From assembly GCA_021234155.1 (NCBI GenBank), contig JAJEKV010000067.1, positions 4,023,279 to 4,087,278 on the forward strand: a DNA stretch of 64,000 nt, given 5' to 3'. The number at the start of each line of letters is the position of its first letter. The first letter of the stretch is position 1. This document shows positions 1-64,000 of this stretch, piece by piece. The stretch comes from Isoetes taiwanensis. Lineage: Eukaryota > Streptophyta > Lycopodiopsida > Isoetales > Isoetaceae. The position numbers and the translations under genes are program-made. Below the pieces are notes generated by a model. That model was not told the origin of the DNA and did not search any database. It saw only the letters and a list, made by a program, of their open reading frames with translations.

Positions 1-120
1 CACAACAAACCAGGGTTTTAGCTTCTCAAAAGCTCGAAGATCTAATCTTAATTTACGGATGTTGGTCCGTAAACCTCTTGAACAATAGCATCTGCATGAA
101 ATGAACACTAAACCGTTAGG

Positions 121-935
121 ATGTGTATACCACACCAAACCATGCACCATACCATGCCCCACACTCATCATATTCACGAAGCGAGCACCTTAGTGTTTGT
201 GTACATTACCACACACCACACCTCACCCAACCACACACCATACCATTCACCACACACCATACACCAAATGGTGGAGTGTGGAGTGGTGGTGGAGTGTGGT
301 GGTGGGGGTGGTGGTGGTGGATTGTGGTGGTGGGGGGTGGTGGAGTGGTGTGTGGTGGTGGTGGGGGTGTGGTGGTGGGGGGTGGTGGTGGGGGTGTGGT
401 GGAGTGGTGTGTGGTGTGGTGGTGGGGCGTGGTGGTGGGGGTGGTGGTGTGTGGTGTGGTGGTGGGGGTGGTGGTGGTGGTGTGTGTAGTGGTGTGTGGT
501 GCTATGATGTGGTGTGGTGGAGTGTGGTGGTGGGGTGTGGTGGTGGTGGTGGTGTGTGTGTGGTGGAGTGTGGTGGTGGTGGAGTGTGGTGGGGGGTGTA
601 GTGGTGGTGGTGTGGTGTGGTGTTGTGGATTGTGGTGTGATGTGGTGGTGGTGGAGTGTGGTGGTGGTGGTGGAGGGGTGTGGCGTGGGATGTGGTGGGA
701 TGTGTGTGCATGTGGTGGTCGCAAAGATGTGGTGGTAGTCTATGGTGGTGGGATAGATGGGGTGTGGTGGGGTGAGGGGGGAGATTCTCCAGATCATACA
801 TTAACATGCACACACCCACATGACACCATAACCCACACCACACCACACCACAAACCACCACCACACCCACACCACACCACACCACACCACACCACACCAC
901 ACCACACCACACCATCACGACACCACACATCACAT
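121..935. repeat. GT/CA-rich simple-sequence block with strand switches
   Basis: The + strand is CA-rich at about 121-265 (units such as CACACC and ACCATACC), then GT-rich at about 270-775 (GGTGGTGTGG, GTGGTGGGGG), then CA-rich again at about 805-930 (ACACC repeated about ten times). The outer CA arms are complementary in kind to the GT core, so the block could fold on itself, and the G-runs of the core could form quadruplexes. Long open frames exist here on both strands, but they consist only of V/W/G or H/T/P and follow from the base composition. Confidence 0.9.
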
Positions 936-2039
936 CACATCACTTTTATCCTATTTCATCTGACATAAAACATCTGCCTAGCCTGCTCTCATAAACACTT
1001 CTGAAATTCGTACACCCTGATAATAATTACATTCCTCTTCTAATCATTAGAAAAGGATCCGGGTCCTAAATCTCCGCCCCTCGTCCCGATTTTTGGCGTT
1101 TCATTCCCAATTCGCCAAATCGAAGAAGTTCATTCCGCAACATGGTAGGAGGGATGTTCGTGAGATCACTACGGCTATTGTAGGGTGAGCGAGGAGGGCA
1201 TTCGGCACATGTTAAACAGGGGCTCGTGATAAATCTCTGAAGGTGGATATGCCTAAATCCACCTTCTTTGCTTGATTCGAATCCAACCTAAAGGCATACA
1301 AATTTGGATCTTTGGGCCTTCAATGGCTATGCTTGGAGTCGACCGACAGAAGAGAGCTCTTAGACGAGTTCATGAGCTTATGTTACATCTTCTTTGCAAG
1401 GGCACCGGTATATTTGTTCTCTGTCACTTGTCCGCTCGACTCGCAACAACGGATTTTACTTGGCGATTGCGTTACTTACCACCGGGGGATGCGAGGAAGC
1501 ACCGGCAAACCTCATCTGTTAAATTCTGGATGACCGCAAAAAGCTTAGATGCTTTAGTGCGAAAAACAATAATTTTAGATGCACCCGTTCGAGCCGGTCA
1601 TACCGGCATTTCACATTTGCTTAGAAATCATGCATGTAAATTTAGTTCTCCAGTCTGAGAGCTTTCAATGGAAAGCCAAATTTTGTAAAGCCAAATTTTG
1701 TAAGATCCTTTTTTTAATATATCATACTTTCCAACAGTTGTCTTTATTCAACAAAAATTTGTATCTCAGGATCAGTTAGTTATAGCTACACACAATTCAC
1801 ATGCTGCATACAGTACACCACAATCACTGTACAACATAATAACCACCACATGCACCACCATACTAAGCACCATAACTAAGAAAACATGATTAACAGAAAT
1901 AAACTAACCTGTGATTCCTCCAGATAGTGGGCAACATGTTCTTCTCTTACATTTCTCTCCAATCTTCTAGTTCTAATATCCTTTGTGTTAGGAGACACTC
2001 TGGTGTTCTCAATCCAAAATTTTTGAATCTTTTCTATAT
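936..2039. other. No gene recognised
   Basis: Mixed-composition DNA. The longest open frame (1272-1658, +, 128 aa) overlaps another in a second frame (1312-1533). Neither shows a domain, an N-terminal signal or a repeated motif that I recognise. From about 1790 to 1870 the sequence is rich in CACCA/ACCACA. It may be decayed transposon sequence, but I cannot assign a family. Confidence 0.4.
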
Positions 2040-2437
2040 GTTCATCTGAAATTGCATCGAACCCTATTCCCCCTAAGGTGAAGTCTTTCATGTGGCAGCT
2101 TTGGCACAAAGCCTTAGCAACCAATGACAAAAGACACAGGCTTCAAATGGCAGATTCAGACGTCTGCCCCAGATGTCTGAGCTACAAGGAGGATGAGGAG
2201 CATTTGTTTAGATCTTGCACTTGGTCGGAATGGACTCTTGAACTTGCTTCCATCATTTTTGGATATGACCTGAATTCTATGACTTCAGTGGATTTCTTCA
2301 TGCCGGATTACCCCAATGACTGGAGACTTTACATCCTCATGTGGAGAATCTGGAAGGGCAGAAATAATTTTATTTTCAATTGTGAAATCACTCATCCCGA
2401 AGCGGTCATAAAGCAGATTGAATATGACATCAAATAG
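2040..2437 (+). pseudogene. LINE fragment: zf-RVT tail
   Basis: An open frame begins upstream of the first ATG with IPPKVKSFMWQLWHKAL, the usual opening of the zinc-binding domain (zf-RVT) at the C-terminus of plant L1-type LINE reverse transcriptases. The zinc ligands follow as CPRC, then EHLFRSC. WRIWKGRNNFIF marks the linker that normally leads into an RNase H-like domain. The frame stops at 2437 and the RT domain is missing, so this is a short relic. The family assignment rests on motif order only. Confidence 0.75.
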
Positions 2438-3338
2438 ATCAATGCTGCTATTTAAAGTTTTGTATAAGGTTTCCTATGAATCTCACAACCTCTCTGTGGT
2501 TATTACAGGTATTATTTTCGTGCTGGTGCGTAAACTCAAATGGAAGAAAATCGATCCGGTGGTTAACCAGCAATGGCTCAAAGTATTCGGGCCGCCAGAT
2601 CTCTACAACCATGAGGAGCCGTGCCTATGCACATGGAATAAATTACTACTCCTATATTTTAGTGTAGCCAAAATAGGATTAGCTAAACTACCTTCAAATT
2701 GGGGCTAAAAGTTTCTAACACTTGGCTAAACTAAATGGTTTTTTTCCATCACAATTTCTTGCTTTTGGCTAAGCTTTCACAAGATGGAAAGGCAAATATT
2801 AGCCATCACACTATAGTAATTTAAAAAAATTCTAAGCATTTTGGCAACGACATTGAATTTGTTATTAATACATAAATCAAGTCATAAACATACATGAACG
2901 TATTCAAAAACCTAAAAAAAAAAAGGACTACATTGCTCCTTTTCCTCTAACGCTTCAACTTTGTACTTGGAACAAGAAAGAAAGTGGAAAAAGAAAAAGA
3001 AAAAGAAAAATATAAACCCTATTTGAAATTTCTTAAAGGTAGTACATACATTGGTGCTGAATTTCGAGCTAATCTATCCATTTTTCCAAGCCCACTCTAT
3101 CTTAGGTTTAGCTAATCAATGTCCTGAGGGATATGTCTCGAGGTAAAAGTTTGGCTATTCAACCTAAAAACTCACTTGGGCGGCAAAAAAATTGGGCTAA
3201 AATTTTCTTTTTTTTGGGCATTTTTTCCATTAACTTTAGCCATTTTTCTTGGCAAAACTGTACAGACATTGCAAGGCAGCTATTCTTGGCTGCTAGGCAG
3301 TCATTGCTGGTAGAGATTTTGACAGTCTGCATGGAGTC
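2438..3338. other. No gene recognised; A-rich stretch
   Basis: AT-rich DNA. A run of GAAAAA/AAGAAA units lies at about 2965-3010. Phrases such as TTTTGGCTAA recur between 2640 and 3260, but I could not define a repeat unit. The frame at 3133-3774 (+) is rich in F/L/S and looks like the shadow of the charged frame on the other strand. Confidence 0.4.
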
Positions 3339-3650
3339 TCAGAGGCTCCTTATAACGATGCTCTTGGCTTCCAAATCCTTTAATTCTTCACCTATGAATT
3401 TTTCCAATGTTTTATCCCTCAAAAAATCAAGTAAAATTTCTTTCTTCGTGCCATCCTCCATTCTTTTGGTCTGTTTATGGAAAGACGTTAGCAAACTGAC
3501 AATACGGCATTTACTGCTTGCACTTCTTGATGAACCGGGATCCTTCGCGCCAATTCTCGCAAGCTCCAATTTTTCTCTCTTCTTCTTTTCCTCTGGCGTC
3601 TTTTCTTCAACATTTCTTGTTCCTTGGTTCTTCTTCGTTTTCTCACATGC
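3339..3650 (-). pseudogene. Fragment coding for a charged helical protein
   Basis: The minus strand has an open frame rich in K/E/R (for example EEKTPEEKKKREKLELARIG), followed by KKEILLDFLRDKTLEKFIGE. It reads open upstream of the first ATG to about 3650. The composition is that of a protein helix rather than random AT-rich DNA. It resembles the charged C-terminal tails of transposon-derived plant proteins, but I do not recognise a family. It has no convincing start and no intact neighbour, so it is probably a relic exon. Confidence 0.3.
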
Positions 3651-4947
3651 GAAATGCGGTTTGTGTATGAGTTACCTCATTAACATCCATATCCACAATG
3701 GATTGGAGCTCATGCGAGGAGGGAGCCAAAGAACGGGGCGTGGAGGCAAAGAACAGGAAGGGGCCAAAGAATAGGAATTTGAATTTGAATTTTAGTTTTT
3801 GAAATTAGAATTTCCCCCACAGCTGAGCGGGGCTCTATTCTTAAATACCGGCAGCTGAGCGGTGCCATAATTATACTTTCATACCACAAAAGTGGTGGAT
3901 GCAACGCCACATTTTGGGGGGACAGGGGGGACAGCCGAATTGGAACACCACAGCGTGCTTTTACCCTAAATCTTAATAATGATGACTATTCATTTGAGCT
4001 TGGAATGATGTGAATACTCTATATTTGAATAGATTACTTTTACATTCGGACTATTCATTTGAGCTTCCAATGCATGCAACTTGCTGTAAATACTCTATAC
4101 TTGAATACATTACTTTTTTCTCTTTGGTAATAACGATGGTCACTATAGCTACCATCCCCTAATACACTATTTGAGAATGTTCGTGATGTCTTCAATTTTG
4201 TCTTATTTTATAGCCAATAGGTGCTCACGACAATTTAACATGCAGATAAATGTGAAAAGGATAAAAGTATGCTTTTACAAGCTACAGTTTGCAGCTATGC
4301 TCTAAAGTTAAGAGCAATATACTATGTTTTATTAGGAAGGGAGCATCCACGTTATTTGAGTAAAATGTTCTCACAAATATTCCTATTTTGATTGTTGTCT
4401 GCCACTTTGCATGTTAACATCAAATGGATCCATAATAGATAATGGATTGCTTATGGCATATACACTATTTGATTATTTTGACAAGGCTTTTGCTTATGCA
4501 CTGTAACATGAATCTCACAAGCATTTCAAACTTGCTATTGTGATTTATAACATGGAACCTCTATATTTCCTATTTCTCATTGTTATTTCCTAGATTTCAT
4601 TATTGTATAGAAATTGTTTAATTCTTATGAGTTTGCTTCTCAAGTTCTTTTAGATTGGTTTTGATATGTTATCAAATGGGCATTAAGCTCGAACTTCTAC
4701 ATCTATATGCACATTCCGTAACAAATCCATGACAATGACAACAAATAATATCCATCCATGCATCTACCAACCATTTGCCTCATTCGTAGTCTAAGCCTAT
4801 GGGATTTCAATTTGGATGACAAATCAAAAGGTGCATCTTCTCATTCCTAAAATTGTAAATAAAAGATGATTCTCCTAAATATGTAAAATAAATTTCTTTT
4901 TATCCCTTATCTTCCCTTTAAACAAGAGGCAAAGCAGTATTGAGTTT
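3651..4947. other. No gene recognised, AT-rich
   Basis: Two related sentences occur at about 3978-4040 and 4045-4115 (ACTATTCATTTGAGCTT followed by AATACTCTATA.TTGAATA), a short local duplication. There is no coding signal. Part of this stretch is probably the body of the Helitron that ends at 5337, but I could not locate its 5' end. Confidence 0.35.
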
Positions 4948-5072
4948 AGGTGTAGCAAGCCCTCATAAAAAGTGTATGTGATTTGCTCATGTCATGTATA
5001 TAGAGTTACGCTAAGGTGTAGCAAGCCCTCATAAAAAGTGTATGTGATTTGCTCATGTCATGTATATAGAGT
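4948..5072. repeat. 66-bp direct tandem duplication
   Basis: The 59-bp sentence starting AGGTGTAGCAAGCCCTC at 4948-5006 is repeated exactly at 5014-5072, giving a period of 66 bp. No divergence is visible, so the duplication is recent. It lies just upstream of a Helitron 3' end and may be inside that element. Confidence 0.9.
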
Positions 5073-5308
5073 GACTAGCGTAACTGTACCAATATTTAGC
5101 GTCATCAAATAATGTTCTCTAGATAATTGTCTACAATGTAGGATTCGGAAGTATGTGGTCCTCCTTTGTGTCTATAAAAAAAAAGGAACAAACTAAACAA
5201 ATAATCATAATATCCTCCTCCTTCCATTCTTCTCTTATGATTTCCATTTTAAACTTAGCGAGATAATGTACATACCTCTATGGTTTTCTGCAATAAAATT
5301 GTACTTAT

Positions 5309-5337
5309 GCCCGGCAACGCCGGGCACCCATTACTAG
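5309..5337 (+). mobile_element. Helitron 3' terminus
   Basis: A 7-bp stem GCCCGGC / loop AAC / GCCGGGC (5309-5325) is followed after 8 nt by CTAG, then a T. A GC-rich hairpin just before a CTRR end, inserted before T, is the diagnostic 3' end of a Helitron. The same structure with a compensated stem change occurs at 44813-44840. The 5' end (TC after A) lies upstream but I cannot place it, so the element length is unknown and no Rep/helicase is visible. Confidence 0.75.
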
Positions 5338-6662
5338 TATTATATAAAATGACATGATTGTAATTGTACATTATAATCTGTAGATTCTAGTGGCACGAGA
5401 CAATTGTGAACATCAGAACTTTTGAGGTGCAATTTCAAAGCGTCGTTATTGCATCTTTACTCTCGACCATGGCCGCATCCTTGCTTTCCACGGCATGAAA
5501 AGATAAAAAAAATTAGCATTATTTTTTTTTTCTAAAATGTGGAGACACTAGCAAAGAATGAATATTGGGTTCGAGTATGGAACCTTCTTTTGCATACTGG
5601 ACAATAATGTTTACTCTAGAATAGCAAAGGAAAAAAAATAAAAACTATCATTAGGGTTATTTGATTCAAGACTGCCCATCCATATCTGTATTTCCATCTT
5701 TTAGAAACCAACAAATTTCCCTTGTTTAAAATTTGAAGATAATAACGAAGAAAGGATATTACTTTTGAACAAGTGAAACTCTTACTATATTCTACTTCCT
5801 ATTGTGGAATAGCAAAAGGAAAAACAAAAATCCAACCCTTTTTGTATTGTGGAATACATTTTCTATTCCAGAATAGCAAATGTGTTCTAGAATAGCGAAA
5901 GGGAACTTAAAACACAATATTGATTAAGATTATGGGCCTATTTAGACTTGCAAACTATGGGGATATCGACCATGTTTATTGCAATAAACTTTTAAAATAA
6001 TTTTTATGGGGATATTGGAGTAATGGGATATTGGACATCAAAATTTTGTGAACGAGTTTATATTCTAGAATACAAAGTGTATTCCAAAATAAGAAATAGA
6101 AGATAAACAAAGAGAACTAAATAGAATAGAATAGTGTTTTTATCGGGGCGGTGCTTTTTTTCTCTGTTTTCTCGCCGCCTAATCTTTGATTTCAGCCTGT
6201 ATTGGAGCATCTAGCAACTTCCAAACCTATGTTGAAGCATCTGGCAACTTCCAAGCTTCTGCTAGGTGAGTTTCGCAAATCTTTTTTTCTTAAACCCTAA
6301 CCTTGTGTGAAAATCGGCTATGGTGGAGTCGAATAGGTCCTTTCCTTTCTATTATAAGGAAATCCTTCTTCTATTTACTCAATCTATCCAAGAAATCCTT
6401 CTTCTGTTTCTTCTATTTAAGCTTGTATCTACTTATTTCTATCGAGGGCTTGCATAATAGATGGTTCCATCTGAAGTAACATGACTTTAGCTTCAAGTGG
6501 AAGGCAAATAAGTGGGTTTTAAGCGCTTACCCACTTCCATACCTCTTGTTTCTGAGACACAGACACCGATGGCTAAAGAGCTATGTTTTTTTTTTTTAAA
6601 TTATTTTTGAAGAGGTAGATAAGCTTGTCCCCCCTCTCCCCCTTTTTTTTTGAAGGATCAAA
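5338..6662. other. No gene; scattered GAATAGCAAA-type motifs
   Basis: AT-rich DNA. The phrase (T/C)(C/T)AGAATAGCAAA or its variants recurs at about 5617, 5810, 5871, 5886 and 6063, often within small palindromes such as ATTCTAGAAT. At about 6205-6255 GCATCT.GCAACTTCCAA is duplicated (CATCTAGCAACTTCCAAACC, CATCTGGCAACTTCCAAGCT). I see no coding region, RNA gene or promoter. Confidence 0.35.
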
Positions 6663-8110
6663 TTAATTACGTAGTAAGAAATAAAGTACAAGAAGAGCGA
6701 TACAGGGGTACACATGCCCGAGCAACCACGCTCGAGCAACAGCCGGATAGCTCATAAACCTACCTACGACTCGGGGAATGAGCATGCCATTACTGTCTAC
6801 AATAAAAAGGGTCCTTTCCCAGATAGCCGCCTTGAACTGCTCTTTTCGAGGGGACGCCAAGTAGGAGAGGTTTAAATTGTACCTCAACTGAGAGATCAAT
6901 GCACCAGGTTGCACCTCTTCATTCCTGAAGACCTTCATGCGTCAACGCTTCCATATGAGCCACAGTAGCCAGGCCTTACACAGATGGAAGGCCAGTCTCT
7001 TAACCTGGGACCACCTGCTACAATACATCCCTACTCTTGACTATGGAGAGAGGTATGAAAGAGGCGCTGGACCCAATGCCATGCGGGCTGAATCTCTGTA
7101 CACAGAAACATGCAGTGTTCCAAGGTCTCCGCATAGCCACCGCACATTGGACACAAGTTGCTAATAATGGTTTTATTCTGTGAACCCACGTGTTCGCCCT
7201 CAAGGATCGGTGCACAATCTACCACAACTGCACACGATACTTAGGGGGGCAAAATTGGGTTCCACACCCATCTCCAGATTTTGCTCCAATCATCTCCTGG
7301 TACCTGTAGACCCCAACCATCTGAGGGGGGCAGCTCATCCTGAATTGCCAGAAGCGCATAATAGGACTTCACAAAGTTTGAGGGGTCAACTTCGGATGAC
7401 ACCGCCACACTCGACCCCACCCTTGAGGAGGGTCCAGCGGCAGAGCATTTGCCACTCGAGCCCAGATAGCACTATCTTATTCCTGAAGCTGAAACCTGTG
7501 ACAAAAAAGCTGCCAGGACGCCAGCTGTTCATCAAAATACCAATCCTCCACTGCCAAGACCCCATGTTGTGTCCACCTGCGCTGAACCCGAAGATCAACA
7601 ACTGATGCCAACACCAAAGGTGATGCACCCAAGCCGAGAGGGATCCACCATGGCGATGACACTAACTGGATACAACTCGAAGCATCAATCGCAAATAATA
7701 GGCGAACTTGCTCCAAGCTCGTAGGAGCCCCTTCAAAAACGGAGAGGCAATGACATATGGCCTGATATCCACGAATAATGCCCAAGGAAGCCGCGCAGGG
7801 ACATTAGGCTTATGGAAAACTACCGAATGAGATAGAGACTGATGAAGCAGAACCATGCCAGGCGAGTCCAGCTCATTCTCGAGGACCGCAAAAATGAACT
7901 TGGAAATCAGGACCTTACTATGGAGAGAGAGGTCTAACATGCTCAGGCCTCCGCAGCTTTGGGCCGCACACATTTCCACCACACAATCTTAACCACCGCC
8001 CCTTCCTCATTACCTCCCCATACAAAGTTATGGATCATGGAGGAAATTTCCCGGATCTTGTTTTCTGGCACAAGGATGATAACGCCATATAAATGGGAGC
8101 TTTTGTCTGT
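6663..8110 (-). pseudogene. L1-type LINE, 3' half, decayed
   Basis: Read on the minus strand from about 8110, the order is that of the region after the RT core in plant L1 LINEs: FVWGGNEEGAVVKIVWW, then GGLSMLDLSLHSKVLISKF, then (7031-7225) the zf-RVT zinc site NLCPMCGGYAETLEHCMFLC. The pieces lie in different frames and are interrupted by stops, so there are several frameshifts. The RT core itself is absent, so the copy is 5'-truncated, as is usual for LINEs. Its orientation is opposite to the LINE that follows at 8230, so these are two independent insertions. Confidence 0.75.
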
Positions 8111-8229
8111 TTTCATGCGAGCCTTCGAGAATTGTTTATGTAATGGTTTTCAATTAGGACCTATCATAGCATAGTTTATTAAATTGGTGTTGGTTTATAG
8201 TATAATCACTTTAAGTAATGTGACGGTTA

Positions 8230-10150
8230 TTAATTTTGTAGCAAGAGACCCACACAGTCCTGCTAACTACAAGGCAATCATGGTCAGTTCACTCTTTGTA
8301 CAATTAATGGGCAGCATCTTTGAACAATAATTGGCGATGTGGGCAGAAGAGGCACTCATACAGGCAGGATTCAGGCCCCGACACTCCACCATTAACCACA
8401 TATTCATGCTCCGGACCTTGATTGAAGATAGCAGAAACTGCCGCCAGGATCTCTACTGCTGCTTTGTCAACTTTGCAAAGGCCTTTGACACTATGCCTAG
8501 AGAAAAGTTGTGAGAAAGACTAAGACAGTTGGAAGCCCCTGAAGACTTGCAAAATGCAGTATACAGCTCTATGAGACATGTTCCGGCCGACTGACACCAA
8601 CAAAACAACCTGTCAATAATAGTATTGGTGTCCGCCAGGCATGCCCGCTCTCCCCAACATTGTTTGGTCTCTATATTGACCAATTGGAGGGGTGGCTTGC
8701 CGACCACAGGGGTGACGGAGCTCAGCTTGTGCACCAGATCAGTAGGCAGCTCATATATGCAGATGATGTGGACCCCTCCTAGTCCACACTCCGGATGCCA
8801 TGCAGCAGCACCTAAATGCCATTGATAGTTTCTGTCTGGCCACTGGAATGAGGGTCGATTTGGCCAAGACTAAGGTCTTGCTTGTTTCATCTTCGCGCCA
8901 ACCAAGGCTTCACTCCTTCACTTATTAGAGGCAAAATGTGGAGGTGGCACACACTTACAATACCTGGGCATAGAGTTCCCTACTACTACATACTGGAACA
9001 CTTCCATTCGATTACGATTGACTGCAGGTTGGAAGACACTTTATGCGATGCAGAATAACAGTTACAAAGTAGAGTTGTATGACTGGTCCCATCTGTCCCA
9101 CTTGTTCAGGATTTCGGTGGAACCTGTGGTCGAAGTCTGGGGTCCGGTCATATTCCCAGCCACGTGGAATGAAGCAGGTACAGAAAGCCTTTTTGGCACG
9201 GGCGCTCAGGGTGAAATCCACAGTTCCATATCAGATCCTTCTGCAGGAGACAGGTTTTCTGCTTCTTCAACGGGTCGCACTTGGCCGCCACATTATTTAC
9301 TTCTAGAAGGTGGCGGGTATGGGCAATGAATGTCTTCTCAACTTGGCTTATACTTTGGCCATGGGCCCGCAGCGCCTCAAGGCGTGCTGGAAGAAAAGGC
9401 GAGCACAGTGATTCTCCAGATGGGGCATACAAGAGCACAGGTGCATTCAAGTTGAAATTAAAGGGGATCACATTCAACTGCGGCAATACTAAATGCTTGC
9501 TTCCTCAACAAACTTTGGGATATTGCTGCCCTTGAACATGTTAAGATAGCACACTATAAGGTCCGGGTCAACCCCGCACTTGCACGTGGTCCACGACGTT
9601 ATCTCCATATATATTTGCCACTGAAAAAATGCAGATTGATAACTTCCATTCATATAGGTCCACATCGCTTGTGAATTGAGACAAGTAGATGGCTCGGAGG
9701 CACGGGAGAATAGATTGTGTCTGTGTTGTCAACATGTACCATTGAAGATGAAAGCCACACTCTGCAGCATTGGCCGGCATTCAGTCACATCCGCGCCAGC
9801 TATGATGACTTGATCCTCCTAACCAGCAATTGCATGCACTGTTGGATATAACGTCAGTGGGCTTGTTAGGATTTTATCTCTGGGACATCATGGATGCCTG
9901 CACTCAGTTATGTCCTCGGATGATGCATTGAGATACATCACAATGTACCATTGTCATATATCATTGTACATCTCTCAGCATACCTATTACTGCCAAGGTT
10001 TTTCCCTGGAAAACTCTCCGGGGCAAGAGTTTTTTTAATCCTAGCAGTAATGTGCTTGCTGTGTTCCTTGTTTGGGTCCATAGGCCAATTGGTCTCGGCC
10101 GACGATAAAAATAAATTCAATTTTATTCTATTCTATTCTATTCTTCAATT
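8230..10150 (+). pseudogene. LINE reverse transcriptase, 5'-truncated and decayed
   Basis: The plus strand carries non-LTR RT landmarks in order: PANYKAIMVSS (8260), QAGFRPRHSTINHIFMLR (8367), YCCFVNFAKAFDTMPREKL (motif A, about 8455-8513), GVRQACPLSPTLFGLYIDQL (motif B, 8630-8690) and YADDVD (motif C, about 8757). A decayed tail then runs to 10150. Near 9740 a C/H-rich phrase followed by SHIRASYDDLI resembles the terminal zinc knuckle. Stops and frameshifts separate the blocks. The copy ends in a short TTCTA repeat (10125-10146), a typical LINE 3' tail. No endonuclease domain is present. Confidence 0.75.
10118..10148 (+). repeat. (TTCTA)n tail of the LINE
   Basis: TTTTATTCTATTCTATTC and its continuation form four to five units of a pentanucleotide at the end of the LINE homology. 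Short simple repeats at the 3' end are common where LINE transcripts prime reverse transcription. Confidence 0.7.
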
Positions 10151-10546
10151 CCAATTTAAATGTCATGATAGTATTTATAGACATTTTGATTATATTACTT
10201 GAGGAAACTAACCAGATCCACTTATAGAAAACTAGATCTAATTAAAAAAGTACCACCCGTAGAAACTTCTTGTCTTTTAGATAACAAGTTAGATGCTTTT
10301 GTTCGTGCCTTTCTGGCTATGGTGATGAGTAGAAGTAATGGCGATTTATGCTTGTTTACTTACTCTTTGGGTTGGGCTGAAGCAGGCACAATGCTCTGGA
10401 ATCTTATTCCACCTGTTTCACATTTCTTGATAGTTTTATAGCTCCATGCCATGGATTCCATAGCTATATCTTAGAAGTTTCTTTGATCTCTCCCATTTTG
10501 TTTTCTCCTCATAGAGATTTGGCTATGGTGACGTTTGTAGAATCGT
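10151..10546. other. No gene recognised
   Basis: The frames at 9951-10202 and 10199-10441 (+) show no recognisable motif. I see no promoter or RNA gene. Confidence 0.3.
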
Positions 10547-10857
10547 TTAGAGAATAAGTGGAGAAATAGATCCGGTTACAAGGGGAGGTTTCTCAAACAC
10601 AGGGGAAGTTGTCCTTTAGTCTGACCATGTCTTTCTATTTGCCAAATTGCATTTTGCTTCTTTCGTCCCTTCTAGAGTTTAAGAAACTTGGTTCTAAGAA
10701 CTTAGAGAATAAGTGGAGAAATAGATCAGGTTACAAGAGGAGGTTTCTCAAACACAGTGGAAGTTGTCCTTTAGTCTGACCATGTCTTTCTATTTGCCAA
10801 ATTGCATTTTGCTCCTTTTGCCCCTTCTAGAGTTTAAGCAACTTGGTTCTAAGGGCT
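10547..10857. repeat. 155-bp tandem duplication
   Basis: The sequence starting TTAGAGAATAAGTGGAGAAA at 10548 recurs at 10703 with few differences (for example GATCCGGTTACAAGGGG against GATCAGGTTACAAGAGG), through CTAGAGTTTAAG.AACTTGG. That makes two copies with a 155-bp period. Divergence of a few percent by eye shows that it is not an assembly echo. Confidence 0.9.
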
Positions 10858-12301
10858 TCGACTGCTAGAGGATACTTCTTGGTGAATGGCAAGCACATGC
10901 CCAAAATAAATTGAGAGCACTCATCGTTTTCCCTATTGTGTTATAATTTTAGTTATGGTATAAAAGTAAGGAGATCAACTCCATCTTTTTAATAATGTGC
11001 TAACAAAGTTGGTATACCTTATATTCTATTTTCGTTTATATCACATTTTGGTTACTAAATGTGGGACGGTAGTCACCCAATCTCTAAGGTATGGATTACT
11101 TTTACATTTTGGACTTCGTCCCTAACATCATGAAGCATATTCTACTATCTTGAATCCATTTGCTATCCAGGTCAAAGTAATGTTGAAACACGAGTCTCAT
11201 GCTAATAATGAAATGCTTTGGAGATAGTTAAACAACCATGCGATGAGAAGATGCATGTTTCATGACTTGATCATGTTGAAGCCTGACCACTGGTGCCACT
11301 GATCTATGATAATTGGATTTTTTAGTTTCGTATCTTGAGATGTTGATTCTTGCTGTTTGTTTTGTTGGTTATATGCTTTAGCACAAAATGCATGTTGAAA
11401 GCACACTTGGATAAGCCTTAACTGTCTTTTCTCGTTAGTATGTGCATGTTGAGCTACAGGAACCAAGTTGCTTATGCATGCCTGCTTTGTATTATTCTTT
11501 ATATTTTTCTTGATTCAATAAAGTGTTACTACCCCTCCTGGATGTTCAACCACGCCTTTTCTAACTGGCTATTTCAAATGTAGTTGGTCCGAGGGTGCAA
11601 GGATGATGTTTTGACAGTGCTATATGTACATGCAATGCTGCGTGTTTTACATTTTAGCAGGTACCTGTGTTTGTCTAATTACATTGGAAGATAGAGAGGA
11701 TTGCAAGATCTAAGGCAAATAGCATGCCATATTTAAAGGATGCATTGGGGAAGCGCTTTATTTGTTTTTTCGTTGTTCAAGGGTATTTGAGCTAAGATGT
11801 TTTTTTGGAATATCTAGCATAATAACAAGGGGTTTCCTTTGATTTTTTGTATGCATTTTATTAAGGTTTTTCTATGATTTGGACAACGTATTCACGTAGA
11901 TGTACGAAACAGTATTGCTAAAGTGCATTCCTTTCTTAGCCATTGATTTTAAAGAAGAGGGAAAATTGTGTAGTTTTAATTTTAGTGGCATTTCCTATTC
12001 GTGTAACCCATGTTTCTTGCATGCAAGCCGAAGAGTAGTTAAAGCCATGGCTTGGAGGAGTTGAAGCTGCCCTTCTCTACTTTGAATTGGTTAGAGAAAA
12101 CTTTCTTCCAGCATCTGTGCCACTAAATTTAGGGTTCTTTAGAGGCTCTCCTTCTAGACGTAACAAGGTAGCAATTTTAGTGATCAATAAAATTGACCGA
12201 AAAGGGCAGATTCAATTCGTTTTTCTTGTTAAAAATGTGATGCATTGCATCAATTTGCATTGGAGCAACAAAGACTATGGCAGAACATACATAATATCTT
12301 A
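10858..12301. other. AT-rich intergenic DNA with a dispersed repeat (about 11805-11965)
   Basis: No coding region is recognised. The stretch at about 11805-11965 (GCATAATAACA.GGG, then AAGGTTTTTCTATGATTT, then GCCATTGATTTTA) matches 29515-29655 at roughly 75% by eye, so it belongs to a dispersed repeat family present at least twice in the window. Confidence 0.55.
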
Positions 12302-12540
12302 GAAAGAAAGAAAGAAAGAAAGGATCGTCCACTGAGACCAATCGGCCTATGGGACCTAAGGGAACCCAAGGGAATGTAAAGGAGCCTAGATGGAATCTTG
12401 CAGAATCTCATAAAATTGAAGGGAATGTACGAGAATCTATATAGAATCTTGGAGAATCTCGATGCTTATTGGGATAATCTTTGAGAATCTAAGGGGGTTC
12501 TAAGAGAATCTCACAGGAACTTGCACCATAGGAACATGCT
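12302..12540. repeat. (GAAA)n and GAATCT-rich degenerate repeat
   Basis: A short GAAA run (12302-12322) is followed by about 200 bp in which GAGAATCT/GGAATCT/AGGGAA recurs every 15-30 bp (for example at 12392, 12430, 12452, 12480 and 12505). It looks like a decayed microsatellite or minisatellite with no coding capacity. Confidence 0.6.
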
Positions 12541-15079
12541 CCGTAGGATCGATTAAATAACTTGTGTATATTGGGGTTGATTTTAATTATCGAATCCCCT
12601 AAAAAATTATTGATATTGGGACGCAATGTGTTATAAGTATTGTTTCTTTAGCTAAAGAAGAGACATAGTTTGGTTGAAGAGATTACATAACAAGCTAGCT
12701 TATGATCAAGCTGGCTCAAATAGTATGTACCCTAGATGTATAGCTATGATGAAAAAGTCCAGTTCAACATGAGCGTACAAAGTGTTTCGAGGTGCAATAT
12801 CATCTTGTGCAAAGTTGAAGTAATGTATGTGACCACGCTTGTAGATATCAATCAATCTTATTAATTTGAGATTTTAGAGAATTCTTTTTGGAATTATTTT
12901 TTAGTCGATTTCCTAAGATTTCAAATACTTCTCGATGCCGTCAAATATTACTTACTATCCAAAAATTGAGATGTTTTCTTTTCATAACAATTCGACATTT
13001 TTTTCTTCCTGCCGCCTTGCCTTATCCGATCCCGCATGCTCAAGTCAAATTTCTTTTCCTTTCTAGCTGCATCGTGGCATGCATGCCACGGTTGCTCAAA
13101 AGCTCGACATGTTATGAATCAGCCAAATGGATGTCTTATCCTCAGATCAGGTATCAGGATTTCCTTATTCTCAAGATATCCCGACCAAGTGGTTTCATCT
13201 ACATGCACTGCAGAAGACAATTCATTCAGGGAAGTTTTGGTTTGCTATGCATCTGCCCGGTGCTATGCAAGCCCTTTCTTTCAAATGTTTTTTTGAAAAG
13301 TGTCATAAGATATATGATGGTTAGGCGATTTGCAGAGGATGTGTATTATTTACAAAATTGACCCTCTTTAATGCAGCCAAGATTACAGAAGGAGCATATG
13401 CCTACCTGGATTCGTAGGTGAGAATGAACCCTAAAGAATACAGCTCTAATTTTGTCTTTTTAGAGCCTATTTAACTGTTCTTGAAATTTTGGTGTTTCCT
13501 CTTCGAGGTTCTAATACAACTAATTATTACATGTGCTTCTGGGTCTATGAATCTTTTGGTCTGGGTATTATTGAAGTCATCATTAGTTTCTTTGCAATGT
13601 GACGCATATGGTCTTTAAATTGACATCTTCTTACCAGAATAGAGGAAGCAAGTTTCGCCGGCATCTACTTTGCCATAAAGAGGGAAATAAATTTCATCAT
13701 CCAGGCCATGAAATTCAGTAAGTAATTTGTTTGTACAAAAAACAACGCCATTCAGGGCTTCTTATAATGGGTTTTTCTGTTTAAGATCCAAAAATTAGGC
13801 ATATTCGTAATGCATTGCAGCCAAAAATTTGTTGCCACGGTATCTGACTATGTGAAGTGCAAAACAAATTTTGTGCCTTAATATCATATTTCCTTAATAA
13901 CAAAACTAATTTTGCTGCATAACTCTGGTGGACCAAGTTTTTATGTTGTTCTTTCAACTCTTTGTTAATGCGAGGGGCACTTTTGGGATTCGCAGGTGAC
14001 GAAATGCAGTTATGGAGGTATATTGTGTGTGGAATGAAGCCCTTTACATGGCTTCATTATGAAGAACATTCTGCAAGGGAGGGCATGAAAAAGCAGCATT
14101 TTGAACATGTTTTTTAGCTAGAGATTCCCACAGGCGCATAAGAAGAGTAAATATGAACTCATAATTTGCCTCAGGTAATCTACAGTCATTGCCTTGCGCA
14201 TTTCTAAAAGCACATACTCCGTTAGAAAGCATCAGCTTTAGGTTTGCTTTGTGCATCTACATTCAGACAGGTGAGATGACATAAACTCAAGTACAAACTG
14301 GAATGCATAATGATCATGCAGGTTAGTGATGGAGTGAGGCATGTTTGTGTGTGTTCTTGACATGATTTCTTGCTTTACTATAGATGAACACTTGGGATGC
14401 CAACGCATTGCTACAATCTTGACAATTGCATCTGAGAATAAATTACAAATTTGAGGAGTTCATTGGGGTTAGTTTTCTTTGCTATGCTAAAGTCATAGGA
14501 TATGCTATCGGATGTTATAATGTTATGCATGTAATGATAACAAGTAGAATCATGTCCGGGGATTTTGCTTACAGATGTTATAATGCAATGTATGTAAAGA
14601 CAAGAATTAGAATCATAGTTGGTGTTTTGATTTAGGGATATATAGGCTGCCAAGTAGATCCATTTTAAATACATCTCTCATATAGTAGATGGGTTTACAT
14701 TTCTCTCTTCTCTTGGTACCATCATGATTCATAAATTGATGCAATTCTTTTAGAAGAAATGGATACAAAATTTGCAGCAAAATTGGCTCTACATAGGTAT
14801 ATGTTGCGTTGATACAATACGCATGAACTACAAGACATTTATAAAATGATAGTATGTGGGTCCATTTATAAAGGTCTATTTCTCATTTTAAGGCTATAAG
14901 AAATAGAACTCTGCTTGAGAAATTTGTGATTGCTTCACGCTAAATAACTTACCTTTGGATCATTCAGGAAGGATCATACAAGCTCATCTGTCCACAACAA
15001 CAATATAAGTGCCAGGATCAACAAACAGTGTAAGTACCATGGGCAATAGTATAAGTGCAACCGCCCATTTACAATCATT
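12541..15079. other. No gene recognised, AT-rich
   Basis: The frame at 12888-13361 (+, 157 aa) and its shadows lack any domain that I recognise, and are F/L/C-rich as expected of AT-rich DNA. Small paired phrases (GTTATAATG.ATG.ATGTAA at 14515 and 14578) are local duplications. I see no tRNA, promoter or splice pattern that I could defend. Confidence 0.35.
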
Positions 15080-15880
15080 TGACTGCTGCTTAAATTTAGC
15101 CTCTTTATTTCCAGTTTGCCCATAATGCAAGTTCTTTCAGCACGTGTGAAAGTTTGCCCATAATAGAACTTCTTTCTCAACTTGGAAAGGCATGAAAGGC
15201 TGCCTATTTTTGAATTCGGGTTATTAATGACAAGTTGCTAAAATCAAGTAAATCTTAAGAATGTTTCTATCTTTTTCTTTGAGGTATGTGCATGCATTTG
15301 CATTTTTATATAGTGGTTATTGTTGATGCTCAGGACTGTTGAGGTTCTTTTATATATCTGTTGAGATTTTGAGTAGTTTTTGTGGAGCTTGATTTGATTT
15401 GGAGTCTGTGTTCTTGCTAATAAACCTATGCAACAAGTTGATTTGATGCTATGATATAGCACAAGCCGATGGCATTGCAGGAACAAATCTGTCTAACAAT
15501 TTGACAGTCTGTCCATTATGTAACTTCTTTCTCAACTTGGGCAGGCGTGAAAGTTTACCCATAATGTGACTTCTTTCTCAGCTTGGGTAGGCGTGAAATT
15601 TTACCCATAATGGTACTTCGTTCTCAACTTGGGCAAGCGTAAAAGGCTCGCTATTTGTGAATTCAGGTCATTAATGACTGAGTGGCTAAAGTCAGGTAAA
15701 TCCCAAACATGTTTCTATCCCTAACAATGAGGTAGTTTGTGAAATTTGATTCTTTTGAAGTCTGTGTTCTTGCTACTAAACCTATGCAGCAAACTGATTT
15801 GATGCTATGATGCAGCACAGGTGATGGCATTGCACCTGTTAGTGGAACAGATCTGTCAACAATTTGCCAGTCAATGAACT
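15080..15880. repeat. Diverged tandem duplication, unit about 400 bp
   Basis: The phrases AACTTCTTTCTCAACTTGG, CATTAATGAC, AAATC...ATGTTTCTATC, TCTGTGTTCTTGCTA.TAAACC and TTTGATGCTATGAT.TAGCAC occur in the same order at about 15165-15480 and again at 15517-15860. The phrase TTGCCCATAAT...TTCTTTCTCA..TTGG is further triplicated between 15505 and 15640. Divergence is perhaps 10-15%, so this is older than the duplication at 10.5 kb. Confidence 0.75.
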
Positions 15881-16479
15881 GTACTTCACTCCCTATCTCT
15901 GGTTGATTACTTCAGGTATAGTATTAACCTTACATAGTACAAGTTTTGCTGAGAAATTGAGTTGCATATGATGAGTGCAATCGAAGATAAAGGGACAAGA
16001 AAGACATTCATTTGTATATCAGTGTACAATTATTTTAACCTATTGACCTTGCATATTACAAATTTTCTTGACAATTTGACTTGTATATTATGAGTACATA
16101 GCCATGAGTATTTTGGAAGATTGAGTTTGGCCAGACAGTTCATTTGGAAATTTATAACATAATCATAAAGAACAATTGATTTGAACACAGATTTTAACTT
16201 CCATCATAATCCTGCAGTGGAAATACAACACTTCCCAGTAGATGTGTATTTAACTGGTATGTGTCTAGCTTCTGTTGTCTGTGTAGGTTTGAATACAATA
16301 GATGTAGATTTAACAATCCTCTGTGAGTAGTTCGTCTCCCCACGAAGGCCACGGGCACGAAGAGGTCGAGAACAGACAAATGACGGCCCGTCAAGCGTCA
16401 GAGTCAGCGTCAGCGTGATTTCAGGCATTTCAAGAGGCGCCACCAACATTCCTGCAAATCAGGCCTCCTTCCAGGAATC
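15881..16479. other. No gene recognised
   Basis: AT-rich, with a weak internal echo (ACCTTACATAGTACAAGTTTTG at about 15930, CCTTGCATATTACAAATTTTC at about 16046). The overlapping minus frames at 16194-16449 show no domain. The upstream edge of the gypsy element is probably near the right end of this stretch, but I cannot fix it. Confidence 0.3.
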
Positions 16480-16855
16480 GGCACCGAAATCTGTCAGAAT
16501 GTCTATATTGGGCCAAAGGCCATTGTACTATATATATGAGTAGAGCTAGCACTCGATTCTCTAGATGAGTTTTTGGTCTTGTCTCCATTCTGTTTCCTCT
16601 CTATTGCGAGAGTTCATGTATCATCATTGATATCAAAGAGTTTTGTTCTCATCATTGTGTTCTTGTTGTCATCATTTGTTTTCTCTCTTTCTTCTTGTCT
16701 TGTTTCTTTGCAAATCCCGCATGACGCAACTCCCGGATTCTCCTGTTTGATCCAAGGGTCCTCACAGAGGGCTGTTTTGCAGGAGTTCCCGAACCCAGAC
16801 CCCAAACACTGTCACCGCTGCCGGATTTGATCTTTCTTTTTCCTTTCTTTCCATC
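16480..16855 (+). promoter_or_regulatory. Probable 5' LTR/leader of the gypsy element
   Basis: TATATATGAG at 16531-16540 is a TATA-like box about 315 bp upstream of the gag ATG (16856), followed by a T/C-rich leader. That is the arrangement of an R-U5-leader region. I could not identify the LTR boundary or a tRNA primer-binding site with certainty, and no matching 3' LTR is present in the window. Confidence 0.35.
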
Positions 16856-18430
16856 ATGTCGGCTCGAGGTTTCACTCCTGAAGAACTTCTTTGCCAAACG
16901 GCGGCTCGCCTGGAGCGCCATCAACGACGCGAGGCTGTTCGGGATCTGTATGATACTGCCTATGACATTGAGGGTGGTCGTGTCCGCTCCAGAGCTCAGT
17001 CGGCACCTCCTACCCCTCGTGCTCATTCTCGATCAGGGTCTCCCCCTGTGTGTCGGCATTGTTCTCAACCTCAATCCCCACATCATACACCTGTTCAGCC
17101 CACGCCTCACTATTTCCAGACTCCTGAAAGCACATATATTCATATACCTTCAGGCCACACCCCTCAGCCGTCACAACCTTCTTCACCTCCTGCCGGGATG
17201 GGCTACCCTCAAGTGTCCTTTGGCCCTCCCCACGTTCACGAATTTCAGCCTTCTCCATCTTTTCAGCACGCTCTTCCTGTTTACCAACTCACTGATCTCA
17301 AACCTAATGAAGAGGGCTCTCATGATCCTTCCCCACTAGATGCTACATTCTCTGGACCACCGGGTTTTTCAGTTCCACCCCCATGCTCTCAGCCAACGAC
17401 TGTTCCATCCGGCTATGCTCCTACATACGCTCCACCTGTCTATGCGCAAGTTCAGCCTCATCTCCTACTCATAATTTGAAGCTGACTTATCCAACTTTTG
17501 GCAACACTAAAGGCAAACCTCTGGATCAGAGTGCTCAAGCTCATATGGAGGAATTCGAGGCCTTGGCCATTCTGAATGGTCACGCGCAACCACAACTCAA
17601 GTTTCATATCTTTTCGACCACGCTCAGAGGCGCCCCTCATCAATGGTTAATGGCCAACAAAAGCCACTGGAAGCAAAGTTGGCACGAAATGAAAACCGCA
17701 TTCCTGTCTCACTATGGCACCACGGATGAATCAATTACTGCTCAAGCAACTCAATGATCTCTAGCAACAACCAACCGAGTCTGCGCGTGATTTTGCCGAC
17801 CGTCTTCACATTCTCATCAGTAAACTCCAGGAGTACCCCACGCAAAGCCAGATTCTCGTCTGGTTTCTGCAGGGACTTCCTCCTGCCATTCGACTCATGA
17901 CGGAGTACCTGCGTCCCAAGTCTCTGGAGCAGGCGATTGAATTGGTCAATCACTCGGTCAATGTTTCTTCTCGAGGTGTTGCTCTCACGGAACTCCCTTT
18001 CATACCCCCCCCCCATAGTTCCTCAGAATGCTGTCCAGCCTCAGCAAACAAATCCACAACGCTCACAGATCTGGTGCCATATTTGCAAATATCAGGGACA
18101 TTTGGCAAATGAATGCAACTCCTCCAATGGACCTCCTCATTGTAAACGGTGCAATATGTGCAATCACGCCACGGAGGAATGCACTCGTTCTCATCCCACA
18201 CCCTTCAGGAATAAAATGGTTTTCAAGTACAGACCACGCCGCAACAACCACAATCATATCAGCCTCAGCAATATCCGACTCAACAAACTCAGCAGTATCA
18301 ACAAATGCAGCAATCTCAGCAGTCACGGGGACAAGGCTCCCGTCCTCCCTTTGATCCTTTAAAGGCTCAATGCTATCATTGTCATGAATGGGGTCACACC
18401 ACTACGGCGTGTCCTCAACTTCCCCAAGTT
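16856..18430 (+). pseudogene. gypsy gag (capsid and zinc knuckles), broken
   Basis: Gag forms the particle and packages element RNA. The ATG at 16856 follows CCATC and opens a P/S/Q-rich N-terminal part (to 17479). The frame then shifts to the capsid-like block (LKLTYPTFGNTKG at about 17480 to HEMKTAFLSHYG at about 17720), which matches the retrotransposon gag domain. It shifts again through DFADRLHILISKLQEYPT. Two CCHC-type knuckles follow: CHICKYQGHLANEC (about 18070) and CYHCHEWGHTTTAC (about 18370). At least three frame changes and an in-frame TAG (17758-17760) mean that it cannot be translated as one protein. Confidence 0.75.
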
Positions 18431-19163
18431 CAAGTTCAACTTCCAGGTTCCAATCAGCCTGCTTCAGTACGCCTCACGGCTTATCAGCTGTGGGTGGCCA
18501 ACGGTAAACAAGGCCCCCGTCCTGTTTTGAAGAAGCCGCCACGGCCACCTCAACAACAGCGACCTCATCAAGCCCACTCCTATGGATCAACAAGCTCAAG
18601 AGGATATTTATTAGGCACTCAACCCTCCAGTCCAGCAGTCCAATTGGGTTGGTCTGGTCTCCTGCCAGACCCGGGCTTCACGCCTCACGACACGCAACCA
18701 GCTTTTGCTGTCGAGACGGCCCCCATGAAGAAGAGAAAAAAGTTCATTTCGCACCTGATCTTGACAAACTCATGCCTCACGTCATGCCAAAAGTGCGACA
18801 AAATATTCTTAAAGTCATGCAGGCTGCAGAAGGTCGCACACTGGCAAATGTTCGTGCCACCACTAGAGCTCAGCAGGTCAAGAAGTGCCATCGTCATCCA
18901 CTAGCACACGCTCTCAGCCGTATCCCAATATTGTTGCGGAGGTGGAGCTCCTCAAAGAGGTTTCTGCTTCTTTACCACAGACTCCTGCTCCTTTGGATCC
19001 TGCTGATCCCTTTTCTCATGTTCCTTTGGAACTTCAAGAAGAACTTGTCAAGATCAAGATTCCTTTGAGTCTGGCCACCATTTTGAAACTCTGTCCGGCT
19101 CTCAAAGATTAGTTTCCTCTTCCAACTGTTCTGGTTGGAGCTGTCGCGACCTCCACACCCACG
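18431..19163 (+). pseudogene. gag-protease linker, broken
   Basis: Overlapping frames (18305-18904, 18649-19068, 18885-19112) carry pieces of a Q/P-rich linker and then PLDPADPFSHVPLELQEEL. They end with a TAG at about 19110-19112, just before the protease. Each looks like part of the same polyprotein in shifted frames. The linker has no enzymatic signature. Confidence 0.5.
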
Positions 19164-20156
19164 GTGCATGCCACGGTGGGCAATCAACACATCAATCATG
19201 TTCAGATTGATGGCGGAAGCACTGTCAATCTTATTACTGATAAGCTCCGAAAGCAATTGGGGATCAAACAATTATACCGTGCCCCCTATGACATCAAGTT
19301 GGCAAATGGCCATATCACGCGCCCCCAAGGTGTCACCCCTCTTCTCCATATAAGCATTGGTGATCTCAAATTCCCCTTGGAATTTGGGGTTTGGAAAGCT
19401 GGAGAAGGTCCAGGTGATTATGAAATGCTGGTAGGAAGACCTTTTCTCCGCCAGGCTAAAAGTATTCATTACTGGGCCATGGACCAACTTGTCATTACAG
19501 ATGGACATCTCAACGCAACTATGGATTTGGAAACTGGCAAATTGATCTCTGTCGAGAATGCTGAACCTTCGATCTCCGACACTGACTCTGAAGAAGCCCA
19601 AAATATCTATCATGTTCAAGCTCCGCCCGCGGGTCTGCCTCTCTCATCCTACCTGGAGTTTGTTGATCCTTGGGGTGAGATGACGCTGGATCAGGACCAG
19701 GCTGTGGCCGCTCTTCTGGACCCTTACCTGCCTTCCTGCAATCGCATTCAACGTCTTGATCATTTTTCAGACACAACCCCTTCTTTGGAGACTGTCGATA
19801 TTCATGCCGTCATGAAGCAACCCTTGCTTGATGACACTCAGCAGCCTCTTTTCTTCACCACTCAAAATGCTGCTCCTCCTGTCATGCTTCAACCTCCTGC
19901 TCATCATGTTCAGGACACGGAGGTTGTTCCTCATATTCAAACTCCAGAGATGGACATCGTGGACATTGGTAACAATCAACCAGTCCGCTTAGCTGCTAAT
20001 CTTCCACCCACCTATAAAGCACGCGCTGTGACGCTGTTCAAGAAATTCAAACATATTTTTGCTTGGAGCTACAAAGACCTTCGAGGTATCAGAAAAGAAT
20101 TGGGGGAACTCACCATTCCTACCAAACCTGATGCACGCCTAGCAACGACAGTATAG
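19164..20156 (+). pseudogene. gypsy protease and start of RT
   Basis: The aspartic protease (retropepsin) would cleave the polyprotein. HVQIDGGSTVNLI (Asp at about 19209) is its active-site box, with G in place of the more usual S/T after D. MLVGRPFLRQAKSIHYW is the typical C-terminal half of the fold. After a variable spacer the frame reaches ARAVTLFKKFKHIFAWSYKDL, the entry to the RT domain, and stops near 20156. The remaining RT lies beyond the hAT insertion at 20188. Confidence 0.75.
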
Positions 20157-20179
20157 GCTCAACCCAAATTACCGTGACC

Positions 20180-20187
20180 GTGTCAAG
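20180..20187. repeat. 8-bp target duplication, left copy
   Basis: GTGTCAAG immediately precedes the element end CAGGGATAGG and is repeated at 20891-20898 immediately after CCTATCCCTG. A perfect 8-bp duplication is the hAT signature. Confidence 0.95.
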
Positions 20188-20890
20188 CAGGGATAGGTTC
20201 AATACTGTATACGTTTTATACGCAATACGTATTTTTCGTTTGATACGGCACAAATTTGACGTTTAATACGTCAAAAATACGGCTAAAAAAATTTTCGGCG
20301 TCGAAAACTTTCGCGTAAGCGAAAACAACTGTTTCGCTTACGCGAAGTCTGGTTCGCGTAAGCGAAACAGTATTTTTCGCTTACGCGAACCAGAAATAGT
20401 TTCGCGTAAGCGAAATGAACTGTTTCGCTTACGCGAAAACATCTTCGCGTAAGCGAAACAGTCAACTTCGCGTAAGCGAACGCGCCTCGAAATATATATA
20501 GAAAACTTCGCGTAAGTGAAAACTTCTGCTTCGCTTACGCGAACCGCCCTTCACGTAAGCGAAACGCAAAGAATGTTTACGCGAACAAAAAAAAGTTTCG
20601 CGTAAGCGAACCTTTATACTTCGCTTACGCGAAAAGAGTTTCGCGTAAGCGAACATTAAGGCTTCGCTTACGCGAAAGCCGGCGAGGGGATTCGCGTAAG
20701 CGAAAACTTAGACTTCGCTTACGCGAAAGAAAGTTCGCATAAGCGAAACAGAAGGTTTCGCTTACGCGAAACTTTTTTTTTCCGGCCGGCGAATATTAAA
20801 TACAAAAAATACGTATTTTTCCCAAAAATACGTATTTTTGCACTTTATACGTCTGAAAAAATAGTTTCATACATACAGAACCTATCCCTG
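20188..20890. mobile_element. Non-autonomous hAT element (703 bp) with palindrome array
   Basis: The termini are CAGGGATAGGTTC and its inverse GAACCTATCCCTG, flanked by the perfect 8-bp duplication GTGTCAAG. The first and last 90-120 bp match the 9.5-kb hAT at 29716-39238 (for example ATACGGCACAAATTTG and ACGTATTTTT), so that family's transposase probably moved it. The interior (20305-20775) is about 20 copies of a 14-mer, TTCGCGTAAGCGAA or its complement TTCGCTTACGCGAA, mostly in alternating orientation. No coding capacity. It interrupts the gypsy RT and is therefore younger than that element. Confidence 0.95.
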
Positions 20891-20898
20891 GTGTCAAG
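20891..20898. repeat. 8-bp target duplication, right copy
   Basis: GTGTCAAG, identical to 20180-20187. Gypsy RT coding resumes directly after it. Confidence 0.95.
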
Positions 20899-22450
20899 GC
20901 TGAAATTGACAAACTTTTAGCCGCTGGCCTGATTTATGAGGTCAAACATTCTGAATGGGTGAGCCCCATCGTCATTGCTCTCAAGCACAATGGTAAGATC
21001 CGCATTTGCGTAGACTACAGAAAACTCAATCAAGCCACGGAGCGTGATCACTTCCCGCTTCCCTTCACAGACCAGGTTGCTAGTCATGAGATGTACTCCT
21101 TCATGGATAGTTTCTCTGGGTACAATCAAATTTCTATCAAGAAAGAAGATCAACTCAAAACTACCTTCATCACCCCGTGGGGCACTTTTGCCTACAAGGT
21201 GGTCCCTTTTGGTTTATCAAACTCTCCTTCAACCTTTCAACGTATTATGCTCGGTCTTTCATGACTATATGAAGGATAAACCTTTTCTCCAGATCTTTCA
21301 AGATGATTTTTCAGTCTACAGCTCCATGGATGACCACTTGGAGAAGTTAGAGCTCGTCTTTCAAAAATGTGATGAGTCAGGCATTAGTCTCAATCCTGAG
21401 AAGTGCACTTTCTGTGTCACCTCAGGAGTTCTTTTGGGTCATGTGGTTAGTAAAGATGGAATCACCACGGATCCTGCTAAAATCAATTGTGTCTTGAAGG
21501 CTCAAACACCATCTAATATCAAAGAGACGCGGTCTTTCCTAGGTAAGGTTAATTACTATTCCACCTTCATTCCTGGAGTTGCAGCTATAGCTGATCCCAT
21601 TCATAAACTCACGGGTGATGAATCCACTTGGGCTTGGAATCCTCCAGTGGAGTCTACTTTCCAGAAGCTGAAGCAGTTACTTACTCAAGCACCGGTACTT
21701 GTTCCTCCTCAATGGGACAAGCCTTTTCACGTTCATGTTGATGTTTCTGCTTTTGCCATTGGTGCTGTTCTCTCTCAGGCCTATGATGAGCACACGGATA
21801 AACCGATCCGCTATGCCAGCAGGAAACTCAATCCTGCTGAGCGCAACTACTCTGCCACGAAACGGGAAGCATTGGGCTTAGTTTTATGTGTCCAACGCTT
21901 CCGTCATTATTTGTTGGGCAGCCAGATCAAGTTCTTTGTTGATCATCAAGCTCTTCTTTATTTAATCAACAAAGTCACGCCCACAGGTAGAATTGCTCGT
22001 TGGGTCCTTCTTCTGCAGGAATTTGCTCCCTTCGAAATTGTTCATAAGGCAGGCAAGTCTCATGTGGTGCCCGATTATCTTTCACGCATCCACACAGATG
22101 ATCCCTCCACGGGTGTTTCTGACGCCTTTCCAGACGCTCAATTGTTTCTGGTCACGGCCATGCCCCATTGGTTTCACAACTTTCAGCAATATCTTCTCAC
22201 TGGTGCTCTTCCCCCTGAAGATCCGACGCTCTCTCCAGAAAAGCTTCGCTCACGCCGCCGTCAGTTTCTCCGAGAGGTCCGTGACCACACCATGGTTGCA
22301 GGCCATTTTTACAAACGCGATAAAGACATGGTCCTCTGTCGTTGTGTCCTCCCTCATGAGGTGCCTGATATTGTTCGACAAGCCCATGATGGGCTTGGTG
22401 GTGGTCATTTTAGTGGTGACGCCACGGCATGCAAAATTCTTTTGGCATGA
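20899..22450 (+). pseudogene. gypsy reverse transcriptase and RNase H, broken
   Basis: This block would copy the element RNA into DNA. RT motifs run in order: SPIVIALKHNGKIRICVDYR, FMDSFSGYNQI (motif A), TPWGTFAYKVVPFGLSNSPS (motif B), then after a frameshift near 21255 FQDDFSVY (motif C). ESTWAW and VHVDVSAFAIGAVLSQ open RNase H, whose later part includes NYSATKREALG and FFVDHQALLYLINK. HKAGKSHVVPDYLSR is the usual exit to integrase. An in-frame TGA at 22448-22450 replaces an expected Trp in the phrase before YFWPT. Confidence 0.85.
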
Positions 22451-23499
22451 TATTTTTGGCCCACATTCTTCAAGGATGCCCACGCTCACGCTCGCACGTG
22501 TGACGTCTGTCAGCGTGTGGGAAGGCCCATGGCCCGTGACGCTCTTCCGTTGACGCCGGTCGCCACGCCACTCCACTTTAGCAAATAGGGCATGGATTTT
22601 GTGGGGCCCATGGATCCTCCTGCGCGGCACACCCGTGCCCGTTTCATTCTGGTCATCACTGATTATGCTACCAAATGGGCGGAGGCCTGTGCCCTTCCAG
22701 ACAACACTGCAGCAAGCACGGCCAAGGTTCTCTACACGCACATCATCACGTGTTTTGGTTGTCCCACGGAACTTGTTAGTTATCGTGGTGTCCATTTTGT
22801 CAACCATACTATCAAGGAGCTGACGGATTATCTTCACATACAGCACATGAAGAGTACACCTTACTATCCTCAAGGGAATGGTTTGGCTGAAAGTACCAAC
22901 AAAACTCTCATCACTGTTCTAAAGAAAATTTGTGATGCTTCTCGCTCCGATTGGCAAGATAAGTTGCCTACGGTTCTTTGGGCTTACAACACAAGTTTTA
23001 AAATTGCTACGGGCCACACTCCTTTTAAATTGGTTTATGGTCAAGAAGCTCTTATGCCCTTTGAATATATTCTTCCGACTCTCCGTTTCCAACTAGCTAC
23101 AGCCCATAATCCGCCTGCTGCTCTAAAAGAAAGGGTTTATCAACTGGAACAATTAGATGAACTTAGGAGAGATGCTTATATTCGTGTTCTTCATGGCCAA
23201 CAGTTGCAGAAATCATTGCATGACAAACATCTTAAGACAAAAACATTCAAAGAAGGTGATTTGGTGCTCCTTTATGATTCTCGTTACAAAAATTTTCCAG
23301 GCAAGTTAAAATTCAGGTGGCTTGGGCCTATCAAATCATTCAAGTTGTTCAACCCAGTGTTTTCAAGCTGGCCGCGTTAGATGGAACTCCATTACCTACC
23401 CTGGTCAATGGTTTTCGCCTAAAACAATTTCATACAGAAGATACATCTGTTCATACACAGGATCAACAACAAAGTTCAGACTCAGAAGATAGTGCATAA
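22451..23499 (+). pseudogene. gypsy integrase, catalytically broken
   Basis: Integrase would insert the DNA copy. The HHCC zinc site starts before the TGA at 22448 (HDGLGGGHFSGD) and continues as CDVCQ (about 22500). A TAG near 22587 precedes GMDFVGPM. In the catalytic core the first acidic residue is in VITDYATKWAE. The second position reads SYRGVHF where SDRG is expected, so a catalytic Asp has become Tyr (GAT to TAT). The Glu is in QGNGLAESTNK. A frameshift near 23330 separates the C-terminal part, which ends at 23499. Confidence 0.85.
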
Positions 23500-23607
23500 G
23501 CGGCATATTTATATTATATCAGTGGCGAAATACAAAATGTGGGCATTGCCCATATACATCCGCTATGGGTTGAGCCCTATTTACAAAATCCTAAATTAAA
23601 CGAACCC

Positions 23608-23870
23608 CTACTCCGGGTTTGAAGCAGAGGTAACACGGAGCACCTGGTAGACGTGCTGGTCTGGATCCCAGCGCAGATGCACCACCACTTCGATGGGGGT
23701 AGTTTTTGGGTCAGGATGCTCAGCCATCATCCCGCACCACCCATCCATCCGGATGCCGCGGTTGTGGCATTTCCACAAGTCCATAGCATTCATTTTACAA
23801 GTGATCCATTCGTTGCATCCAGTCGGCATAGTGCATTCGTCATCCATGATCGCAAACTGGTGCCTCAGCT
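23608..23870 (-). CDS. Antisense ORF between integrase and third ORF
   Basis: A minus-strand frame of 79 codons from the ATG (23847), open a little further upstream, encodes a Cys/His/Trp-rich protein: EWITCKMNAMDLWKC, RGIRMDGWCGMM, then HLRWDPDQHVYQVLRV. I do not recognise it, but its composition looks protein-like. Antisense ORFs between pol and the 3' LTR are known in some plant Tat-lineage gypsy elements, which fits the context. It has no assigned function, and it could be chance. Confidence 0.4.
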
Positions 23871-24394
23871 TCGACCACTGCTCGTCTTATATAGCTCAAC
23901 CGCTTGGAGCTCTGTTGACGTGGCCCAATCACAAAATTGCTAATGTGGTTGCAATGCAAGGCCGTTTCTAAATTGGGAATCTTTTCTCCCACCGCATATC
24001 TAGCCATAGTACCTTCTGACATTTTCGTTTTTATGATATCCCACTTCGAGTCGCCAGCATTAAATGATATTCCTTCCTTTCACGCCCGTCAAACATTAAT
24101 ATTTGTACCTTCACCAGCTGTCACCTTCGATCATTCATTCACGTTTCATCTCCACCGTCCGTCGCTTCTCCCTTCAGTGTTTAGGGACTTAGCCAAATTT
24201 TCGCCCCTCAAGTGCCTTCTTCTCATCTACTACCACCTGGCAACATCAACGGTTCCTGTTTCATTCTCCTCACGCCCCTTCTCCAGAACTTGTGCGCCCT
24301 AAAATTTTTTCGTCTATCTTCGTTTTTGTCTTCTGCTCTCCGCCCTCCGGCTTCTTGGATCCGCTCCTCCAGTTACTTCTCGCCACTCTTCGCC
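23871..24394. other. Spacer of the gypsy element
   Basis: T/C-rich DNA leading to the third ORF. The frames here are short and S/F/L-rich. The stretch may hold the leader or promoter for the third ORF or for the antisense ORF. I see no clear element. Confidence 0.3.
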
Positions 24395-26650
24395 ATGGCC
24401 GCTGCACCAAAATTCCCTCAACTTCAAGCATCTGCTCCAAGGGATCCGGCTCTTTTTGAGTCGGTATTTTCTCAACACCCACCTTTCGCGATGCCCTAGC
24501 AGGTCCCAGTCGTGCCGTTGCGGAACGCCATGGGCTTTATGAATTCTCCAAGCAAGAATTTCCTGCACCAAATCCGGCGCAACTCATGCAGTTCGTTGCT
24601 CATATGATCAACACCACGGATGGATATGCCACCAAAGTCGATCAAACCACCATTTTGTTTACACCCGGACTGCTTTCTCAGGTATTCCAGATTCCTCTTC
24701 ATAGACCTTCTTTATCTTGGGCTGCCTTACAGAAACAGGATGTCTCTCAGTATGGCCAAGCTCCTTATTAGGCCAACACCCATCAGCTCACAAACATTGC
24801 CAAAACCCACGATACTTTTGTAAAGTTTCTGTGGCGCAAATTCTATGGGTATTCCATCAAGAATACCCACATCAATAAACAGTTTTACAACGTTGTTGTT
24901 ATGGCTATCTACTCCACTCATCCTATTGATTGGCCACAAATTTTGTTCCTCAGAACTTCTCCATGAAATTGATCGCCTCAGAGCTGCCCCTTCTTCTGGC
25001 TTTGAAACCACTGTGGGTGCTCATCTTCAAGCACTCATCCGTCATTGTCTTCCTCTTCCTATTCCTGGGTCCCCTTCCACTTCTTGTGCATCCACTCATC
25101 AATCCTTTCATTCCCTTCCTCAACACCAGCAGGCTGAAACTTCACGCCCTCCTCTTTCTCCTAGTCATGTTCAACAAAACGCCAAGCCTATTTCTGTCTC
25201 TTCTTCCTCCACGAAGTCCATGCCAACATCTTCTCATCGAAATTCTCAGACGTCACAGACCAATCCCCAACAGGGCCCTGCACCTCCACCTTCTCGACAA
25301 GCCCTGTATCAATATCAGCAAGATGTCCAAGCTGTTGTTCTCAAGCTACAGGACTCACAAGAAGTCTTCATGAATGGTGTTCAAGCCTACATGGAGGCCA
25401 CGAAAGCAGTTCACAGGGATCTCCAAGATGCCACCACACACGTTCAATCCCTGGAAGAAAAACTTCAACAGAAACACGAGGCTCTTTTACAGGCCTGTGA
25501 AGCTCTCAAGACTGCACAAAACCAGACCACCCTGCTTGCTGATCAACAGGCTCAGTTACAATCCACCATTCAAGAATTGCTCGAGCATATCAAAGACAAG
25601 GATAAACTCCTTGGCGACAAGGATAAAGCCCTTGCAGATCTTCACACCATGTACACTGAGCTCTCTCAAAATTACAACACTCAACTTCAAGAGCTCAAGG
25701 AGCGCAATGAGCAGCTCCCCTCTCTCCAAGACCAACTGACCACGCTGCAAAATTAGGTCACATCTCTTCAGACTCAGCTTACAGAAGCACAGAAACAAAA
25801 ATTAATTGATGATACAGAGATTGCAACGCTTCGCCTGCATACTCCTGGGCAATCCGCTTCACAGGGCACGCTCTCTCACAGACGGTTCCGTGATCAATCA
25901 CGTCTCCTGCTCGAAAAGGATAATCAGATCCGCGACCTAGAACATCAACTCCAGCAAGCTGTTCAATCAGCGGAAGAAGCCCAACATAAACAAGAGGGCT
26001 ATATTGATATTGCTCTCCGCATTCCTGTGGATTTCTCTACTCCTTCCAGTTATCTGGATTATGTGGTTGCCCGACGCCACCTTTTTCTTCTGAAGTGGTA
26101 CGCGGCAGACGGCCAGGTTAATGCACAGCCACTACGCAGCACGAATTTTCTAAAAATCTGGCCGGACTTTTCTGTCGAAGACAAAGGTTTACTCTGTGCC
26201 CTCTTAGTATTTGATCAAATCAACTGTGAGGATCCTGATTTGGTCATCTTCCGAGTTGTTCAACCGATGGCCTATATTTTTCATGATTTTTATCTGGCTG
26301 ATACACAAGACAAATTCAGAGATGAGGCACATCGAATTTTTCAAGGCAACCCCCATGCTCACTGGTTGTTATTGGAACAACCCGTATTTACAGGATCATG
26401 ATCGGTCTCACACTCTTGGCACGGAGTACATGCCTGAGCTTGCTCATCACTTACCTGCTGGAACAGGTGCAGAAGAATTTAGCGCATCCTGAGGATCTAC
26501 AGTTTGCACAAATTTATATGCAGCACTTGGGAGGCTACAATCAACTGCGTGCCCTTCTGGAAAGCAAGACTATACCCACGGGTTGGGTTAATCCTCTGGT
26601 CTATACTCAGCTCTCTGTTTCAGATTGGGACCAGTGGTGCCGTGCTTTTG
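24395..26650 (+). pseudogene. Third ORF of the gypsy element, long coiled-coil protein, broken
   Basis: An ATG in good context (CGCCATGG, 24395) opens a frame that, with several frame changes and in-frame TAGs (for example 24769, 25754), can be followed for about 750 codons. The N-terminal block (LMQFVAHMINTTDGYATKV, ILFTPGLLSQVFQIPLHR) resembles the start of plant transposon-associated proteins. The middle (25300-25960) is a heptad-rich coiled coil full of Q/E/L/K. The C-terminal block (VDFSTPSSYLDYVVARRHLF to QLSVSDWDQWCRAFV) is globular. The frame runs straight into a foreign LTR at 26651. An extra ORF after integrase is known in several plant gypsy groups. Its role is unknown. Confidence 0.6.
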
Positions 26651-28206
26651 TGTGACGGCCCCAGCTCCTATACGATGCCCCGATCGTATACAAACTGGAG
26701 ATCATCCCTCAAACCAGCATCTGCTCGCTGACATGAGGCCGTCCACCTAACATCGGGCTCTTGCTGGTGGCCAAGAACCCGACGGGGAAGAATGGACGTG
26801 TCATTCATCCCGTCTCCCTCAGGATCGATCTAGCTGCGGAAGCATAAACACACATGAGCACATGACATCAATCAATAATAACATACCCACCTCGAAGGGT
26901 GGTCCACCATATCACAGTAGCTGCAACAACACATCAGTACATCAACATAACATGGGGAAATCCTACCCAGGCTCAGACTCTTGGGGAAAGACTGACGGCT
27001 TGGGTCTCCGGATAACAATGCAGACGGAATTCATGGCAAATGGATTGGGCTGGCATAGAAACATGGTCATTGGGTAGTCCACTCCATCCGCCCTTCCTGT
27101 GCATACTTTGCAGATAGGCTGAAAAGTATTGGAGCTCCCACCGTAGCCCTGCCGGGGTTCATAGCCAAAGGGGCTACTATCGGGTTGCATCTCCCAGCCC
27201 CCCGATGAGGCAGGAGGGAGATCACTCTCCTCTAGAAGGTTCATGCCAATCACAGGCGAGCTAGAGAGCCACTGCTCGTATACGACTTGAACCCCTAGAA
27301 GATGACGCATCACCCAAGAGGTGTCGAGCCCATACCCCGCCCGCACGCAGGCTGTGGTATTAGGCCTAGCCCACAATGTTCCCCTACCGCCGCTACGCAC
27401 TGCAGGGATCAACCGTGATCGACAAGCCCTTCCTTGTCACCGGTCTAGCTCTCCGCCACCCACAAACAAAGGGGCTCTTATGCACGTGCCGCATTAATGG
27501 GAATTAATGGGCTAAAACTATGATCATACAACTACTTGGGCTCGGGTCTCTACCCCCTTCCCAATACACAAGAGTGGCGATAGAATGTCAAAACATCATC
27601 ACAATGTAACCCAAAAATAGAATACATCTATTCTAATCTACCTAATCATACATGGTTAGGTTCCTTTGTTAGTGTCTATCATTCTTAGGGTCGTAGGGGT
27701 CGCCTATAGCTAAGAATGAATGCTAAACCCACTTGAAAGAGGCCTGATAACCCGGATCTACCTATCGAATCAATCGCCACCCGCATCTTGGCCGGTCCCA
27801 CTCCCCCAAGCGTCCATGTTTGCTGATCTCGGTCTGCTGATCTTGGATCGAGCCGCAACCTAGGAAATCCGACTTCTCTTCGCTTCAGCGGAAATGCGCC
27901 CCTTCGCTGCCTCAATCCGAGATTCGTGGGCTGAAAACTGAAAGGGTTTCCCTTTTAGGGTTTATGCCCCTTTATCTCCATGCATTTAGGGCTGGTCCCT
28001 TTTTGGTCAATGGGTCATTGCCACGTGGCAAAAAGGGATTATATTCACATGTTGCTTTAACATGTGCAATATAATGGTTCACAAGGTCGTATGCTAGGGT
28101 ACTACCCTTTACGGTCGCCGTGTACATGTCGTCTGAGTTGACATGTACTAGTGACGTGTCAGTATAATATACGTATTCATATCGTATGTTATACTGGAAC
28201 GTCACA
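26651..28206 (-). mobile_element. LTR (1556 bp) of a minus-strand LTR retrotransposon
   Basis: The ends are TGTGACG (26651) and CGTCACA (28206), the TG...CA inverted termini common in plant gypsy LTRs. On the minus strand, the base after the interior purine tract AAGGTGGGGAGAA starts the LTR, so this is a 3' LTR in minus orientation. The 5-bp flanks (TTTTG, TTCTC) differ, so it is not a clean solo LTR. The rest of the element, which should extend to the right, is lost or unrecognisable. Frames inside it (for example 26963-27412, -) look incidental. Confidence 0.7.
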
Positions 28207-28220
28207 TTCTCCCCACCTTA
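28207..28220 (-). promoter_or_regulatory. Polypurine tract next to the LTR
   Basis: The minus strand reads TTAAGGTGGGGAGAA directly before the LTR start. Such a tract primes plus-strand DNA synthesis. A second similar purine run (GGTGGGGAGAA) lies about 35 bp further inside. Confidence 0.65.
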
Positions 28221-29663
28221 AAATGATGCCGTTGTCGCAAAGATCGGTGGTTCTCCCCACCTTGGGATCTTCCGTCCCCGCAAACCAACTTGATGCATGC
28301 AATTATTATTATAGTTACACAATTATTAGAATTGCTCTAAGGTAATGTTTAAGAGATTACTGTACTATTTCATTATCCAATTAACTTATCACTTCATAAC
28401 TTAATCAACGCAAGGTAATTACTAACCTTACTTAATACAACATTTCAGTTTATCAAAGTTTATCAATTTCATACAAAATTTACACTTCCAAGGTACTCTT
28501 CATCCCTTGCAACACGTTATAACAAAATTTGTGTTGCAAGTCTTTGCACCTTGAAATCCTGCATTAATTTTACAATAGCTATAATTACATACTTACTATC
28601 TCACACAAGATTTAAGCGATTAGTTTAAGTGGTAGAAATCATAACTACTCTAGAACTATCTATACAAGTGCTCGTGATGCGACTCCCCGCCGGTTCTTCG
28701 TTCTCATTGGCCTCCTGGATTCACACCACGCTATAATATCTACTTTGTTAATTTGGGATTATCCGGCCTGGCAGAAAATGTTTTTGGATTTTTTTTTAAT
28801 CCAATTTCCTAAGATTTTGGGGTTTCCTGAGGCCGGAAAAAATTTCCGAGTTCCCAAAAGAAGTAGAAGCTTTTCCCTATGATTTTTTATTTTGGGGATT
28901 TTTGTTGCCCGGAAAAAAAAAAAAAAACCCCGATATACAAAAATCGGTTTGCCTTTTGATTTTCAGGGCATCGATTTGCCCCCTTTAGGTTTTAGGCGGA
29001 CCAGCGGGGCGGTTGATCTCACAGTGATTATGGTTATGGCAGCGTTAGATTTTCGTAAGAGAGCGAAATCGTCTGCTGGAGCTTCCACCTGCAGCTTGAG
29101 CTGGAGCTTTGCATCTAGATCCTGGAGCCAGAATTGCATCAAGAGGCAGCGAATTCAGAAGGTATTCTTATTTCTGTCTGTATTACATGAAAAAATCTGA
29201 GAGAAAACATTTTAGACGATTTTGCATTTCAGGTTTAGCTTTAGGCGGACCCATTTTGTAAACGACAGCTCAAGATCATTTTTCTTTCCATGTTGGGTTA
29301 AAACATCATTTGTTACGTATTTTCTCAAGTTTTTTCTATTTTGAAGGTTATGGCATGTATGCTTTTAGCTTCATTTGGTTTCTGTACTTGCAATGATAAT
29401 TGCAACTTCTGAAATCTGTGAAATTAGTGAGGACATATGTTGTTTGCTCTTCTGTGCTTCTATATTCAACCAAAATGTATCCCTTTGCTACCATATCTCT
29501 TAAGACATGAATATGTAGCATAATAACAGGGGGTTTTCTTTGTGTTTTTGTACGCTTTTCACTAAGGTTTTCCTATGATTTCGTGATGTATTCAAATGAA
29601 TGTACTAATGCGTACATCTAGAGTGTACCATTTCTGAGCCATTGATTTTAGCCTTTTTTTTCC
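28221..29663. other. AT-rich remnant and dispersed repeat copy
   Basis: No retroelement coding region follows the polypurine tract. The stretch at about 29515-29655 is the second copy of the dispersed repeat described at 11805-11965. A run of A (28911-28926) and T-rich segments occur around 28780-28920. The frame at 28892-29200 (+) has no recognisable domain. Confidence 0.4.
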
Positions 29664-29715
29664 AATGGTCAACAACCAATGGCTCACAACAAAAGCCCCT
29701 TTTTTGTGCGTGTGG
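29664..29715. repeat. Minisatellite copy left of the hAT
   Basis: AATGGTCAACAACCAATGGC, then TCACAACAAAAGCCC, then TTTTTTGTGCGTGTGG matches the 60-bp units at 39239-39435. The hAT at 29716 therefore inserted into an existing minisatellite and separated this unit from the others. Confidence 0.85.
29708..29715. repeat. 8-bp target duplication of the large hAT, left copy
   Basis: GCGTGTGG directly before CAGGGATAGG. The right copy is at 39239-39246. Confidence 0.95.
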
Positions 29716-30125
29716 CAGGGATAGGTTCAATACGCTGTACGTTTTATACGGAATACGTATGAATTGAATGATACGGCACAAATTTGCCGTATAAAACGCA
29801 AAAAATACGGCAAAAAACAATTCCGGCGTCAGAAAATTTTCGCGTACGCGAAAGCAACTAAACCTGCAGACGCTGAAAATATTTTCACAGACGCTGAAGA
29901 TTACAGCTACAGACGCTGAACCAATTTTTTTCAGACGCTAAAAACGACGCCACAGACGCGAAATTTTTCGCACGCCGAATAATTTGAACTTCGTCGCAGA
30001 CGCGAACTTAATCTTCGACGACGCGAAAATATTTTTCACATCACGCGGTTTAGTTGTTTTCGCAGACGCCGAAAATTTTCTAGCCGCTTTTGCCCGATGC
30101 ATTTACTAAGCAAAAAAATATTTGC
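29716..30125 (+). repeat. Left terminal and subterminal repeats of the hAT
   Basis: The first 110 bp match the left end of the 20188 element. From 29820 on, variants of CAGACGCTGAA (also CAGACGCGAA, CAGACGCCGAA) occur about eight times, both complete and decayed. In hAT elements such subterminal repeats are transposase binding sites. One copy of the other family's motif type (TTTTCGCGTACGCGAAAG, about 29838) is also present. Confidence 0.8.
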
Positions 30126-30639
30126 GCCTAATCGCTTGGCCTGTTTTGTGGCAATCGTTAATAGTATATATAAGAAAACGTGATTAGCCCTAGAATTCAC
30201 CTCGAACGTTGACCGCCGGGTTGAGTCAAAATACTCCTTGGGGAAACGGTTTGCCTTTGAGGTGTCGAAAAGTCACGAGCTCGACGTTGGATCTTTGGAA
30301 CGTGAGTTTACTCCGTCCCAGATGGTTTCCAGCCTTGGTTGGCATCCGCTTCCATAGAATATCCTATAGGGTCCTCGCTCCAACCCCCTTGATTCTTCAA
30401 GATTTTAACGTCGACGTAACATATGCATTGTGAGCTTGCTCCTTTGCATATATACGCCTTCCTTTAGTTCGTGGTAATCAAGGAGTCGATTAAGAGACAT
30501 TGTCACCGGTCCGAGCAATGGTGGCTACTGGTCATGCATCTACCTCTCGAGGTGCGTGCAGGGCCATGCATCTACCTCTAGAGGTGCGAGGACTCGTGTG
30601 CCCGAGCGGGCCACCCGCGGGACCGCAACTCGCGCACAT

Positions 30640-32618
30640 GGTCGCCAGTGATCGGAGTTATGGGTCGGAAAAGAGGCCCGTAATGGGAGTTTGTGAAAGA
30701 GTTTGGCGCAAATGAGTGGGAATGTGTGTTTTGTGGATACACATCGGTAAATGGTTCCCCGCAACAAGAATTCGAGCTCACATCTTACGTGAACGAGACG
30801 CCTGTCGCAACTTGTAATCGCATCCGGGCCGACTTATGAAAGGATGCCATCGAGAGATTGTCTCGACCGGATGGGATACGCAAAACGAAAGAATAATATG
30901 AGAAAAGACGAAGTTACGAAATACCAAGAGCAGGGCCGGGCGTAAGAAGACGAAGATAACTATACCACCCCTGGGGACAAAGATACCGATCGAGGGCTGG
31001 ACTAGGGTCAATAGGTATAAGCACCCGGAGAACAGAAATGATAGAGACAATTGAAATAGTGGAAAGACGACGAAGCAACAGAGGGTTGATCATTGCTTAA
31101 CATCGTAGCAATTGAAGAAGACACAACCAAGGTTGTAGAGGCATTTTTATATGCCGGGTTGTTCCCACATATTCTCGAGCATAAAGCAATGAAAGAAGCC
31201 TTCCAAGAAGTTGCCAAAGCAGACCGCTTTTAGACCGCCTTCATACAAGCATGCCAACAATAAAATGGTTGATGAAATACATGGAAAAATGGTTGAGAGG
31301 GTGGAGATGAAGTTGTGTCGTGGTGACCTAAGCGCTGCCAACCTTCATTAGTGACCGATGGTTGGAGCAATGTAAACAAGGACCATCTTATTAATTTCAT
31401 GATCGTGTATCCGGGGGGTGAAGTATTTTTGAAAACCGTAGAAACCAAAACCCACCAAGTGACCGAGATTGGATTTTTCGAAAACAAAGGCCGTGATAGA
31501 GAGTTTTGGACCCAAGAGAATATTTCAAGTTGTAATGGATAACGCTGCCTAATTGCAAGCTAGCGGGTCAATTCATCGAGTCCCAATTTCCGTGGTTGCA
31601 TGCTACTAGTTGCCAATGCCATTGCCTGAACCTATTGTTTGAGGACCTGGTTCTCACAAAGACACGTGGTTCAAAGATCCCATTCGTAAAAGCGTCGGGC
31701 TTTGTAAAATTCATCACAAAGAAGCCGCAATTTATGCCATTTACAAGTCATTGCGCCGAAGAGCCTAGCACTCATGAATCCCGGGCAAACTCGGTTTGGT
31801 TCCAATTATATCTGCCTTGAAAGAGTGCTGAAGTGTCGTGATTGGATTATCTCAATCTTTAATCATACGAGTTTTTGATTGGGAAAGAAGGCGGAAGGGA
31901 AAAATGCCGCCAAACACCGACAAAGAAGCTGCTGCCCTTCGAAAATGCTTGGGGAGACATTTTGGAAAGGTGTAAAAATGTTGTGAGGTGCATGCAACCT
32001 GTTTGTCATGCCATCAAAACCCTTGATTCTTCTCGGGCAAGCACCGGAAAGGTCCGGAGGTGTTGGCACTCCATTCAATCCTTCCTAGAACGTGATGGTC
32101 CCAATGCGCCATTTGACAATGCTAAGTCGCAAAGACTACGAGAGACTTCAATGAACGATGGAAGAAGTCATACAATGATCTTCATGGCGCCACAAGATGC
32201 TTAGACCCACACAACCACGATATGGACCAGCATACGATAAAGAAGTGATGGGCTCGTTGAAGAAGGTTGCAAAATGTTCTATCCCAATAGCTCCTGACTA
32301 CAAGCTTTTCATTGCCGAAGTTAACCAATACCGTGAACCCTCGAGTGGAAGGTGGGCGATGAAGAGCTTCACGACGACCGGAGAGTCATAAGAAGGAACC
32401 AAATATGGAATCATTATGCATGGTGGCAAGCCCATGGGCAAGTTACATCGATACCTTGCGTGGCAATTGCAATGACTATCCTCTCTTTGGTATCTTCCAA
32501 TAGTGCAAGTGAGAGGAATTGGAGTGCCTATAAGTACATACACAAAGTGTCACCCGCAATCGCTTGCTACATAAGAAGGCGACAAACTTGTATACAACTT
32601 CAAACCGGCGGCTATTGA
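30640..32618 (+). pseudogene. hAT transposase (BED finger, DUF659, dimerisation domain), broken
   Basis: Transposase would bind the subterminal repeats and cut the element out. EFGANEWECVFCGYTS (about 30700) with downstream RI.AH fits a BED zinc finger. VTDGWSNVNKDHLINFMIVY (about 31348-31405) is the DUF659 RNase H-like block with its catalytic-type Asp, continued by HATSCQCHCLNLLFEDL (31597). SNSASERNWSAYKYIHK (about 32490-32550) is the C-terminal hAT dimerisation motif. The blocks lie in different frames with stops between them, so no active protein can be made from this copy. Confidence 0.8.
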
Positions 32619-32624
32619 ATCGTA

Positions 32625-33061
32625 ATGGGTACATCCGCAATCGATAAGCTACGCTTTCTTTCATGGATGCAGATTCGAAGTGGAAGAGGACAGCAAGACG
32701 TTGAGGACGAGATGCTTGCAATAAATGCTGCAAGCCATGTTGATGAAGACATTCAACGCACCCACTTCGTTGATGACGAAGATGATATAGACCAAGCCAT
32801 ATTCTCAGACGGATCAGCCGACAAAGAGGATACCGAGGAGTCTGATACAGAAAGGCCAGTTCGAAGCAATGCGGTTGATGACTTGATCGCCTACGTGATC
32901 CATGGGACTCACCTTTGGCGCTTTACCTTGACAAACAGAGAACGGGCTAGGAAAAACATCGCCTCGAGGGCGTTTCACTAAAGGAAAGGGTCATCGGAGG
33001 TTGAACCTAGGTCCCCGCCAAGAAGAAGAGGATGGAACTGCGAATGATGAAACTGATGAAG
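32625..33061 (+). pseudogene. Acidic C-terminal tail of the hAT transposase
   Basis: The frame 32625-32981 is strongly acidic (VDDEDDIDQAIFSDGSADKE, then DTEESDTERP) and follows the dimerisation domain in a shifted frame. Acidic tails after the hAT C-terminal domain are frequent in plant copies, so I read it as the same protein. A few more codons rich in E/D/G continue to about 33061 in another frame. Confidence 0.5.
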
Positions 33062-33454
33062 AAGGCGCTGCCTAGAAAAATGATGTGATGAGTATCTTCA
33101 GTCTGTTGTAATTGGTCTTGAGGATTTTCATACTATTGTAACCGTCCCTGGCACTATTAATAAAAAGAAGTTTTTGGTTATAATTTTTGTCACAAATGTT
33201 TCGTTAATGTATGATAGTTCTTTCTATGTTTCTTTCTATGTTTCTTTCATGTGTAACCGCTAGATTACCCAAAAACCTTCGTTGGATCAGACCCGCTCGA
33301 CCTCCGTTGTTGCTTGCCTCTTCGCATGCGCCCGAATCTTGCCGATGAGAAGTAATCCACGATGCGAAGGGGCCAAACAGCCTCGGACCAGCCCGGACGA
33401 ATCCGATCCATCCTAAGGTTCACAAGGTACCGGTACCCAAGTCGAATAACTTCC

Positions 33455-33793
33455 GGTATGCCAAATTGGGCTTTGAATGCTATCTCAACCTATAATTGCA
33501 CTCTATTCCTCCGGGTGGCACATGCTCAATACCCAAATGGGTTTGCATGGCATGTGCCACCCAAAGGAATGGAGGTACAAATTATAGGTCCGGATGGCAT
33601 CCAAATGTCGATTTGGCACCTTTATCGGATGTTAAATTGGGGCTTTGAATGCTATTCGACCTATAATCTGTACTCTATTCCTCTGGGTGGCACATGCGCT
33701 GAATACCCAAATGGGTTTGCATGGCATGTGCCATCCAAAGGAATGGAGGTACAAATTATAGGTCTAGATGGCATCCAAATGCCGATTTGGCGT
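33455..33793. repeat. Duplicated fold-back sequence inside the hAT
   Basis: Two copies (about 33455-33618 and 33629-33793) share AAATTGGG.CTTTGAATGC, CTCTATTCCTC.GGGTGGCAC and GGAATGGAGGTACAAATTAT. Within each copy the left half is complementary to the right half (CCTATAAT...GGTGGCACATGC against GCATGTGCCACCC...ATTATAGG), so each folds into a long hairpin. The long frame across it (33362-33940) is probably incidental. Confidence 0.8.
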
Positions 33794-33986
33794 ACCAAAG
33801 TTAACGTGACGCGTCCTCCAATTTCAATTCATAGTGATGCTCAAGGTTCTCCATCAATAGAAGGAGTTAGGATGTTCCATGATTTGGTGCCTAACAGCCA
33901 CTATATAGATGGACAACGCTCAGGCACCACTTTGGCTTGAAATTAGAGTGCGCTCTCACCTCTGATGCCTCGAGACCTGGGTCCAG

Positions 33987-34106
33987 GCATCGAGACGTCC
34001 CAATCTTTGCTTTCCCCCGGCTCTTTGGACAATGGAACTTAGCATGTAAACTAAGCTACATTGCCCAAAGAGCCGGGGGGAAAGAAAAACGGGGAAGTCT
34101 CGATGC
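33987..34106. repeat. 48-bp inverted repeat with GCATCGAGAC ends
   Basis: The arm 33987-34034 (GCATCGAGAC...CTTTCCCCCGGCTCTTTGG) pairs with 34059-34106 at over 85% by eye, around a loop of about 24 bp. GCATCGAGAC(T/G)TCC or its complement GGAAGTCTCGATGC recurs nearby, at about 33967 (variant), 34199 and 34251. This is either a nested small element or a structured spacer between convergent passenger genes. Confidence 0.85.
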
Positions 34107-34393
34107 TTGAATTCAGGAGACGAAGGAGACTCAGCCAGGGTGAGCCAGGGTGAGCAAAGAGGACAAACAAAAGAGACTAAGCCAGGATAAAAGAGATTGG
34201 GAAGTCTCAATGCCTTTACTCGTCAAACAGAAAATGAAAGAGCGATTTGGAAGTCTCGATGCTTTTACTATGAGCACTACTCGATCCTTTGATAACATCA
34301 TTACACCTTGTTTGAAATAACGTCATTATACCCGCCATTCACAAAATGATACAGGTCAAAATTTGGCATGTCTAAAAATGTAATATCTCATTT

Positions 34394-35830
34394 TCATTGG
34401 TCATTTGGATCAATATAATCACCCTGCGGCCCTGGAGGTGGTGGTAAGAACTGGTTAATGTCTGGCACTGTCTCTCCTTCACGCGGCTCCTCCACCCCCC
34501 TCCACAATTCCATCTCGCGAAAGGTTTGAAAAGTGTGCATCTGCCCATCCCTCCTACGAAGGGTCAAATGTGGCAACGCCGGGCATGCGACCTTTGCATA
34601 TCAAATATGGCATATTGTAACTCGGGGAAAAATCCATCCGCCTTGCAAGGTTGGATGTAGCGGCTTTGCAACATCCAATCAAGAACACATCGCATGTGCA
34701 TACGATGCCCACACCCTAGAGTGTACCAGCCCACCTGTGTCAGGTTGTCACCACAAAATTGGCAATGTCTGTAATCAACAACCTTTAGCTCTTCCCACTG
34801 ACTCTCATACAAATACTCGCGAGGGAGATAGGATATCGACTGCTCCGAAGTCACCCTAAAAGGGTCAGAGTCTAACGATCTGGTCAAATTGCGCAAGTGC
34901 TCGTTGTTTTCTCTAAGGACCGTTGCCTCCCTGTTTAATGCCGCTAGTTGCCGTTTAGCGTCCTCTAATTCAGCGGCCATCTTGTCATACCCATCGGCAC
35001 GGTCCTTCAAGCGAATATTCTCTTCAGAAAGTGTTAGGTTCCGACTTCTCTCATTCTCTAGTTGGGCCCGAATATCCACAAGGTCATTCACGCGGCTCCG
35101 GTAGGTGCTACCCCCCTGCCACCTCCAAAAGTTGGATAGCGTCAGCAACAAGGTATGTAATGGTGATGGGCTCACCATGTGGCCCACTCTCGCTATCTTC
35201 CGATAGCTTGACCCTCTTCGTGCTGCCACTACCGCTTCCTTGCCTCCATTTCCTACTCCCATAATTTACGGGCACTTCCTTCACAAGCTCGTAGTATACT
35301 TGTCGCTAAAAAACTCTTACTAAACTCACCGCTGTGGGGTAAATGTCCCTTCACTTGGACATGACGCCGACCGCTTTTGCTCGAACCACGGCATTCTTGC
35401 ACTCGTGAGCCTTATACTTACCCCCCCGCCTACTAGGCCACTCACTTTCAAACTCATTCTTGTCCAAATTTGTGATTACATCGCCGTAGTTTGCTCCACT
35501 TGGACAATAGCCGTGCCCCCTGCCTCGCCAGCTACATTATGCACCTCGTGATGGTGCAATTATCCCTCTTTGAAACTTCATCCATCGTGACGCAACCTTC
35601 TTAACTTTCTGCCGCGCGCGAAACTCATTCGCCCTTGCATGTGTTTGCGCCTCTCTCCATTTGCCGAAAGTACCGACATCTCAAGCTCGTTTCTCCATGC
35701 CTTGATGCCAAGGAGATCGAGTAGAGGGGTCCTCAAATTAGAGGGAACCGAAAATCCATGCTGATCCCCGCTGCTCGACGCACCCACATTCCGTGGGTCG
35801 ATTCAATTCTTCGTCCTGCTCGTGGGACAT
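34394..35830 (-). pseudogene. RING-finger/coiled-coil gene carried by the hAT, frameshifted
   Basis: The main frame (35262-34564, 232 aa) has a coiled coil (AQLENERSRNLTLSEENIRL through LREN.EHLRNL) followed by a RING-H2-like zinc site: CQFCGDNL, then CGHRMHMRC (C-x-H-x2-H-x2-C). The expected last Cys pair is unclear. A one-base shift near 34570 moves the C-terminus (PHLTLRRRDGQMHTFQTF, ending 34394) into another frame. Upstream, broken frames at 35330-35500 and 35578-35830 (LLGIKAWRNELEMSVLSANG) look like its N-terminal part. RING proteins usually act as ubiquitin ligases. The role here is unknown. It is on the strand opposite to the transposase and the same as the kinase. Confidence 0.55.
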
Positions 35831-36084
35831 AATTTGGACTCTGACTTCTATAGGTGCACTCACTTGGTGACTTGTATAGGTGTGCTTTTGACTTTTGTCT
35901 TTATAATGTTCAGATTAGTCATTTACATATAAAAAGCATAGAATAAATAACACAAAAACACAAATTAAAAAGGAAAACTAAGCTACACAACACACATAGA
36001 CAATAATCTTTCAAATAGCATCGATAAGTGTTTAATGAATTTAGTTGGAATATTATGTAATACAAGGATGTTTGAATGTAAGTG

Positions 36085-37750
36085 AATATGCACGCTAAGG
36101 CGGACTAGGACCAGCTTGGTCTAATGCATCGCCGCCACCCCGCCAAGTTGAAGAATCCAATCGATTCCAATTGTGGCCTCGTGCACGAATTGGAGAGCAA
36201 TGAAAACTGCCCGCATTGTGTCAAGTAGCCGGGCCATATCAAATTTTCGTGTTTTGTCCCTCATTGGCGACTCAACGCAATGTTTCAAATAGTCGCACAT
36301 TCTCCGATGCTTGCCTTTGTTGCTCCAAGTTTCCTATTGACTCCATGTAGGAGTGCTTACTAGCAAAGTCACTAAGTAGTAGACAATGTCGCCGCCCGTG
36401 TAAATCAAAGTCAACCCTTTGCGGGCAATCGTCTTGAGCCACTACCAAAAAGATCATCATGCATATATGGATGCCCCGCCCTTTCCATCTCAATTCTTTT
36501 CTTACCTTCGCCATCCATACCCTTGTAATGCCATCGTTTTACCTCCACTTTGCCTCGTGGATCAACCCGATTCACCCCAATCACAAATGCCAATGTATAC
36601 AGCCTGAGGATTAATACATCCCTTCTCCTTTCCATAATCAAAATGGAGCAATATATTGCCCGGATGCAAGTCCATATGCAAATATCTTTCTTGATGGAGC
36701 TTTCGTAGCCCGCTACAGAATGACATTGCTAAGTCCCCAACCCTAGATGCAACAAATAATTCTTTCTTTCTGCGCTCCTCAAGCAGCCTCAAGTCCGTCT
36801 CAACTCTGGGGACAGCTCCCAACTTCTTAAATGCAAGCTCTGCAAAGGCATTGGACCCATGACTTGTGAAGAAGGTTGCCAACGAACCTCCATTCCAAAA
36901 TGGGAAAATTAAGCCTTGTCTTTCTAGGCCGGTTGTGCTACCAATGCAGCGTATGATACACCCATGCCTAACTTGCATTCCTGACTCCCTCATGTTCTTC
37001 AGCATAGCTTCCACTAACTTATTGGGTTCTGTACTAGACTGAAAATTATTATGTTGAAGTTTTACACAATAAGGTTCATCCTTAATAAAACTAGACCCTA
37101 AAATATTGCACTTGTACATCAAGCCATATGAACCGAGTAACCAATTAGTTGTCACGTTTATTATTTGTGATGAGTCTACCATGGCAAACCAAGTAGTCTT
37201 AGCATCCGCTTTTCTACTGAGCTTCCCACTCCCTATCTGCCTCACCAGACGTTTGGCTTTTATGGTTTGTGCCAACACTTTCTTAACAAGATGGGGGGGT
37301 TGATGGGCTTCTTTCTTCAATTTTCTGTTGGTCCATGCCGCATTCCATGTGCTGGCTTTTTCTTTCAGCTCTAGCCTCAAGCGATGACTACTCAAATTTG
37401 CAACTTCTGTGATCATATTGCCGGTAGTGCGGCTGATATTACCCACTATCCATGTATACCTCTCTTGCTCACTCTTTTGGGCTCTAGCTCCATCATTCAA
37501 GCTTAAAAGCCCTCTCAGATCTTTTACCAGCCCCCGCATGGTAGTCTAGCCATCCTTCCTCATTGCTGGTAATCAATTCCAAATCTTGAGTGAGGCATTG
37601 CACATACCGATTACACAACCGGTTCATAAAATCTGGTCTCAAAGTAGACCATGCTTGTTGTGGTCTACTTCTTTTTCGCGGGCAAAGCCGTCTTTGCCGA
37701 AGATGACTCAAAGTTGCGTACCAGAGTCTGCGTGTTTGAGACGCTATGCT
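36085..37750 (-). pseudogene. Protein-kinase-like gene carried by the hAT, frameshifted
   Basis: The longest frame (37539-36562, 325 aa) contains a helical N-terminus and then kinase landmarks: PYCVKL (the ATP-anchoring Lys), HMDLHPGNILLHF (catalytic loop, HxD...N) and YIGICDWGES (DWG in place of DFG). Upstream, 37711-37493 in another frame (MNRLCNRYVQCLTQDLELI) continues the N-terminus. Downstream, 36641-36411 and 36514-36272 carry the C-lobe in shifted frames (KRWHYKGMDGEGKKR, LLLSDFASKHSY). At least three frame changes make it a pseudogene. It shares strand and neighbourhood with the RING gene inside the hAT, so the two were probably captured together. Confidence 0.65.
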
Positions 37751-37876
37751 CTATCCGAGACACTAATGCCACATTTGGTTTGCAAGTTAACTTCCGCTCT
37801 CTTCTCAAGTCATACCGCTTGTTTTAAAGGATTGTCTAGCGTGACTAGCAAAATGCGACTCACGATAATACAATAA

Positions 37877-38839
37877 CCGACAACAAGAACACCTACAAGT
37901 CAAGCAAAGATAAAACTTTGAATTTAGTGCTTAGCACATGAGGGTAAATCAACTCACTCTAACCAAAACAAAACGCTAATTTTACGCTTCCTATTCCTAC
38001 ACTAAGACCCTAACATGAGTATGTATGTGCAAGGCCAATTATAGGGTAACAAATAAAAGGACCAAAACACGATTTATGATCTATAGCCCAGCTACTGCCA
38101 AAATGCAAGGCTAGCAAGTTTTAAATGCATTGCACTTGTCCCCGTGTCATGCTTTTTTTCAAAAGATTTAGACCAATCGAATGCTTATCAAAACATACGC
38201 CCAGTTCCTATATTAGTGTCGGACTTTCATCAACAACACCATCGAACTAGGGTGTGAATTAATAAAACATTCTTCTAACCCTTAATAAAAGTACAACGCA
38301 CACCTTTCGACAATCACAAGTGACCAAGGCCAACAACGGCCCAAAGAGGGTTATAATCCTAATAAAGGATGACCCTAGTTGCCTTAAGCTTCAGCATAGC
38401 TACCACCCACCCTCGGCAGACGCCAAATAAATCGCGGCAATACCAGGCAAGGGGCATGCCTATGCTCTTAGCAACACGCTGACCCTAAAAAAGCCCTCTC
38501 GGTTAATGTCGTTTAAGGGAAGGCAACCAATTTCTTTTCTTCTTTGGTTTTTTTTTTTTTTTTACTTTACTCTTGAATTATTATTTGCTTAAATTGTTAT
38601 TATTATTATTTTTTTTCGTAAAATAGGCCAAGCTCAAATTACACAAGGCACTCACCATCGTTCGCCCTTACACGGGGGCAACAGGGGGGCCTAATCAAGG
38701 ACCTAACTCGGCCTTACCTATCAAAAACAACAAAAACCTAAAACTAAGAAAACACAAAAAAGGTTTTGGGTGGCAAATTGCAAGGTTAGGCGCAAGAAAT
38801 TACCTTTTTGGTATAAAACTGAATCCGTAGCCGCAATAT
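37877..38839. other. hAT interior, no gene recognised
   Basis: AT-rich DNA with a T run at 38549-38562. I see no open frame or motif. It may include the upstream region of the kinase gene. Confidence 0.4.
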
Positions 38840-39238
38840 ATAAAAAAATTTCACAGACGCTGAAAACTTCAGTTTCAGACGCCGAAAACTTTTTCAGCAG
38901 ACGCCAAACGCGGAAAAATCGCGACGCCGAACATCGCATACCGGTTTTGGCGTCTGCTTAGCGAAAAAGCGTCTGCTGAAAAAACTTTCGCCGTCGCTGA
39001 AAAGTTTTCGCCAGACGCTGAAAAGTCAGTCAAGACTTTTCGACGCAAAATTCAGATTTCAGCGTCGCCGGTTTTTTTTCAAGGACGCCTTTTCGCGAAT
39101 CTTCAGCAGACGCTGAAATTTTTTTTTTTCCTACGGGCGAGGTTTTTATACGTTAAATACGTATTTTATTAAAAAATACGTATTTTTTGACTTTATACGT
39201 CAGGAATTTTAATTTTGTACGTATAGAACCTATCCCTG
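38840..39238 (-). repeat. Right terminal and subterminal repeats of the hAT
   Basis: Variants of CAGACGCTGAA on both strands (for example 38853, 38875, 38898, 38946, 38969, 39013, 39105) fill about 290 bp, followed by the AT-rich end AATACGTATTTT...GAACCTATCCCTG. The end matches that of the 20188 element. Confidence 0.85.
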
Positions 39239-39435
39239 GCGTGTGGTGCATAATGGTCAACAACCAATGGCTCACAACAAAAGCCCTCTTTTTGTGTGTG
39301 TGGTGCATAATGGGCAACAACCAATGGCTCACAACAAAAGCTCTTTTTTTGTGCATGTGGTGCATAATGGTCAACAACCAATGGCTCACAACAAAAGCCC
39401 TCTTTTTGTATGTGTGGTGCATAATGGGCACATGA
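39239..39435. repeat. 60-bp minisatellite, right part
   Basis: Units of about 60 bp (TGTGGTGCATAATGG.CAAC, AACCAATGGCTCACAACAAA, AGC.CT.TTTTTGTG) occur three times here, plus one at 29664-29715 across the hAT. Differences between units are single bases. The first 8 bp double as the hAT target duplication. The open frames on both strands are by-products of the repeat. Confidence 0.9.
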
Positions 39436-42144
39436 AGGGCTTGAAGGGCGCATGTAGTGCAGTTTCCCCGCCGGCAACGCATTTCTTATCATAACTTTTG
39501 ATACAGAGCTCTGTTTGAGATGATTTTTATTGCTTGGAAAGCTCTCTCCGAGGTCTTTTTGATAGTGTATGACATGAATATGTTTGGTTAATTTATCTAT
39601 GCTAAAACAGCAATTTTTCGGCCGGGTTTGGTAGGCTTTCACATCCTACCAGCTGATTAATACAGGATTGCACTATTGGATATTGTTTTATAGCTCATTC
39701 CGAATGAAGCTTGCAAAAAAATTACCATGCATTTTTAGATTTTGAGGCAGTTATTAAGCAAATCCAAGGCTTCTAGATCCTTGTGCTAACAAGCAGAAAA
39801 GTTTCCCACTTTGGTTTCTTACCACAAGAATCCATGGAGGCTAAAGGCTGCTGTTAAATTCCAGTCGAAAAATGTTTGTGTATGGGTGTTGCAAACTTTA
39901 TGACTTTCAGAATAATGGGATCAATCTGCTCTATCTTTATGGTAACTTTTACTTATGTTCTATTTGTTTTATTGTGATGAAATTCAAAAGCTACAGGTGA
40001 TGAAAGCCTCAAATGAATTCTAGTTTTTTTCTGGTTTGAATTCTAAAATTTTTTCACACCTGGAAGTTCCTAAGGCCCCGAAGGGGCCAAAAGATTTTTT
40101 TTGCAACACAAACCATTAACATCCAACATATAAAAATTAAATCCCCCAACACATAACAACCAACACATAACAACCATTGACATTAACAACCAACACATAA
40201 CTACCATTGACATTAATTAACACAACCATTGGGTCCAACACATTTAAATTAAAATCCCCCTTAAACCCCCTTTGGTTTGGGTGCATATTCATACGGGGGG
40301 TGACTCCGGGCAACGAGAGCTGTTGGATAGGCATATTCACCCCTTATTCCTTAATCTACACCGTACGTAAAGTTCCTCGTTTGTGGGGTATGCAAGTACA
40401 AAATTTGCTATACTGTATAACAAGATTCGCAAAATACTATAAGATTTCAAGCGGAATACTATATGGTGTTGATTTTGTACGTGAATATGTAGCTCCATAT
40501 GTTTTGGTCTGTTAGGAAGCACAGCTAGCTATAAGTTTCTTATAAAGGTTTACTTATTGGTCTGTGCAGGATGGAAGGGGCAAAGTAGAGAGCAATATTG
40601 TCATACTCAAAAAGGCTGTCACCTGAGAGTAAGATTTTGGAAAGATTTTGCTCTGCCATATTATGAACATTGACATGTTGGAAGATGCAGATTTTTAATG
40701 TATGAGACGAATTGATCAGTGGGTTGTTTATTTTAGGTTCTCCACATTTAGGATAGGTAATATAGAAGGGGTCGTTCTTTGGAAGTATTGGATCTGTTGA
40801 GATTGAGGGATATCATGGTGGATTTGCAAGTTATTATAGTTGAATGTGTACATCTTCATATGCAAGCTTTCTGATTTGTTATTTCTTTTACAAGGTCAAG
40901 ATTGAAATGCCGCATAAGCGATTGGAAGTTTTCAAGACATCCTTGACCTGTAGAGATGGAGTCGTGGTAGATTTCCTTGCCCTTGCAAATTAAGGGACCT
41001 TGCTTACTAAATAATCATATGTCCAGAGGTACCCATCAAACAAATTGTTTGGGTAACTTGAAGCTGCATTTACCTTTTTGGAGTAAAAAGAGGGAGATTT
41101 ATTTACTGACTTGAAACCAATGTTGTGAATATTATGCTAAAGCATTTCTTATATGGAGCCCAAATAGCTACGTTCGACATGAGCTGTCATTTCATTGCTT
41201 CGTCGCAAATTTTGAATATCTTCTAATGTGCCACTGGCTTATTTGCTCAGATATGATGTCCTCTTCAAATTGTTCTACAACAACTTGCCCGAGCCCACTG
41301 CTAGAGAGGTAAGGTATCCTCATGCAATGGAGCTTAAAACCTGGCCTGCGCACATGCAATTAGATCTACCTTTTATTGTTTTTCCAAACTCGAAAGTTAC
41401 ATAATTCATCATTTAAGTTTACACATTTGTTCTATAAAGCTTTCTTTATTAGATATTGTGTTTATTCATACGTACTTGGAAGAAGAATGGCATTTTAAAG
41501 CAGGTAATCCAGTTTGTCAGACATAAGGAACTTCTTGGTCCTGATCTATACCTCTACATTATCGGCGTAGTGTTACTGAAAAAACAGCGCATGTCATCTT
41601 TGAAGCTGATATCTTTGTTGGGGTGAGCGCTTCTATTTTACGGTAAACAAGAAATTTTAGGAATTATCTAGGGAATGACGCAAATGGATTAGCATACATG
41701 CTGATATGGCCATATTGAACCCAAGGCAAGTAAAAAGGTGTTCCTCTGTCGGATGACTATATCTGCATACAACAGGTCCATGTTTAGTATAAGAGGGAGA
41801 CTAAAGCAAAGTGGCAAATTTACAGGCTGCAGGTTACTTTATGGATGTTTATAATATGCACATAGTATGGAACGTTGTATCAGACTTCCAGTGTTCAGCT
41901 CTTTATTGGCAATTTGCTCTTATGATTGTCTCAAACAGTTGAATATTTAGCATTCGGTTTGGTTTTTCTTTACAGATTTAATGTGATACAATATCCTGCA
42001 TTGAAGTGACCTGTGTGTACTCTTATATCTTCTTAAGTCACACGGCAACACTTTAGAAGTCCATTCTTTCTGTGAATCTTTGGACTTTCACAATCTGGGA
42101 GCAATTTGAAGACAATTCTTAGCTTCATCATAATCTTGCTATTT
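39436..42144. other. No gene recognised, AT-rich
   Basis: Non-coding AT-rich DNA. Around 40135-40225 the phrase AACAACCAACACATAAC / ACCATTGACATTAA is repeated three to four times. The remaining frames are short and lack motifs. I see no promoter or RNA gene. Confidence 0.4.
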
Positions 42145-42730
42145 TGGTCGAGCCTAAGCACTACCAAGCAGGTACAATGCCTCACTCACTGCATTGTAAT
42201 ATTTCCAGTTTCAACATTTGTTCCGTATTTGGCTGAGGTAGCAAAAGCTACTTTAGGTGCTGCGCATGGCAAAAATCAAGTATGGCAAAAAGACAAATGT
42301 GGCCCACATTCTGGTTGAGCCTATGCACTGCCAAGCAGGTATAATGCCTGACTCATTGTATTGTGGTATTTCCAAACATCTGTTCCATATTTAGCTTAGT
42401 TTGAGTTTATTGAGTTTGGGTAACTTTTTAATTGACCTACCCAGTTTTTTGACCATCACAGCACATATAAGCACCTTCACCAAATAATTTATGTCATCAT
42501 GATTTGCATCACTAATATGGTCATTATATCCTTTATATAATAGAAAACACTCATGATTTTTTGAAGGGCAATGAAGGGCTATGGAAGGGCAATGAAGGGC
42601 AGTTTGAAGGGCAATGAAGGGCAGTCAGCACCTGTGCAGCACATGTGTCGCCCACATGCTTTTTTGAGTATGTGAATTAAAAAACCACCCGTTTATGCAC
42701 TGCTAAGCAGGTACCATGTCCCCTCTTCTT
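42145..42730. repeat. Local repeats: AAGCAGGTA..ATG units and GAAGGGCAAT run
   Basis: AAGCACTACCAAGCAGGTAC followed by AATGCCTCACTC at about 42155 recurs as ATGCACTGCCAAGCAGGTAT at about 42322 and as ATGCACTGCTAAGCAGGTAC at about 42694, with shared downstream sequence (ATTTCCA, TGTTCC.TATTT). At 42564-42625 GAAGGGCAAT is repeated five to six times. Confidence 0.75.
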
Positions 42731-42986
42731 GCATACAATAGTTTTCCTTTTAGGTTGAAGCATTCAAACTCTACATGCAGACATTGTTAAAATTTTTACG
42801 TTGTTAAAACTTTTACGCCTATTTACATGCTATTTTCTTCTGTTAGCTTCTGATCAGTATTCTCTTGCAACAATATGAGCTACAAGATAGAGCCTGCTCT
42901 CTTATTTGTTTTACTGTTGTTCCATATGAACAATGAATTGGCATGTGAACTGAATTTTTTTTCAACCTTATTTATATATATATATA

Positions 42987-44839
42987 TCTTATATTATAAA
43001 GTTTTAGCGTATGTCTTGAATCAAACCCTAATTTAGATAGTTGAGATCGTCTGATTGCATTCGAAGGCCGAGATTTATCACACAACTTCCCACCACCGTG
43101 ATTGGCCATGCTCTGATCTCTTAAGAGGAAAGGGAAAATGGCAGAGAAAAGGGCAAAGTGAGGGGAAAAAAGGCACGGGTAAAAGGGAAAGACGGAGAAG
43201 GGAAAAGGAAAGGGAAAAGAGCACGAAAAAAAGGGAAAGAAAAAGAAAGGGAGAAAAAGGAAGGAAAAAAGAACACTATGAAAAGGAAAAGGGGGACAGA
43301 ATAAGGGAAAAGGAAAGGGGAAGGGAGGAAAAGGAAGAAAAATAGGGCAACGGGAAAAAGGTGAAGACGGAAAGGGTGACGGAAGGGAAAAAGGGGAAGA
43401 TAAGAATGATGGAGAGAAGGAAAAAAGGGCATGGAAAAATAGAAAGGGAAGGAAAAAGGAAAAAGGAGGCGAAAAAGGGAAAAGAGCATGAGGAAAAGGG
43501 AGAGGGAAATGAGAGAGGAAGGAGAAAGTGGCACGAGAAGAGGAAAAGGGTGAGGAAGGGAAAAAAAAAGGGAAAAAGAGATGGAAGAAGGGAAAAGGGA
43601 AAAGCAAAAAGAGAACAGAAAACATGGAATAGGAAAAGAGAAAAAGGGAAAAGGGGAAGAGGGTGGGAAAATGAGGAAAAAGGGCATGTGAAAAAGGTGG
43701 AAAAATGGAAATGGAAAAAGGTGTGGGAAAATGGAAAGGAAAAGAGAGGGGAAAAAAAAAGGGTGGAAAGGAAAGAGGAAAAGGGCATGGAAAAAGAGAA
43801 AAGCATGAAAAAAAGAAGGAAAAGGAAAAAGGAAATGGGAGGCGAAAGGGGAAAAGGGAAAGAAAAAAGAACACGAGGAATAAGGAGGGAAAATGGAAAA
43901 GAGGAAGAGAAAAAGAGGCAATGTAAAAAACTGGAAGAGGGAAAGGGGTGAGGAAAGGGTAAAAATAAAAGGAAAAAGAGCATGGGGAAAGGGAAAGAAA
44001 AGAAAAAAAAAGGAATAGGGACGGGAAAGGGGAAGAGGGTAGGAAAGGCGGAAGAAAAGACAAGTAAAAAAAAGTGGAAAAAGGGAATGGAAAAATACAT
44101 GGGAAAAAGGAAAAGGAAAAAAGAAAGGGAAAGGGAAAGGGAAAGAGAAAAGGAAGGGGGAAGGAAAAGAGGAAAAGGGCACGGGAAAAAAGGGAAAGGA
44201 TGGGGAAATGATGAAAAAAGAAGGAAAGGGAAAAAGAAAAAGGGAGGCGGAAAGGGGGAAAGGAAAGGAAAAAAGGCATGAGAAAAAAGGAAGAAGAAAA
44301 TAGGAAAAAAGAGACATGAGATAAAGAAGAAGATGGTGAGGAGAGGAAGAAAAACATAAAAAAAAAGGTGGGGAAAAGGGAATGCAAAAAGGGCATGAGA
44401 AAAGGGAAGGGAAAAGAGAAAAGCAAAAGGAATGCGAAAAGGAAAGGAAAAAAAGAGCATGAGAAAAATGGGAAGGGTGGAGAAAGGTGAAAAGGGAAGG
44501 AAAAAAGCCGTCAAAAAAGGGAAAGGGAAAGGGAAAAATGAGAAGGAGAAAAGGAAGGAAAAGAGTAGGGAGAAGAGGGTAAAAAAGAAAAGAAAAAAAG
44601 AGAGAGAGAGAGAAGGAGAAAAGTAAATGTGCAGGAAAAATAAGAAAAGGGAAAAAAGAAAGTGTGTAAGAAAATGAGGAAAAAAGGATATGCAGGATAG
44701 AGCAAAGGGAAGGTTATCAAATGCACAAAAACCTCTTATAGCCTAGATATGATAGACTTGGTTAATGAGTCTGAGCTGAATAGGTTTCCATCCACAAATG
44801 TTCCCAACATTTGCCCAGCAACGCTGGGCACCATTACTA

Positions 44840-44840
<1 letters not shown>
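42987..44840 (+). mobile_element. Helitron (1854 bp), non-autonomous
   Basis: The 5' end TCTTATATTATAAAG (42987) follows an A. The 3' end is stem GCCCAGC / AAC / GCTGGGC (44813-44829), ACCATTA, CTAG (44837-44840), then T. There is no target duplication; both flanks are TA repeats, consistent with Helitron insertion between A and T. The interior after about 130 bp is a polypurine tract, with no Rep/helicase gene. The 3' hairpin matches the one at 5309 with a compensated G-C to A-T pair, so both belong to the same Helitron family. Confidence 0.75.
43121..44720. repeat. 1.6-kb polypurine/polypyrimidine tract
   Basis: The + strand is almost entirely A and G (GGGAAAAGG, GGAAAAAGG, GAAAGG units). 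Occasional GCA(T/C) and TG interruptions often recur as GGGCA(T/C)G, about 80-120 bp apart. Because stop codons need purines in certain positions, the pyrimidine strand is open in all three frames for 400-480 codons of F/S/P/L. These are compositional artefacts. Confidence 0.95.

Positions 44841-44884
<44 letters not shown>
44841..44884. repeat. (TA)n microsatellite
   Basis: About 22 TA units directly after the Helitron 3' end and directly before the first copy of the 3-kb direct repeat. Confidence 0.95.
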
Positions 44885-44885
<1 letters not shown>

Positions 44886-47800
44886 CCTGAACCTGGCCAA
44901 AAGACCAAGTCCAGACATCTAATCCAGCCAGGGTAAACCCTGGTCCGTCTTAGACTTATCGGCCCCTTTATAAATTCAGGGGAACCTTATAGGCAATACT
45001 GACCTATAGTAAACATATCCCAAGTATATTTTATTTCAATTAAAACTTCTAGCGTATCATATGCACGACCAAGCATTAAGAACAGTTTAATATCCAATAT
45101 CCTTTCACATGTTATTACATTTGCTATCAAATGTTTATTAATGCAACAAGATTTCAGAAATAGTCAAATACATTTGAACTTTTCATTTTCTGCTATTATC
45201 AGTTGACTGCAACACTATCTTATGTCTGATCAATTCTATTTTTTAAGTAAAATGATAAGCCATGGATAACTAAAAAAAGTTTTTTCCATATATTAAGAAA
45301 AGTTAAAGGATAAAATGCAGCCTTTACTAACAGATATGGCTGCACTTGCTGTCATAAAGTGCAGAGAGTTAAAAAACGTAAAATATTACCTTATGCTTCA
45401 TTTTTTTGCTGTAAAAGTTTCAGCTTTTTTGACAACACCACTATGCTGTCTTGCAATGATGATCCCATTGCAATTGTTCTAAAAAAAACAAGAGACATAA
45501 CCTGAATAATTAAAGATAACAGAGTTTCATCCTAAAGTTTTTCCTTTTTACTCCACTTGCAACATCCAAAAGCCTTCCGAGTACATGTATTCTTCTATAT
45601 TCTTTGCAAAAAACAAAGGAGGTAGTAGAGAATCTGGTTACCTGCAGTAGAACCAAAGCAAGTTAGCCTATACAGGGTAAAATGCTAAGCTACTAGCAGG
45701 TAAGCAAAAGATTCTCAAGGCTTAACGCCCTTCAACCATACACCATAAGAACTTTACATAGTAATCAAATCAGAATGTAAGGCTGTAAAAAAGTCAGAAT
45801 TACTTCCTTTTCCTGCTGACATGACTTGTTTAATGCCATAGATGTTAATCTGATTGTATCATTGAACCTTTATGTAGTACCACCCAATTTTACTTTAAGC
45901 TTTGAATCCATGAAAGCTATGTATACCATCCATCTTTCAGACCGAGAGCAGTTCGAAAAGATATAAAGGCAATTTCAAGCCTAAGATATTCCTTATGTAA
46001 CCACATTACTAAAGATAAGTTTCTTACCTTTGTTATCCAGTTATAACCCACAAGCTTCAAAAATCAGGTTCAACCTGATTAGAAAATTAATTTCATATAA
46101 CACTTGCAGCTAGAGGCCAAAAGTCGTTTCTGACTTTCTGTATGAGTTAAAACAATGCCAGCAGCTAACTTAAATCATGGCTATCTTAGCAAAAAAAATT
46201 AGATCTCGTCCCCCTCATAGTCATACTAGAAAACATCAGAGATAGAGTTTAAGACAAATTTTAAAATGCAGACGGATAGCCTAGAGAAGCAATTAAAAGT
46301 GCAGTAACAAATGCTTTTTCCTTTCTACCCATCCCTTGTTTAAGTTACTATGTGAAATTTATTGAAGAAAAACCTGGTTGAGTGGTGTGTCCTCATCTTC
46401 CAGTGCATCCAAATCTGTACCAAGACTAACACGGCTGTTCATTGCTCCAGAACTTGTATCAGCACTATTCCTCCCTTGAATAACCAATTTACAAGCACCA
46501 ATGCTAGAAGCAGGGCGTTTTCCCAAAAGGCTCTTCTTAGCAGCATATATGTCAATTCCAGCTTCCATGGCCATTCCTTCTAGAACAGATTTTTTGATGG
46601 TCGCTCCATCATTCTTGCAGTCAATTCCTTTTTCTTTGAGCATCAGAATGATATCTGCCTTAGTCGGCTTTACATTAGCGCTGCCTTCCGGCCTGGTCAT
46701 TGTATCAGAACTCAGATGTGTGATAGATGCCCTGTTTTCAAACAAGACGCCCTTGCCTTTGTCCGCCTGTAAACCTTCTATCATGCACCAAGAACTCTCA
46801 TCTTCGAATTTTAAATCCCTCAGAAAATCGTTGATAAGATCATCCTCCCATTTATCCTTTCCCATGACTTGAAAAATAAGGATTTCGGCCAGTAATTAAG
46901 AATAGAAAAGGGCGGTAGGAATCTACTGGTATGCAAAAGTTAAATAGAATGTGTGAGCTTATCAGAAATCTTACCATGGTACACCAAAATCTTGTAGAAG
47001 CATGCATCCGTTTGAAATTGTAAAACTTTCTGCTTGTCGTCGGCGCGTCAGTAGTCCTCCATAGCCGTTTTCCTATTTTCAAGTGTAAACCCTAAGGCTG
47101 CTCTACAAGAATGTCTTCTTCGCTAGATGTATATTGGTCAGCTCATTCGTGCGGCGAAAAACCCTCGCTAGGGTTACTACCATTAATGCACCGAAATTAT
47201 TTGGTGGCAAGCCAGTCTAAAGGTTAGCCATCATTACGTCTATCATACTAATATTTATTGTATTTTTATCAGGATAATGTGGCTTTAAAACTTGGTCCAA
47301 AAAAGGAAGTCCAAAGAACTACGTATACTAGGTCCTGTTTAGAGAAAAAGACACTAGTATCCTAAAACCAAATATCATACTGTCTTATATTAATACAAAG
47401 AGTATCATAGAATTTCGTTCAAGCAAAATGTCAAATGTAGTAGACACCAAAATGGTGTTATAGGAAATACTAGGGAAGCATGCTCTCAAGACCTAAAACC
47501 TGTGGTGCCATGGAAGTTTTTGAGACAAATGTCACTTTGCCTAGAATGGACTCCTTGGTCAATCTATTGAGCATATTCGGCATATGCCAAATCCGGGTTA
47601 CTTAGTTATCAATTTTGATCTTCACGGCCCTTGAAAAAATGTCTTAGAAAACTGACTTTATTAACTTATAGTCTTCCTGTCCAAAATAAATCCTGTTATC
47701 TAAAGGGCTTATAAAACAAGCTGCTAATCAGTACTATATGATGTAATTATGGCTCTAAGGTATGCCTGTTATACTCCCCTAAGTATGTGGATGTGGAATA

Positions 47801-47903
47801 GCTCCAAAAAAAACATTTTTTGCGTCAATCTGAAGTAAGTCCTAAAATTATACACGTACAGAGCCTATCAGTGGATATATATGTATATATAGATATATAT
47901 ATG
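44877..47903 (-). repeat. 3-kb direct repeat, copy 1 (left of retroelement A)
   Basis: This stretch matches 52183-55220 almost base for base, at an offset of 7313 in the coding part, with small indels mostly in homopolymers. Left boundary: TATAGCCTGAACCTGGCC next to (TA)n. Right boundary: GATATATATATGTAT next to a short TA run. It carries copy 1 of the SAP-like ORF. On the minus strand it lies downstream of the RT of element A, while copy 2 lies upstream, so together they behave like long terminal or pseudo-terminal repeats. Confidence 0.9.
46374..47062 (-). pseudogene. SAP-like leader ORF, copy 1 (stop in exon 1)
   Basis: Exon 2 (46867-46374) encodes the same protein as copy 2: MGKDKWEDDLINDFLRDLKF, then RPEGSANVKPTKADIILMLK, then TIKKSVLEGMAMEAGID, and an acidic end DALEDEDTPLNQ. 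The frame reads on to a TAA at 46359 if it is not spliced. The helix-turn-helix pair resembles a SAP-type nucleic-acid-binding motif (inference). In exon 1 (47062-46975) the ATG is followed after three codons by TGA, where copy 2 is open, and the next 20 bases also differ. Copy 1 is therefore probably silent unless exon 2 is translated from its own ATG (46865). Confidence 0.6.
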
Positions 47904-48037
47904 TATTTTTATAAAACCTACCTCCTCCCGGGGAGTGAGGCAAGGTCCTAGTATGTATATAGGGATCTGGAGGGGTCCCTATATACATAGGGACCCACCC
48001 CAAACCCTCAGTTTTGATAAACCTAGTTCAGTTCCCA
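47904..48037 (-). other. 3' tail of retroelement A
   Basis: CCTCCTCCCGGGGAG, then AAGGTCC, then GGAGGGGTCCCTATAT and TAGGGACCC lie between the RT stop (48038) and the TA-rich end. The same order of blocks occurs at 57209-57300. The tail contains TATATAGGGA / TCCCTATATA, able to form a hairpin. Conservation in two places marks it as a functional or terminal part of the element. Confidence 0.6.
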
Positions 48038-50161
48038 TTAGCAGTAATCAGACCTAAACATAAACGTGTAGAAATATGAAACATACCTGTACTTCTTTAG
48101 TTCATTCAACATTACTCCAATGTCATACTGTACACCAGGGAATTCCGTGTCTTTGAACGCCTTGTATAGAGATTTCCATACGTCCTTTCCTTTAAAACCT
48201 TTCTGTATAAAAATCTGGACCAGTGAATTTAAATCCTCTGCTGCGAGCAGTGGGTTGCTATGCACATAAATATATGGCATAACTTGAGACATTATTACAT
48301 TACAAGCTAGAAGGTACGGTCTACATCCAATAGCGTGTATGAACTTGGTTGCTGGAAATGGCAGCTTGTCCCTTTTGTCGTATCTATACGTACAGTAGAT
48401 ACCTTGTTCTTTGTGAAGGACCTCAATCGTCATGTTAAGGAAATTGACCTTCCTGTCACTGTGAGACGATTCCCCATTGCAGGGCCAGTATTCTGTCTCG
48501 TCCTTAATTTTGAGGATTTCTAAATCATAGATGCTTTCCTTTGCAATTTCATTATCAGCCAAACCAAGGTATTCCCTTATATATGGGCAGTTGATACTAA
48601 TAAGATCGTCCATATATCTGTGTGTATTACTGAAAGATGCAGCTTCAACCATTTTATTGTCAATGGCAAGTCTCATGATAAACTTGAGTTCTAACATGGC
48701 TAGATACAGGTTACACCATGCAGGACTACATGGAAAGCCCATGGGTATGCCCTTAACTTGTTTCCAAATACCTAGTCCCATGCTAAGGTAGCAGTTATTT
48801 ATCAGCCACTTATTAATAGTACAGAACCATTGCAGATCCAGCAGTGTCCATTTTTCACCCTTTGGCGCGATCTTCTTCCATTTAGCCTCTGCTTCCCCAT
48901 TACATGTGAAACAGAACCATAATTTAAAATTAGCGTTCTGCTGTCTTTGACTCCTCCAGGCTAGATCACAAACTTCATTCATGATTTGTACTATCCCTAT
49001 ACTTCCATTAAGTGGAATATTTTCATAACACTTTGTGATGTCACAAACAAACAGGTCATCAATTTTGCTCGGCAGGTTACATATCAAGTCATAGATGGAG
49101 TTAATCACCCAAGAAGCTTTAATTTTATGTTTACTAAAGAGATTGAACTTGGCACACTTCTCATGGCAAATTCTGGGCCACATTTCCAGAATAGAGTTTA
49201 GAACGACTGCTGTTAAAGATGCTAAACTGGAAAATATGGAGTTATGTGCATTCGTAATCCATCTATACTCTCTCTTATGTGCCTTATATATCCCCAAGAG
49301 GTATGGCAATTCCTTGCCTTCAGAGTTCCTATGATTCAGCAGTTTTCTGATATCATTCTCGATCCGTGTAGTCACCATCTCAAGACTTAAATCAATCCTA
49401 TCGAAATCTGCACTGTTAAGTCTGTTATAGGCCTCATTACTGATGTGTAACGGACAAATGAAAGATACATTGTTAGCTGCCTTATCAATTCCTGCCATGT
49501 AGAAATTCTCTAAAAGCCATTTCATATTCTTTTGCAAGTCTGGATCTTTAATCAAAAACTTGCTTTCTTTTCCATCATAGTTAGTAAAAAACTCTTTAGC
49601 CAACTGTTTAGCCTTCTTCAGAATATCAAGCTTACATTTCCCCACTTTATCCCTTTCATTCTCATAAAAAGAGAAGTGGTGTAAATTGAAGAATTGTTCT
49701 ATTGTAATGCTTAACTCCTTTTTAAACTGTTGTAAAGTAAAAGGCTGGTCTGGAATGTGGTTTAGGCCCATGCTAAACCAATTTCTAAGCCCCTCATGAT
49801 GGACAATGCTTAAATCCGTTGTGCGTATATGACCAATATCCTGGTCTACATACTGCTGCAGAGTTGGATTTTTGCAGGGGCACTTCTTAACCCCATCTTG
49901 TGCAAAAATATTCCTAGGTCTATAGAACATAGCCTTAAGATTTTTGATGTATCTCCAGCCAAATATAGTATTATCATAGATTTCTAGGCCCTTATTTCCG
50001 AAGGTTTTAACCAACTGTTCCTTGAAGATGCATTTAAACTTGACCTTACTCACGAGCTTAGAGAAGAAATTGAAATGTATAAATTTCTTTCTCTTCTTAT
50101 CCTTAACCAGTTTAATGGTCCAGTCACCATCCTCATTTAGCACCATGCTTCTGGTACAGAT
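48038..50161 (-). CDS. Reverse transcriptase, ORF2 of retroelement A
   Basis: A 702-aa protein from ATG 50146; the frame is open upstream to an acceptor-like TTACAG at 50162. The N-terminal half has CPCKNPTLQQYVD followed by GHIRTTDLSIVHHEGLRNWF, then LPYLLGIYKAHKREYRWITN. RT motifs follow: FVCDITKCYENIPLNG (A, catalytic Asp), KQVKGIPMGFPCSPAWCNLY (B), THRYMDDLISIN (C, YMDD), KVNFLNMTIEV (D) and YRYDKRDKLPFP (E). A C-terminal helical region reaches LNELKKY. I see no RNase H, integrase or GIY-YIG endonuclease. The PK(L/Y)HK-type block and the DLSI/LR box resemble RTs of Penelope-like type rather than LTR or LINE RTs. The frame is intact. Cellular role: copying its own RNA, by inference. Confidence 0.8.
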   Translation of the reverse strand: MCTRSMVLNEDGDWTIKLVKDKKRKKFIHFNFFSKLVSKVKFKCIFKEQLVKTFGNKGLEIYDNTIFGWRYIKNLKAMFYRPRNIFAQDGVKKCPCKNPTLQQYVDQDIGHIRTTDLSIVHHEGLRNWFSMGLNHIPDQPFTLQQFKKELSITIEQFFNLHHFSFYENERDKVGKCKLDILKKAKQLAKEFFTNYDGKESKFLIKDPDLQKNMKWLLENFYMAGIDKAANNVSFICPLHISNEAYNRLNSADFDRIDLSLEMVTTRIENDIRKLLNHRNSEGKELPYLLGIYKAHKREYRWITNAHNSIFSSLASLTAVVLNSILEMWPRICHEKCAKFNLFSKHKIKASWVINSIYDLICNLPSKIDDLFVCDITKCYENIPLNGSIGIVQIMNEVCDLAWRSQRQQNANFKLWFCFTCNGEAEAKWKKIAPKGEKWTLLDLQWFCTINKWLINNCYLSMGLGIWKQVKGIPMGFPCSPAWCNLYLAMLELKFIMRLAIDNKMVEAASFSNTHRYMDDLISINCPYIREYLGLADNEIAKESIYDLEILKIKDETEYWPCNGESSHSDRKVNFLNMTIEVLHKEQGIYCTYRYDKRDKLPFPATKFIHAIGCRPYLLACNVIMSQVMPYIYVHSNPLLAAEDLNSLVQIFIQKGFKGKDVWKSLYKAFKDTEFPGVQYDIGVMLNELKKYRYVSYFYTFMFRSDYC

Positions 50162-50384
50162 CTGTAATGTTTAGTCGGGATTGATACTAGTCAATCAAAA
50201 TGTCATGTAATGCCTTAGTAGGCATTGAAACTGTTACGTGTTTTTTATTTACCCCGTGCATCCCCTAATATGTCTACATCCACTATGCAACATAATTTAA
50301 TCATATCCACACAAATTAAGTATTGTTTACACATAGAAGGTACTTGCAAAAAATGTATTCATAGACTAACATACCTTAGCTCTT

Positions 50385-52010
50385 TCATATGTTTAGATTA
50401 CAAGGATGTATGTTGTACGACCTCCTCGGAGCATTGTTACCTCCAGCTGCAGGGTTTACATTGCCATTATTGTCGTCAAGATCAACTATGTCACTGTCAT
50501 TGTTGCGCCCCGTACTAGAGTTGACCGAATCAGGCCGTATGTACAGCCTAGGTGGCATAACTATGGAACAATCCGGACTGTCAGGATCACTACTCCTTCT
50601 CCTGTTGCTTATTGTTTGGCTGCTTCCTGCCAGCTCCTGTTGTTTGCCCATCAAGAACTTTAAAGGTTTGACTGTTTTTTCCAGGATATCAGTCAATTTT
50701 GTGTCACCAAATTCTTTATTTAGGTCACAATTGGGATCCTCCGAAAACTTAATGGCCATTTTTATCAGCAAATCTCTAACCCTGAGATATCCAATCAGAG
50801 CAATTATTGCATTCTGCAGGGGTTTGGTAGACAAAACTGAGCAGAAAAAACCAAACCTAACAACCGCTGGATACATTGGCCATGCCATTTCCAGGTTATT
50901 CATGAGAAACCATATAGCATGATCAAGCCATATAATTGTGTCCGGGCAATCCCCATTTTCCTTAGCAATTTTACCACAAGTGCATTTGATGAAGGGGCAG
51001 AAGGTCCTCCACATTTTCTTAATATAAAAATCATGCCTTCTTTCGTCAATCCTTGCCTGGTGGCTTTTCTGCCCAATCACTATTGTCTTACTATTGCTGC
51101 ATTCTAGACCAAGACATTTGGCTGCAAATGGTAGTGTAACTTCAATTCTCTCAACACTTCTAAAGCAGCTGTCAACCTCATTGCAGGTCCTTCTTAGATC
51201 AGTCTCGTTGATACTTGCCAACATTTTCCAAGCTTCCAGACCAATAGGTGCCAGTATGCCTAAATTTTTGCTCTTCCAAAGTGCTTGTTTGAACTGTGCT
51301 CCATGTGATTCAACTTCCCTCTGCGTCATGATGGGGAACCTACCGCAATTAAAGAAGTTAAGCATAGCAATGGGTACTTTGTCATCCTCCTCATCCGTAT
51401 TATCAAGGCTGTCACTGTTTTCACTGTCACTTTTTGGATTAAATGCAGTCTTGTATTCATCGGGCAGCATGTCAATGCTAAACAGACAGTTGGTGGCCAA
51501 AGTATTAGGGACCATTTTCACTTGAGTGTTGCTGGTACGAGTCCTTGTTCTTCTATTATTGTTGACAGGGAATGTATACTTGACACCATTAGCCCTTTCC
51601 AAAGCAGTCAGTACTTTAACAAAGGTTTTCAGATTGGCAGTTTCTTTTTCGGTAGCCTTGAACAATGTCAGGGGTAGTCTTGCATACTTTTGCTCAATCA
51701 AACTCTTGCACACTTCTATATCATATTCCGCCTTCCCAAAACTAGCAACTAATGATAGGAAACTGCTCATACCCATATGGCTGATTGCTGAGTGATCACT
51801 ATTGGCTATTGTCCTTTCCAGGTTGATAATATATTCATGTAGTTCTTCTCTCAGAATACATGCTATAACAGTTTGCACAGCATAATTTGGTGCAGGTCTG
51901 CCTGTGGCTTGATATCCATGTGTTATCAAATCCCCGCTCCATACGATTTGAGTTGTCATAAGACTGCTACTTGCCGTATTACCAACGTTTGGAGTGTTTA
52001 CAGCAGCTTC
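50385..52010 (-). CDS. Uncharacterised protein, ORF1 of retroelement A
   Basis: An open frame of 541 codons from a splice-acceptor-like TTTACGTAG|GAAGC at 52010 (first internal ATG at 51959, 524 aa). I do not recognise the family. Conserved with copy B are LNFFNCGRFPIMTQREVESH, FKQALWKSKNLGILAPIG, GQKSHQARIDERRHDFYIKK and a Cys/Asp/His cluster (WRTFCPFIKCTCG, then CPDTIIWLDHAIW), with IALIGYLRVRDLLIKMA near the end. The Cys cluster could bind a metal. A poorly conserved acidic, N/S-rich tail ends at TGA 50387-50385. ORF2 follows 224 bp downstream on the same strand. The acceptor is in phase with the donor at the end of the SAP-like exon (53687), so ORF1 may be the C-terminal part of a larger spliced protein. 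Confidence 0.65.
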   Translation of the reverse strand, partial: EAAVNTPNVGNTASSSLMTTQIVWSGDLITHGYQATGRPAPNYAVQTVIACILREELHEYIINLERTIANSDHSAISHMGMSSFLSLVASFGKAEYDIEVCKSLIEQKYARLPLTLFKATEKETANLKTFVKVLTALERANGVKYTFPVNNNRRTRTRTSNTQVKMVPNTLATNCLFSIDMLPDEYKTAFNPKSDSENSDSLDNTDEEDDKVPIAMLNFFNCGRFPIMTQREVESHGAQFKQALWKSKNLGILAPIGLEAWKMLASINETDLRRTCNEVDSCFRSVERIEVTLPFAAKCLGLECSNSKTIVIGQKSHQARIDERRHDFYIKKMWRTFCPFIKCTCGKIAKENGDCPDTIIWLDHAIWFLMNNLEMAWPMYPAVVRFGFFCSVLSTKPLQNAIIALIGYLRVRDLLIKMAIKFSEDPNCDLNKEFGDTKLTDILEKTVKPLKFLMGKQQELAGSSQTISNRRRSSDPDSPDCSIVMPPRLYIRPDSVNSSTGRNNDSDIVDLDDNNGNVNPAAGGNNAPRRSYNIHPCNLNI

Positions 52011-52182
52011 CTACGTAAATACCAACTTAGAATAGTCAGATCTCGCTGTTTTTAAAGAGCATCATGCATACCACATATCATAACTAGAATAACAGTAACT
52101 CTTAGGAATATAGAACTACATGTAAGTATCACCCATAAGATCCGCACTGGTTAAACCAGTACCACGAAATCACGGAATATAT
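52011..52182 (-). promoter_or_regulatory. Intron end with conserved hairpin upstream of ORF1
   Basis: On the minus strand ACTGGTTTAACCAGT (about 52148-52162) is a perfect palindromic hairpin lying 140-150 bp before the ORF1 acceptor. Copy B has ACTGGTTTTACCGGT at about 62932-62947, in the same position and with the same flanking blocks (GTG.GG, TATATA.AGCCT). Pairing is kept through a G-T pair, so the fold seems to be under selection or is very recent. Confidence 0.45.
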
Positions 52183-55373
<3,191 letters not shown>

Positions 55374-55509
55374 TTTCCTTTGCCTAGGGTCTAATCTAGC
55401 CTATTTAATGTCCTATTTAAGGTCCTATTTAATCAGAAATTAATGCTAAGGTGTAGTGGGGCACCTAGCATTTCTGCTAGGACCCTACTGCACCCATATA
55501 GTTTTTATT

Positions 55510-55659
55510 CTATTCTACAAAATAGCTTAATTCAATCAATTGTGCCTTAGTAGGCTGAGGATTATTGTGCTCTAAGCCATTCCTTCTGAGGAACTCAATA
55601 AGTTTAGCCCTGGTTTGCCCCTTATTGCACGCACCCTCTGGTCGGCCAGCCTTACTCAT
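55510..55659 (-). CDS. Small SAP-like ORF (49 aa), relative of the leader ORF
   Basis: The minus strand encodes a 49-residue ORF: it starts MSKAGRPEGACNKG, continues with helix 1 TRAKLIEFLRRNGL and ends with helix 2 TKAQLIELSYFVE. The RPEG-x-x-N box and the two-helix layout match the central part of the 168-aa leader ORF (RPEGSANVKPTKADIILMLK). It stands between two (TA)n runs, downstream of retroelement B, the position that direct-repeat copy 1 holds relative to element A. It is probably the leader of the B-type element. It is short, so chance similarity cannot be excluded. Confidence 0.5.
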   Translation of the reverse strand: MSKAGRPEGACNKGQTRAKLIEFLRRNGLEHNNPQPTKAQLIELSYFVE

Positions 55660-56374
55660 GTCTCAGGTGTAATTTGAGGAATACGAACATATTAAATAGC
55701 CCAGGGTTTAACCCGAATTCAACTCCAACCAAGCTTAATCTGCTATAAGTTAAAATTACAAGAAGTTTAAGGAAAAAGTTCCTAACTGTTTACCTGTCTT
55801 GATCAATCCGACCTGTCCTGTAGATCATTTGCATGCAAATGCATCGTCGTAGGGGACACGCCATCCCTAATCAGTTAGGGATCCGTCAACAAAAGGCAGA
55901 TCAGAGCAGCTGTAGACAATGCCCTTCATTAGGGTTTGTTAACATTTTAGGGTTGGCTTACGATTTGGTCGTTCCTAGCTGGAAATGTTAGGAATAAAAA
56001 ATAATTTAACCTTGGACGTAATTGAGACAATAGCCACTAAATTAAAAAAAGTGCTACCCACATGTTAATATACCATTATGCCCTTATATCTAGGGCCAAA
56101 ATTCATAACAAAACCATAACAGCATACTTCCCATTTTCTCTAGTGATTGAAAACATGTCTACCCCAAGCAATTTTTACCACCATTAGGCAGAAATATCTT
56201 AAATTTTAAACCATCAATAACATGCCCATGAAAACCAGGGTATATGATTCGAACTCAAAGCATTGTAGAATGATTTGATAAATAATTCAGTAATTATTTA
56301 AATGTTAGGGAGAGAAAACTAACCTTTACATAGAATTACTGTCACATCCAGGACCAATACCATTACTGTTTAAT
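55660..56374. other. Non-coding, possible B-type terminal region
   Basis: AT-rich, no gene. Two small inverted phrases stand out: CATTTGCATGCAAATG (55827-55842, a perfect 16-bp palindrome) and CCCTAATCAGTTAGGG (55865-55880). Both lie about 200 bp upstream of the 49-aa ORF on its strand and could be regulatory. Confidence 0.45.
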
Positions 56375-56930
56375 CTATGGGTTAACCTATTATTTCAAGA
56401 GAACAAGTTAATGATAACAACATGTTTGCAATGTCCAAAACCCTAAATATACAATGATCATCTTATCTTAAACCATTGTTGGTTAATGTTTGGGTAAACA
56501 AGTTAATGACACCAACATGTTAACATATGTTAACACATGTTGATGTTATACCTGTAAATGCTTGGGCCATAGAGATACCCTGATCCCCTTATCTTATCAA
56601 GGCAATTTCGCTTATTTGGTCAAGGCCATTGTTGGATATGTATGAAAAAATTCAAACAATTGTTGGTTAATGCCTGGGTTAACAAGTTAATGATAATAAC
56701 ATGTTGCAATGTCCAAAGCCCTAGAGTTACAATGATCCTCTTATCATATCTAGGCAAATTAGCCTATTTGGTCAAGGCCATTATTGGATATGTATGAAAA
56801 GACTTAAAATATTGTTGGTTAATGCTTGGGTTAACCAATTTCAAGAGAACAAGTTAGTGACCACAATATGTTACAATGTCCAGAGTCCCAGAGATACAAT
56901 GATCCCCTTATCTTAAACCATGTACCCCCA
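56375..56930. repeat. Tandem repeats, unit about 130-190 bp, four copies
   Basis: The sentence GGTTAA(C/T)..., ACAAGTTAATGA..ACAACATG, TTGCAATGTCCAAA.CCCTA, ACAATGATC..CTTATCT, GTCAAGGCCATT.TTGGATAT occurs at about 56385, 56485-56640 (partial), 56670 and 56820, with moderate divergence. An internal ACATGTTAACATATGTTAAC run lies at about 56515. Confidence 0.75.
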
Positions 56931-57065
56931 ACATATTAATTTACCTGTCCTATACAGGTCCATGTAATTTGTCCATAGACCACCATTGATACTTAGAACA
57001 TAAAAACAACAGGATTATAGGATAAGAATTAATCCATAGAGGGAACTAATGCTAATGAATAGAGT

Positions 57066-57310
<245 letters not shown>

Positions 57311-57820
57311 GTCCTTAAGGGACTATTATAAACACAAAGAGTTAGTTGAGGCCATAAGGAATTGTGTCAAATATTGTGTCAAATATTGAATTTATAAAAT
57401 TATATGAAATGGCTAAGGAAAATAGTGATAATATATACCCAATAATTTTGGATCCAAAATCATTAAAAAAGGAAAAAAAGTATATACCCCATTTTATTCG
57501 AGTCCAAAATAATTAGCGTGAGCTATTCCCCTAGGTATGTCTTGATTAACAAAGAGCTACTCTTCTAGGCATGTCATAATTAGAGTAGTCAAATCATAAA
57601 TTACGCGGCTTAAATACTTTATGGTGTTTCCCGGCCGGAGCCACACTTCCATATTCCAGATGATAGTCATTCCATATTCCCAAATTATGGCGACAAGATT
57701 TCTCGTAGATGTCAAGTTCGGTCATCTACCGGTGGGCTAAAAGTTTTTGGCCGATTCATAATATCTTAGGATGCTACATGGATCAGATTTCGATTCATAA
57801 CACAATCAAGCTTTTCGTAG
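57311..57820. other. Upstream region of the B3 gene
   Basis: AT-rich. ATGGCGACAAGATTTCTCGT at 57687 opens a short frame (MATRFLVDVKFGHLPV) that could be a first exon ending at a GT (57734), to be joined to the acceptor TTTTCGTAG at 57820. The phase is plausible but unproven. Confidence 0.3.
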
Positions 57821-58580
57821 GAAGCGAAGGGTGATACTTGCCAAAGATCAATACATTGTAGGCATAGGCCCAAATCGAAAGGAGTATTCTATTTATATAG
57901 CATCTGTGGGTGGGCGAACTTTCTTCACTGAAGGCTGGGAGTCCTTTTTGCAAGGAAATAACATGGTGGAAGGAACTGCAGTTTTATGCAGTATATCAGA
58001 CAATGGAACTCGCATAACAGCACAGATATGTGATGGAAATTACCGTGTGACACCAATAGGCAACTGGCAACTTGGAAACTCCAGTCATAGTGCGCCACCA
58101 AAAAATCGGCGTGGTACTAGTGATCGGCATGGTGTTAAAGATCCACCCAAATACAATGATCTTGATTCATCGGACGATGATACTTCAGATGAGGATGAAC
58201 CCCCAACCCAGAAACCTTTTCGAGTCGCTCTACTCAGAGCAAACATAAATAGAGGCCTGGTAAGTTTATGTTCTTTTACTCCAAGCATTATTATAAGGTT
58301 CTTTAACATTCTTTATTGTCTGTTTGATTAGGTACTTGAGAATGAGAACAAGTGGCGTAGTCCACCTAAGGGCTACACTGTAGTCATCACTGGACCTGGG
58401 AATCAGAAGAGCTCGCTGTCAGCAAAGAGGAGCAGAAACTGCCTAGGTGATGGCTGGACTGGTTTTAAGAAGCTTTATGGTTTAAGCCTTGGAGACATTC
58501 TTGAGTTTTCTTATAATGGTAACAAGCTTGAATGGAACATGAAGATTTTGAAAGGTGCTGCACTGCACAGAGTTAGGTGA
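57821..58580 (+). CDS. B3-domain protein, at least two exons
   Basis: From an acceptor TTTTCGTAG|G the frame reads KRRVILAKDQ, then SIYIASVGGRTFFTEGWESF and MVEGTAVLCSI, the second half of a plant B3 DNA-binding domain. A Ser/Asp-rich linker follows (DLDSSDDDTSDEDEP). Exon end at 58259 (CCTG|GTAAGT), intron 58260-58331, next exon 58332-58580 in phase. That exon ends in a second B3-like half (RNCLGDGWTGFKKLYGLSLG, then DILEFSYNG) and a TGA. B3 proteins of the REM type bind DNA in the plant nucleus. The start exon is not certain (see 57687). It runs opposite to retroelement B and lies inside or beside its 3' region. Confidence 0.75.
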
Positions 58581-59061
58581 AACTGGGTTTAACTTCTGTC
58601 ATTTACATCAAAAATGGAGTATGAACTTTAGTAATATAATGTATAGTTACCATATAGTAAGATTTTTTGTCTATGTGCCAATTAACTGTAACAATTGGCT
58701 TCAAAATTATGTTGTCCTTACCAACTTTATATCTAAATATGTATGTTGCCTTGCAACAATACTTTACTTAATCCAAATTTCAAAGGCATAGCTTTTATCA
58801 ATTGTATTAAATAAGGTTGTTTCTGATATCTTAAGTCCATACAGTTTGTATCAGAGAATATAAAAATACAGTGCAGACAATAACAAGAGTATTTATTTAT
58901 CTCAGAGTAGGGTCCAACCCTAACATAAAGACTGCATCAGATATCATTAAAATATAGTGCAAACAATGCCAATAGAATTTATTACTATCAGAGAGGGTTA
59001 AAAACCTAAAGATAAAGATGAAGATGGGGTTTCTGTAGTTGGGATCCCCTTGCCAAAAACT
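58581..59061. other. Spacer between the B3 gene and the RT of element B
   Basis: AT-rich, no gene. A phrase TAT.AGAGA.....AAATA.AGTGCA.ACAAT.. is repeated twice (about 58850 and 58935), a small local duplication. It includes the 3' UTRs of the two convergent transcription units. Confidence 0.4.
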
Positions 59062-61130
59062 TTATATTAACTTGAAATTATTCAACTCAAAGATCAATGT
59101 CTTGATATCATATTTAAGTCCTGGAAACTCTTCCTTATTCAAAACTTTGAGTACCTTATGCCAAACATCATTTTTACCAAAACCTTTGCTGACAAAGCAA
59201 TTAATGAGGTCCACTAGATCTGCAGCAGCTCTTATAGGATTATTATGAACATAAAGAATAGGTTGGACCTGTGATATGATCACATTGCAAGCCATAATAT
59301 ATGGTCTCCGGCTACTAGCATGAATAAATCTTGAAGCCACAAATGGTAACTTATTTCTCTTATCGAATCAGATATATTATATATACCAAAGATGGTGCTT
59401 GCTTATTTCAATAGACATGTTAAGAAAATCCACCTTAGTGCCAACAGATGTTGCTCGGTCAGTGTATGTGGTTTCATCCTTAATAATAAGATGATCCAAG
59501 TCATAAATGCTTGGGCTGCAGTCATTGTTGTCTAAACATAGAAACTTTCTGATAAATGGATTATTGATACTCAATAAATCATCAATGTATCTATATGTAA
59601 ACTTGAAGGCAGCTGCCTCAACTAGTTTACCACCAGAAATAAGTTTGCGAGATAAACTTCAGCTCATACGCAACCCGATATACAAGTTGCACCAGCCCGG
59701 TGGAAGCAAAACCCATTGGGATACCCTTGACTGTTTGAATACTCCATTATGCATTACTAGGAAACAATTATTTAATAGCCGTTATTCAATTGAATAAACA
59801 AAGATTTATCCATCTTTTTCCATATTCTACTTTCAGGAGCTGTTTTCTTCCATTCCATTGTGATCTTTCCATCTGCTAAGATTTTATACCACATGTTAAA
59901 ACTAGAGCGTCCTTTCTTTTTGAAATTCCAGGCCATACTGATAATATTTTCCATAACACTGCAAATACCATGTTCACCATTCAGTGGTATGTTTTCATAA
60001 CATTTGGTTATATCCGCGACAAACACACTGCTTATTTTGGCAGGTAGATTACAAACAACATCATAAGTGGAATTGACAATCCAAGCTGCTTTGATATTAT
60101 CCTTTTGAAAGATATTAGCTGCACTGCATTTTTCGTGACAAATATTGGGCCATATATCCAATATGAGATTAAGACCAGCTGCCACAATTGAGGCAGGAAT
60201 AGAGAAGATTGTTTCATGTGCATTGGTGATCCACCTGTACTCAAACTTATGTGCTTTGAAAATCCCCAGAAGGTAAGGGAATTCAGTGCTAAAAATGTGT
60301 TCATCTCCAAGAAGATTTTCAATATCTCTTCGAATCTGTAATATAAGATCTTCCCTAACAATTGGGCAATTCTTGAAATCATTACTTCTTAGTCTATTAT
60401 CTGCCTCATTTCTAATATGAAATGGACATATAAAGACCGGGTTATTAGCTGCTTTGTCTACCCCAGAGACATATATGTTGCTGATCAACCATTCCATATT
60501 TCTGACTACTGCATCATCCATAATTAAGAATTTTTTCCTGGATTTAATATTAGTATCAACAAAGATCTTGGCAAGCTGCTCAACACCTTTAAAAATATCG
60601 ATCTTGCATTGTTCAATGATAAGATCATCATATTCCATAAGAGAAAATCTGTGCACTTGAAAGAATTGTTCAATAGTAGTCCCCATTTCAGACAAATATT
60701 CTTCAATGGTAAAAGGATGGTCAGGGATAAAATTAAGACCAAAAGCAAACCAGTTCCTTAATCCTTTGGAGTGGATAATATTCAAGTCAGTAGTACGAAT
60801 GTGACCAATTCTTGGATCAATAAATTTCTGTAGTCTTGGAATATTACAAACACACTGAGGCTGTTCAGTACTAGTAAAGACAATTTTGGGTTTATAGAAG
60901 ATATCCTTAAGATTATTTGTATATCTCCATCCAAAAACTGTGTTTTCCCAAATATCATTCCCTATATTTCCCAAAACTTTGTTTAGGACATTTTTGAAAA
61001 CACTGGTATATGCAATCTTGTCAACAGCTTTAGAAAAATATGTTAAATGTACATATTTTCTGCTAGTTTTTTCCTTGATGACTTGTAATTTAAGTCTACC
61101 ATCAACTCTGCGACACAAAATTCTTCTTTT
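59062..61130 (-). pseudogene. Reverse transcriptase, ORF2 of retroelement B, broken
   Basis: Homologous to ORF2 of A over its whole length. The N-terminal 448 codons (61118-59772) are open: GHIRTTDLNIIHSKGLRNWF, LPYLLGIFKAHKFEYRWITN, VFVADITKCYENIPLNGEHG (motif A). Then frameshifts and a stop break motif B (59640-59740). Motif C reads RYIDDLLSINN (about 59560-59590), against YMDD in A. A stop near 59389 precedes the C-terminal block RFIHASSRRPYIMACNVIIS. The frame reads open upstream of 61118 to an acceptor-like TTAACAG at 61131, exactly where A has one. Identity to A is roughly 45-50% by eye, so B is a separate subfamily, not a recent duplicate. Confidence 0.8.
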
Positions 61131-61297
61131 CTGTTAAGTCACAGAAAAGTATTTCAGATATTATATTTGAAAAATGGGGATAAAACCCATATGTATTAGG
61201 CATAAAAGCCTGAGTTACATGCTATGCATGCACAGTAAGTCATACAAAAAAGCATACTAAGTCCGAGGATAAGGTAAGGCAAAAATACCTCTCATCC

Positions 61298-62805
61298 TTA
61301 AAAACTAATATTTGTAGTAGTAGATGTACCTGTAACAGCATTTTTCATGAGCTTGGGTGGCCTTATGATTCCTGTAACTGTAAGCTGTGCCGGCTGGTTT
61401 CTCTTTTTAGCTTGGGCATACCCAAAGCTGTTATTGTCATGCAAGTGATCTAGTAAAAACTTTTTTTCTTTGATAGTTTTTTCAATGATATCAACCATTC
61501 TGTGATTGCCAAATTCCTGTTTGAAATTGGTATTGCTATTTTCAGCAAGCTTATGAGTCATCTTAAACATGAGTTCACGAACCTTTAGATAGCCAATGTA
61601 TGCCAGCACTACCTTTTTGATTGGGTCAGAAGCTAACCATCTGCACATGAAAGCAAATCTCATTTGTACTACCTGCTCAGGCCATACTTTCTCCAAGTGG
61701 TTGAACATAAACCATACAATATGGTCAAACCATATGATGTTATCTGGACATTTCTCATCAGTAACCTGTTCACAATTGCACTTGAAGTAAGGACAGAAAG
61801 TTCTCCAAATACGTTTAAGATAAAAGTCGATTCTCCTTTCATCAGTCTTGGCCATATGGCCCTTTTGTCCAATGTAAAGGGCAGTACCAATTAGACATTT
61901 CTTTTCAAGAAGTTCAATCTTGAATGGCAGTTCAATAGTGATTTTTCTGATATGTTTGTTGAAAGCCATAGCATCTTTTTCAGCTTTGGATACTTCCTCT
62001 GGAGTTAACCGAGCCAACATTATGAATGAGTCCTTACTAATAGGAGCAGTTACGCCAAGATTTTTGCTTTTCCAAAGGATTTGCTGGAATTGATCTCCAT
62101 GCATTTCAATATTTCTGTTTGACATAATTGGAAAGCTGCCACAGTTGAACAGATTAAGCTCCTTAAGGCTGTACTTGTCCAATTCCTCCCTTAACTTATC
62201 CTCAGTAGAACTTTCACTGATAGTATCCAGAACAGGTGTAACCAAATGGTTATTATCCAAATCATCGATATCAAAAAGACAATTATTCAAAGATACTTCC
62301 ACCTCATCAATTTTATCTTCAATAATCTGAGCAGCTTTACCAATAGGGGTGTAAGTGTACCTCAGTGAATTCTGTTTTTCCAAGGCAGTTAACCCTTTGA
62401 TGAAGGCTAGTAAGTCATGCATATCCTTACTATCAGCATTAATGTGAGCACTAGGTAGTGCTTTGTAAGTATCAATAATCAGATCATGACATTTCCCATA
62501 ATCAGCATCTTTGAATTTTGAAACCAGTCCCAGCATATTATTAAAGCCAAGAAAAAGAACTGCAGATAGCTCACCTTCAGCCAGTGTGCTTTCCTTACAT
62601 ATCAGTAGATTATGTACCTCAGAAAGCCTAATGCATGACATAACAGCTTGTTGTTAGGAGCCATAATACCAGCAGTAGCATAACCCAACTTAGCAAACTC
62701 GGGGAGCCATTCGGGCCTTCCCTCAACATGATTCTGGTGATTAGTTTGCAGAATATGATCAGACTGATTACCACATCCAGCAGAATACTTGTGATTGTTT
62801 GCTTC
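61298..62805 (-). pseudogene. ORF1 of retroelement B, one frameshift
   Basis: Homologous to ORF1 of A. From the acceptor GCTTATAG|GAAGC (62805) it opens with EANNHKY and reaches GYATAGIMAPN. A one-base shift near 62650 moves to the frame of the remaining 447 codons (62641-61298). Conserved blocks are LNLFNCGSFPIMSNRNIEMH, QILWKSKNLGVTAPIS, GQKGHMAKTDERRIDFYLKR, the Cys cluster WRTFCPYFKCNCE and CPDNIIWFDHIVW, and LAYIGYLKVRELMFKM. A donor-like ACAG|GTACAT lies at 61330-61329. Conservation of these blocks at about 45% identity implies selection on the protein before decay. Confidence 0.7.
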
Positions 62806-64000
62806 CTATAAGCAAAATTAAAATAATAAGTCCAACCTATAAGTCAACTGAAAAATTATAGAAAACCTATAGAAAGTCTATAGTAAGTCTATAGTAGGTC
62901 TATAGTAGGTCCCAAGGATCTCTAAAGCCCACACCGGTAAAACCAGTGATCCAAAGTGGGGTAATATATAAACTAGCCTAGCCGAAACCTTAAGTTACAA
63001 CCAGACATCCAAGAAGCCCTAGACTAACTAATTAGGACAACTGGATTTATTGGATCCTAAACAGGAAAGCCTTAGAGATCATGGGACCATCATAAAATAC
63101 CTTAAAACTGTGATGTAAAAATACAACTCAGATTATCCTAACCCAGTAAAAATGATTTATGTATTAATTGTAACAAAACCATGTCACAGCAATGCTGAGT
63201 TTATTTAAAATACACTCATAAAGCAAGTCTTAAAAAAAATAGGCTAAGCAAATGAAACTAAGTTAAGTTGTAACATTCAAACATATAGTAGACAGCTAAA
63301 TGAATAAACCATTTTATTTCAGAGTAAAACAAAATGTTATTATGCTTTATCAATAAAAGCAATCAATAAGGCATAAAAATGCTTTAATAGTAACAGCATA
63401 ATAATTCTGCAATGTATAACATGAGTCAACAAAAGCTTAAGAAATGTACCCTGATATTATCCCAGCTCGAATCCATATTAGCACAAGAATAAGAGTAAAA
63501 TCTTACCAAAGAGTATTGATTAAAAACAAAAGGAATAAGTAGTTCATTTAATCCAAAAGCATTCTTCAAGCACCCATGCACAAAGCAAAATGCGTGAGAA
63601 GAGAGCTCTCTACACTGCAAAGAAATAGCATTAATTAGCCAAAAGAGGGTAAAAACACTAATGCTAACAGTAAGCAATGAACTCTCTTGGCATTTCTGCC
63701 CTTTACCCGATTTAAAGGAGATATTCACAATTTACATATAGACAAAAGTTACCGAGGTTAGCAAAGACATTCAACCTGAAAATAACTAAAATCTGCGGAC
63801 ATAAACTAGGAACAATGTTACATTAGATGATAGAAACAATCTGGCTTTGAGAGAACATTGGATCAAGGCTAATTTTAGAGAAGATCGGTGAAATAAACCT
63901 ACATCAATGTTAGAAGGGAGCAAAGAAGACTAAACCAAGCACCTAGTCATTTAGGATAATTATACTTTATCCAAATCTAATGTCTAAAAAATTACGGACA
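62806..64000 (-). other. 5' region of retroelement B, cut by the window edge
   Basis: Short blocks match the start of direct-repeat copy 2 upstream of A: CACACCGGTAAAACCAGT, AATATATAAACTAGCC, CCAGACATCCAAGAAG. GTCTATAGTA(A/G) is repeated four times at 62873-62912. A minus frame at 63426-63728 (100 aa, with CRELSSHAFCFVHGCLK) shows no recognisable domain. A leader exon for B would be expected here or beyond the edge, but I cannot see one. Confidence 0.45.

What the first reader, a model, noticed from the sequence alone, without database searches (positions are those of the whole stretch)
47904..62805. Undescribed two-protein retroelement family, apparently Penelope-like, in a plant genome
Seen: two diverged copies (A intact, B broken) keep the same order on the minus strand, an unknown 540-aa protein followed by a roughly 700-aa RT with motifs A, B (GIPMG..CSP), C (YMDD or YIDD), D and E. 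There is no integrase, RNase H, GIY-YIG or LINE endonuclease. Known: Penelope-like elements can keep introns, carry pseudo-LTRs, and some lack the endonuclease. Inferred: this is a Penelope-related or wholly separate RT lineage with a novel partner protein.
Basis: partly seen in the sequence, partly recalled or inferred. Interest (0 to 1): 0.87.

Follow-up and report, generated by a model that had tools for sequence, protein, structure and literature searches.

The report
Penelope-like retroelement family in a quillwort
A large family of copy-and-paste DNA elements in what is probably a quillwort genome makes a reverse transcriptase that folds most like telomerase, has no recognised cutting enzyme, sits between 3-kb repeats that hold a third protein and a folded RNA, and lies in TA-rich DNA, which makes it a good test case for how Penelope-type elements move.

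Summary
Copy A is intact; copy B has a frame change in its RT. Both keep the order ORF1 (541-codon frame) then RT (~700 aa), and 47 of 63 listed RT matches in the genome have an ORF1 match 231-881 bp upstream. The host is probably Isoetes taiwanensis (assembly size). R pairs are 95-98% alike within seven copies; most other copies match copy A's R at 68-85%. All nine 3' ends examined are TA-rich. The RT's predicted fold has telomerase at PDB ranks 1-8 (marginal E-values). No GIY-YIG, integrase or RNase H was found in the ORFs scanned. Best reading: an endonuclease-deficient, Penelope-like (PLE) element with pseudo-LTRs that primes on TA-rich ends. Endonuclease-deficient PLEs are already known, also in Selaginella and conifers, so this is a new variant of a known kind. 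PLE membership by tree was not testable; mechanism and RNA function are inferred.

The parts
44885..47905 (-). Copy A, 3' terminal repeat (R); ends at the R/(TA)n boundary
   Evidence: 97.5% identical to the upstream R over 3.06 kb; homologous R in other copies
44841..44884 (.). (TA)n tract at the 3' end of copy A
   Evidence: read from sequence; (TA)8+ at 7 of 9 3' ends, a shorter TA run at the eighth, a TA palindrome at the truncated ninth
45619..45738 (-). Conserved structured RNA, predicted three-way junction, in the 3' R
   Evidence: covariation, covariance model
46359..46865 (-). ORF0 in the 3' R, 168 aa from ATG
   Evidence: open frame; 150 matches listed, the cap of the scoring; dN/dS 0.18-0.22 in 4 comparisons
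47906..48037 (-). 3' end of the internal region: hairpins and a purine-rich GGGAGGAGGTAGG stretch just before R
   Evidence: read from sequence; similar in other copies
48038..50146 (-). RT, 702 aa, copy A; conserved part ends at ..LKKYRY with an AG^GTATGT donor-like site
   Evidence: fold search
50209..50226 (-). Small conserved hairpin (AATGCC..GGCATT) in the ORF1-RT spacer
   Evidence: 6 pairs in 22 sequences, one pair with a double change in 3 of them; position computed
50388..52010 (-). ORF1, 541-codon open frame starting at a TAG^GA splice-acceptor-like site; no conserved initiator Met
52146..52160 (-). Hairpin ACTGGTTTAACCAGT just inside the 5' end of the internal region, similar in the copies printed
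   Evidence: read from sequence
52178..52187 (-). TATA-box-like (TA) run at the R/internal junction
   Evidence: sequence
52188..55222 (-). Copy A, 5' terminal repeat (R)
52928..53050 (-). Conserved structured RNA in the 5' R
   Evidence: cmsearch E 2.1e-22
53672..54178 (-). ORF0 in the 5' R, protein identical to the 3' copy
55223..55376 (.). (TA)n between the 3' end of copy B and the 5' R of copy A (head-to-tail)
55380..57060 (-). Copy B, presumed 3' R-like region (1.7 kb, no ORF0 or RNA match)
   Evidence: position between (TA)n tracts; not shown to be a repeat, B's upstream R lies largely outside the window
57831..58577 (+). Antisense B3-domain-like gene in two exons (57831-58259, 58332-58577) inside copy B, probably captured
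   Evidence: Pfam B3 E 3.6e-4 and 2.5e-4, both below the cut-off
59053..61133 (-). Copy B RT, broken by a frame change near 59780
61298..62650 (-). Copy B ORF1, 37-41% identical to three other copies tested
63592..63709 (-). Structured RNA upstream of copy B, not used to build the model
   Evidence: cmsearch E 3e-10

Best explanation
This is an endonuclease-deficient, Penelope-like retroelement family with pseudo-LTRs. One unit is internal region (ORF1, RT) plus a 2.6-3.3 kb repeat R (ORF0, structured RNA, TATA-like run at its end), and a genomic copy is R-internal-R. Shown: the architecture in the copies compared, conservation of the three proteins, a covarying RNA, near-identical R pairs within copies, and TA-rich junctions. 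Inferred: a transcript that holds at least one whole R is translated into an ORF0-ORF1 protein (joined by splicing) and the RT. The RT, related to telomerase, binds the three-way-junction RNA in its own transcript, as telomerase binds its RNA. Since no element nuclease is recognised, the complex uses a 3' end at a broken or extruded (TA)n tract or TA palindrome as primer. The TA-rich end of R pairs with it and is copied. Synthesis runs through R, internal region and R, and the TA-rich start of R joins the other side of the TA tract by microhomology. The transcript may come from tandem copies, as proposed for a Poseidon PLE (PMC11167929). Introns survive because an unspliced template is copied.
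For: Telomerase RT fills ranks 1-8 of the PDB fold search (ranks 1-6, human, probability 0.96-1.00; ranks 7-8, 0.25 and 0.20). The nearest of 121 GIY-YIG matches to a listed copy on the same contig is 83 kb away. R pairs: 97.5, 98.2, 97.8, 98.2, 95.2, 98.2 and 95.5% in the 7 copies compared, against 68-85% for the longer R matches of most other copies to copy A. R starts at the same TA-rich point in 6 of 7 copies. 3' ends: (TA)8+ tracts at 7 of 9, a shorter TA run at C930, a TA palindrome at truncated C1064; 0.057% of 105,451 background bases lie within 10 nt of the start of a (TA)8+ tract. RNA: 92.7% of cells paired, 152 double-change cells against 51.1 in shuffles, 0 of 500 shuffles as high. 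Literature: pLTRs from tandem copies, a TATA box in a pLTR, AT-rich homing, priming of EN-deficient PLEs at chromosome ends or breaks (PMC3846280 passages; PMC11167929 abstract, passages and second part of the main text).
Against: The RT model is only moderately confident (pLDDT 63.8) and no fold match reaches E <= 0.001; the rows after telomerase are mostly viral RNA polymerases and unrelated proteins. Sequence profiles found no solved RT. No PLE sequence was at hand for a tree. No hammerhead ribozyme was found, and no telomeric repeats in the window or nine R regions, unlike described telomeric EN-deficient PLEs. Near-identical R pairs with a fixed start in 6 of 7 copies also fit true LTRs. 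One other R (C1056) is 92% identical to copy A's over its whole length, with a 560-bp piece at 98%, so identity between copies is not always low. PMC3846280 states that protist and fungal EN-deficient PLEs do not share the pLTR organisation. The (TA)n tracts may be expansions of the element's own TA end. The RNA model gave no match in 4 of 20 sources nor in copy B's 3' region. The structure counted was derived from the same alignment, and related sequences can exceed the shuffles.
Confidence: 0.62

Rival explanations
1. A true LTR-type retroelement: R is a long terminal repeat made by strand transfers, and integration uses a factor in trans.
For: R pairs nearly identical within the 7 copies compared; fixed 5' start of R in 6 of 7; purine-rich stretch just before the 3' R.
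Against: No RNase H, integrase or aspartic protease matched in the ORFs scanned; no constant TGG primer site after R in the copies printed (it differs in L019 and L020); the RT fold is nearest telomerase, with no retroviral RT in the 50 of 125 rows shown.
Confidence: 0.15
2. A new RT lineage beside both PLEs and telomerase, with its own partner proteins.
For: ORF1 and ORF0 match no Pfam family above noise, and ORF1 no solved structure by sequence or by a low-confidence model; no relatives in one scan of genome contigs and three of viral contigs, collections of prokaryotes and viruses; the RNA matches no Rfam family at gathering score.
Against: Pseudo-LTRs, TATA-like run in the repeat, tandem copies, AT-rich sites and likely introns all fit PLEs; EN-deficient PLEs are known in a lycophyte.
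Confidence: 0.15
3. Copies are amplified mainly as DNA (tandem duplication or circles) and the R-internal-R form is a by-product of unequal crossing-over between (TA)n tracts.
For: Tandem copies exist (C1079, C1018; A and B head-to-tail in the window); recombination between TA tracts would give direct repeats.
Against: The 82 ORF1 matches lie on 53 contigs, with different flanks and the same ends in the copies read; all three proteins are under purifying selection.
Confidence: 0.05
4. A DIRS-like element that integrates a circle with a tyrosine recombinase.
For: Direct repeats, a second long protein of unknown fold, and no target duplication seen by eye at the one TA-palindrome site studied.
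Against: No tyrosine recombinase match; a weak Flp_N hit in 2 of 25 ORF1 members at best E 0.15 is at noise level; no RNase H matched.
Confidence: 0.03

Closest known systems
Endonuclease-deficient Penelope-like elements (Athena, Coprina; Selaginella and conifer EN(-)PLEs)
   Same: RT without GIY-YIG; two ORFs in those lacking EN (PMC6431247 passage); present in Selaginella and conifers (PMC9033089 passages); priming at exposed DNA ends proposed (PMC3846280 passage).
   Different: Here: 2.6-3.3 kb terminal repeats with a third ORF, TA-rich sites, and no telomeric repeats in the sequences tested. Homology of ORF1 or RT was not testable; the 2007 paper on them is not held.
Canonical Penelope/Poseidon elements (GIY-YIG PLEs)
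   Same: Pseudo-LTRs from tandem units, TATA box in a pLTR, AT-rich targets, intron retention (PMC3846280 passages; PMC11167929 passages and second part of the main text).
   Different: No GIY-YIG domain; no hammerhead ribozyme found; repeats more than ten times longer than the 218-bp pLTR cited there.
Telomerase reverse transcriptase (TERT)
   Same: Nearest fold in the PDB.
   Different: Multicopy mobile family; the genome's two telomerase RNA-binding-domain matches are other loci.
LTR retrotransposons
   Same: Long terminal direct repeats, nearly identical within a copy.
   Different: No integrase, RNase H or constant primer binding site found.

Membership tests
Penelope-like elements in general | RT falls in the PLE clade, sister to telomerase | not testable with these tools
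   No PLE sequences in the available collections; scans of viral contigs and genome contigs gave no relatives
Penelope-like elements in general | Telomerase-like RT fold | tested here: inconclusive
   TERT in ranks 1-8, but best E 1.1e-3 and model pLDDT 63.8
Penelope-like elements in general | Pseudo-LTR / partial tandem organisation | tested here: met
   R-internal-R in the 7 copies chosen for comparison; tandem copies
Penelope-like elements in general | AT-rich targets | tested here: met
   TA-rich 3' junctions at 9 of 9 ends read; one site in dispersed repeats with a TA palindrome, intact in 4 of 7 relatives fetched. Whether all TA preceded insertion is open
Penelope-like elements in general | Introns kept in genomic copies | tested here: inconclusive
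   Conserved splice-like borders of ORF0, ORF1 and RT; no RNA data
Canonical GIY-YIG PLEs (Penelope/Poseidon) | GIY-YIG endonuclease in or beside the RT ORF | tested here: not met
   Pfam none; nearest of 121 listed genome matches is 83 kb from a listed copy
Canonical GIY-YIG PLEs (Penelope/Poseidon) | Hammerhead ribozyme in the pLTR | tested here: not met
   No Rfam hammerhead match at E <= 5 in 44000-64000, nor at E <= 10 in the RNA block
Telomeric EN-deficient PLEs (Athena/Coprina) | Two ORFs, no endonuclease | tested here: met
   47 of 63 listed RT matches have an ORF1 match upstream; no nuclease domain matched; a third ORF is present too
Telomeric EN-deficient PLEs (Athena/Coprina) | Association with telomeric repeats | tested here: not met
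   No TTTAGGG/TTAGGG arrays in the window or nine R regions; other copies not read
LTR retrotransposons | Integrase and RNase H with tRNA-primed LTRs | tested here: not met
   No such Pfam match in the ORFs scanned; no constant TGG after R in the copies printed

The most novel reading that the evidence does not exclude
The element carries its own telomerase-RNA-like scaffold. A telomerase-related RT binds a covarying three-way-junction RNA inside its terminal repeats, which replaces the hammerhead of other PLEs (or is itself an undescribed self-cleaving RNA), and the complex extends 3' ends at TA-rich breaks, a mobile counterpart of telomerase acting inside chromosomes rather than at their ends.
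Probability: 0.25. Interest if true: 0.85.

Novelty: new variant of a known kind. Interest (0 to 1): 0.6.

Why it matters
How Penelope-like elements move is poorly known (PMC11167929 says so in its abstract). Here is a multicopy family with many open copies, clear ends, a defined class of sites, a strongly covarying RNA and no recognised nuclease. That makes testable how an RT of the telomerase side can insert without its own endonuclease, what the pseudo-LTR is for, and whether such RTs use a bound structured RNA as telomerase does. It also adds an element type to lycophyte genome annotation.

Tried and rejected
Rejected on the way: (1) that the 3-kb repeats are multi-kb target duplications (note), rejected because R is homologous between copies. 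(2) That the upstream R is a randomly 5'-truncated tandem copy (note), rejected because 6 of 7 copies start at the same point; only C1034 starts inside R. (3) That GIY-YIG loci would give canonical PLE references: the two fetched (L044, L045) show small GIY-YIG frames without a PLE-type RT beside them, judged by eye from the ORF lists. (4) Telomeric location: no telomeric repeats found. (5) Direct RT-ORF0 fusion by splicing: the phases as read by eye do not match; splicing ORF0 to ORF1 fits in phase. (6) ORF1 fold: model pLDDT 50, no match. (7) Viral fold library: nothing below E 0.14.
Full report
Place. The window is C1075:4023279-4087278 of a genome of 1,658,258,908 bases in 1110 contigs. 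The published Isoetes taiwanensis assembly is 1658.30 Mb in 204 scaffolds plus 909 contigs (PMC8566536, passages). I take the host to be this quillwort; that is inference from size, not a sequence test.

The observation. Copy A has ORF1 (50388-52010, 541 codons) and RT (48038-50146, 702 aa) on the minus strand. Copy B has the same order, with ORF1 open from 62650 and RT matches in two frames that change near 59780. ORF1 matches no Pfam family above noise. The RT of all 15 members aligned matches RVT_1 at E <= 1, copy A below Pfam's cut-off. The Asp of motif A (D369) and the DD of motif C (D513, D514) are invariant in 15 of 15 (motif names recalled).

Family. Own-genome searches listed 82 ORF1 matches, 63 RT matches and 150 ORF0 matches (150 of 309 candidates scored), all lower bounds. 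47 of the 63 RT matches have an ORF1 match 231-881 bp upstream on the same strand; the other 16 have none in the list, which holds only the best 82 ORF1 matches. Selection is purifying: dN/dS of copy A against three copies is 0.07-0.11 for ORF1, against two copies 0.07-0.14 for the RT, and against four copies 0.18-0.22 for ORF0; dS was saturated in the other 2 of 5 ORF1 and 3 of 5 RT comparisons. 121 GIY-YIG matches were listed (150 of 263 candidates scored), and the nearest to any listed copy is 83 kb away.

Terminal repeats. Copy A lies between 3-kb direct repeats, R. R is part of the family: it is homologous upstream of ORF1 in other copies and flanks their ORF1-RT pairs. In the 7 copies whose repeats I compared, the pairs are 95.2-98.2% identical. 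The longer R matches of other copies to copy A are 80-85% (C1034) or 68-75% (most others); one R at C1056 is 92%, with a 560-bp piece at 98%. In 6 of 7 copies the upstream R begins at the same TA-rich point; C1034 begins about 370 nt inside. Tandem arrays occur, and in the window A follows B head-to-tail across a (TA)n tract.

Third protein and splicing. Each R of copy A has a 168-aa ORF (ORF0). ORF0 was found in 8 of 9 R regions, not in copy B's. In 8 of 8 of these the conserved part ends at PLNQ with CAG^GTT, a donor-like site in phase 0. In most complete frames ORF1 begins at an acceptor-like AG^GA site, and it has no conserved start Met. The RT ends in 15 of 15 members at ..RY, with a donor-like GTAT in 13 of 15. 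I infer an ORF0-ORF1 fusion by splicing and a further exon after the RT; there are no RNA data.

Structured RNA. R contains a ~120-nt block that folds into a long arm, a small GGC/GCC hairpin and a closing helix, a three-way junction. On 20 sequences aligned without structure, 97.3% of cells pair and 15 of 35 pairs have double changes. On 31 sequences, 92.7% of cells pair and 22 of 41 pairs have double changes, 3 of 4 in the closing helix; 152 double-change cells compare with 51.1 in shuffles, 0 of 500 as high, and sliding the partners drops pairing to 29-47%. Further pair types are less striking (53 against 46.5, 7 of 500 shuffles as high). The structure came from the same alignment, so this is not a clean test. 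A better one: a model built from 19 sequences found the RNA upstream of copy B (E 3e-10), which was not in the model, and in distant copies L067-L070 (E 8.5e-18 to 7.7e-21). It matched 16 of 20 sources (17 matches); L016, L017, L026 and L029 gave none, and 4 of the 16 (L039, L062, L063, L064) are partner repeats of training copies. In the window it also gave two weak matches (E 0.06 and 0.93), taken as chance. 28 loci without R gave 0 matches at E <= 1. No Rfam family reaches its gathering score in 44000-64000 (10 weaker matches, none a hammerhead) or in the block (3 weaker matches). An array at C1028 (L071) repeats R-like units about 4.1 kb apart with the RNA and partial ORF0; in the 6.4 kb read there is no ORF1 match of note, only a 31-residue remnant of this RT's C-terminus (E 0.006), and a frame of another RT kind (RVT_1, below cut-off). 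These are probably non-autonomous relatives. A small hairpin between ORF1 and RT is also conserved, with one compensated pair of six.

Ends and sites. Of 9 3' ends, 7 carry a (TA)8+ tract (20-192 nt), C930 a shorter TA run, and C1064 lacks about 70 nt and ends at a TA palindrome. 0.057% of 105,451 background bases lie within 10 nt of the start of such a tract; the element's own TA end may seed the tract, so this is not a clean probability. The flanks of C1064 belong to dispersed foldback repeats. Of 7 relatives fetched, 4 are uninterrupted and have a TA palindrome at that point (L077, L078, L082, L083); 3 (L079-L081) break off there into other sequence. No telomeric repeats were seen in the window or nine R regions.

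RT relation. The AlphaFold2 model (pLDDT 63.8) has telomerase RT at ranks 1-8 in the PDB, E 1.1e-3 to 0.38; rank 18 is a telomerase RNA-binding domain (E 1.9). The 50 of 125 rows shown hold no LINE, retroviral or group II RT; the rest are mostly viral RNA polymerases and unrelated proteins. Sequence profiles did not find any solved RT. This favours the telomerase/PLE side but is marginal.

Known work. PLEs have one ORF with RT and EN, or two ORFs without EN, typically 4-6 kb (PMC6431247 passages); EN-deficient PLEs are listed for Selaginella and conifers (PMC9033089 passages; PMC12477314 passages for Selaginella). PLEs have pLTRs, in one case with a TATA box, partial tandems, intron retention and AT-rich homing (PMC3846280 passages; PMC11167929 abstract, passages and second part of the main text). 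Three papers I wanted are not held: Craig 2021, Lin 2016, Gladyshev and Arkhipova 2007. I found no report of this family in Isoetes (searches; two genome papers with no mention of Penelope in the main text).

Verdict. An endonuclease-deficient, Penelope-like retroelement family of a new variant: pseudo-LTR organisation with long repeats, a third protein, a strongly conserved RNA and TA-rich sites. It works like a PLE on this evidence; it is not filed as a canonical PLE (no GIY-YIG) or as a telomeric Athena/Coprina element (no telomeric repeats found). Clade membership remains to be tested.

Noticed in passing
window 57831-58577 (+): Two exons with sub-threshold B3 DNA-binding-domain matches lie antisense inside copy B between the RT and its R-like region; probably a captured host gene.
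   Followed up: partly
window 57169-57325 (+): Rfam reports Alfamo_CPB (alfalfa mosaic virus coat-protein-binding RNA) at E 7.7e-5 but far below gathering (30.9 against 70 bits), across a (TA)n tract and the hairpins at the end of copy B's internal region.
   Followed up: no
L071 (C1028:17149800-17156200): Array of R-like units about 4.1 kb apart with the structured RNA, partial ORF0 and only a short RT remnant; probably non-autonomous derivatives. A 144-aa frame at 131-565 (-) is an RT fragment of another kind.
   Followed up: partly
L044, L045 and 121 matches genome-wide: The genome has over 100 small GIY-YIG frames; the two loci fetched have no PLE-type RT beside them. Their host element is unknown.
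   Followed up: partly
L077, L078, L082, L083: Dispersed foldback repeats with a central TA palindrome; repeats of this kind flank the C1064 copy.
   Followed up: partly
window 16827-25756 (+): Open frames that read like a Gypsy-type LTR retrotransposon, judged by eye from the ORF list.
   Followed up: no
window 36562-37539 (-) and 34564-35262 (-): A protein-kinase-like fragment (Pfam PK_Tyr_Ser-Thr above cut-off) and a protein with a weak RING match.
   Followed up: no
3' flanks of C930, C1075 (second copy) and C963: At 3 of 9 3' ends the (TA)n tract is followed by CAAG, possibly part of a preferred target palindrome.
   Followed up: no
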